Part shown: positions 1 to 36,222 of the stretch, piece after piece
Layout: each line of letters starts with the position of its first letter
Numbering within the stretch: position 1 is the first letter of the stretch
Virus record (IMG/VR): IMGVR_UViG_3300021225_000032
Span: 1-36,222 of that record
From: a virus
Length of the DNA stretch: 36,222 nucleotides
Reading direction: 5' to 3' (one strand)
Position numbers and translations under genes: made by a program
Notes under the pieces: model-generated
Databases searched by the model: none
Told to the model about the DNA's origin: nothing
Seen by the model: only the letters and a program-made list of their open reading frames with translations

Positions 1-79
1 TTCTTTATCTCTTTTACGGTAGAGCCGACACTCCCCACCGGAAATGCCACCCTTGCCCTACACGCCGCCCGTCCGGTCC
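1..79. other. Degraded Illumina adapter at the left contig end (artefact)
   Basis: Read on the + strand, 47-79 aligns without gaps to the 33-base Illumina read-1 adapter sequence (ending in CTTCCGATCT), with about 25 of 33 positions identical by eye, including an exact CCCTACACG block. Every mismatch replaces A or T with G or C, as expected from low-quality read ends. Bases 1-46 are probably further degraded adapter. Genuine phage sequence begins at about base 80. The minus-strand frame stays open through this stretch, so a gene caller would wrongly extend the last protein into it. Confidence 0.8.
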
Positions 80-2507
80 TGGGGCCAGCAGTTGTTCCAC
101 GAACAAAGACAAGGCGTTCTCCAGTAGACGTAACTCGTAAGAACATGCCACGGGATTCATCCCAATCGGCCTCTACTCCCCCCTCAGTAATCTGAGAGGG
201 CAACGGGGCTCCCTCTTCAATGACTACAAACTTCACGTTCTTTACGAACGGCAACAGGCGCTGGGCCAAGAACTTTTGGAACGCATTGCCAGTCTTAATT
301 ACATGCCGCAGTGCTTGCTGGGCAGTCGTCATGTTCCTGAATCTGGAGTCGGCGCGGCCAGCTTTGACCTCAGTTACAGCTTTGGATACTTGGGCAGCGA
401 TGCCCTTCTTGACGTTCTCCAACTCCATCGGGGTGATGGCTGGGTTCTTCAGCATCTCGGCTGCGCGGTCGCCAAGCTTGGTTCCTTTGAGCGAACGAGC
501 CAACAACACCAAGGATTTGATAGCTTGGATTTTGCCAACACGTTTATTTGCTTGGGCGGCAGACAGAGATTCTTCTGAACCAATAGTCTCTTCGTCGATA
601 GGAGCAAGAGCTTCGTCGAGTGCGGCACCCGCAGCAGTAACAGCTTTTTCGTTTTGTTTGTAGTTTTTGCGTTGCTGTGCGCGGCGCTCGTCGCTGGCGG
701 CTTTTTCTTCTGGGCTCAGGGGCTTACGGCCACGCTTAGCTTTGGGCGCTGCTTCCTCCACCGCTTCTTCAGTAGGCAGAGTGGTTATGTCCCCGACGGC
801 GTCAGCAACGTCATCAGAAATTTCAACTTCTTCAGCAATTACATCGTCGGATTTGGCGGGGGCTGCTTCTTGTCCTTGCGCTTCTGCTTGGACGGCTTCA
901 GTGGTTTCAGTGCCAACTTGGTCTCCTTGTTGTTTGTTTATTGCTTCGTCGTATGCAGCAAGTGCTTTATCAATCGTGGGCTGGTCATCCACTCCTTGCT
1001 CACGCAAAGAATCTGCAATGTTGTCTCTGTGTGCGCCAATTGATTCTTCTAAGGATTCAAAGCTACCTTGGTCAGCTATAGCACTATTTGCGGAACGCTC
1101 AGCTAATGCAATGGGGTCTACTGCAACGGGCGCTTGTTCTTGTCTTTGTTCCCTGTCAAATTCTTCTTCCGCTTGCATCCGAGCATTTGAAGGGTTTAAT
1201 CCCGCGCCTATAAGTTCTTGGGTTATTTCTTCTATGCGTTTTTGCTTTGGGTCTACTGCAACGGGCTGTGTTGTTTCTCCTGTAGCAGCCCCTGCAACAT
1301 CCTGTCCAGCAGAAACCACTCCACTTGGCTCAGTGATTCCAACTCCTGCGGGGGTGATGTCTGTACTGGGCTGTCCAGCCACTTGAACGCCTGCTCCACT
1401 TGGCTCGGTGATAGTCTGTCCAGCATCTGCTTCTCCTTGAGCTTCCTCATCTACGGGCGCTTTCTCCTCGGCTTCCAAAGTCGCAGCTTCAATGGCACGA
1501 ATGTTTGCCTGCGCAGGGTCAAGCCCCATGTCTAGGAAAGTTTGCTGGAACTGTGCGACACGCTCAGGCTCAATGTTGGTAATGCCCCGTTGTGTCAAAT
1601 CAGCCGCAATCTTCTCAACTTCCAGCTTGGGCTGTTCAGGGGTTGCGGGTTTTTGAGTAGCAGCTTTGGGGGCAAGGAGTTCTTTTGTACCCTGCACCGT
1701 AGCGCCAAGGCCACCGCCGACGATTGCAGCTTCTGCGCCGCGAGTCAAAGCTTCTTCTGCGCTTAGACCTTTTTGTGTGCCCGCAGCTTCGCCAAGATAC
1801 GCAGCCTCTTCCTCGGCCACCTCAGTGCCTGCCTGAATACCTGTTTCTTTTGCAATCCGCCCCGCAGTTGAGCCGCCCGCAGTTGGTTTGAGCAAGCCTT
1901 TGGTGGCAAAGCGTTCAAGCGTGGATTCAATGACAGCCGCAGAAGCGGCGGCGGTTACGTCCCCTACGGTAGCTTCGTCGAGTGTTTTGTTGTCGTTCTT
2001 GACCCGCTCGTCCAAGATTTCTTTTGTGCGTGCCGCCACATAAGCAGGGAACACGCCTGCTGCGGCAACCATATCGGGGGAAGACGTGATTACTCGCTCG
2101 GCGATAAACGGAATTGCTTTGAGTGGGTTGGTGCCCAGCTCTTTGAGCTGCGTGCTTGGCTGGTAACCGAGGCTCTCATCAAACCCCTTCAACGACTTTG
2201 CCCAATCAAACAAGGGTTGAAGCTGCTTCTTGTTTTTAATGTCTTCTTCGCTTATGCCCGACAAGGGCACAGCCAATTCCAACTTGTCGCCGAGCCGCTC
2301 GGCAGCTTCTGCCACAGCACCGACACCCGCGCCAGCCAAGGATGCCACACGTCCAAGCGCCCCGGTAAAGGGGTTTGCTGTGGTTTCTTGTGGGGGCGTA
2401 GCTTGCGCAAAGGGGTCAACGATCTGCGGCGCTGATTGCGCCTCAAAGGGGTCAACGATACCCTTCCGTTGCGGTTGTTTCGCCTCGAACGGATCAATGA
2501 TGGCCAT
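80..2507 (-). CDS. Giant internal virion/ejection protein, N-terminal part (truncated)
   Basis: This is the last gene of the window and runs off the left edge; about 809 residues are visible from ATG 2507. The N-terminus carries three DPF motifs in tandem (MAIIDPFEA, IVDPFEA, IVDPFAQ) and then an NPF. An Ala/Gly-rich stretch follows, then a long acidic low-complexity region that contains two similar helical segments (ending GLDPAQA and GLNPSNA). Next come a basic KRGRKPLSPEEK patch and a folded region containing AFQKFLAQRLLPFV and WDESRGMF. In large polyvalent phage proteins such a region usually precedes an HExxH-type metallopeptidase-like domain, which here would lie beyond the edge. A role as an ejected internal protein is inferred from size, composition and position after two other candidate ejection genes. 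It starts 11 nt after the preceding stop. Confidence 0.75.
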
Positions 2508-2518
2508 GCCGAACCCCT

Positions 2519-4921
2519 TTATTTGCCGTATTTCTGATTGTAGTAGGCAGCTAAGTCTGCGTCAGAAACACCGGGGTTTGCTTTCTTAGCCGCAGCCATC
2601 CACGTATTAAGCGGGGGAGCTGCAACAGCGGGAGCTGAAGCTTGTGGTGCAGGAGCTGAAACAGGCGCGGCGGCTGGGGCAGCGCCCATTTCTCGGGCAA
2701 GCCACCGGTCTTTAAAGGCGGCAGCTTGTTCCCCAGTTGGATCAGCCTTCTGCAAGTCGCTGTATGTTTTGCGCACAGTCTTGTCTGTGAGTACAGCGTT
2801 ACCCCAAGCTTCATTCGCTTCTTTTTTGCTTTTTGCAGTCAGTGTTTCTTGAGCCTGAGCTGCGCGGGTATCGCCGGGAAAACGACCAAGATCACTTGCA
2901 GCCATCGCCGCAGCTTCGGCCATTGTTTTCTTGTTTTCTGGTTTGCCTTCCTCAATCATTGCGGCGTAACGAATACGGGTCTGGCGAGCTAAATCAGTTT
3001 CCTTGTTCAGAGACATTTGTTGCGCTTTAAGCGTAGCAGCCGTTTGCATTTCTGTACCGGCCAAGCCTGCGTTGAGCTGTGCAACTTTTTCTTCCGCGCC
3101 AATTTTGAGCTTGAGCCCTTCTAATCTTTGCGCTTCGGCTTTGTCTTCCAGTGAGGTGGCCTTGCCAACCAAACCTTCTTTACGTGCTTGTTGCGCAGTA
3201 GCCAGAGTGATTTCGGACTGACGCAGTCGGTCTTTGGCCTCCTTGGTTTCTTTGGCAACGCGAGTTACCTCACCAACGAACGCCTTGGTAGATTTGTTGG
3301 CCCCCTCACGGAAGTTCTTAGCGCCGATCATTTCAGCAGCAGCCAACAACGCGCCGAGACCTTTGGCCTCATCCATGTTTTTACCCAAGCCAGCACGCTC
3401 GGCTTTTACTTCTTCCAAGTAACCGGCAGTAACGTCGGGGCCGTACAGCTTTTCAACAAACGGCAATTGCTTTTCAACGCCAGCTTGGTACTGCTCAGCG
3501 GTCTGGGGCTTGTAGTCACCAACTAAGGACGACAAGCTTTTGAGGGACTCGTCGGTTTTTTGTCTGTAAGAACCGCCACCAGCCATTGCAACGATGCCAC
3601 CACCGGCCATCATTTGTTCTTGCTGCTCCACAGGAATTTGGTCAAACGCACTGCCAAGGCCCGAAGTCAAAGATTTGGACTGAGCAAGCTCAGCCAGCCG
3701 CTCGTCGATTGCGTCCACAGTGTCCATGTCCCTGCGGTTCAGCGCGTTTTCACGGGCTTGTTGCAGTTGCTCTGGGCCGAGCTTGTCGATGATGCTTTCC
3801 ACATTACCTTGACTGGTAACAGAGCCTTGGTCGCCAGCATAGGTTTTAACTTCACCGCCTTCAGCCATGAACTTGCTCAGGCCGTACATGCCCATGCCAA
3901 GACCGGCAATATCTTGCAGGCCAGAGCCTGCGGGCTGGTACATATTGGTTACGCTTGAAGAGCCAGTAGGCGTACCACGCAACAAATCAGACATGAAGCC
4001 CAGTTGTTTGTATGGGTAGTTCTGTTGGTTCTGGAAATTTTGATACGCAATATCCATGTCCTTTTGGCGTTGCGCTTGTTCCATGCCACCATAGGCAGAC
4101 TGGAGCTTGTTGATGTCCATGCCTTGCTGGAATTGCTGACCGCCCAACTGACCAAGCTGCCCAGCGGCTTGTATGCCAGTTTGCAAACCTTGCAGGCCGA
4201 GTCCTGCGCCATATTGACGAGACTGTTCGCCCAACTGCTGGGCTTGCATACGACGAGCTTGGTCAGCATTGAACTGAGCTTGGGCCTGCTGAAACGCAGC
4301 ATTTGAACCTTGGGCTTGGATGTCACCCTTTTGCAGCGCCAAATTACGTGCGGCTTCTGCGTCTGCGATTGCTTGACGTGAGCCGCCAAATGCGCCTGAT
4401 CTAACTGCTTGCGCGTTGCGTTGTGTACCAGCAATATCGGCTTGGCGTTGCGCTTCACGTTGCTGGATGTCCACCACATTCTGCATGTAGGGGTTCATGT
4501 ACTGCTCAGCCGCGCGGTTACCGAATGTGCCGCCAGAGAATCGACCCGCTTGATAGTTGGTACCCAGTGCGCCAAGACCCGCCATGCCAGCCAAACCTGT
4601 AGCCGTGCCCAACTGCTGTGCGGGCCGCATAGTCTCTGCGCCCTGCATTGCTTGGGTTTGTAATTTGCCGAAGTCCGCTGTGCGGTCACCACCGTAAGTC
4701 TGGTACGGGTTTTGGCTGATGTCGGTTAAAGCTTCGCCTTTAGCCAAAATGTTTTTAGCATACGGACGCGCCCACTCGGGTAAATCAGTAGTTGTGGTTT
4801 GCGTCTGAGCAGGGGCAGAACCACCGCCGTCACCATAGACAATACGCCCGCCTTCAGCGCGGGTTACCGAATCGCCCAAAGGCTCGCCCAATGCGTAAAG
4901 TTGGCGACGTGAATAGCTCAT
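2519..4921 (-). CDS. Internal virion (ejection) protein, 800 aa
   Basis: An 800-residue Gln/Ala/Gly-rich protein. The N-terminal half is mostly predicted helix with many Q and A (residues about 130-300, rich in AQAQ, QQ and ADIAG patterns). The C-terminal half is charged and helical (about 450-720) and ends in a Pro/Ala linker and a short conserved tail with NQKYGK. Three A-x-G-G motifs occur: AEGGRIV near residue 22, MAEGGEVKT from residue 352, and MAGGGIVAMAGGG from residue 438. No enzymatic motif is recognised. Size, composition and position between other such proteins fit an ejection or internal core protein of a short-tailed phage; this is inference. Its ATG overlaps the preceding stop as ATGA. 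Confidence 0.7.
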   Translation of the reverse strand: MSYSRRQLYALGEPLGDSVTRAEGGRIVYGDGGGSAPAQTQTTTTDLPEWARPYAKNILAKGEALTDISQNPYQTYGGDRTADFGKLQTQAMQGAETMRPAQQLGTATGLAGMAGLGALGTNYQAGRFSGGTFGNRAAEQYMNPYMQNVVDIQQREAQRQADIAGTQRNAQAVRSGAFGGSRQAIADAEAARNLALQKGDIQAQGSNAAFQQAQAQFNADQARRMQAQQLGEQSRQYGAGLGLQGLQTGIQAAGQLGQLGGQQFQQGMDINKLQSAYGGMEQAQRQKDMDIAYQNFQNQQNYPYKQLGFMSDLLRGTPTGSSSVTNMYQPAGSGLQDIAGLGMGMYGLSKFMAEGGEVKTYAGDQGSVTSQGNVESIIDKLGPEQLQQARENALNRRDMDTVDAIDERLAELAQSKSLTSGLGSAFDQIPVEQQEQMMAGGGIVAMAGGGSYRQKTDESLKSLSSLVGDYKPQTAEQYQAGVEKQLPFVEKLYGPDVTAGYLEEVKAERAGLGKNMDEAKGLGALLAAAEMIGAKNFREGANKSTKAFVGEVTRVAKETKEAKDRLRQSEITLATAQQARKEGLVGKATSLEDKAEAQRLEGLKLKIGAEEKVAQLNAGLAGTEMQTAATLKAQQMSLNKETDLARQTRIRYAAMIEEGKPENKKTMAEAAAMAASDLGRFPGDTRAAQAQETLTAKSKKEANEAWGNAVLTDKTVRKTYSDLQKADPTGEQAAAFKDRWLAREMGAAPAAAPVSAPAPQASAPAVAAPPLNTWMAAAKKANPGVSDADLAAYYNQKYGK

Positions 4922-5346
4922 GATTCATCCTTAAAAAACTTTTGGTACGTCACACTCTGTACCTCATACCCATGAGAGCCAGCAGATTTTCTCCAGCCCG
5001 GGCGTCCAATAAATTCAATGCCGGAACATCCGGCGTCCTTGGCAAACCTGTCAAGCAGGTCGTACATATCATCTTCCACATACTGCATGTGATTGGGTTC
5101 CCCCGCGCAGTACTGCACCGTCAACATCTTGCACCGTGGGTAGTCTTTAACCTCAGTTATGACATGCCCGTAAATCTCGTTGTCGTCATGTCCTACCCAC
5201 AACTGCATCTGTCCTGTCAGCACAAATCGCAAAATGTCATCGACTGTGGCACGCCCTCGTGTCCATTCCTGCGACTTCACCAAGTAGGGTAGCAAAGAAG
5301 GGATGACCCCCGCCACTGAACCGGGTGGAATCAACGACATCCTCAT
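4918..5346 (-). CDS. GNAT-like acetyltransferase-fold protein
   Basis: A 142-residue protein. The segment from about residue 45 to 130 has the order expected of a small GNAT fold: a strand ending LWVGHDD, a strand GHVITEVKDYP, a strand CKMLTVQYCAGE, a helix with DLLDRFAKDAGC, then IEFIGRPGWRKSAGSHGYE. The last part resembles the acceptor-side end of phage GNAT-like proteins. A standard acetyl-CoA R/Q-x-x-G-x-G/A loop is not obvious, so catalysis is uncertain. It lies between two putative ejection-protein genes and overlaps both by ATGA junctions, so it is translated with the virion proteins. Substrate unknown. A second in-frame ATG lies at 5340. Confidence 0.55.
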   Translation of the reverse strand: MRMSLIPPGSVAGVIPSLLPYLVKSQEWTRGRATVDDILRFVLTGQMQLWVGHDDNEIYGHVITEVKDYPRCKMLTVQYCAGEPNHMQYVEDDMYDLLDRFAKDAGCSGIEFIGRPGWRKSAGSHGYEVQSVTYQKFFKDES

Positions 5347-7508
5347 GCGGGCAAGTATTTCTCAGAGCGGCTGTTCTTGGCAACCCTGCCCTTACCGACT
5401 GTTTTACCGCGAGCCTTCTGGATTCTGTCCATCATGGCGTACAGTTTGCGTGCGCCAGCCTCAGTCGAGCCGTTACCCAACTCAGAAACGATACGGGCAG
5501 GAACCACAAATTCACCGTCGGCCAAACGCGCGGGTTGCTTTTTGCCAATAACCGCAGGGATGGAGTCAGACACGCCGTCACCGGGGCCACGAAGCAGTCG
5601 GCCACCATCAGAGTAGTCGCCAAGGTGGGAGATACCACCAGCAGCCATCAAGCCGCCGTTTGCTGCGCCAGCACCAGCAGCCATACCGTGCGCACCTGTG
5701 CCCATAGCAGCCGCACCGCCGCCGCTACCGCTTCCAGTAGAAACCCCCACACCACCGACACCGCCACCACCCACCCCATGTAGGCCAGCCAAGCCTGACG
5801 ATACGCCACCAGCATCCCCGCCAACAGCGCCACCACCAACAGATTGTGCAGCCATACCGCTTGGGCCAAAGCCCATTGCGCCAGCGTTACCGGATGTTGC
5901 GCCGGGTGTGCCGAATCCTGCGCTCAAACCCCCCATCCCAGTACCTTGCAAGGCGGACAGGGCGGCAGAAATAGCCTGTGCTTGTTGGGCGTTGTTTGCA
6001 TCTGCCTTGGCTTGCACGTCACCCAATGCGCTTGGGGAAACCATATCGCCAGCATCCACAACTTGAACAGCATCTGGATTGGGGTTTGGTTGGCTTGTTT
6101 TAAACGCCATTAAGTTAGCAGGCACGTTAGCCGCCTCACCAACAGCTTTTGCGGCTAAGGACGCAGGGGCAAGCAAGGAGATTTGAGTGCCGGGTATATT
6201 TGTGTTGATGGCAAAATTCTTGGCCGCGTTTACTGCGGAAGAAAGACCGCCCGTCAAAGTATTTACCAATCCTTCTGCAACCATCTTGTTGGAGATTGAA
6301 GGTAGACCTTCGCTAATGCCTTTGCTGACGGCTTGCATGTTTTCCTGCCCTTGCTGCATTTGTTTAGCAAACTGGGCGTCGGTCATAGGGGCGTTGTATC
6401 CGCCACCCGCCGGGAGGGGTTGAGCAGGTTGATTGGCTTGTACCTGATTGTCCGAAGGCATGGACTCAATCTTTTTAAACATTTGAGTCAATGGGTCGTA
6501 TGAATATTGGTCTGGCGTGGCAACCTCGCCGCCTTCAGCAAACGCCATTTCGCCCGTCATTGGGTTAACGCCTGTATCCGCTGCACCGCTCAACACATTG
6601 CGTGAAATAGGGGTCTGCCAAGGAGTTGCGTATGCGCCCTTATTGATGTCGGCCATCGGGTAGCCAGTGTTTGCACCAACAGCGTTTGCGTCTGACATAG
6701 CCTCAACTGGGCCGCCGCCAGCGTAACCGTAAATGCCTTTTGCGGTGGTTGGGGTTATCGGGGTGAATTTTGGTTGGAAGTACGTTTGCTCACGGCTATA
6801 TGGGTCGGCATCGGTTGTAGCCGTTCTGCCGGGTGAGTACAAATACCGCTGACCGGGGTCAGTGTCAGTTTTAATCTCGGGCTGCTTGGTAGTCGGCGTA
6901 ATTGCTTGGATTACGGAAGGAGCTGCGGCAGCGGCGTACTTCCAATTGTTCTTAAAAAAGTCTCCGGGGGCTTCGCCAATCTTAGAGAACCCAGAAGACA
7001 TTTTGTCCATGAACGGGGCTTCGGCGGCTTTGGCCAGTTGCGCAGAGCGCAGGGCTTCCACTTGTTGGGCATAAGCAGCGGTATCTCCTGCAAACTGGGG
7101 CATCTGACCAGCTTGTTGTGCAGCCATCATTCCAGACTCAGCCAGAACACCTTCACCAGCACCCATCAAACCACCCATCATGCCCGCACCACCGTATGCG
7201 CCAAGACCAGCCATCAAGCCCTTGCTCAAGCTGCCCGACGTTACACCTGTGATGCCACCCATAACCAAACCTGCCATCGCTGGGGGTACGCCCATAGCGG
7301 ACAAAGCTATACCGCCGATTGTGGGCAACAAGCTGGACAAAAAGCCAGCTTCTGGGAGTCCAGTCTGAGGGTTAATGCTTAGAGATCCACCGTGAGCGCG
7401 AGCCAAATCCTGAAGCCCTTTGACTTCCCCGTGGGACATGTGGACAAGGGTCGTGTCTGGGCCGCGACCTTGTGCGGCTAAGTGATTGGCGGCAAGCTGT
7501 AGGCTCAT
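5343..7508 (-). CDS. Internal virion (ejection) protein, Gly/Ala-rich, 721 aa
   Basis: The start is placed at ATG 7508, preceded by an AAAGAGG ribosome site; the open frame extends further upstream but reads there through the neighbouring gene out of frame. Residues 1-45 (LAAQGRGPDTTLVHMSHGEV, then LQDLARAHGGSL) look like a conserved head domain. Residues about 55-120 are strongly hydrophobic and Gly-rich and could insert in a membrane. Residues about 540-650 are a Gly/Ala/Met linker. The C-terminal region (SDSIPAVIG, PARLADGEFVVPARIVSELG, then GARKLYAMMDRI) resembles a C-terminal domain often seen on large phage tail or internal proteins. A-x-G-G motifs occur as YAGGGPV near 262 and FAEGGEV near 323. 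Membrane-active ejection is inferred. Confidence 0.7.
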   Translation of the reverse strand: MSLQLAANHLAAQGRGPDTTLVHMSHGEVKGLQDLARAHGGSLSINPQTGLPEAGFLSSLLPTIGGIALSAMGVPPAMAGLVMGGITGVTSGSLSKGLMAGLGAYGGAGMMGGLMGAGEGVLAESGMMAAQQAGQMPQFAGDTAAYAQQVEALRSAQLAKAAEAPFMDKMSSGFSKIGEAPGDFFKNNWKYAAAAAPSVIQAITPTTKQPEIKTDTDPGQRYLYSPGRTATTDADPYSREQTYFQPKFTPITPTTAKGIYGYAGGGPVEAMSDANAVGANTGYPMADINKGAYATPWQTPISRNVLSGAADTGVNPMTGEMAFAEGGEVATPDQYSYDPLTQMFKKIESMPSDNQVQANQPAQPLPAGGGYNAPMTDAQFAKQMQQGQENMQAVSKGISEGLPSISNKMVAEGLVNTLTGGLSSAVNAAKNFAINTNIPGTQISLLAPASLAAKAVGEAANVPANLMAFKTSQPNPNPDAVQVVDAGDMVSPSALGDVQAKADANNAQQAQAISAALSALQGTGMGGLSAGFGTPGATSGNAGAMGFGPSGMAAQSVGGGAVGGDAGGVSSGLAGLHGVGGGGVGGVGVSTGSGSGGGAAAMGTGAHGMAAGAGAANGGLMAAGGISHLGDYSDGGRLLRGPGDGVSDSIPAVIGKKQPARLADGEFVVPARIVSELGNGSTEAGARKLYAMMDRIQKARGKTVGKGRVAKNSRSEKYLPA

Positions 7509-7542
7509 TTCTGCCTCTTTGAACGGGGGTTGGTGGATACTA

Positions 7543-8421
7543 TCATGGGAAGAGCGCCGACACAAATGTGGCGGTGACAATGACGGATGGTGAGACTGGA
7601 TGGACGGGGGCCGCTCCGCCCGGATAAGTTGCGCAAACGGTGTTTCCTGTATCTGAAGCAAACAATAGCTGCAAGTATTGCCCTGCATTGATGGGCTGCA
7701 CCAAGTTCCAAGAAACAATTGTTGTGCCCGGTTTGCCACCATGAGTCGCAGGTACTGTAACTATGCCCGCGCTATAAGAGATGTCCACTCCGTCCAATCG
7801 CCACCACAAGGTCACATCATCAATTGTGGTGTCGTGAGAAAGCATTTGAACGCTGAACTGGATGTTATAAATACCAGAAACAGCAAAAACAATTTTTGTT
7901 AAATCTGTGGGGTCAATTGCTACGCCGTTACTTGTGGTGGTCTGAAGAATCGCCACGGCGGTTGCAGTAGCTGCTGACGGCACATTTTGTGCTTCAGTTA
8001 CTGAAGCGCCAGCGGTATGTGCAGCTTTAGTTGAGCCAAATGCCCCACGAGTAATCCCGGTGAAAGATGTTGCAGTTTTACCGGTGTAGCTGATAATTTC
8101 ATTGCCGATGAGAATTGCACCTGCTGTTAACCCAAACTGCGCTGTAGACGCAACAACAATATCTGCGGTCGATGTATTTGTAATACTGTTGGTCAGTGTG
8201 GTGACGCCATCTTGGAAAAATGCGCCATTCGGGAACCGAAGCAGTGATCCGCCAGTGTTGGTTGTAAAGAGCTGTAGGAAGTTCTGTATCTGGTTGAAGT
8301 ACAGGCGCAGGGCGTTGGAGTACTGCTCTTGATACTGAGCGTCGTACTGCATCGGGGCCGCCAACAGCCGAGGCTGCTGCGGTGCAATAAGGGGTTGAGT
8401 CTTAAAGGTAGGTAGTGCCAT
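7543..8421 (-). CDS. Tail-associated structural protein with inserted repeat module
   Basis: A 292-residue protein. Residues 1-70 contain a helical segment (YQEQYSNALRLYFNQIQNFL) that may anchor it. Residues about 73-144 form the same ~70-residue module found in the nozzle protein and the gp4-like adaptor (IVVASTAQF, IGNEIISYTGKT, FTGITRG, AAHTAGASV). Residues about 155-292 are beta-rich, with GIYNIQFSVQ and QYLQLLFASD, a pattern reminiscent of C1q/TNF-like jelly-roll domains; that comparison is tentative. Its start overlaps the stop of the nozzle gene as TGATG, so the two are probably translationally coupled. A role at the tail tip or as a receptor-facing protein is inferred. Confidence 0.55.
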   Translation of the reverse strand: MALPTFKTQPLIAPQQPRLLAAPMQYDAQYQEQYSNALRLYFNQIQNFLQLFTTNTGGSLLRFPNGAFFQDGVTTLTNSITNTSTADIVVASTAQFGLTAGAILIGNEIISYTGKTATSFTGITRGAFGSTKAAHTAGASVTEAQNVPSAATATAVAILQTTTSNGVAIDPTDLTKIVFAVSGIYNIQFSVQMLSHDTTIDDVTLWWRLDGVDISYSAGIVTVPATHGGKPGTTIVSWNLVQPINAGQYLQLLFASDTGNTVCATYPGGAAPVHPVSPSVIVTATFVSALFP

Positions 8422-10637
8422 CAGCGACGCCCATCTGGTCGAGTGTCAATACGAGGTACGCCCAACTGCCAAGCCACACCCAAGTCATTGGATACAACTT
8501 TGAGCGCCATTTGACGGCCTCGGATACGCACAAACACCTGCTCGGTAAATTGTTGCACGTTGTAATACCGCTGATTCAAATAGTTGTTGCCACTAGTCAC
8601 AGTCGGCGAATCTGCTGTGCCGTAGTTTGTACCGGGGAACTGACGAGGGCGTACCGTGAAGTCCAAGGACGGCGCAATTGCTGTAGACCCATCAAAAGTC
8701 ACATCGGGGATGATGCGAGTAACAAGGCCGAAATTGTGGCCGTCACCAATATCAAAGTCAGAGGACTGCACGTAAGCCTCAATAGGAAGTAAAGTGCCCG
8801 GCGTAGTTGCTCCATCGTCGTTACCATTCTCTTGGTAAATCAATTTGCCGTTGTATCCAGCGGACATGGGCGTAGCCCGCAACGGGCTGTCAAGCCAATA
8901 TGTACGTGGCATTGTGCCGTAATACCAAGTACGCTCAAGGTGGTTGAAGATAACGTATTTATCAATTGTGTTTGAGTTAGCGGAACAGTAGAACCACCAG
9001 ATTTCGTTGTAGCCCTCATTGGTGCTGGCAAAGAACTGGAAAGACTGCGTCAAGTTAATGTCGTTGTACACGTACTGGCGCAACGAACAGGGGAGCGTCT
9101 CCACACGACCGGAGTACATGTAGAACTTGTCCGTGCCCATCCAGTACGTGACGTTGTTGGCTGTTGCAATAGCGTTTGGCCCCATGATGGAGATGTTGTC
9201 ACCCATCAATTGGAAGCCCCACACATAAGGTGGGCCGAGGTACTGCATGGAGTAAATAGCCGAATCAGTTACCACCAAAATTTCTTGGCGCGTCTGTATG
9301 GCCGTAATAATTTGGGAGCCGTGACTCAGGGTGTAGCTACCCGCTTGGTTGGTCGCCTGCGGAAGCCATGTCGTAATTGACTCTTGATCCGACCAGCAGA
9401 TAAACATTGGGTTTTGGGTGGTGCTACCCGCCACAGCATCATTTGCGCCAAAAGCAATGACAAACCGTGAAGAATCCGACACCATCACAAAGTTGGCGAC
9501 CGATGGGCAGTACGCATCCACCGATACAGTTCCAGATTTCAAAACAATAGAAGCGCTGGGGCCAAGTAACTGTCCGCGATTAAATATGTTTGGATTGGCT
9601 GCATTGGCCCAGTAATACAACGCACCACCACGAGGGTTGAATACCAAGTCCTCGCCAAAGTTTGACTGGCTCCAAAGGCGAAGCTGCGATCCAATACCTT
9701 GGGCCGCATATGCTGGAGAACCCCAGCCCGTGAAATTTGTTGATTGAACAACAGCCGCGCCATTTGCATGAGTGGTGGCTGCACCTGAACCCGTACCACT
9801 TACCCCGCGAGTACAGCCTGTGAATGTGTCAGGTGAAGTTGTTTTGCCTGTATAGGTGATAGTTTCTTGGTCAATCAACAAAGACCCAGTTGTTGTAAAC
9901 CCAGCGGTGGATGTCACAGTCACCGTGGTATTTGAATTGGACAACGTGCCGCCAGACACCGCAGTGGTGGCTGTACCAAGAACAACACCGCCCCAAGTAC
10001 CAGCGCCCCAGCCCACGTTCTGGGTAAAAACTTCGTTACCTGTGGAAATTTGGTACACACCAACAACCGACGAACCGCCGTTGCCAACATCACTTGCGTT
10101 TGCGGCTACAGAGGCTGTTATGGTGTAGGTGTTGCTGGATAAATACGTAATCTGAAACTCAGCATTGAGGATAGTCGCTGTAATAACACCGCCCAAGGAC
10201 ACAGCGCCGCTAAAGGTCACAAAGTCCCCGGTCTGAGCGCCATGCCCTGTATCAGTTACGGTGATAACCGCAGAACCATTAGTCGCGGAAAAGGTTACAT
10301 CGCCCGCCGCAGTTGTAGCGCGTATGGGAGTAACATCGTAAATGTTCCCTCCATTACCGTTTTGGATGTAGTACTTGAGGTTTGTCCCCAACGCAAGCAG
10401 GTTGTACCCAGACAAATTCAACCAATTCCACATGGCGCGGCAAATACCCCAATATGCCCCAGTAGGGGGTTGCAGCGTTGAATTTGTTGTACCGGAATCT
10501 AAAACCCAGCCGCCAATTTTTTCGGGGTAGCCAGAACGAAACCGAATCTTGTCGGACTCAAACCAACCGCCTTCGTTAGAAAGCGTTGTGCCTTCGCGGT
10601 TGATGCCGGGTCTAAATTGCAGTTTCTGTAATGGCAT
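8421..10637 (-). CDS. Tail nozzle / P22 gp10-like packaged-DNA stabilisation protein
   Basis: A 738-residue protein starting MPLQKLQFRPGINREGT, an N-terminus typical of podovirus tail hub or nozzle proteins. Early W/Y-rich beta repeats (GGWFESDKIRFR, YWGICRAMWNW) and a core around residues 440-560 (EILVVTDSAIYSM, GNISIMGPNAI-like, YWMGTDKFYMYSG) fit the beta-propeller family that includes P22 gp10 and T7 gp12. Residues about 225-298 are the shared inserted module (TVTSTAGF, IDQETITYTGKT, FTGCTRGVSG). The protein would close the portal channel and attach ejection or fibre proteins. Family placement comes from motif pattern and length only. It begins 12 nt after the endolysin gene. Confidence 0.65.
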   Translation of the reverse strand: MPLQKLQFRPGINREGTTLSNEGGWFESDKIRFRSGYPEKIGGWVLDSGTTNSTLQPPTGAYWGICRAMWNWLNLSGYNLLALGTNLKYYIQNGNGGNIYDVTPIRATTAAGDVTFSATNGSAVITVTDTGHGAQTGDFVTFSGAVSLGGVITATILNAEFQITYLSSNTYTITASVAANASDVGNGGSSVVGVYQISTGNEVFTQNVGWGAGTWGGVVLGTATTAVSGGTLSNSNTTVTVTSTAGFTTTGSLLIDQETITYTGKTTSPDTFTGCTRGVSGTGSGAATTHANGAAVVQSTNFTGWGSPAYAAQGIGSQLRLWSQSNFGEDLVFNPRGGALYYWANAANPNIFNRGQLLGPSASIVLKSGTVSVDAYCPSVANFVMVSDSSRFVIAFGANDAVAGSTTQNPMFICWSDQESITTWLPQATNQAGSYTLSHGSQIITAIQTRQEILVVTDSAIYSMQYLGPPYVWGFQLMGDNISIMGPNAIATANNVTYWMGTDKFYMYSGRVETLPCSLRQYVYNDINLTQSFQFFASTNEGYNEIWWFYCSANSNTIDKYVIFNHLERTWYYGTMPRTYWLDSPLRATPMSAGYNGKLIYQENGNDDGATTPGTLLPIEAYVQSSDFDIGDGHNFGLVTRIIPDVTFDGSTAIAPSLDFTVRPRQFPGTNYGTADSPTVTSGNNYLNQRYYNVQQFTEQVFVRIRGRQMALKVVSNDLGVAWQLGVPRIDTRPDGRR

Positions 10638-10649
10638 AACACCCTCGAT

Positions 10650-11114
10650 TTAGGCTACAAGACCCTGAAGATACTGCGTTTTACCAGCCACTTTGGTAGC
10701 GGTCAACTCCTGCTTCTTCAGGTTGCTTGGGTCATAAGAGACATGCACCCAGCCACTGTCAGGGATGCCGGGGGTGTAAAACTCAAGAATGAGTTGTGTG
10801 TATTCTAGGTTATCCATGATCCATTGAGCAAGCTCTGCGTTTGCCACTCCGGGTATCTCAATATCGGCGGCTCGGCCAAGGCAATGGTCTGAGGTCTTTG
10901 ATCCCCCCACGGCTGAATTTGACTCGGGACTACGGAACCCAGAGTTCACCTTGACTCCTTTGCCAAAGTGGTCACGCACGGGCTGGAGAACCTTTTCGCA
11001 CAACAAGCGCAAAGCTTCGGTCTCGGCTTCCCCGGGGGTGTTATCAAAGCCCATGCGAAGGGCGGTCTCGGATTTGGTCAGCTCATGCAGGCTGAAGTTG
11101 GCGGTCAGATTCAT
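10650..11114 (-). CDS. Endolysin: M15-family peptidoglycan endopeptidase
   Basis: A 154-residue peptidase of the M15 (D-Ala-D-Ala carboxypeptidase / VanY / M15_3) type, predicted to cleave peptidoglycan peptides at lysis. It opens with FSLHELTKSETA, common in this family. Visible features are the substrate-side Arg in SGFRS (residue 61) and the zinc ligands His77 and Asp84 in SDHCLGRAADIE and His124 in GWVHVSY. No signal peptide is present, so export would depend on a holin. It is the last gene of the lysis block and overlaps the Rz gene by ATGA. Confidence 0.88.
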   Translation of the reverse strand: MNLTANFSLHELTKSETALRMGFDNTPGEAETEALRLLCEKVLQPVRDHFGKGVKVNSGFRSPESNSAVGGSKTSDHCLGRAADIEIPGVANAELAQWIMDNLEYTQLILEFYTPGIPDSGWVHVSYDPSNLKKQELTATKVAGKTQYLQGLVA

Positions 11115-11578
11115 TTGATACCTTTCTGTGATTCAAGGGCTTGGTTATACAAACTGATGCAGGCGTTGAGCTTGGTGATGGCTCGGTCGCCTTCTTCTGC
11201 TATTGCGAAAAGAGCTTTTCCAAACGCTGGGTCAAGCTCGGTTCGTGCTTCTCCTCCACCACTTCCTGCGGCAACGGCGGTATCTGAGGTGGCTGGTATG
11301 GGGCAGGTCGTTTTGACAGGAACCCGCAGCTTGTAAGCGCCAGAGTCAATAGCAGCATCGCGCTCTTTTGTGGCAAGTTTGGCTTTCTCATTTGTCTTCC
11401 TCAGTGCATCAGCAGTTGTGGTTACGGCAGCAGCCAGAGCTTTCTCCTTGGCCCGGGCCTCGGTGTTAAGTCGGTCAACCTCAACTTGCTGGGCTTTCTT
11501 CTCTTCGCTGCCACCGTACCAGTAGCCCACACCGAAAGCAATCAGCAGGGCAATCAGGGCCGACAACAGGTTACGCAT
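11111..11578 (-). CDS. Rz: Inner-membrane spanin (Rz-like)
   Basis: 155 residues from ATG 11578, chosen because it overlaps the holin-like gene's stop by 8 bases (ATGCGTAA) and directly begins a membrane anchor. Residues about 3-21 form one transmembrane segment (LLSALIALLIAFGVGYWYGG), followed by a charged coiled coil to about residue 75 and a periplasmic region with YKLRVPVKTTCP, typical of Rz proteins. Rz spans the periplasm and pairs with the outer-membrane lipoprotein Rz1 to fuse membranes in the final lysis step. A complete Rz1 is nested inside it in another frame, which strongly supports the call. Confidence 0.85.
   Translation of the reverse strand: MRNLLSALIALLIAFGVGYWYGGSEEKKAQQVEVDRLNTEARAKEKALAAAVTTTADALRKTNEKAKLATKERDAAIDSGAYKLRVPVKTTCPIPATSDTAVAAGSGGGEARTELDPAFGKALFAIAEEGDRAITKLNACISLYNQALESQKGIK
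11200..11391 (-). CDS. Rz1: Outer-membrane spanin lipoprotein (Rz1-like), nested in Rz
   Basis: 63 residues, read entirely inside the Rz gene in another frame. It has a lipoprotein signal peptide: a basic N-region (MRKPNLPQKS), a hydrophobic core (MLLLTLAL) and the lipobox LTSC, with Cys22 as the lipidated residue. The mature part is short and proline-rich (PAPYQPPQIPPLPQE), the hallmark of Rz1. The start at 11391 is preceded by AGGA with 6-base spacing; an alternative ATG at 11358 would remove the basic N-region. It would form the periplasm-spanning complex with Rz. The nested arrangement is the same as in phage lambda. Confidence 0.85.
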   Translation of the reverse strand: MRKPNLPQKSAMLLLTLALTSCGFLSKRPAPYQPPQIPPLPQEVVEEKHEPSLTQRLEKLFSQ

Positions 11579-11900
11579 CGCCGGTCTTCCCACGGACGTA
11601 GGCTTGAGCCGCCATGAATGCCACAACAATTGTGCCCATAGCCGCGCAGTAGGTGGTAGCCAAGCCGTTTAAGGCGTTGACCTTCTCCAAGCTGACAAGC
11701 TCAGACGCCAGATAAGCAATCAAAGCAGGTGGGGCGATAATCGCAAACCAAGACATGACACGTTGCTGGTCAGCCATCTTGTCCATGTTCTCGATCATCA
11801 GCATCCGCTCAGACCGAGCCAGCTCCGCGTCCGTCACCACGCCATCGTGGTCGGTGTCAAACTGGTTGTAGGTGGAGTCTTTCTCAAGTTGCTTACTCAT
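11571..11900 (-). CDS. Holin-like membrane protein with an EF-hand
   Basis: 109 residues from ATG 11900, with AGGA about 6 bases upstream; a TTG further upstream in frame is unlikely. Residues 15-26 form a canonical EF-hand calcium loop: Asp15, Asp17, Asp19, Gly20, Val22 and Glu26 match the D-x-D-x-D-G-x-x-x-x-x-E rule exactly. A charged helix follows (ELARSERMLMIENMDKMADQQ), then two hydrophobic segments (about 50-66, WFAIIAPPALIAYLA, and about 82-101). Its place directly before spanins and endolysin supports a holin, the protein that permeabilises the inner membrane at lysis. Calcium binding is predicted from the motif only. Confidence 0.7.
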   Translation of the reverse strand: MSKQLEKDSTYNQFDTDHDGVVTDAELARSERMLMIENMDKMADQQRVMSWFAIIAPPALIAYLASELVSLEKVNALNGLATTYCAAMGTIVVAFMAAQAYVRGKTGDA

Positions 11901-12192
11901 CTTTTTTCCTTTCAATTTCGCGCTTCAATTCTTCCACTTGATGTTGGAGTTTTTCAGTTTTCTCTAGATTCTTTTCGGCCCTTTTGTTGACTGTCAGATT
12001 GTCCAGATACACCATTGCCATCAGCGGAAGAAGCAGGGCAACCAGCACACAAGCGGCAATCCATCCCATCACGTTTTCCCCAAACGACTTACGAACAGGA
12101 ACCACAGCCACAGGTAGAGGAGGAATAGCATAGTTACTAACAGGTACGCTGACTTTGCTTGGAAGTCTCTTTTTGCCTCCTGCCGTTGCCAT
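11893..12192 (-). CDS. Small membrane protein with C-terminal coiled coil (lysis region)
   Basis: The frame encodes up to 99 residues from ATG 12192; a second candidate start, ATG 12069, would give 58 residues and sits in a TGATG overlap with the previous gene's stop. The certain part is a transmembrane helix (GWIAACVLVALLLPLMAMVYL) followed by a charged coiled coil (KRAEKNLEKTEKLQHQVEEL). If the long form is real, a Pro/Val-rich N-terminal region (YAIPPLPVAVVPVRKSFGEN) is encoded in the same DNA as the C-terminus of the upstream gene. It ends in an 8-base overlap (ATGAGTAA) with the EF-hand gene. The function is unknown; the location suggests a lysis accessory role. Confidence 0.6.
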   Translation of the reverse strand: MATAGGKKRLPSKVSVPVSNYAIPPLPVAVVPVRKSFGENVMGWIAACVLVALLLPLMAMVYLDNLTVNKRAEKNLEKTEKLQHQVEELKREIERKKDE

Positions 12193-12791
12193 TGCTTGAC
12201 CCTTTCCTTCGCCTCTTCCTTCAGCCTTGCGGCTTCCTGTTCCTCCTGTATGACGCTACGCATATCAAACACTTTGGAATACAGCGCCCCCATTTCAGGC
12301 GGTGACTGATACACCATCGTTTCCCGGATCGTCACTTCCAGTGCCGCCATCTGGTCTTGAGCCATCACGCGCTTGAGCGCGGCTTCCATCAGGTTGGCGT
12401 TGGGGTCGTAGACGTTCTGGCTCTTTTCTTCCTCTTCCCTTATGTGCGCAGCAAGCTGTTCTTGGAGCTTGAAGAACTCCGTGAGTTGCTTGACCACATC
12501 AGCCATGACCTTAGTTTCGTCAACATAGGCCTTCTTTTTCGCCACAGGCTTGGCCTTGGCTGGCTTTCTTTGAGCAGTCGGTTCATCTCTGCTTGGAGCC
12601 TGAAAAAGCTTTCCAAAGAACGCCGCAATTGGGCCAAGGAATCCCTGAATCTCCTGTACCGCACCAGCAACTTCGTCATAAGTCTCTTTGACTTCAACGA
12701 AAGTTTCCTTGGCCTGCTTGTAAAGCTCACACCCTTCCTTGATGGCAGCAACGCAAGCATTGGCGGCAAAGAGGATGCTAATCGGATCAAT
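12069..12791 (-). CDS. Hypothetical coiled-coil membrane protein; probable AUU start
   Basis: 240 residues if translation starts at ATT 12791. The open frame begins just after an in-frame TAG and has no ATG, and no GTG before 12545. The sequence from 12791 (DPISILFAANACVAAIKEGC) looks fully coding and continues into amphipathic helix. Starting only at GTG 12545 would discard 82 good residues. An AGAGG ribosome site lies six bases before the ATT, and the ATT is one base after the preceding TGA, the spacing used elsewhere here. The C-terminal half is a charged helix (EEQEAARLKEEAKERVKQW), ending in one hydrophobic segment (AYLLVTMLFLLYLWLWFLFV). Unknown function; it opens the lysis region. Confidence 0.65.
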   Translation of the reverse strand: MDPISILFAANACVAAIKEGCELYKQAKETFVEVKETYDEVAGAVQEIQGFLGPIAAFFGKLFQAPSRDEPTAQRKPAKAKPVAKKKAYVDETKVMADVVKQLTEFFKLQEQLAAHIREEEEKSQNVYDPNANLMEAALKRVMAQDQMAALEVTIRETMVYQSPPEMGALYSKVFDMRSVIQEEQEAARLKEEAKERVKQWQRQEAKRDFQAKSAYLLVTMLFLLYLWLWFLFVSRLGKT

Positions 12792-12800
12792 TTCACACCT
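12786..12800 (-). promoter_or_regulatory. Ribosome binding site and AUU start context
   Basis: On the minus strand the stretch reads AGAGG, TGTGAA, then ATT GAT. The Shine-Dalgarno-like AGAGG lies inside the last codons of the 208-residue gene, whose TGA ends one base before the ATT. This site decides the start of the downstream coiled-coil membrane protein in the absence of any nearby ATG. An ATG-to-ATT base error in the assembly is the alternative. Confidence 0.5.
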
Positions 12801-13419
12801 CTAACAAAGGCAGATTTGCCATGTTGATGCCAGCGTATACGTCAACATAGGTGGGTAAAAACTCAACAACAAAACCACCGGGTTTGTTTGCCCAGCACAC
12901 GGAAGTGCGTTTGAACGGCAGGTCTTTAATTAACTCTTGCTGCTCAGCAGTCATCTGGTTGAACTTTTGAAAATGATTTGTAACCATTTCTTGATTGGTG
13001 GCGTAATCAAATTTTTTCTCTACTTGAACACCATCTACTGTTTCAAGTACGTAATACTCAATTGGCTGATTGGTAGTCATGTCAAGCGCAGACCATTTAG
13101 TTACGCCTGTAGCGCTCGTGGTGATGTCGTCGTTGCGGTACCACTCGGTCACCGTGTTTGCTTCTTGGTTTACTTTGACAAAGTACCCATACTTGGTTTT
13201 GTCCGTAGCAAAAAATACAAACGAAGCAGCTTTTTTTGCTGACAGGTCGGATACTGCGTAGGAGTATTTGCACTGCAATTGCACTCCCTTTTGCTCCAGA
13301 AATTGCTGCGCGGTTGTTCTGTACTTTGACCCGTTCAGTAAATCACAAACCATACGAATCTTGTCTGCGTCTTTTGCAAACTCAATGATTTGAGATTCAT
13401 CAGAACAGACGTAACTCAT
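12793..13419 (-). CDS. Hypothetical protein, 208 aa
   Basis: I do not recognise this family. The protein starts MSYVCSDESQIIEFAKDADK, is rich in aromatic and polar residues, has no signal peptide or membrane segment, and contains a beta-like central part (ASFVFFATDKTKYGYFVKV, VTEWYRNDD). The C-terminal quarter has MTAEQQELIKDLPFKRTSVCW. It overlaps the preceding small gene by ATGA and sits between the fibre/adhesin genes and the lysis genes, a position often taken by fibre chaperones or assembly factors; that role is only a guess from position. Confidence 0.6.
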   Translation of the reverse strand: MSYVCSDESQIIEFAKDADKIRMVCDLLNGSKYRTTAQQFLEQKGVQLQCKYSYAVSDLSAKKAASFVFFATDKTKYGYFVKVNQEANTVTEWYRNDDITTSATGVTKWSALDMTTNQPIEYYVLETVDGVQVEKKFDYATNQEMVTNHFQKFNQMTAEQQELIKDLPFKRTSVCWANKPGGFVVEFLPTYVDVYAGINMANLPLLEV

Positions 13420-13625
13420 ATTGTCACCACAAGCTGAGAAACAAAATCAACGGGTGTCCATGTAACGTCACCATTTTCATGGACGGTTTCTTCTACTGCG
13501 GAAGGCGTATGTACTAAAATTACATTTTTTGCGACTTCAACAAAAGCCGCTTTTGCCTCAGCTTCAGTCTCATACCGTGTATGAGTTCCTGTTTGTGGGT
13601 TAAAAATTTGATATGCGTCTGCCAT
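13416..13625 (-). CDS. Small hypothetical protein, 69 aa
   Basis: The start is set at ATG 13625, giving MADAYQIFNPQTGTHTRYET; a longer upstream extension overlaps the glycine-rich gene and reads as non-coding. GGAG lies upstream. The protein has a helix (EAEAKAAFVEVAKNVILVHT) and a C-terminal beta-like end (GDVTWTPVDFVSQLVVTI). No motif is recognised. It lies between the glycine-rich candidate adhesin and the 208-residue hypothetical gene, overlapping the latter by ATGA, so it may be a small fibre-associated or assembly protein. Confidence 0.6.
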   Translation of the reverse strand: MADAYQIFNPQTGTHTRYETEAEAKAAFVEVAKNVILVHTPSAVEETVHENGDVTWTPVDFVSQLVVTI

Positions 13626-13639
13626 TACAAACTCCAAAA

Positions 13640-14674
13640 TTAAGCTACAGATCCATAAACACGAGTTGTGTTTCCAGATGTCCATGTTATTGATTGGCCA
13701 TTGAGGTTGACTGCTTTGCCGCCTGCTCCACTGCCACCAAGTCCACCAGAACCGCCTGAAGCGCCCCAGCCGCCGCCGCCGCCGCCATAAACACTTCCGC
13801 CAGCAGCGCCGCCCGCAGCATTTGCTGACCCCCCGGGAGAACCTACTCCACTGCCACCAGAACCGCCAGAACCGCCTGACCCGGGAAAAATTCTGCCTCC
13901 GCCACCACCTCCGGCAGGAACCGCTATCGGGCCTGAACGAACACCAGATGTTGTGTCCGCTCCCCCTCCTCCACCACCAGAACCACCGCCATTACCGCCA
14001 GCGCTTTGAAAGTTTGCGCCTTTAGCACCGGACGCTCCAATAGCCCCTCCAGCCCCACCCGCGTATGGGCCACCATTTCCAGTACCGCCCAGCCCCCCCC
14101 ACGCCCCGCCCGGCCCCCCACCCGCGCCGCCACCCCCACCAGCATTACCAGCAGTTGCGCCACCCCCTCCACCCCCGCCAATATACGCAGCGCCATTGGT
14201 ATTGTTAACGGTTGTTGGGTAACCAAGTTGAAGTCCTATTCCGCCGGGGCTACTTGCAACTGTGAATGGAGAGCCTGTGCCGCCTTGACCCATAATAAAA
14301 CCGTTGTTCACCAAGGTCAAAGTATCACCAGATGATCCACCAGATAGTGTTAGTCCGGGTGTTCCGGTGCTGGTTGAGTACAAATAAATACTAGGGTTAA
14401 CAGTAACCGTGATGTCTGATATACCCGCAGAATAGCCACTAATAGTAGTTACGTTCAGCGATGCGTTAGCCGTGTTTGCTGTGAATATGTAGGACAAAGT
14501 TTTACGATTTGATTTGCCATAGAAGTTTGACAACGAGATTGTTGTCCCACTGGTGGGAATACCCGCCAATGTCCGGTATGAAGCTTGGTTGATGTTTGCA
14601 TTTGTTGCTGCTGGCTGACCAAGCTCTACGTTAATGTTGCTAAAGCCTATCGGCCCTGATACTGGTAACGTCAT
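13640..14674 (-). CDS. Glycine-rich tail protein, candidate receptor-binding adhesin
   Basis: 344 residues. Residues 1-50 are a short conserved-looking head domain (LPVSGPIGFSNINVELGQ, then TISLSNFYGKSN) that I have seen on many phage tail proteins. A beta-rich middle follows. From about residue 150 to 325 the chain is dominated by glycine runs (GGGGGGGATAG, GGAGGGPGGAWGG, GGGGGWGASGG). Similar glycine-rich architecture in T-even-type gp38 adhesins forms a polyglycine-II sandwich with exposed specificity loops; the resemblance here is compositional, not by homology. It directly follows two fibre genes, which suits a tip adhesin. No chaperone-like domain is seen. Confidence 0.6.
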   Translation of the reverse strand: MTLPVSGPIGFSNINVELGQPAATNANINQASYRTLAGIPTSGTTISLSNFYGKSNRKTLSYIFTANTANASLNVTTISGYSAGISDITVTVNPSIYLYSTSTGTPGLTLSGGSSGDTLTLVNNGFIMGQGGTGSPFTVASSPGGIGLQLGYPTTVNNTNGAAYIGGGGGGGATAGNAGGGGGAGGGPGGAWGGLGGTGNGGPYAGGAGGAIGASGAKGANFQSAGGNGGGSGGGGGGADTTSGVRSGPIAVPAGGGGGGRIFPGSGGSGGSGGSGVGSPGGSANAAGGAAGGSVYGGGGGGWGASGGSGGLGGSGAGGKAVNLNGQSITWTSGNTTRVYGSVA

Positions 14675-14683
14675 CTCAACTCC

Positions 14684-15517
14684 TTATGGTGTGCCGTAAG
14701 CAGTGATGTCTGCAAGGTTTGTGAAATTGCCGGACGAGTCCAAAGAAGCAATAGCAGTGGCCCCGTATTTAAAGTACAACTTACCGCCGGACTCCACAAT
14801 AGAAAAGTTTGAGGTCACGAGGTTTGCTGCGTTAGTTGCGTTTGTGGCGTTTGTGGCGTTTGTGGCGTTGGTAACCGCAGTTGAGCCAATCTGTCCAACA
14901 ATATCCGCCGCGCTTGCTACGGTGACCGCCCCAGTACCAGCGCCTTTGAGGAGTGCCCCAGACGTAAAACTTGTGGCCCCTGTACCGCCGTTACCAACGA
15001 CAAGCGTGCCAGCCAAAGTAACTGCGCCGGAGGTGTCTGTAGATGGGGTTAATCCAGTCGTGCCCGCGCTGAATGTACGCACTGCGTCCAGCTTATAGAA
15101 GTTGGTTGCATCAGACCAGATCATGGCCTTTTCACCCGCCAACAATGTTATGGTTGTGCCACCTGTAGAAGTTGTACCGCCCAAGGCTGTAGCGTTACCT
15201 ATGGTTGCCGTGTAGGAAGTGGCGTTCCAAACAATGTATTGCTTGGCTGCTGGGGGCGCATACAAGGTAAATGCGCTTGGCGCACTCACTAACTTCAATG
15301 TGGCATACACAGCTTGGTTTGACGCAGGTGTAGCTGTCGGGCCTTGGATCGCCGTCAGTGCTTGAGGTGTACCAGCAATCGTGACGCTGATTGCCCCTGC
15401 AATTGCAGTATCAAAAATGTAGTTGAAGTTGTTGTCAGTGGTTGTCCCCCAAGTACCAGCTTGGTCACCTGAGCCAATCAGTTCAACCCGCAGGTTGGAT
15501 GAGTATGAGCTGCTCAT
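14684..15517 (-). CDS. Tail fibre protein, 277 aa
   Basis: Begins MSSSYSSNLRVELIGSGDQA and continues GTWGTTTDNNFNYIFD, a head domain that recurs at the start of phage tail fibres and probably attaches to the virion. Residues about 60-140 are beta-rich. Around residue 170 it has GTLVVGNGGTGATSF, the same GGTG-type repeat unit as the neighbouring long fibre. It then carries a TNA triplet repeat (about residue 215) encoded by a 9-base tandem repeat. No S74 domain is present. It starts with ATGA overlapping the stop of the long fibre gene. It is likely a second fibre or fibre tip; receptor unknown. Confidence 0.7.
   Translation of the reverse strand: MSSSYSSNLRVELIGSGDQAGTWGTTTDNNFNYIFDTAIAGAISVTIAGTPQALTAIQGPTATPASNQAVYATLKLVSAPSAFTLYAPPAAKQYIVWNATSYTATIGNATALGGTTSTGGTTITLLAGEKAMIWSDATNFYKLDAVRTFSAGTTGLTPSTDTSGAVTLAGTLVVGNGGTGATSFTSGALLKGAGTGAVTVASAADIVGQIGSTAVTNATNATNATNATNAANLVTSNFSIVESGGKLYFKYGATAIASLDSSGNFTNLADITAYGTP
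14838..14869 (-). repeat. 9-bp tandem repeat inside the short tail-fibre gene
   Basis: Three exact copies of GCGTTTGTG (+ strand) lie at 14838-14846, 14847-14855 and 14856-14864, with a partial fourth copy to 14869. Each unit encodes three residues, giving a TNA-repeat on the minus strand. Because the unit is a multiple of three, copy-number change would lengthen or shorten the fibre without shifting the frame. Confidence 0.85.
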
Positions 15518-18500
15518 GATTTATCCTTTGTCAATTGTTCCAATTTTGCCTCAAGCGCAATAACTCGTTGGGCAAGTTTTACACAAGCTACCAAAGCTGC
15601 ATTGCCGTATGCAACAGATAAGTGCCCTTCTTTGTTTTCTATGACCGCATGTTCCATAATTGGGCGAAGCGATTGCGCACCAACACCAATCTGTGTGGAC
15701 TCTTGGTCTGTACGGTCATAAATGCCGTGTTTGACCTTGGCGAGTTGCTCAATAAAGTCAGGTTGCAGATCACGCCAGTTTGTTTTGACACGCTCGTCTG
15801 AATAAGCTGTAATGTTGTTATTCATTGTCAACGCACCAGCAGCCGTCATACTTCCCATTATTCCGCTTGCTCCAGTGCCAAAATTAATGCCACCAGTTCC
15901 TGCGTAATAATTCAAATACAGTGCTTTTGCGTCACCAGCATCTAAATGCAAATTTCCATCAGTTGCAGCAACTGATGCGTACAAACTGCCAGAAACAGTA
16001 CGGCCATTACCCCCAACACGAAGATATGCACCCCAAGTTGAATTGGGGCCATAGGTTGTGTATGCGTTACCAGACATAGTGACATTACTACTGAATGCAC
16101 CCGTAGTCGCACTTACTGTGCCGCCTGATTGGTTGGTTGCCGTTGTTGCAGTAGCTGCATTGCCAGTTGTGTTCTGGTTGAACGTGGGCCAAGTAAATGT
16201 GCCTGTGCTGAAGTTACCAGACTGGGGCGTACCCAAGATCGGAGTTGTGAAGCTTGGCGAAGTTGCCAAAGCAACAACAGTACCGGAGCCTGTGGTCGAA
16301 TACGAAGTCCCCCACGATGTGCCTGTGGAGTTGGGGATGCCAGCACCGGGATACACCATACCGCTTGGAGCCGCAGCGGATACCCAAGTTGTACCGTTTG
16401 AGGTAAGCAAGTTACCGTTTGTTCCCGCAGCTACTGCGGAAATTGATGAGCCCGAGCCAACCAAAACACCTGTTGCAGTTGCAAGCCCAGTGCCGCCGTT
16501 GCCAACAGGCAGTGTTCCTGTGACGTTGGTGGTCAAACTCACAAACTGGGTCGAGGTTGTGCCTGTGCCGCCATAGTTAATTGGGAGTACCCCACTAACT
16601 GAAGTGTCTAGACCAACCTTGCCCCAGCTTGGGGCAGCGTTAATACCGCCAGAGATTAGGGCGTTGCCAACTGCTACATCCGCGAGTTTTGCCAGCGACG
16701 TTGTCGTATCTGCGTAGAGCAAATCTCCCACAGCGTAAGAGGTAATGCCAGTACCACCATAACCAGCAGCAATAGTTGAAGCGTTCCAAGTACCAGCAGT
16801 AAGAGTACCGACTCCAGTAACGCCCGTATAGCTGCCAGACAACCGTGAAGTGCCCAACGTACCTGTTGTGATATTTGAAGCATTGGTTGTGTCCGTTGTT
16901 GCTGAAGCAGCCAAGCCCGTGATGTCAGATGCCGCAGGCTGAGCCCATGTTGGAGCCAGACCCGCTGTGCCGTTACCTGTTTGGCTCAGGAACTTCTTAG
17001 TGGTTGTGGTGTTGGCCGTTACCTTGTCCAGCGATGTGGTGGTGTTGGCATACAACATCTCGCCTTGGGCGTAGCCAGTAATACCTGTACCGCCGTAGCC
17101 AACGGGCAACGTACCAGACACCGCGTTTGATTGATCCAAGGCAACTGCATTCCACTCAACCTGTGTGCCCGCGCCATTGACAGACAACGTCTTGTAGGCA
17201 GCGCCTATACCCAGCTTGCTCCATGTGTTTGAAGCTGATCCGTACAACAGATCACCTGTTGTGACTGTGTTTACACCTGTGCCGCCGTTGGTGGCTGCAA
17301 CTGTGCCGGTCAGAGAAATTGTCTGCCCAGTAACGTCAATGTTTGTGCCGCCAACGTAATCAACGGATCCACTGAATTGCGTGTAGGTCAGCGGGGTATA
17401 CCCAATAATCATCGTATTGGGCTCAGTGGTCAGGACGTGTGAATCGCCAGCGTTCAGCAAACCTTCTTGGGTAAAGAAGTAGTCGCCTGTGCCTAGCCCG
17501 TTGGGGTCTGAAGGGCTGACAATACTTGCGTCCGCTGCACGGGTTAAAACCCAATTTGTTGAACCTGAACCTACCGTGGTGACTGTGTAAACGCCGTTTT
17601 CAGCCCCATTTGTCTGCAACCGAACCATGACACGGTTGGTTGTAGAAAGATTGACGCCGTCAATTTGTAGAGCCGTTTGCGCCCCCGCATTGGTCAGTGT
17701 TGCACCAACACCCGAATTGATGATTGAGGGTATCGTAGGAGCGCCATTGGTCAACCCTGTAACGATTGCGCCGCCATAGGTCAAGGAAACTTGGAAAGAT
17801 GCACCTACAGAATTAACAAGGAAATAGGCGGTGTTTGCCAACAAGCCATTGCTTGAACTGCCAATATAAAACTGATCTCCGATTGAAGGAGTTACGCCAA
17901 AAAACGTAATATCCGTACCATTTGCAATCAGTATGATGTTGGCGTTCGTGCCCCCACCCGTGTATGTCGCGTTTAGATTACCCGTTGTTTCAACCCGCAC
18001 AGGCTCGTGGATGTGAATGCCAGCGGTGACTTGTTGGTCTACATATGCCTTTGTTGCTGCTTGCAATGCAAGAGTTGGGTTGGCATTCAGAGTCACGGTG
18101 GAGCCAAATGTTGCAGCCCCAGTTACATCCGCCGCTCCAGTCACGTCCAATGCGCCGCCAACGTTGACAGCCCCGGTAGTTGTGACAGCTTTGCTTGTTT
18201 TATCAATCCGAACAGCTTCATCTGTCAAAGCCACGCCACCAGCAAACAGCACAACGTCATCCGTTGCACTGCCAATAATTAACTCGCCACCGTCGTTGTA
18301 TAGGTAGCCTGAACCAGCCGTGAAGATTGGGTATGTTGGGTCAGAGTAGCTTGAGCTACTGATACCCATGTCGATGAAGTTATTTGCGCCGTCGCCTGCG
18401 TCGTTGTACGCCACAATGTCGGTGGAAGCAGTGGCAGAGCTGTTCAAGTTCTGCACATACATCTGCGCAAAAGCTGTTTCATTGGCGTACATCTCCGCCA

Positions 18501-18900
18501 AGGCAGCGCCAAAGCTGGTGTAGCTTGTAACTCCAGAACCCACAACTGTCAGCGGGCCCCCGTCGATCAAGACGTTTCCAGTCAGCTCTTCATAGATTGC
18601 CTTCTCAGCAGGGTACGTACAGAAGACATCCTTGCTGCCGGAACCAAAAGAAACCTTTGCCCCAGCCGCACTGGAAGACAAAATAGTGTCGCGTGTCAGT
18701 GTTGGGCCTGCTGTCAGATATTGGCCATAGCCAACCTCCCAGTCACCTGTGGCGGGGTCAACAGCAGCGTAATATGTGAAGTTGGTATTACCAATAGCGG
18801 CGAATGATTGATACCCTGCCGCCGCTGAGCCCAACGTAAAGTCAGCAGTGCCGGTGGTCGTGAAGGTTACTTTTACTCTATCTTTTACGACGATTGCCAT
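15514..18900 (-). CDS. Long tail fibre with C-terminal S74 self-cleaving chaperone domain
   Basis: 1128 residues. The N-terminus (MAIVVKDRVKVTFTTTGTAD, FTYYAAVDP, WEVGYGQYL, LTRDTIL) is a known style of virion-anchoring fibre head. The middle is beta-rich, and from about residue 530 to 800 it carries five GGTG-containing repeats (such as GTLPVGYGGTGITGYAQGE and IAAGYGGTGITSYAVGDLLY). The last ~100 residues are an S74 intramolecular chaperone: SDERVK supplies the Ser and Lys spaced five apart that act as the self-cleavage pair in this family, followed by IGVGAQSL and a final coiled coil (AQRVIALEAKLEQL). The chaperone trimerises the fibre and is then cut off. It is the main receptor-binding candidate. 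Confidence 0.88.
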   Translation of the reverse strand: MAIVVKDRVKVTFTTTGTADFTLGSAAAGYQSFAAIGNTNFTYYAAVDPATGDWEVGYGQYLTAGPTLTRDTILSSSAAGAKVSFGSGSKDVFCTYPAEKAIYEELTGNVLIDGGPLTVVGSGVTSYTSFGAALAEMYANETAFAQMYVQNLNSSATASTDIVAYNDAGDGANNFIDMGISSSSYSDPTYPIFTAGSGYLYNDGGELIIGSATDDVVLFAGGVALTDEAVRIDKTSKAVTTTGAVNVGGALDVTGAADVTGAATFGSTVTLNANPTLALQAATKAYVDQQVTAGIHIHEPVRVETTGNLNATYTGGGTNANIILIANGTDITFFGVTPSIGDQFYIGSSSNGLLANTAYFLVNSVGASFQVSLTYGGAIVTGLTNGAPTIPSIINSGVGATLTNAGAQTALQIDGVNLSTTNRVMVRLQTNGAENGVYTVTTVGSGSTNWVLTRAADASIVSPSDPNGLGTGDYFFTQEGLLNAGDSHVLTTEPNTMIIGYTPLTYTQFSGSVDYVGGTNIDVTGQTISLTGTVAATNGGTGVNTVTTGDLLYGSASNTWSKLGIGAAYKTLSVNGAGTQVEWNAVALDQSNAVSGTLPVGYGGTGITGYAQGEMLYANTTTSLDKVTANTTTTKKFLSQTGNGTAGLAPTWAQPAASDITGLAASATTDTTNASNITTGTLGTSRLSGSYTGVTGVGTLTAGTWNASTIAAGYGGTGITSYAVGDLLYADTTTSLAKLADVAVGNALISGGINAAPSWGKVGLDTSVSGVLPINYGGTGTTSTQFVSLTTNVTGTLPVGNGGTGLATATGVLVGSGSSISAVAAGTNGNLLTSNGTTWVSAAAPSGMVYPGAGIPNSTGTSWGTSYSTTGSGTVVALATSPSFTTPILGTPQSGNFSTGTFTWPTFNQNTTGNAATATTATNQSGGTVSATTGAFSSNVTMSGNAYTTYGPNSTWGAYLRVGGNGRTVSGSLYASVAATDGNLHLDAGDAKALYLNYYAGTGGINFGTGASGIMGSMTAAGALTMNNNITAYSDERVKTNWRDLQPDFIEQLAKVKHGIYDRTDQESTQIGVGAQSLRPIMEHAVIENKEGHLSVAYGNAALVACVKLAQRVIALEAKLEQLTKDKS

Positions 18901-18904
18901 TTGG

Positions 18905-19825
18905 TCAGCCCTGCGTTTTGATTACTCGCCATGTGTCAGTCTGCCCGTCATAGACGACTGTCCAACCAGCATTTTGAGCGTCATTGATTGTTTGCCAGCT
19001 ACCTGTTTGGGTCGTCCCAATCGTAGCCCAAGTAGTAGATTCAGCGTTATTGATCGTGTCCCAATTTGCCGTTTGCGCATCGTTGATGATCTCCCAAAGC
19101 AACCGTGCGACTATCTGGTCAACAGCCACTGCGCCTTCGCTAATGGTAGCAACAAAGACCGCCGCTGCCAACACTGCATCCAATGCCCGGGCTGTCTCAC
19201 TGACGGTTGCATTAAAGGTGGATGGGGCCACCAACACACTGTCCAAAGCCGTAGCGGTTTCAGAAATTGCAACACCAAAACCAGCGGCGGCGCTTACTGA
19301 GTCAAGCCCAGACGCGGACTCCGACACCGAGGCGTCAATTGATATATACGACGAGGAAGTATCTAGGGCGGCGGCAAGTTCGGAAACAAAAACCGCATAA
19401 AGCAGTCCGCCAACTATGTCGTCACTGCCGGTAATTGATTCGGTAATATCCGCCGCAAAAACAGCGATAGCGGAAACAATTTCAGATACGGTTGCCGCTT
19501 CAAGTATGGCGGCTTCAAACACGGCTATTGCCGCAGTTGTGTCAGTACCTGCTACGGTTTCGGCTATGGATGTGGCGTAAACAACCAGCGCGGTGACAAG
19601 GTCAGCCCCGGTTACTGTCTCAGCTATTGACGTATTGAATGTGGACGCTGCCACATATACAGAATCCACCACAGTAACAGACTCTGCTGCCACGGGCGTA
19701 AATACTGCAAGTGCGGATGTTAATTCTGATGCAGACGCAGACTCAGAAACCGCAGAGTCAAGCACGCGCCCTGCTGCGCCTTGGGCAGCAAACGGGGCGA
19801 CAGCAAATGCGGCATCAGCGAACAC
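18905..19825 (-). CDS. Tandem-repeat tail protein (about 20-residue repeats)
   Basis: 306 residues built almost wholly of repeats. From about residue 24 to 245 there are eleven units of about 20 residues, with pattern x-x-I-[SA]-E-[ST]-x(4)-D-x-V-x-A-x(3)-F-x (examples TSIAETVAGTDTTAAIAVFE, ATVSETARALDAVLAAAVFV). The end then switches to about five 10-11-residue units centred on Trp and closing on Gln (NWDTINNAES, TTWATIGTTQ, GSWQTINDAQ, GWTVVYDGQ, DTWRVIKTQ). There is no signal or membrane segment. The regular spacing suggests a solenoid or fibrous shaft; a structural role is inferred from its place directly before the long fibre gene (gap 4 nt). Confidence 0.7.
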   Translation of the reverse strand: MFADAAFAVAPFAAQGAAGRVLDSAVSESASASELTSALAVFTPVAAESVTVVDSVYVAASTFNTSIAETVTGADLVTALVVYATSIAETVAGTDTTAAIAVFEAAILEAATVSEIVSAIAVFAADITESITGSDDIVGGLLYAVFVSELAAALDTSSSYISIDASVSESASGLDSVSAAAGFGVAISETATALDSVLVAPSTFNATVSETARALDAVLAAAVFVATISEGAVAVDQIVARLLWEIINDAQTANWDTINNAESTTWATIGTTQTGSWQTINDAQNAGWTVVYDGQTDTWRVIKTQG

Positions 19826-19828
19826 GCT

Positions 19829-20404
19829 TTAAGCAGCGTCAAGGCTGAATGTGTAGGTTACGTTCAAAGTGTCGCCAGACACCACGGTACGGTCGCCGGG
19901 AGACTGGAAGTCTGACTCCGAAAACAAAATTCCGGATGTGCCACTTGATACGGAACACAAGAACGCGCCCGCCACTACGCCGCCCGCGCCAGAAATGGCA
20001 AAGGAAGAAGGCGAAGCAGAGTTGCTGATGACTGAAGGGTCTGCGGTTGTTGCAGTGCCAAAAGTCACAAGCTTGCGTGAGCCGCTGTAGTCGGTGTACT
20101 CAGTCCATGCTTTGGAAGCCAAAGTGTCGGTGGCAGCAAAGGTTGTGCCGGAAGCGGGGCCGGTAATCAACCCAAGATACGCCGCCGCAGTGTAGGTTGA
20201 ACCCTTGAAATACTGGGTGTTCATGTCCTGCAAGCCTTGATTTACAACCAAGTTGTGCTCTGAGGTCTTCCATTTCAGGTTACCGTCTTTGTCAAAACAT
20301 TCCACATAGAACACGCCGCCTGCACGCGCACCAGCATCGGAGCCGGGGCGAGCAACAAGACCTGCGCTAACGGTGTCTGTTGAGGCTACTTTTTCGTTAA
20401 ACAT
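19829..20404 (-). CDS. Hypothetical tail structural protein, 191 aa
   Basis: I do not recognise a named family. The chain is beta-rich, with GGVFYVECFDKDGNLKWKTS near the N-terminus, then NLVVNQGLQDMNTQYFKGST and a C-terminal half of alternating small and hydrophobic residues ending VVSGDTLNVTYTFSLDAA. No membrane or signal segment is present. It starts 9 nt after the preceding stop and ends 3 nt before the repeat protein, in the run of tail genes. A baseplate-like or fibre-attachment role would fit but is not shown. Confidence 0.6.
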   Translation of the reverse strand: MFNEKVASTDTVSAGLVARPGSDAGARAGGVFYVECFDKDGNLKWKTSEHNLVVNQGLQDMNTQYFKGSTYTAAAYLGLITGPASGTTFAATDTLASKAWTEYTDYSGSRKLVTFGTATTADPSVISNSASPSSFAISGAGGVVAGAFLCSVSSGTSGILFSESDFQSPGDRTVVSGDTLNVTYTFSLDAA

Positions 20405-20413
20405 GGTTGCTCC

Positions 20414-20836
20414 TTATACAAGCCGAATGAGTGCTGATGTGCTGGTATCAGCAGGCATCGTCACGGTGAAAGTTGAAGTTGAGGTTTTGTCGTTGCCAAA
20501 GTCCAAAACACAGACTGCGGCCCCAGTGGTGTTGTTGTAAATCAACGCCCCACGAGCTGTAATTGCCCCAGTCCATGCTGGCGCTGCAAACGTGACGTAC
20601 ACAACACTGCCAGATGCCGTTGTTGCTGTAGAAACGGTGGCAGCAACCACTTGCCCGGTAGCCACATAGTTACCGCCTGAAGCCTCACCCGTGGATGTGT
20701 ACCCGGTGGTGGTTTCGTCAAGCGTTGCAGCGTTTGTGTACAGCGCCAGTTTAAATTGGTTTGATGAAAAATTCATCGTGCCATTCATCAGCCCAGTACG
20801 CAAAGTGTTGCAGGAGTAGTTGCCGGTAAACGCCAT
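20414..20836 (-). CDS. Hypothetical virion protein, 140 aa
   Basis: Starts at ATG 20836, overlapping the previous stop as TGATG; the codon just upstream is TTG, not a needed start. The sequence (MAFTGNYSCNTLRTGLMNGT, FKLALYTNAATLD, YVTFAAPAWTGAITARGALIY, AVCVLDFGNDKTS) is a beta-rich pattern common in short structural proteins of aquatic phages. The function is not known. It sits between the second adaptor gene and the tail genes, so it is probably part of the tail. Confidence 0.65.
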   Translation of the reverse strand: MAFTGNYSCNTLRTGLMNGTMNFSSNQFKLALYTNAATLDETTTGYTSTGEASGGNYVATGQVVAATVSTATTASGSVVYVTFAAPAWTGAITARGALIYNNTTGAAVCVLDFGNDKTSTSTFTVTMPADTSTSALIRLV

Positions 20837-21573
20837 CAACGCACTCCATTATTTTGAGCCAGAGGAGGAACTCTGAACTGGCCGCTACGGTATGCGTCAC
20901 TGCGCTCCAACCCATCACCCAGACGTTGGGCCAATGCAAGAGCCTCTTTGTACTTTCCATCGTACAAAGCAATAATGTCTTGCTCGCCCTTCATGAAGGT
21001 GTAAGCCTCAACCAGTGAGCCATACAACAACACGGTGTCAAAGTTGTCGCCCAACCAAGTTTGGCCGGAAGCCACTGTGGTAATTGACTCAGGGTAATAG
21101 TAATAGTGCAACTCAACATCGTAAGCCGCATCAGGTGTTGGGCCAAGAATAAAACTCAGCTCATTTGTGATGACGGGGCTTGGGTCGTTGGAAGTGGTTG
21201 GGCCAAACAAAGCATAGTACTTTGGCATAGCGTTGTTAGCAGCGCCCGTATTTGGGTATGCCTGACGTATGAAGTTCACGTCCTTGTTCAGCAAGTACTC
21301 ATAGTTGTCGTCCGCATCAATCACGGCTATTGAGTAAGTTGCTAAGAAGTCAGCGGGGCATGACAAATACTTGTTGCCGCTGCTTGTTACCCCCGTCACG
21401 TTCTTGCGCAACGAAGGGAATTGAACCGTGTTGTAGATGCGCTGCTCAGCCTGCGTAATGAAGGTGTTCAACTGAGCCGTTGAAGACTCAGTTCCTCCAC
21501 CCGCAAGGTACGTTTCCGGGAACGTATTCTCGGTGTAACTTTGAATCGCAGCGATCAACTCGGTATAGGTCAT
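20836..21573 (-). CDS. Phage adaptor / head-tail joining protein, 245 aa
   Basis: 245 residues beginning MTYTELIAAIQSYTENTFPE. Features shared with podovirus adaptor-type proteins are the helix FITQAEQRIYNTVQFPSLRK, then YLSCPADFLATYSIAVID, a Pro-rich beta part (ELSFILGPTPDAAYDVELHY), and a helical end with WLGDNFDTVLLYGSLVEAYTF and YKEALALAQRLGDGLERSDAY. This fits a ring protein that extends the portal and joins the tail hub. It overlaps the previous gene by ATGA. It is the second such protein in the window; the first (22889-23818) is longer and carries an insert. Confidence 0.6.
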   Translation of the reverse strand: MTYTELIAAIQSYTENTFPETYLAGGGTESSTAQLNTFITQAEQRIYNTVQFPSLRKNVTGVTSSGNKYLSCPADFLATYSIAVIDADDNYEYLLNKDVNFIRQAYPNTGAANNAMPKYYALFGPTTSNDPSPVITNELSFILGPTPDAAYDVELHYYYYPESITTVASGQTWLGDNFDTVLLYGSLVEAYTFMKGEQDIIALYDGKYKEALALAQRLGDGLERSDAYRSGQFRVPPLAQNNGVR

Positions 21574-21827
21574 GCCATCGGGCCTCGGGCCATCACGCCT
21601 TTAGTTGCCGCACCGGTGCCGCGAATCTTGATGCCGCTGGTCTTGGTCTCAGGGTAGTTGCCCTTGCTGATACCACCAGCAGACATGTTCATCTGATTCA
21701 TGCGAGCAGCGCCAGTCTCTGTCGGGACGACGGGCTTGATTGCTTTGCCTTGCATGTTGTGAGGCTTAGCATAAACAGCAGCGTCGCCAACTTCTTTGCC
21801 CATTACCTTTTTGCTGAACTTTGCCAT
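21570..21827 (-). CDS. Small basic protein, 85 aa
   Basis: The start is set at ATG 21827, one base after the preceding TGA and five bases after GGAGG; the upstream in-frame extension overlaps the previous gene. The protein (MAKFSKKVMGKEVGDAAVYA, then NMQGKAIKPVVPTETGAARM) is basic, with a Gly-rich end (TSGIKIRGTGAATKGVMARG) that loosely recalls the RGK-rich C-terminal cassette of its neighbours. No known domain. It is one of the group of small Lys/Gly-rich proteins in this operon. Confidence 0.65.
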   Translation of the reverse strand: MAKFSKKVMGKEVGDAAVYAKPHNMQGKAIKPVVPTETGAARMNQMNMSAGGISKGNYPETKTSGIKIRGTGAATKGVMARGPMA

Positions 21828-21828
21828 A

Positions 21829-21996
21829 TCAGCCTCCGCGAGCGCCACCGCGCTGATTCATTGCACGAGCAACATTACGGCCATACTTGCGCATGGATTC
21901 GCCTGTCACGCCGCCTTTAGCCATACCTTTGTGCATACGCTTCTCATGAGATTTAACCTCTTTGTCAGCGATGCGTTTAACTGTTTTCGTGTCCAT
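21829..21996 (-). CDS. Very small basic protein, 55 aa
   Basis: A 55-codon frame from ATG 21996 to TGA 21829: MDTKTVKRIADKEVKSHEKR, then MHKGMAKGGVTGESMRKYGR and NVARAMNQRGG. It fills the space between the zinc-ribbon gene (9 nt upstream) and the 85-residue gene (1 nt downstream), leaving no noncoding gap. GGAG stands upstream (AAGGAGTCGAT before ATG). It carries the KGMAKGG motif found in neighbouring proteins. The charge and size suggest a nucleic-acid- or capsid-associated peptide, but no function is known. Confidence 0.7.
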   Translation of the reverse strand: MDTKTVKRIADKEVKSHEKRMHKGMAKGGVTGESMRKYGRNVARAMNQRGGARGG

Positions 21997-22005
21997 ATCG
22001 ACTCC

Positions 22006-22434
22006 TTATGTCGTCACAACCGTAACTGTACCAAGTTCCACAATTAAAACCAAATTATTTGGCGTTAATGCGGAATCAAAAAATGAAGAACCTCCTACGG
22101 GATTCCACCCCCATTGGAAGATTCGACTGCCGCCCTCGTTGGTTCCTGTGCCATCCAGCCCAGTCCCACCGTTCACGTTCGTCTGCAACCCGCTGTTGCC
22201 CGACAGAAGATAGCTTCGGTCTGGGCGGGGGTTACGCAAGCCTTGAGGATCGTCCACCGGGAACATACCCAGTTGCAATTGGGGTTGGTCAGGATCCCAG
22301 CACTCGGGACACACCAGCAGCTCGTAGTTCTTGGTCTTGATGATCTCTTTGCGCAAAACCTTGAGCTTGAACCGCTGGTCGCAACGGTCGCATTGAGCAA
22401 TCGCCCATTTACCGCTGGCAAACCTATTTCCCAT
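22006..22434 (-). CDS. Zinc-ribbon virion protein, 142 aa
   Basis: 142 residues. The N-terminus has two Cys pairs, C15-x-x-C18 (QCDRCDQRF) and C42-x-x-C45 (LVCPECWDP), spaced as in a zinc ribbon. Then comes a Pro/Asp/Gly-rich part (MFPVDDPQGLRNPRPD), a Gly/Asn-rich linker, and a short beta end (FQWGWNPVGG, LVLIVELGTVTVVTT). The start overlaps the preceding stop as TAATG. No enzymatic motif is seen; the setting among head-tail genes suggests a minor structural protein. Confidence 0.65.
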   Translation of the reverse strand: MGNRFASGKWAIAQCDRCDQRFKLKVLRKEIIKTKNYELLVCPECWDPDQPQLQLGMFPVDDPQGLRNPRPDRSYLLSGNSGLQTNVNGGTGLDGTGTNEGGSRIFQWGWNPVGGSSFFDSALTPNNLVLIVELGTVTVVTT

Positions 22435-22889
22435 TACACAATTCTCCCTCGGGTCTTGCCGCGAGCAGCGATACCGTCGGCTCGGCGAGAGGCGGTCATA
22501 CCGCCCTTTTTCATGCCTGTACCGGCAGCGCCCACTGGGTCTTTGGTACGGACTGCGTCGCCGCCTGTATCTTCGTATTCATCGGTGTCTTTTGCCGTGG
22601 CTTCTTTGCCAGTCATTGCTTTTGCACCTGCGCCAACAGCCCCAGTACCTGCGGCTCTAGCCAATGTTCTGCTTACAGCCCGATCTGTAGCCAATTCAAC
22701 AGATTTTTTGGCCGCGCCTTTTGCTTTGGTTGGTGGGGCGGTGATTTTTTTGAGGTCATCCATAAGGCTGGCGTTACCCTTCATTGAGGGCATCCCGCTC
22801 CATTTGGTGCTCTTAATACCCGCGCCCGCGCCGCCGCCTTCAAGTTCTTGTTCATCAAGACCACGTCTTGCTGGGTTGTACTTAGCCAT
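22434..22889 (-). CDS. Basic protein with shared RADGIA-RGKTRG tail, 151 aa
   Basis: 151 residues: MAKYNPARRGLDEQELEGGG at the start, an Ala/Lys-rich middle, and a C-terminal cassette MKKGGMTASRRADGIAARGK followed by TRGRIV. The cassette is nearly the same as in three other genes (24750-25004, 25013-25834, and a diverged copy in 25850-26335), although the rest of each protein is unrelated. The frame is bounded by TAATG overlaps on both sides. The function is unknown; a common C-terminal tag suggests shared targeting, processing or partner binding. Confidence 0.65.
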   Translation of the reverse strand: MAKYNPARRGLDEQELEGGGAGAGIKSTKWSGMPSMKGNASLMDDLKKITAPPTKAKGAAKKSVELATDRAVSRTLARAAGTGAVGAGAKAMTGKEATAKDTDEYEDTGGDAVRTKDPVGAAGTGMKKGGMTASRRADGIAARGKTRGRIV

Positions 22890-23818
22890 TATGTACCTCC
22901 AATGTATTGCTGCCTAGGCACAAACCGGATTGCAGCTTTCTCGTGATCTTCGTAGGCTGACAACTCCCATGCCTCGTCATACTGGGCCTTCAAAAACTGG
23001 AGGCGTTCAGCGCCTTGTGGAATCTTGCCAGCAATGTAGTACGACAGGCCAGCCACCATTGGGGGAATAAAGCGGAACGGAACGTCCATCACGTTCACAC
23101 CGCCGCCAGCATCTTGGGTGCGGCGCAGTCGCCAATACACGAATTGGTACGGCTGCACATTGTCTGGGGTTGGCCAAACGGTCACAGCGGGCAGGTTCTG
23201 TACGGATACATTTGCCCCAGTCAGGTGGGCTGCGGCTGTGGTGTTGTTTTGCCCACGGAAGCAATTATTGAGCGTATTGCCGTCGATATACCCATAATTG
23301 ATCGTTTCTGAGCCTATCTGCACGAAGCCAACGGCTGGCATACCAGCAGTCGAGTTCACCGTGATTGTGGTGGCGGTAGAGGAAATGCCGCCGTTCAATG
23401 TGGTATTCGGGGCCGCAGTCTGGCCATCTAGCCGCTGCACCCACACCTGAATAGGCCGCGCTTGTTGGAGCTTGTTAGGCAGAGTAGCGTAGGTGGAGAC
23501 ACTGATCCGAGTGATGGTCAGGTCGGCCTGATTGGAGACGTTGTTGGCTTGCGTGCGGATAACGTGCTCAATCAAGTCCACGGTGTCGTTGGGCAGGGCG
23601 TAGGTATTCTGGCCCGGAACCAAGTCAATGACCCCAGTCTCAATCGTCCACATGTTGATGCCACGGTTGGCCCACTCAGCAAACATGATGTTGAGACTAC
23701 GGCGTGCAGTACGCAGGTCATAGCCCGTGCGCAGCTCACCTCCAGCGCGTTCAAACGCCTCCTCGACGAGTTCGGTCAAGTCAAGGTTAAATGCTGTGGA
23801 GCCGGAGGTATATGCCAT
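22889..23818 (-). CDS. gp4-like head-tail adaptor with inserted module, 309 aa
   Basis: Resembles podovirus P22 gp4-type adaptors: FNLDLTELVEEAFERAG, RTGYDLRTARRSLNIMFAEW, NRGINMWTIETGVIDLVPGQ, then NTYALPNDTVDLIEHV. The C-terminal part has YWRLRRTQDAGG, FIPPMVAGLSYYIAGK, and FLKAQYDEAWELSAYEDHEK, typical helices of this group. Residues about 138-207 are the shared inserted module (TITVNSTAGM, IGSETINYGY, NCFRGQ, AAAHLTGANV), which accounts for its length beyond the ~166-residue P22 gp4. It would form the ring under the portal. Family call rests on motif pattern. Confidence 0.65.
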   Translation of the reverse strand: MAYTSGSTAFNLDLTELVEEAFERAGGELRTGYDLRTARRSLNIMFAEWANRGINMWTIETGVIDLVPGQNTYALPNDTVDLIEHVIRTQANNVSNQADLTITRISVSTYATLPNKLQQARPIQVWVQRLDGQTAAPNTTLNGGISSTATTITVNSTAGMPAVGFVQIGSETINYGYIDGNTLNNCFRGQNNTTAAAHLTGANVSVQNLPAVTVWPTPDNVQPYQFVYWRLRRTQDAGGGVNVMDVPFRFIPPMVAGLSYYIAGKIPQGAERLQFLKAQYDEAWELSAYEDHEKAAIRFVPRQQYIGGT

Positions 23819-24051
23819 TATCTAAACCCTGCCGTTTTCTTTGCGATGTTCTTTGGTTGCGCTACAAACTGCTTGCCTTTTGCCTTGCCAGCTCGTTTGG
23901 CCTTGGTTGTTGCTGCGTATTCTGCTGGCGACAAAGACTTGATGGCAGCTTCTGGCAAATACCGCTCGCCCGTTTTGGACGAAGGCTTCCCCGACTTGGT
24001 ACGCCATTTCTGGTCGCCCCAATTTTTGAGGGAAGTCTGCGGCGCTTTCAT
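23818..24051 (-). CDS. DUF5872-like small basic protein, 77 aa
   Basis: 77 residues: LKNWGDQKWRTKSGKPSSKT, GERYLPEAAIKSLSPAEYAA, TTKAKRAGKAKGKQFVAQPK. The WRTKSGKPS, RYLP and LSPAEYAATT-KAKR-GKAKGKQFV blocks match my memory of the DUF5872 family, a small basic protein of phages and some large viruses with no assigned function. This is recognition, not a search. It starts in an ATGA overlap with the HNH gene and its stop overlaps the adaptor start (TAATG). Confidence 0.6.
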   Translation of the reverse strand: MKAPQTSLKNWGDQKWRTKSGKPSSKTGERYLPEAAIKSLSPAEYAATTKAKRAGKAKGKQFVAQPKNIAKKTAGFR

Positions 24052-24485
24052 GCTTCAAACCCTTTGTACCCACTCGCATTTTGCTCAAGATAATCCGCAG
24101 CCGCACGCAACGCTTGAATATTGTCTTTAGCATGACCAATCATATTGTTGCACGGGTTGCACAAAATACCGCGAACTTTTCCGCTTGTATGGCAATGATC
24201 GACATCAAGTTTTTTGTCAATTTCATTCTCGGTTATGCCGCATATCATGCAAGCATACCCCTCATCTAACCGCATTTGCTCCCATTGCTCATACGTCAAC
24301 CCGTATCGCAACTGCAATTTTTCCGCTTTACGGTTGCGTGGAGTGGTGGGGCTTTCGCGTTTGTACTCTTGATGACAAGGTTTGCAGCGGGCACTTGAAT
24401 AGTGTTTATCTGACCACTTGTCAAAAAACTTGTAAAAGTCTTCCAATGGTTTTTCAGAATTACACTTCAAGCAAATTTTAGTCAC
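24048..24485 (-). CDS. Recombination endonuclease VII / HNH-type nuclease
   Basis: The start is set at GTG 24485, which overlaps the preceding stop by 8 bases (GTGACTAA) and follows GGAGG by 8 bases; the longer open frame overlaps that gene. 145 residues. Two Cys pairs at 5/8 and 34/37 (ICLKCN and CKPC) form an N-terminal zinc ribbon, followed by LTYEQWEQM and the nuclease core: C79-x-x-C82, LDVDHCHTSGKVRGILC with the His-rich catalytic motif, and C109-x-x-C112-N. This matches T4-gp49-like endonuclease VII/HNH enzymes, which cut DNA junctions or act as homing nucleases. The DNA looks more AT-rich than its neighbours, so later acquisition is possible. Confidence 0.82.
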   Translation of the reverse strand: MTKICLKCNSEKPLEDFYKFFDKWSDKHYSSARCKPCHQEYKRESPTTPRNRKAEKLQLRYGLTYEQWEQMRLDEGYACMICGITENEIDKKLDVDHCHTSGKVRGILCNPCNNMIGHAKDNIQALRAAADYLEQNASGYKGFEA

Positions 24486-24753
24486 GGTAAGAGCCTCCAG
24501 CCGCCTTGTACTTCTTGGCAACAAGCTGCGCTTTACGAGCTGACCACTGACCCGCGCCAGTGCCGTGGGTGGCTGCTGCTTTGACCTGAGACACAATCCG
24601 CTTACGCAGGCTGGGCTTGGTGTAGTTACCGGCGGCGTTCACCTTTCCACCGTCCGCATACTCGGTGAAATCAGTGTTGTCCCGGCGTGCCTTACGTTTG
24701 GCTCCGGGCATTTTGGAGGGGTTCATGGCCCCCATGCCACGGGAGGCCATCAT
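24478..24753 (-). CDS. Basic hypothetical protein with YADGGKV motif, 91 aa
   Basis: The start is set at ATG 24753 (ATGA overlap) or the adjacent ATG 24750 (TGATG overlap) with the previous gene; a GTG farther upstream would overlap more. The protein has KMPGAKRKARRDNTDFTEYA, DGGKVNAAGNYTKPSLRKRI, then AAATHGTGAGQWSARKAQLV and a Lys-rich end. The block from TKPSLRKRI to the C-terminus resembles a small conserved phage protein found beside DUF5872-like genes. Function unknown. It ends in an 8-base overlap with the HNH gene. Confidence 0.65.
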   Translation of the reverse strand: MMASRGMGAMNPSKMPGAKRKARRDNTDFTEYADGGKVNAAGNYTKPSLRKRIVSQVKAAATHGTGAGQWSARKAQLVAKKYKAAGGSYRD

Positions 24754-25004
24754 TTTGTCATGCCCCCACCGCACATAATCATAGTGCCGCGAGTTTTACC
24801 CCGTTGAGCAATACCGTCAGCACGGGCAGAAGCGGAACCGCCTTTGGCCATTTTTTTGACAGACTTAACAGGCTTGCCGTCAACACGGATGTCGCTACCG
24901 GGCTGCTCTGGCATACCGGGTTCGCCCTTTTTGAACTTGCGACCAGCGGATGCGTCATCGGGTTCTTTGGGGGCTTCTTTGGTTTTTTCCAAATCGTCGT
25001 ACAT
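24750..25004 (-). CDS. Small protein with shared RADGIA-RGKTRG tail, 84 aa
   Basis: 84 residues: an acidic N-terminus (MYDDLEKTKEAPKEPDDASA), a middle RKFKKGEPGMPEQPGSDIRV, then the shared C-terminal cassette KMAKGGSASARADGIAQRGK (residues 51-70) followed by TRGTMIMCGGGMTK. It gives one of the clearest copies of the cassette. It begins 8 nt after the preceding gene and overlaps the next by four bases. No known domain. Confidence 0.65.
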   Translation of the reverse strand: MYDDLEKTKEAPKEPDDASAGRKFKKGEPGMPEQPGSDIRVDGKPVKSVKKMAKGGSASARADGIAQRGKTRGTMIMCGGGMTK

Positions 25005-25012
25005 GGTTTACC

Positions 25013-25834
25013 TCAATACATTTTGCAGTTGGTTTTACCGCGAGAGGCAATCCCGTCGGCGCGTTTGGAAGCGGAAGAAACCTTAGAGGTCATGCCCCCA
25101 GAAGCCATCTTTTTGACTTTGCCGCCTTTTTTCATGCCCGAAGCTTCTTTGGCTTCGCGTGAACGGCGTTCTGCGGGGGTTTCAAAGTTCTTTATGTAGT
25201 CAGCCACACTTGAACCAGCAGCTTTGACTTTATCCATCGCCGCTTGGCGGTTTGCTGCGGCTTGCTCAGAAGTAGGAACGCGACCAGACCCGGTGCTTGC
25301 TGGGGCCGCAGCGGGCTTTGCAACAGGGGCAGGGGCGCTGGAGTTGCGGCCTTCATTGCCGTAGTTGGGGTTTGAACCCATAGCGGCACGAGTACCCCGA
25401 GACATGCCAGCTTCGGCATCACGGGCACTTGGAGTGCTGACGCTAGGGGGGTTCACAGTTCCGCGACCCGCGCCCGCGCTTGAAGCAGCGCGAGTGCCGC
25501 GACTCATGCCAGCTTCCAAATCAGCGCGAGAAGAATCGCCACGGGAGGCGGTCTTGGCGGTAGTAGGAGTACGTGGAGGCGTGGCTTTTTTAGGCATTTC
25601 CTTTTCAGGCATGACAACGTCGGCCTCAGTAATTGGTTTACTGTCGCCGTCGGACTTTTTCATGCTGCGTTTGATGGTGTCTTCAGGGGACTCCAAACGA
25701 GTCTCAGTGGACTCTGGACGCGCTGCACGGGTGGAGCTTGAATCCTCGCCCTTGTCTTTACCCTTGGACGCCATGTACGCCGCGCCCGCAAGAGCGGCGA
25801 GCCCAGCTAACCTGCCTAAATCTTTCTTCGCCAT
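25013..25834 (-). CDS. Low-complexity protein with shared tail, 273 aa
   Basis: 273 residues. Residues 1-22 include a hydrophobic stretch (LAGLAALAGAAYMAS), then a long Ser/Arg/Ala/Pro-rich region with an internal repeat: AGMSRGTRAASSAG near residue 108 and AGMSRGTRAAMGSN near residue 144. The C-terminus is the shared cassette: MKKGGKVKKMASGGMTSK followed by ASKRADGIASRGKTNCKMY. The composition suggests an extended, possibly disordered protein. The function is unknown; the hydrophobic N-terminus might allow membrane contact. Confidence 0.6.
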   Translation of the reverse strand: MAKKDLGRLAGLAALAGAAYMASKGKDKGEDSSSTRAARPESTETRLESPEDTIKRSMKKSDGDSKPITEADVVMPEKEMPKKATPPRTPTTAKTASRGDSSRADLEAGMSRGTRAASSAGAGRGTVNPPSVSTPSARDAEAGMSRGTRAAMGSNPNYGNEGRNSSAPAPVAKPAAAPASTGSGRVPTSEQAAANRQAAMDKVKAAGSSVADYIKNFETPAERRSREAKEASGMKKGGKVKKMASGGMTSKVSSASKRADGIASRGKTNCKMY

Positions 25835-25849
25835 GACCGGCTCCTTAAA

Positions 25850-26335
25850 TCAGCACTTACCGCCTTTTTTCATGCCTTTGTTACCGGGCATGACAACCAT
25901 TTTGCCTTTGGTTTTGCCTTTGGTAGCAACACCGTCACGGCTGGGGGCTGCTGTTTTAACTGCGCCCATTTTGCTGGCGGCCATGCCACCGTTTGCCATT
26001 TTCTTTGTCTTCATTTCAGCTTCCTCGTGTTTAACCATTGTTGCAGGTGCGCCCTTCTTTTTCATGAAAGACACTTCTTTTTTAACCATTGCTTTTGACT
26101 CAGCCATCTCGCCTCCTTTTGCGAACAATTCGTTCTTACCTTGATTGGTTTTGGGCTTGTTAATAGCTTGTGCATCAGCACGGCTACCCGAACCTTTGCC
26201 AAACTTCATACCCTTGCTGGCTTCGCTGAAGTCCTTGCCAACGGCTTTAGGTACTCCAACTTTCTTTGCAAACGCTGGGTTATGAGCCACAGCATCCATG
26301 AATTTCTTTTGTTTAGCGCTTGTTGCTGGCATCAT
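25850..26335 (-). CDS. Lys/Met-rich protein with diverged shared tail, 161 aa
   Basis: 161 residues and very basic. The first 45 residues (ATSAKQKKFMDAVAHNPAFA, then KKVGVPKAVGKDFSEASKGM) look like a small conserved domain known in phage hypothetical proteins. The rest is Lys/Met/Gly repeat-like, with FAKGGEMAES (residue 71), KKMANGGMAASK (111) and a diverged C-terminal cassette SRDGVATKGKTKGKMVV ending GMKKGGKC. The start overlaps the preceding TGA (ATGATG), so either of two adjacent ATGs may be used. No function known. Confidence 0.65.
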   Translation of the reverse strand: MMPATSAKQKKFMDAVAHNPAFAKKVGVPKAVGKDFSEASKGMKFGKGSGSRADAQAINKPKTNQGKNELFAKGGEMAESKAMVKKEVSFMKKKGAPATMVKHEEAEMKTKKMANGGMAASKMGAVKTAAPSRDGVATKGKTKGKMVVMPGNKGMKKGGKC

Positions 26336-26571
26336 TTCCCCGCTTGAAGGAGTCGGTCAATTTTTTCTTCAAGCTTGTTGAAGCGTTGGTCAATGTGGTC
26401 AGTAACTCTTGCCACTTCTGCTTTAGTTGCTGTATCACGGGCAATCTCCTCGCGTGTGATGTTTAAGAGCCGCTCGATCCGTTTGACATCCTCAAATCTC
26501 TCACGGATGAAAAACCACACCGCGCCCATAACAAGCGACAGGCCCGCAGACCAGATGGTGTTGATGTCCAT
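26332..26571 (-). CDS. Small membrane protein with coiled coil, 79 aa
   Basis: 79 residues with one N-terminal transmembrane helix (IWSAGLSLVMGAVWFFIRER) and a coiled coil (ERLLNITREEIARDTATKAE, then VTDHIDQRFNKLEEKIDRLL). No charge or motif points to an enzyme. The order of one membrane anchor then a long coil is like some phage lysis or scaffold accessory proteins, but it is located far from the lysis block, within the small head-protein group. It starts one base after the preceding stop. Confidence 0.65.
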   Translation of the reverse strand: MDINTIWSAGLSLVMGAVWFFIRERFEDVKRIERLLNITREEIARDTATKAEVARVTDHIDQRFNKLEEKIDRLLQAGK

Positions 26572-26572
26572 T

Positions 26573-26827
26573 TCAGCACTTCCACCTAGCCAAAGATGCG
26601 GCCTTGCGTGTGGGCTTACCCTTCTCGTCCTTCATGGGGCCGGGCATACCTGACATACGTGCGCAGAACGATTTCTTACGGGGGCCACCCTCGGGCTGTG
26701 GAGCCTTCAGGTTACTGCCCGTTGCCTTGTTGTACTTGGCACGGCCTTTGGCGGTTAAACCCGCCCCCTTGGAGACAGGTAGCTTTTCACCGCGTCCAAC
26801 TGCGAGGGAGGGGTTTTTCTTAGCCAT
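26573..26827 (-). CDS. DUF6321-like small basic protein, 84 aa
   Basis: 84 residues: KLPVSKGAGLTAKGRAKYNK, ATGSNLKAPQPEGGPRKKSF, then CARMSGMPGPMKDEKGKPTR and KAASLARWKC. The blocks GLTAKGRAKYN, LKAPQP, KKSFCARMSG and the closing RWKC are, from memory, those of DUF6321, a small phage protein with no known function. Cys at the CARMSG block and at the C-terminus are conserved-looking and could bind metal or form disulphides. The start overlaps the previous stop by 8 bases (ATGGCTAA). Confidence 0.65.
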   Translation of the reverse strand: MAKKNPSLAVGRGEKLPVSKGAGLTAKGRAKYNKATGSNLKAPQPEGGPRKKSFCARMSGMPGPMKDEKGKPTRKAASLARWKC

Positions 26828-27095
26828 AAAACACCGTAATGGTTGCGCTGCTTAACGTGGCATGAACATCAGTATTGAATTTGATACCCTCACCGGGAAC
26901 CAAAATATGCTGGGAACCCGCCGCCGCAGGAGCAGTAAAGGAGAACCTTGTAGTGCCGCTTGCGCCGCCGTCTTTGAGGACAACAGTACCGCCAGAAGCG
27001 TAGCTAACCGTTACCGCTTTTACACGGGTTGTGTCAGCATACGCCGTGTTTGTCGAGGTTACTTGCGTAGCCTTAACGTCATATTGCATGGCCAT
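26820..27095 (-). CDS. Hypothetical beta-rich virion protein, 91 aa
   Basis: 91 residues with AGGAGG five bases before ATG 27095, a perfect ribosome site that suggests strong expression. The sequence alternates small and hydrophobic residues (TSTNTAYADTTRVKAVTVSY, SGGTVVLKDGGASGTTRFSF, GIKFNTDVHATLSSATITVF), as in small beta-sandwich capsid accessory proteins. No family recognised. Position just after the other putative decoration gene supports a head surface role, by inference. Confidence 0.6.
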   Translation of the reverse strand: MAMQYDVKATQVTSTNTAYADTTRVKAVTVSYASGGTVVLKDGGASGTTRFSFTAPAAAGSQHILVPGEGIKFNTDVHATLSSATITVFYG

Positions 27096-27108
27096 GATGA
27101 CCTCCTAA

Positions 27109-27573
27109 TTAGACGTTTTGCTGGCCAACCAGAGGATCAGTCACGAAGTAGGTGATGATGCCGGTCACAGTGCCTGTGCCTGAAGTGTTGTCAGTCACAG
27201 TAACGTAGGACAGCTCAGTCAGGGCCGCGCCAGTCACAACAGAACCGATGTCGGTTGTACCAACAGCAACGGTCAAGCCAGAGGCAATATAGTTGTTGTC
27301 AGCAGTGCCGGAGGTGTAGCCGGTAGCACCCAAATCAAAAGTGCCAGAGCCCGTCTCAGCGGTGATGCTGACTGACAGCACGACTGCGCCAGAGGGCAGG
27401 ATCAGAGAAGGAGCGCCAGAAGCGGAAGAAACTTTGACTTGTGTGCCAGCAGTGGCAGGAGAAGCGTCAGCAATGTAGAACTGAGCGGCCATAACGCCGG
27501 AGCCACAATATGCGGTGCGAGTTTGATCGCCGCCGCCCGAACGCCAAATACTTTGGGTGGTTGAGAGTGCCAT
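27109..27573 (-). CDS. Putative head decoration protein, 154 aa
   Basis: 154 residues and beta-rich: MALSTTQSIWRSGGGDQTRT, AAQFYIADASPATAGTQVKV, LPSGAVVLSVSITAETGSGT, then VAVGTTDIGSVVTGAALTEL and GTVTGIITYFVTDPLVG. No named family. It is the first gene after the capsid terminator, with a 139-base leader. Its size, beta-type composition and place next to the major capsid gene suggest a capsid decoration or stabilisation protein; this remains inference. Confidence 0.55.
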   Translation of the reverse strand: MALSTTQSIWRSGGGDQTRTAYCGSGVMAAQFYIADASPATAGTQVKVSSASGAPSLILPSGAVVLSVSITAETGSGTFDLGATGYTSGTADNNYIASGLTVAVGTTDIGSVVTGAALTELSYVTVTDNTSGTGTVTGIITYFVTDPLVGQQNV

Positions 27574-27600
27574 TTTAAATTGTCCTTACGTACAAGATCA

Positions 27601-27643
27601 GCGCATCAATCGGTACGTCGTCTGCCGGGTCAGTTTGATGCGC
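27601..27643 (-). promoter_or_regulatory. Inverted repeat in the leader after the capsid gene
   Basis: GCGCATCAA (27601-27609) is perfectly complementary to TTGATGCGC (27635-27643), separated by 25 bases, and a second palindrome with CCGGGTTACCCCGG follows at about 27643-27656. In the mRNA this lies in the leader of the 154-residue gene. It could be an RNA hairpin that protects the downstream message or a protein-binding site. No convincing -35/-10 promoter is visible between it and the capsid gene. Confidence 0.45.
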
Positions 27644-27671
27644 CGGGTTACCCCGGGCTAGGTGCAATATA

Positions 27672-27706
27672 CACCAAAAGAAAAGGGGGCACAAGGCCCC
27701 CTTTCC
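27672..27706 (-). terminator. Intrinsic terminator after the major capsid gene
   Basis: On the minus strand, AAAGGGGGC, a short CTTGT loop, GCCCCCTTT and then TTCTTTTGG form a classic GC stem with a following U tract, beginning 7 bases after the capsid stop codon at 27713. The stem has nine or ten perfect base pairs. It is the only strong terminator I see in the window and would separate heavily transcribed head genes from the downstream small genes. Confidence 0.88.
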
Positions 27707-27712
27707 GGTTTA

Positions 27713-28624
27713 TCAGGCTGAGCCTGAAGAACCCCACATACCCAATGGGTCAGACCAGCCGAAGCTATAACGCTCACGGGCTTTGTAACGCACGTTACCG
27801 GTGTCGAAGTCGCCGTCCATGCTGTTTTGCAGCGGGGTGCGGACGAAATGCTTCATACCGTTAGGCACGTCAGTGGTCAGATACCAACCATTGGTGTCGG
27901 TCAAGAAGTGATTGACGGTGTAGCCTTCTGGCACAGCGCCGTTGTTCTTGATAGCGTTGATGTCGTTGTCGTTTGTACCAACGCGCAACTCGGTTTCGAG
28001 CAAGCGGGTAGCGACGAACATCAGGCTAGGAGGAACAATCAACTTCTTGGGTTTAGCAGCGATCAACAAGCCACGCTCGTCTGTCCAAGCAGCGATCTGA
28101 ATGACAGCGGCTTCCAAAGAAGTCTCATTCAAGTCAGCTTGAGTAGCAGGAGTGTTGCTGTTAACGCCACCAGAAACCAAGGGGTGATTTGCGTTGAACA
28201 AAGAAACGCCGTCGCCACCGGGGTAAGTGTTGCTGAAACCGTTGTTGATAACGGCAGCAGCTTTCACTTGCTTGGTGTACGCCATAGCACGGGCCAAGGA
28301 CTTGGTGTAACGAGCAGACAAGCTGTCGTACAAGTTATCTTCGACCGCTTCTTCAGTGATCGAGAAACCCAAGGCAATGGTTTCGTGTGTATAGCGGGTA
28401 GACCATGCTTCTTGTGCATTGTCGTAAGCGATGGCTGAGCCCTCGTTCTTGACAGGTGCGGCAGAGAAGCCGGACAACTTGGTTTCTTCTTCAAATGAAC
28501 GCTCAGAGGTCTCGGTTTCGTAGATCTCTTTGTGTTCTTCGCCGTAGCGAGCGTACTCCATACCGAACAAGGCGTTCAGGCCGGGGAGCAACTCTTTCAG
28601 CAGTTGTGCGCGTGAAATAGCCAT
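27713..28624 (-). CDS. Major capsid protein (Mu gpT-like)
   Basis: 303 residues. The start MAISRAQLLKELLPGLNALF, followed by FGMEYARYGEEHKEIYETET, FEEETKLSGFSAAPVKNEGS, and TRYTHETIALGFSITEEAVE, matches the Mu gpT-like major head protein group with an HK97 fold. Further landmarks are FNANHPLVSGG, ERGLLIAAKPKKLIVPPSLM and the end KARERYSFGWSDPLGMWGSS. No N-terminal delta-domain or protease is evident. It has a strong AAGGAG ribosome site (minus strand, just before 28624) and an intrinsic terminator directly after, both suiting a highly expressed protein. Confidence 0.85.
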   Translation of the reverse strand: MAISRAQLLKELLPGLNALFGMEYARYGEEHKEIYETETSERSFEEETKLSGFSAAPVKNEGSAIAYDNAQEAWSTRYTHETIALGFSITEEAVEDNLYDSLSARYTKSLARAMAYTKQVKAAAVINNGFSNTYPGGDGVSLFNANHPLVSGGVNSNTPATQADLNETSLEAAVIQIAAWTDERGLLIAAKPKKLIVPPSLMFVATRLLETELRVGTNDNDINAIKNNGAVPEGYTVNHFLTDTNGWYLTTDVPNGMKHFVRTPLQNSMDGDFDTGNVRYKARERYSFGWSDPLGMWGSSGSA

Positions 28625-28639
28625 GATTTAAGCTCCTTA

Positions 28640-29293
28640 TTAGGCAATGCCAAGTGGGTTGAGGTACATGTGACCGCCGTTAGTAACACCATCGGTGTTA
28701 ATGCTAGGAGCATTGAACTTGACGATAACTTCGGGGTACAGCGTGGAGCCGCCGGAAACGTATGCGGTGTCAGGGACAACGTCAACGATTCGGATTGGCA
28801 AAGTGGCTGTTACGTCAGTGTTATCCAAAATAGCAACACGAGAGTCGCCAGTAGCGGTAACGCCAGCGTTTTGAACCAAAGCTGCATTGTTGCCAATGGC
28901 TGCGTATTCAATGCCGGAAATGACGGTAGTGCCAGACACAGCAGCAACTTTGAACAATTGGTCAGGATCATCGCCAATGAAAGCGGTGATAAAGGTGCCA
29001 GTTGGAGCAGTTGTGCTTGCGGGGTAGTACTGGGCGAAGATGACTTGGCCTTGTGCGTTCACGTATGAACAGCCCAAAAACACGCCAGCAAAACCTGTTG
29101 CGGGTGCAGTGGAGGTTTCGTTTGCCAGAACGATTGTGCCGGTAGTTGTCAGCTTGACTGCATCACCGTAGAAAATGCTAGTGGCATAGCCAGAAGCAAT
29201 ACGGCGTTGACGGGTCGCACCAGCAAACACCTGACCGCCGATCAAATTGATCGGTTTCAGCCCGTATGGGGCTGAGATGGTTGGATAAGCCAT
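28640..29293 (-). CDS. Capsid-associated structural protein, 217 aa
   Basis: 217 residues: MAYPTISAPYGLKPINLIGG, QVFAGATRQRRIASGYATSI, FYGDAVKLTTTGTIVLANET, then GFAGVFLGCSYVNAQGQVIF. This pattern is typical of a protein encoded directly before the major capsid gene in many uncultured phages; I take it as a head accessory or decoration protein with a beta-rich fold. No enzymatic motif. The gap to the capsid gene is 15 nt, and the two are probably co-translated. Confidence 0.6.
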   Translation of the reverse strand: MAYPTISAPYGLKPINLIGGQVFAGATRQRRIASGYATSIFYGDAVKLTTTGTIVLANETSTAPATGFAGVFLGCSYVNAQGQVIFAQYYPASTTAPTGTFITAFIGDDPDQLFKVAAVSGTTVISGIEYAAIGNNAALVQNAGVTATGDSRVAILDNTDVTATLPIRIVDVVPDTAYVSGGSTLYPEVIVKFNAPSINTDGVTNGGHMYLNPLGIA

Positions 29294-29311
29294 TGAAGGA
29301 CTCCTAGAAAA

Positions 29312-29773
29312 TTAAGAACCGGGGCCGAAAGTAACCTTGGACTTCTTCTCAGAGAAAAGGGGCATCCTTGGATCACTATCACGAAGGAAATTGTTGTCCA
29401 CGGATTCCATTTGAGCCTTGTTCTGGTTAGCGTAGTACGCTGCCCGTTGTTCCAAGAACTCTGATGGGATGCGGCAGAGCAACAGACCACCCACCTCAAT
29501 ACCCCCTTTAAAGGGGCCGTCGGCGGTAGCGTGCATCATTAGCTCGGGGTATTCTTCCGCTTTCACGGGTTCATATCCCTCACGGAACTTGGAGGAGCGA
29601 TTACTGGCGTCAGTCTGACCCATCATGCTGATTCGCACCCATCGGTGCGTCCAACCGGGACGGGGATCAGGGCTTGGCAGAGTCTCCGGTGGTCTCCACG
29701 CTGTTGGGCGTTGAGTCATCATTCGGGTATCCACGTCACGCGGTGCGCGATTTTGAGCTTTTACTTGATCCAT
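29312..29773 (-). CDS. Hypothetical head-region protein, 153 aa
   Basis: 153 residues: Pro/Arg-rich N-terminus (RPTAWRPPETLPSPDPRPGW, then THRWVRISMMGQTDASNRSS), a middle REGYEPVKAEEYPELMMHAT, and GGIEVGGLLLCRIPSEFLEQ followed by the helix RAAYYANQNKAQMESVDNNF. No known family name. It is conserved-looking, soluble, and directly downstream of the scaffold gene with a one-base TAATG overlap, so it is likely a head-assembly or minor capsid protein. Confidence 0.6.
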   Translation of the reverse strand: MDQVKAQNRAPRDVDTRMMTQRPTAWRPPETLPSPDPRPGWTHRWVRISMMGQTDASNRSSKFREGYEPVKAEEYPELMMHATADGPFKGGIEVGGLLLCRIPSEFLEQRAAYYANQNKAQMESVDNNFLRDSDPRMPLFSEKKSKVTFGPGS

Positions 29774-30762
29774 TATTCACCTCTCTTCAGTTGAGCAACC
29801 TGTTTTGCGTATTCTTCTAACGGCACCCCAAGTCTGCGAGCAATCGCAGCTTCTGATGCCTTTAACTTGATACGGTTAGGCGGGGTACTTCGGGTGGCAG
29901 GTGCCACTGGCGAAGTGATTTTTGTTGCACGGCGGGGCGTATCGTCCTCATCCGGTTCTGACTTTCTTGTGGAGGAGTCGTCTTCCTCATAGCTCTGGTC
30001 ACTATTAAAGTGCTCAGGAAATCGTTTGCGCATCGTCTTGTCGATGGTTTTGAAGTACTCTTCAGTACCTACATAATCCGCACCATACTCCCTTTGCAGA
30101 CGCTTGTCAATGCCCATAGCGGCCATTGTCATTTCTTCGTCGCGTCCCCACCAATCGCTGTTGGCATCTACCCACTTCTGGGTACGGGGAGTTACTCGGG
30201 GGGCCTGTGGTTTAGTAGTAGGTGCCTCAAATTCTTTGTCATCCACCTCGATAGGCTTCATGCCGGAGGCTTTGTCCAGCTTGAGAGTGGCCTTGGCAAT
30301 AGTCGCTTGAGCTTCTGCCAGAGCATCTACGTCACCGGCTTCATAGGCTTCCTTGTAGGCTTTTTTGGCGTTAACCAATTCAACTTCCGCAGTAGTCTGT
30401 GATTGCTCAATGAACGCTTTGCTTCCGTGTGAAAGCTGCTGTTGAAGGCGTTTGTTTTCCTCGTAAACCTGCTTAGCGTAGGCTTCAGCGGCTTCCCGCT
30501 CACGCAGGGCTTCCTCTTTGGCGCGACGCTCGTCGTGGTAGCCACGGGTAAATTTCTTGATCCGGGCCTGTACTTTCTCGTCGTATGAGGAGAGTTCATC
30601 GTCGGTCGGGTCTTCCACCGGCTCTTTCATGGGCTTGCGGCCACGATCTTCGGGTGGAGTATCGTCCTCGATCTCTACTTCAAACTTGTCTTTAACAGCA
30701 GCCTTGGCTTCCTTTTCATCAGGAAACTCATAAGCTTCTTCTTCAAATCGTTGTGTTGCCAT
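29773..30762 (-). CDS. Scaffold protein candidate, 329 aa
   Basis: 329 highly charged residues. The N-terminus is acidic (FEVEIEDDTPPEDRGRKPMK, then DPTDDELSSYDEKVQARIKK), followed by a long coiled coil (DERRAKEEALREREAAEAYA, KQVYEENKRLQQQL) and a second helical stretch (VELVNAKKAYKEAYEAGDVD). The C-terminal part is Pro/Thr-rich with a basic end (RIKLKASEAAIARRLGVPLE). The order portal, chaperonin, this gene, capsid and the coiled-coil, acidic composition fit a head scaffolding protein. No protease motif is seen. Confidence 0.72.
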   Translation of the reverse strand: MATQRFEEEAYEFPDEKEAKAAVKDKFEVEIEDDTPPEDRGRKPMKEPVEDPTDDELSSYDEKVQARIKKFTRGYHDERRAKEEALREREAAEAYAKQVYEENKRLQQQLSHGSKAFIEQSQTTAEVELVNAKKAYKEAYEAGDVDALAEAQATIAKATLKLDKASGMKPIEVDDKEFEAPTTKPQAPRVTPRTQKWVDANSDWWGRDEEMTMAAMGIDKRLQREYGADYVGTEEYFKTIDKTMRKRFPEHFNSDQSYEEDDSSTRKSEPDEDDTPRRATKITSPVAPATRSTPPNRIKLKASEAAIARRLGVPLEEYAKQVAQLKRGE

Positions 30763-30772
30763 GTGTTACTCC

Positions 30773-31186
30773 TTATGCAGCACGGGTAATTCCGCGCGGA
30801 TCTTCCACGACAGCCTCAATCGAATCATCATTGATGATGCGGAATTCGCGGCCATGAATCTTCAGGCGGGTGCCTGAATTGGGGCGGACGATGACAAAAT
30901 CACCTTCCTTGCAACTCGGCCCACTGGGGAACCGGGTGGCGTCTTTGTAGGCGTCGGGGCCTAGCTTGACCACAAACAACACGGGGGTCAGCACCTCTTC
31001 GTAGTGCATGGTTTGCCCGGATTTAACAAGACCAATCTCGCTGTCCGAAAACTCTTCCATTGCCTCGGGGACAACGGTCAAGATGTGGAAAGTTTTGGGG
31101 TCAGGCAATTGCTTGGCTTTTTGCTCTGCGGTGGTATTCAAAATACCGGACAGATCAACTGCCGCAACGTCAAACTCAGTCGTCAT
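30773..31186 (-). CDS. GroES-like co-chaperonin (Cpn10)
   Basis: 137 residues. After a short N-terminal extension the chain follows the Cpn10 pattern: LPDPKTFHILTVVPEAMEEF, a mobile-loop-like stretch with EIGLVKSGQ, VLTPVLFVVKLGPDAYKDAT, RFPSGPSCKEGDFVIVRPNS, then GTRLKIHGREFRIINDDSIE and AVVEDPRGI. The KEGDFVIV and final IINDDSIEAVVED blocks correspond to the barrel strands of GroES. Such phage proteins can cap the host GroEL to fold the capsid protein, as T4 gp31 does. It lies between the portal and scaffold genes, where such help would be needed. Its ATG overlaps the previous gene by 11 bases. Confidence 0.75.
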   Translation of the reverse strand: MTTEFDVAAVDLSGILNTTAEQKAKQLPDPKTFHILTVVPEAMEEFSDSEIGLVKSGQTMHYEEVLTPVLFVVKLGPDAYKDATRFPSGPSCKEGDFVIVRPNSGTRLKIHGREFRIINDDSIEAVVEDPRGITRAA

Positions 31187-31370
31187 TGTGATTCCTTTGC
31201 ACTAGCTCGTTAATGATGTTTTCTGCGTAGTTCAGACCTAGGATGACTCCGCAGACTCTCCGATATTCTTCAATGTTGTCGCAGCGTCCGGCAGCGGCGA
31301 AAGACTCGCGTTCCTGCTTTAACTTGTTGATTTCATTGACGATTACGGATAGTAGTTTGTGTTCACTCAC
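31176..31370 (-). CDS. Small hypothetical protein, 64 aa
   Basis: 64 residues from GTG 31370, which overlaps the portal stop as GTGA and follows a very good AAGGAG ribosome site five bases upstream. Sequence: SEHKLLSVIVNEINKLKQER, ESFAAAGRCDNIEEYRRVCG, then VILGLNYAENIINELVQRNH. It is almost entirely helical and occurs, as far as I recall, beside portal genes of related phages. No function is known. Confidence 0.65.
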   Translation of the reverse strand: MSEHKLLSVIVNEINKLKQERESFAAAGRCDNIEEYRRVCGVILGLNYAENIINELVQRNHNDD

Positions 31371-33838
31371 TTATTCTCCTTCTTGCTGGGCTGATTTCGT
31401 TGCGCTGCCCGTTGCGCGTTTTGCACGGCCATTTGTGCCCGGTGTTTCGCAATGTCCACGCCCAAACGAGCGCCTTCGGACTCTTGCGAGTGTTTCAGTT
31501 TGTCTTTTGCAGCGGCTGCTGTAGCCGCGACTTGCATTGCAGCGATCTCTTTTTGAGCCGCGATACGGGATTCCTCGATACGAAGCTGGTCTGCTTTGGC
31601 AGCGGCCTCGATAGTTTGCTTCTGTTGCTTGAGCTTGAGCTCCTCCATCTTGATCTGGAGTTCTTGCATCTGCATCTGCACGATGGGGTCTTGCATCTGC
31701 TGCTGGGCTTGCTGTTGCTGAGCCTGTTGCTGGTCGCGCTGAGTGATCTGGGCGGACGCTTGCGCCACCATCATGGCCACTTGGTCGGCCATCTCTGGAG
31801 ACATATTCTTGCTGTCGTCCTTGGTTGGCAGTGGCATACCCAACGCCATCTCGATCTGCTTGCGGTACTCGAACGCCATGTGCTCATTGATGTGGGCCAT
31901 TGCTGCGGCCATGATCTGCTGCGCCATCGGATTCATCTGCATCATCTGCTGAATCTTGGGGTTCTGGATCGCCGCCATGTGCGCCTGAATGTGAGCCTCA
32001 TGGTTCTGCTCCATGAACGCTTTGACTGGCTTCATAGTCAGCAAGTCTTGGTTCTCCTGCACTGGGTCGGTTGGCGTCGCATCGTCCTCGGTAGGCACGA
32101 GCTTAGCTGCGTTCTTGATGCCCAGCACTTCAATCATCTGACGGTGCAATAAGGGCAGGTCATACAACTGAGGGGCTGACTGGGCCAACTGCAAGACCGC
32201 CTGATACTGCACGATCTTCTGAGCCATCGTCGCAGCGTTGGGGTCGCTCACTGGGATCACGTCCACTGCGTCGTAGTCAGCTTTCTTCGCCTTACGGCCA
32301 GCATCTTCTGGCTCGTATTCATACTCCTCGGGGGTATAGTCGGCGATGATGACCTTCAAGAGTTTGAACTCTTGCTTCATGGTGTAGTGCAGACGCGCTT
32401 GCACCGCAGTCATTACTTTGAGAGTGCGCTCCAACAGGGCCAGAGTTGTGCCCACGGGGGCTTGGCTTGACATATCGGACACATTCATATCGCCGCTTGA
32501 GGCGAACTGACGGCCTTCTTGCACGATGTTTTGGAACAGTGCGAACAGAACCTGTGACGGCTCTTTGTACGGCAGAGGCAGGATGTTGTCTCTGATTGAA
32601 CCGCTTGGAACGTCTACGTCCCTGAACTCTCCGGGCTGGATCGGCGTGTCATCACCCTTAACGCGAAGCCCACGCGACTTAAGTCCACCGGGGAGGTTAG
32701 ATAGAGTTCCTGCGTCCACCAATTGACGAATAAGCATGGTCGCTGACTTGGCGTATCCACCGATGAGGTGGATGAGACCGTATCCGTAGAACCCAAATCC
32801 GGGGATGTACTGGTAGTGGACGAAGTGCTGTCGTTTTGTGTGGAGCTTGTCGCCTTCATACCAATTCCTCCGTATGGCTAACACTTTGCGTGTGCCCTTC
32901 TCGATTGTCACAACGTATGGCAGGGCGATACCTGTCAGACGGCCCTTCTTATCAGTGTGCTCGAACCCAGCCAAGTCCAAGTCAACGTGCATCTCAAGCA
33001 CGCGATAGCGGTCGTCCTGCAACGCGCTCAGGCCCATCTCTTCGGCCTTTTGCTTCTCAACGTCGTCCAACTCGTAGCTCGGCTCGCCCAGCTCTACGTC
33101 CATGTAGAACCCAGCCTCCATCAGCTTGGTCATCTCGTTCTCGGTCTTACGCATGACATGCGTGACCCGCTCCGCAGACTCCAGATTGGACGCGCCATAG
33201 GGAACGACGATGTCCTCGGCGGGAATAAACACAGCAGCTTGGCGTCCTTTGTTGGGGTCAAAGTAAATCTTCTTGAACGCTGAACCCGTGATGGGCAAGT
33301 TCCACAACATCTTCTCGTGCTCTGGGCGGTACTCGACCATCACCTCGGTCAGTTGGTAGTTCATGTCCTCGCGCACGCGAGCTGCGGCTTCTTCACGCAT
33401 GACATCGATCGCACCCACGATCTGAGTCTTGACTGGCCCCATCGCTGGGAACGTCTCCATCATCGCTTCACTTTGGAACCTAACCACTGACTCGGTGAGC
33501 ATCGGGTGGAACACGCCACACGCGCCCTGCCAAGGCTCAGTCCTGTCTTCGTACTTCAAGCCCAGCAACTTCAGGCCATCGACGTAGGTCTGTATCCAGT
33601 CCCGGCGGTCTTGGGTGTCCTTGCCAAAGTCCTCAACTAAGTCCATACCCAACGACTGCAACTCGCTGTCGTCCATGAACTCGGCCAAGTTAGCATCGAA
33701 GTCCTCGGCTGTGTCTTTGGTCTCTTCTTCTACCGCCTCGCCATCTTCGGTGGGCTCAAGCTCCAACTCGATTTCGATCTCAGGGCCAGCGGCTAACTCA
33801 GAAATGCCAACGGGGGCTGCGTATAAACCTTTTTCCAT
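31367..33838 (-). CDS. Portal protein, 823 aa
   Basis: 823 residues, in the long podovirus size range. Landmarks are DWIQTYVDGLKLLGLKYEDR, TEPWQGACGVFHPMLTESVV, LPITGSAFKKIYFDPNKGRQ, EDIVVPYGASNLESAERVTH, then HYQYIPGFGFYGYGLIHLIG. The C-terminal ~150 residues are a Gln/Met-rich helical barrel-like tail (QQAQQQQAQQQMQ and QELQIKMEELKLKQQKQ). It forms the dodecameric ring at the packaging vertex. The N-terminus is acidic. It begins 9 nt after the terminase stop. The identification rests on position, length and motif pattern. Confidence 0.85.
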   Translation of the reverse strand: MEKGLYAAPVGISELAAGPEIEIELELEPTEDGEAVEEETKDTAEDFDANLAEFMDDSELQSLGMDLVEDFGKDTQDRRDWIQTYVDGLKLLGLKYEDRTEPWQGACGVFHPMLTESVVRFQSEAMMETFPAMGPVKTQIVGAIDVMREEAAARVREDMNYQLTEVMVEYRPEHEKMLWNLPITGSAFKKIYFDPNKGRQAAVFIPAEDIVVPYGASNLESAERVTHVMRKTENEMTKLMEAGFYMDVELGEPSYELDDVEKQKAEEMGLSALQDDRYRVLEMHVDLDLAGFEHTDKKGRLTGIALPYVVTIEKGTRKVLAIRRNWYEGDKLHTKRQHFVHYQYIPGFGFYGYGLIHLIGGYAKSATMLIRQLVDAGTLSNLPGGLKSRGLRVKGDDTPIQPGEFRDVDVPSGSIRDNILPLPYKEPSQVLFALFQNIVQEGRQFASSGDMNVSDMSSQAPVGTTLALLERTLKVMTAVQARLHYTMKQEFKLLKVIIADYTPEEYEYEPEDAGRKAKKADYDAVDVIPVSDPNAATMAQKIVQYQAVLQLAQSAPQLYDLPLLHRQMIEVLGIKNAAKLVPTEDDATPTDPVQENQDLLTMKPVKAFMEQNHEAHIQAHMAAIQNPKIQQMMQMNPMAQQIMAAAMAHINEHMAFEYRKQIEMALGMPLPTKDDSKNMSPEMADQVAMMVAQASAQITQRDQQQAQQQQAQQQMQDPIVQMQMQELQIKMEELKLKQQKQTIEAAAKADQLRIEESRIAAQKEIAAMQVAATAAAAKDKLKHSQESEGARLGVDIAKHRAQMAVQNAQRAAQRNQPSKKENK

Positions 33839-33847
33839 GATGTGTCC

Positions 33848-35368
33848 TTACACTGTGTAGTACCGCTCTTTGCGGTGGCTTTTGAACCATTGAATCTCTT
33901 CGGGCTCGTCGATAGGTAAACGGAGGAAGCCCCCAGCCCGGAATCTCATAAGGGCCAGAGTGGTTGCGTCAACCAAGTCATCGTGCTCGCCTGACGGGAA
34001 CGCAGCTATCTCGTCCACTAACTCTTCAGCCCATCGTGTACGGGGAACCCATACTTTTCCAGACGCAATTATGTCCGAGACTGAGTTCAAACGGGCGATT
34101 TTGTCCTGACCTTTACTTGGGGTGTACTCCTGCACGGGTATGCCCATCGCCCTTAGCTCATAGATCAGCGGTGCGCCGGTCGCCTTCTTCTCAATCAGCA
34201 GGCCATCGGGCTCGTACATGTTGTACTCATTGAGCACGTCGCGTTTAAGCTCCACCCACTCGACACGCTTCTTATACGTGTTCAAAAGAATGATGTTTTT
34301 CGACTGATCTTTGTAGTGGGTGAACACCCCCCACGTCGTCCCAGCGGAGTAGTCGGCCCGTTGGTTTTTCTCAAAGGCCGTGTCCCATGTCTGGAGGATG
34401 TACTCGCACTGGGGAGGGTCGTCTTCTTCCCACCACTGCCACCAATCGCGCTTGACAATCGCACTCTCATTACCCACTGGGTTCTGCTGGTACTGGGCTT
34501 GCCACTTACTATTAGGCAGTTCTTCCCGCAGAGCTTCCAACTCGCCCATCGACCAGAACTCTGGCCATAGGGGGTTACCCGAGGGCAGGATGGCCGGGAA
34601 CTCAATGACCTCCCACTCCTCACCGCTCCTTGCAGCCGCAGCTTTAATGACTTGGCCGGTCAAATCCCGCTGAGCCCAGCGAGTCATCACGATCACAATC
34701 GCCCCGCCCGGTTGCAGACGTTGCCGAGGCCCGGATGTGTACCATTCATACACCTTGTCATACACGTCGGGGTTGCTCGCTGCCATCGCAGCCTCTTGTT
34801 CCGAGTGCGGGTCATCAATAATCAGCACGTCCGCGCCTTTACCGGTCACCGCACCGCCCACACCAATCGCAAAGTAGTCGCCGCCCTTGCTAGTGTTCCA
34901 TCTACCCGCCGCTTTTGAGTCAGATTGCAGGTGAAGATCGGGAAAAATGTCGTGATAGACCTCAGAATCGACCAAATTTCGCACTTTTCGACCGAAACCC
35001 ACCGCCAATTCAGCCGTATGGGACGCTTGAATCACTTTTTTATGCGGAAATTGGCCCAAAAACCAAGCCGGGAGCAGGTAAGAAGCGAATTCTGACTTGG
35101 TATGGCGTGGCGGCATGTTGATGATGAGCCGTTTGCACTCACCTCTGGCCACTCGCTCGAACGCTTCGGCCATTCTCTTGTGGTGGCGGCCCGAAATGAA
35201 GGTCGGCCAGACCCTCTCCACGAACTTGATGAACCTCGTCTGGCAAAGCTCACGCTCTTTGAGCTTCTCCAGCTTGGTTAGCTGTGCTTCAAGAGTACGA
35301 AGATCGGAGTCTGTTAGCTTCCCCGAGTTAATCAGGGTCTCGATGTCTTTGAGTGAGACTTCACTCAT
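33848..35368 (-). CDS. terL: Terminase large subunit (TerL)
   Basis: 506 residues with both terminase domains. ATPase: the Walker A-like MPPRHTKS (residues 85-92), the Walker B VLIIDD (181-186) and the coupling motif VMTRW (227-231). Nuclease (RNase H fold): Asp329 in LQTWDTAF, Glu393 in LLIEKK and the Asp cluster in GEHDDLVDATTLALM (463-467). It packages DNA into the prohead and cuts concatemers. The start at 35368 overlaps the small subunit stop by 8 bases (ATGAGTGA). No inteins or breaks. Highly confident assignment. Confidence 0.93.
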   Translation of the reverse strand: MSEVSLKDIETLINSGKLTDSDLRTLEAQLTKLEKLKERELCQTRFIKFVERVWPTFISGRHHKRMAEAFERVARGECKRLIINMPPRHTKSEFASYLLPAWFLGQFPHKKVIQASHTAELAVGFGRKVRNLVDSEVYHDIFPDLHLQSDSKAAGRWNTSKGGDYFAIGVGGAVTGKGADVLIIDDPHSEQEAAMAASNPDVYDKVYEWYTSGPRQRLQPGGAIVIVMTRWAQRDLTGQVIKAAAARSGEEWEVIEFPAILPSGNPLWPEFWSMGELEALREELPNSKWQAQYQQNPVGNESAIVKRDWWQWWEEDDPPQCEYILQTWDTAFEKNQRADYSAGTTWGVFTHYKDQSKNIILLNTYKKRVEWVELKRDVLNEYNMYEPDGLLIEKKATGAPLIYELRAMGIPVQEYTPSKGQDKIARLNSVSDIIASGKVWVPRTRWAEELVDEIAAFPSGEHDDLVDATTLALMRFRAGGFLRLPIDEPEEIQWFKSHRKERYYTV

Positions 35369-35963
35369 CGGTTGCTACCTCGGAATTGGAGGTGCGTTTT
35401 ACTTGTTCCACAGGTTCTACTGGGCCTAGCTGCGTATCCAGATCATCTATTGGCTTAACGTCAATAATTTCTGCGTTAAGTAACCGTTTAACTCTTTCTT
35501 TGATTGAGTCTTCCAGCGCAGAAGAAGTGGTGTGGTGGACGGTGATCTCGCTGCGTTCGGTGAAGAGGCCAATGTCTGAGTGCTTGCCCAGAAGCTCGAG
35601 CGCCTTCAATTCAATCTTGGGGTCGCCGTTGTCGGCCAGCTCGATCAGCTTATTTGTGATGAAGTTCCGAGCTTGAAGCGCATCCGAGAACGCTTGGAAA
35701 TCAAACCGCTTAACTAAGTGATGAGCCGCAGCAGCTTCTGCTGACTTAGACATAGTCTTGGGAGTGTGTGGTTTCTTCGCACCTGTCATCAGCTCCGCAG
35801 CTTTAGTCAGGTCGCCCTCACCAAAATCAATGCTAGGGCCGAGGGTGTCGATGAGGTCTACGGTGTTTACAGCGATGGCTACGCTATCCGCATGAGTTTT
35901 TGGCTGCTCATCGGTCAGATCAAAAGGAACAGGGTGTTCCGTCGTAGGCTCAATTTGAATCAT
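35361..35963 (-). CDS. terS: Terminase small subunit (TerS) candidate
   Basis: 200 residues from ATG 35963. A longer frame to 36083 is not credible because its first residues (MLFRSYP) are translated adapter. The N-terminal half is variable and charged. A helical part follows (HHLVKRFDFQAFSDALQARN, KLIELADNGDPKIELKALEL), then LGKHSDIGLFTERSEITVHH, a block I associate with small terminase subunits of this phage group, and IKERVKRLLNAE. It recognises the packaging site and positions TerL. Placement directly before TerL with an 8-base overlap supports the call. Confidence 0.7.
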   Translation of the reverse strand: MIQIEPTTEHPVPFDLTDEQPKTHADSVAIAVNTVDLIDTLGPSIDFGEGDLTKAAELMTGAKKPHTPKTMSKSAEAAAAHHLVKRFDFQAFSDALQARNFITNKLIELADNGDPKIELKALELLGKHSDIGLFTERSEITVHHTTSSALEDSIKERVKRLLNAEIIDVKPIDDLDTQLGPVEPVEQVKRTSNSEVATDE

Positions 35964-36068
35964 AGGCACCAAAGTAAATTGGGAGTGGGCGAAATGTAAC
36001 AGAAAAAATAATAGGGGTGGGGGGTTTGCACAATAAAAAATGACGGGGGGTGTTTTCTGGATGGGATA
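35964..36068 (-). other. Leader before terminase; no clear gene
   Basis: About 105 bases of real sequence upstream of the small terminase start. They contain C-runs on the minus strand and an AT-rich stretch with TATTAT that could be a -10 element, but no matching -35 box at a sensible distance is convincing. It may include the promoter of the structural operon or simply the 3' end of a gene beyond the contig. Confidence 0.4.
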
Positions 36069-36132
36069 AGATCGGAAGAGCACACGTCTGAACTCCAGTC
36101 ACCGATGTACATCGTATGCCGTCTTCTGCTCG
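36069..36132 (+). other. Illumina TruSeq adapter at the right contig end (artefact)
   Basis: Starting at 36069 the + strand reads AGATCGGAAGAGCACACGTC and continues exactly as the TruSeq index-side adapter through CAGTCAC. It is followed by CGATGT (the TruSeq index 2 hexamer), then a near-exact copy of the flow-cell tail (TCGTATGCCGTCTTCTGCT) to 36132. This is library sequence, not phage DNA. Its minus-strand translation gives the familiar contaminant peptide RRRHT and GDWSSDVCSSDL. Confidence 0.98.
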
Positions 36133-36222
36133 ACAACAAAAACAAAGACCGATGTATACAAGAAATGATAGACCACACTGTAGAGATAACTATAGCGACT
36201 AAACAAAATTATACTTGGTTGA
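36133..36222. other. Low-quality tail beyond the adapter
   Basis: Ninety bases that follow the adapter without matching any phage gene style. They are A-rich, contain a second CGATGTA, and near 36165 read AATGATAGACCACAC, which loosely resembles the P5 flow-cell primer with errors. This is consistent with read-past-adapter noise. No gene, RNA or site is supported here. Confidence 0.7.

Follow-up and report, generated by a model that had tools for sequence, protein, structure and literature searches.

RESULTS

Genes and features at the two ends of the contig

The window, by which we mean the whole stretch of 36,222 nucleotides analysed here (IMG/VR virus record IMGVR_UViG_3300021225_000032), carries at its left end a minus-strand open reading frame (ORF), 3..2507, that encodes 835 residues and is open at the contig edge. 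At its right end lies a second minus-strand ORF, 35361..36083, which starts with a GTG inside P7 adapter sequence; an ATG at 35963-35961 appears to be the likelier start, since, among 13 displayed relatives, 11 have an ATG at the aligned position. The window is apparently a portion of a larger phage genome, given that its two end genes are found together on longer related contigs, two of them measuring 66,202 and 66,296 bases. A megablast search of positions 1-20000 against annotated phages returned no match.

Upstream of a small gene adjoining the large terminase gene there is a C-rich intergenic element on the minus strand (35987-36061), composed of ACACCCCCCGTCA at 36053-36041, ACCCCCCACCCC at 36025-36014, and then a T-rich segment and CTGTTACA. 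The element is conserved, with matches in 31 of 80 related loci and 23 distinct sequences aligned, the window included, and the relatives displayed have an extra C-run box upstream of it. It could be a putative packaging site or promoter.

The features of the two ends are as follows.

1..21, no strand: probable read noise lying beyond the adapter's outer edge, rich in A when taken in the read direction
22..46, plus strand: outer 25 bases of the TruSeq universal (P5) adapter, heavily misread (10/25 match)
47..79, plus strand: inner 33 bases of the TruSeq universal (P5/read-1 primer) adapter (25/33 match)
79..80, no strand: junction between adapter and phage insert, where the near-identical contigs L002 and L021 diverge from the window
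80..298, plus strand: probable single library fragment of 219 bases, as judged from geometry and lengths, with P5 on the left and P7 on the right
3..79, minus strand: false C-terminal tail of the ORF (residues 810-835), translated from adapter and noise
80..2507, minus strand: genuine part of a truncated large phage protein, which extends further in relatives
36069..36222, plus strand: right-end tail of 154 bases, comprising an exact 34-base P7 sequence, index CGATGT, the remaining P7 sequence and A-rich noise

A degraded universal adapter occupies the left edge

When the window was scanned without gaps, the last 33 bases of the TruSeq universal adapter matched at base 47 with 25/33 identities, and the runners-up reached 19/33 on the same strand and 18/33 on the other. 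The full adapter, for which we used as the query what we take to be its 58-base sequence, matched at 35/58 from base 22, spanning 22-79, with a runner-up of 28/58 on either strand. As controls, 20,000 randomly drawn 85-base stretches from the interior and 20,000 single-base shufflings of bases 1-85 were scored on the forward strand; neither score was attained in either set, the maxima being 19/33 and 28/58 for the interior stretches and 22/33 and 32/58 for the shuffled sequences. The preliminary description had put forward a gapless match of about 25 of 33 positions to the read-1 adapter at bases 47-79, in which every mismatch was an A/T to G/C change, and had proposed aligning bases 1-85 to the 58-base universal adapter; the first claim is borne out against both controls, the second holds for all eight mismatches, each replacing an A or T of the adapter by a G or C, and the proposed alignment gives the 35/58 match.

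The mismatches in the outer 25 bases (22-46) are mixed, 7 of the 15 being A/T to G/C, and the pure pattern is therefore restricted to the insert-proximal part. Within the outer part, CCACCG is kept in register with the adapter; thus, the whole adapter is apparently present. Its orientation is that of an adapter flanking an insert: adapter bases 1-58 correspond to window positions 22-79, towards the contig edge, and the insert begins at base 80. Calls rich in A are expected once a read overruns the end of the library molecule, and many of the 44 contigs whose index was tabulated (see below) likewise have A runs after their P7 adapter. No second copy of the degraded left-end string was found in other viral contigs, which fits random miscalls yet supplies no second example.

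The match ends where homology to related contigs begins

From base 80 onwards, the closest relative of the window, L002 (3300021247), is identical to it at 6426/6428 compared positions; from base 79 outward, the two do not align. The adapter alignment, which was made independently of the relatives, stops exactly where the L002 alignment stops. Blastn matches to the left end were present in 12 loci; they start at 79-82 in 11 loci and at 97 in L022, with none further left. A homologous genome running collinearly through bases 1-79, which had been named as the observation that would count against an adapter, was sought, and L002 presents the opposite. A second contig, L021 (3300021225), agrees with L002 at 1041/1043 bases left of base 80, which marks the window as the deviating sequence. 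L002 and L021 are contigs of the same virus as the window, and both diverge from it at 79|80, that is, at the boundary between adapter and insert.

The left-end protein is both falsely extended and truncated

Residues 810-835 of the 835-residue ORF, 26 in all, fall inside bases 1-79, residue 810 only partly. A search with this ORF found 21 related viral loci, of which 10 were translated across the junction (L002, L003, L004, L006, L007, L008, L010, L012, L021 and L022). All 10, some of which are near-copies of one another (L004 and L006 have identical match values), carry the protein beyond residue 809 of the window ORF. Eight of them have 1177-1206 further residues before a stop, and in L002 and L007 the contig ends, with the frame still open, after 348 and 131 further residues. 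Because the relatives continue the gene past the junction, the protein encoded in the window is cut short, and the 26 residues at its C-terminus are artefactual. The earlier statement that the last protein is falsely extended by about 26 residues was accordingly right but incomplete, in that the genuine C-terminal part is missing as well. The part of the protein that lies in the window had no PHROG match at an E value of 0.001; the long relative L008 had one Pfam match, to LPD39, at 26.9 bits, just below the curated cut-off of 27.

One library fragment can account for two contig ends

Contig L021 overlaps the window at 80-298 and then, from 298|299, passes into 82 bases consisting of an exact P7 adapter, index CGATGT and an A-rich tail. 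Within the overlap, L021 differs from L002 at 14 positions, all in 186-261, which we read as read errors; the window differs from L002 at two positions, 113 and 128, close to its own adapter. We infer that one 219-base fragment (80-298) explains both the left end of the window, with its P5 adapter, and the P7-bearing end of L021. The arithmetic is mutually consistent, with read 2 running leftwards over 219 + 79 = 298 bases and read 1 running rightwards over 219 + 82 = 301 bases, and implies reads of about 300 bases. A search for shared fragments among 253 adapter-bearing ends returned the window and L021 as the only pair, found from both sides. A match of 85% between the end of L113 and an interior stretch of L215 was not accepted as such a pair.

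The adapter end of L021 (positions 1-82) translates to the adapter-derived peptide VTGVQTCALPI fused to a real phage protein, which gives this public contig a spurious protein terminus.

The right end and the library index

The proposal that opposite adapters stand at the two ends, both having been extended through bad read tails, is likewise upheld by the exact 34-base P7 sequence at the right end. Beyond the index, the P7 sequence has two mismatches straight after the index and one near the adapter end. The index CGATGT is common to the right end of the window and to L021. Among 44 P7 ends chosen by hand for tabulation, CGATGT was present in 10/10 contigs of 3300021225 (L021 among them), TTAGGC was present in 4/4 contigs of 3300021226, and ATCACG was present in 3/3 contigs of 3300021247; CGATGT was also found in 3/4 tabulated contigs of 3300011126. 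Because CGATGT is carried by all 10 tabulated contigs of 3300021225, the window probably comes from the library behind that data set, the index alone being non-unique.

Adapter tails elsewhere in the viral collection

Scans of the viral collection with exact P7 and exact P5 patterns each yielded at least 120 stretches; adapter tails are therefore not rare in it. In the 234 viral loci fetched for the matches listed, 250 adapter copies were exact, and 247 of the 250 lay no more than 300 bases away from the locus end to which they pointed, the three exceptions being in L035, L106 and L238. In L035, an exact P7 stretch (3890-3922) lies about 1,290 bases inside the contig rather than at its end, and perhaps marks a chimeric join.

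Partly matching adapters (26-31/33) were found, among the matches listed, at 8 of the 468 ends of these 234 loci, some of which are not contig ends; the maximum in interior control stretches (n = 462) was 22/33. The copy in the window, at 25/33, is more degraded than all eight, the lowest of which scored 26/33. Only 17 of the 34 mismatches in the eight ends are A/T to G/C, which makes the pure pattern of the window atypical and rules out such miscalling as a general signature. Two of the eight, L023 and L160, have first-base differences only and may be variants of another kind.

DISCUSSION

In this study, we have examined whether the outermost bases of a viral contig belong to the virus, and the evidence leaves little room for doubt: bases 1-79 are almost certainly an artefact of library preparation and reading, a misread adapter without biological meaning. 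We take the TruSeq layout to be one in which the universal (P5) adapter is met on read 2 and the indexed (P7) adapter is met on read 1. On that layout, the 219-base phage fragment would have sat between the P5 and P7 adapters, and read 2, about 300 bases long, would have begun at 298 and gone leftwards through the insert, into P5 and beyond, its poor tail collecting many miscalls. The read would then have been left untrimmed, probably since the adapter copy was too degraded for adapter matching, and the assembler would have taken its tail as the contig end.

It is conceivable that bases 1-79 are instead real phage DNA of a variant that arose by rearrangement or insertion or has another C-terminus, and the reading frame does stay open throughout them. 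We regard this as most improbable: the 25/33 and 35/58 adapter matches stop exactly at the junction, L002 and L021, one of them probably from the same library, carry ordinary sequence onward, and the right end of the window is adapter too. Bases 1-85 also had no blastn match at an E value of 1e-3 in the fetched loci, a weak point, since exact-adapter loci were missed in that search too. Just as improbable is that base 80 is a natural end of the phage genome (cos or terminal) to which adapter was ligated directly, for although an adapter starting exactly at the insert boundary is what such an end would give, the junction falls within an open gene that is extended by 1177-1206 residues in eight relatives, L002 and L021 run through base 80, and both end genes occur together on the 66,202- and 66,296-base relatives.

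With bases 1-79 taken as misread adapter, the finding matters as quality control only. Bases 1-79 and 36069-36222 are unfit for gene calling, protein families, terminal-repeat calls and primer design, and ORF 3..2507 is to be handled as truncated. More broadly, we lean towards the view that false contig ends made of adapter tails are common in public collections of viral contigs, that degraded copies like the present one elude ordinary screening and give rise to spurious protein ends, and that complementary P5 and P7 tails on two contigs can reveal them as neighbours from one library.

The ends of the window resemble the products of read-through with Illumina TruSeq single-index adapters in the orientation of the adapter at each end, in the placement of the junction at the insert boundary, in the succession of index and A-rich noise at the P7 end, and in having tails shorter than the inferred read. 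They differ in that the P5 copy is unusually degraded, with 8 mismatches in its inner 33 bases, so that it would escape any screen that demands an exact or near-exact adapter match.
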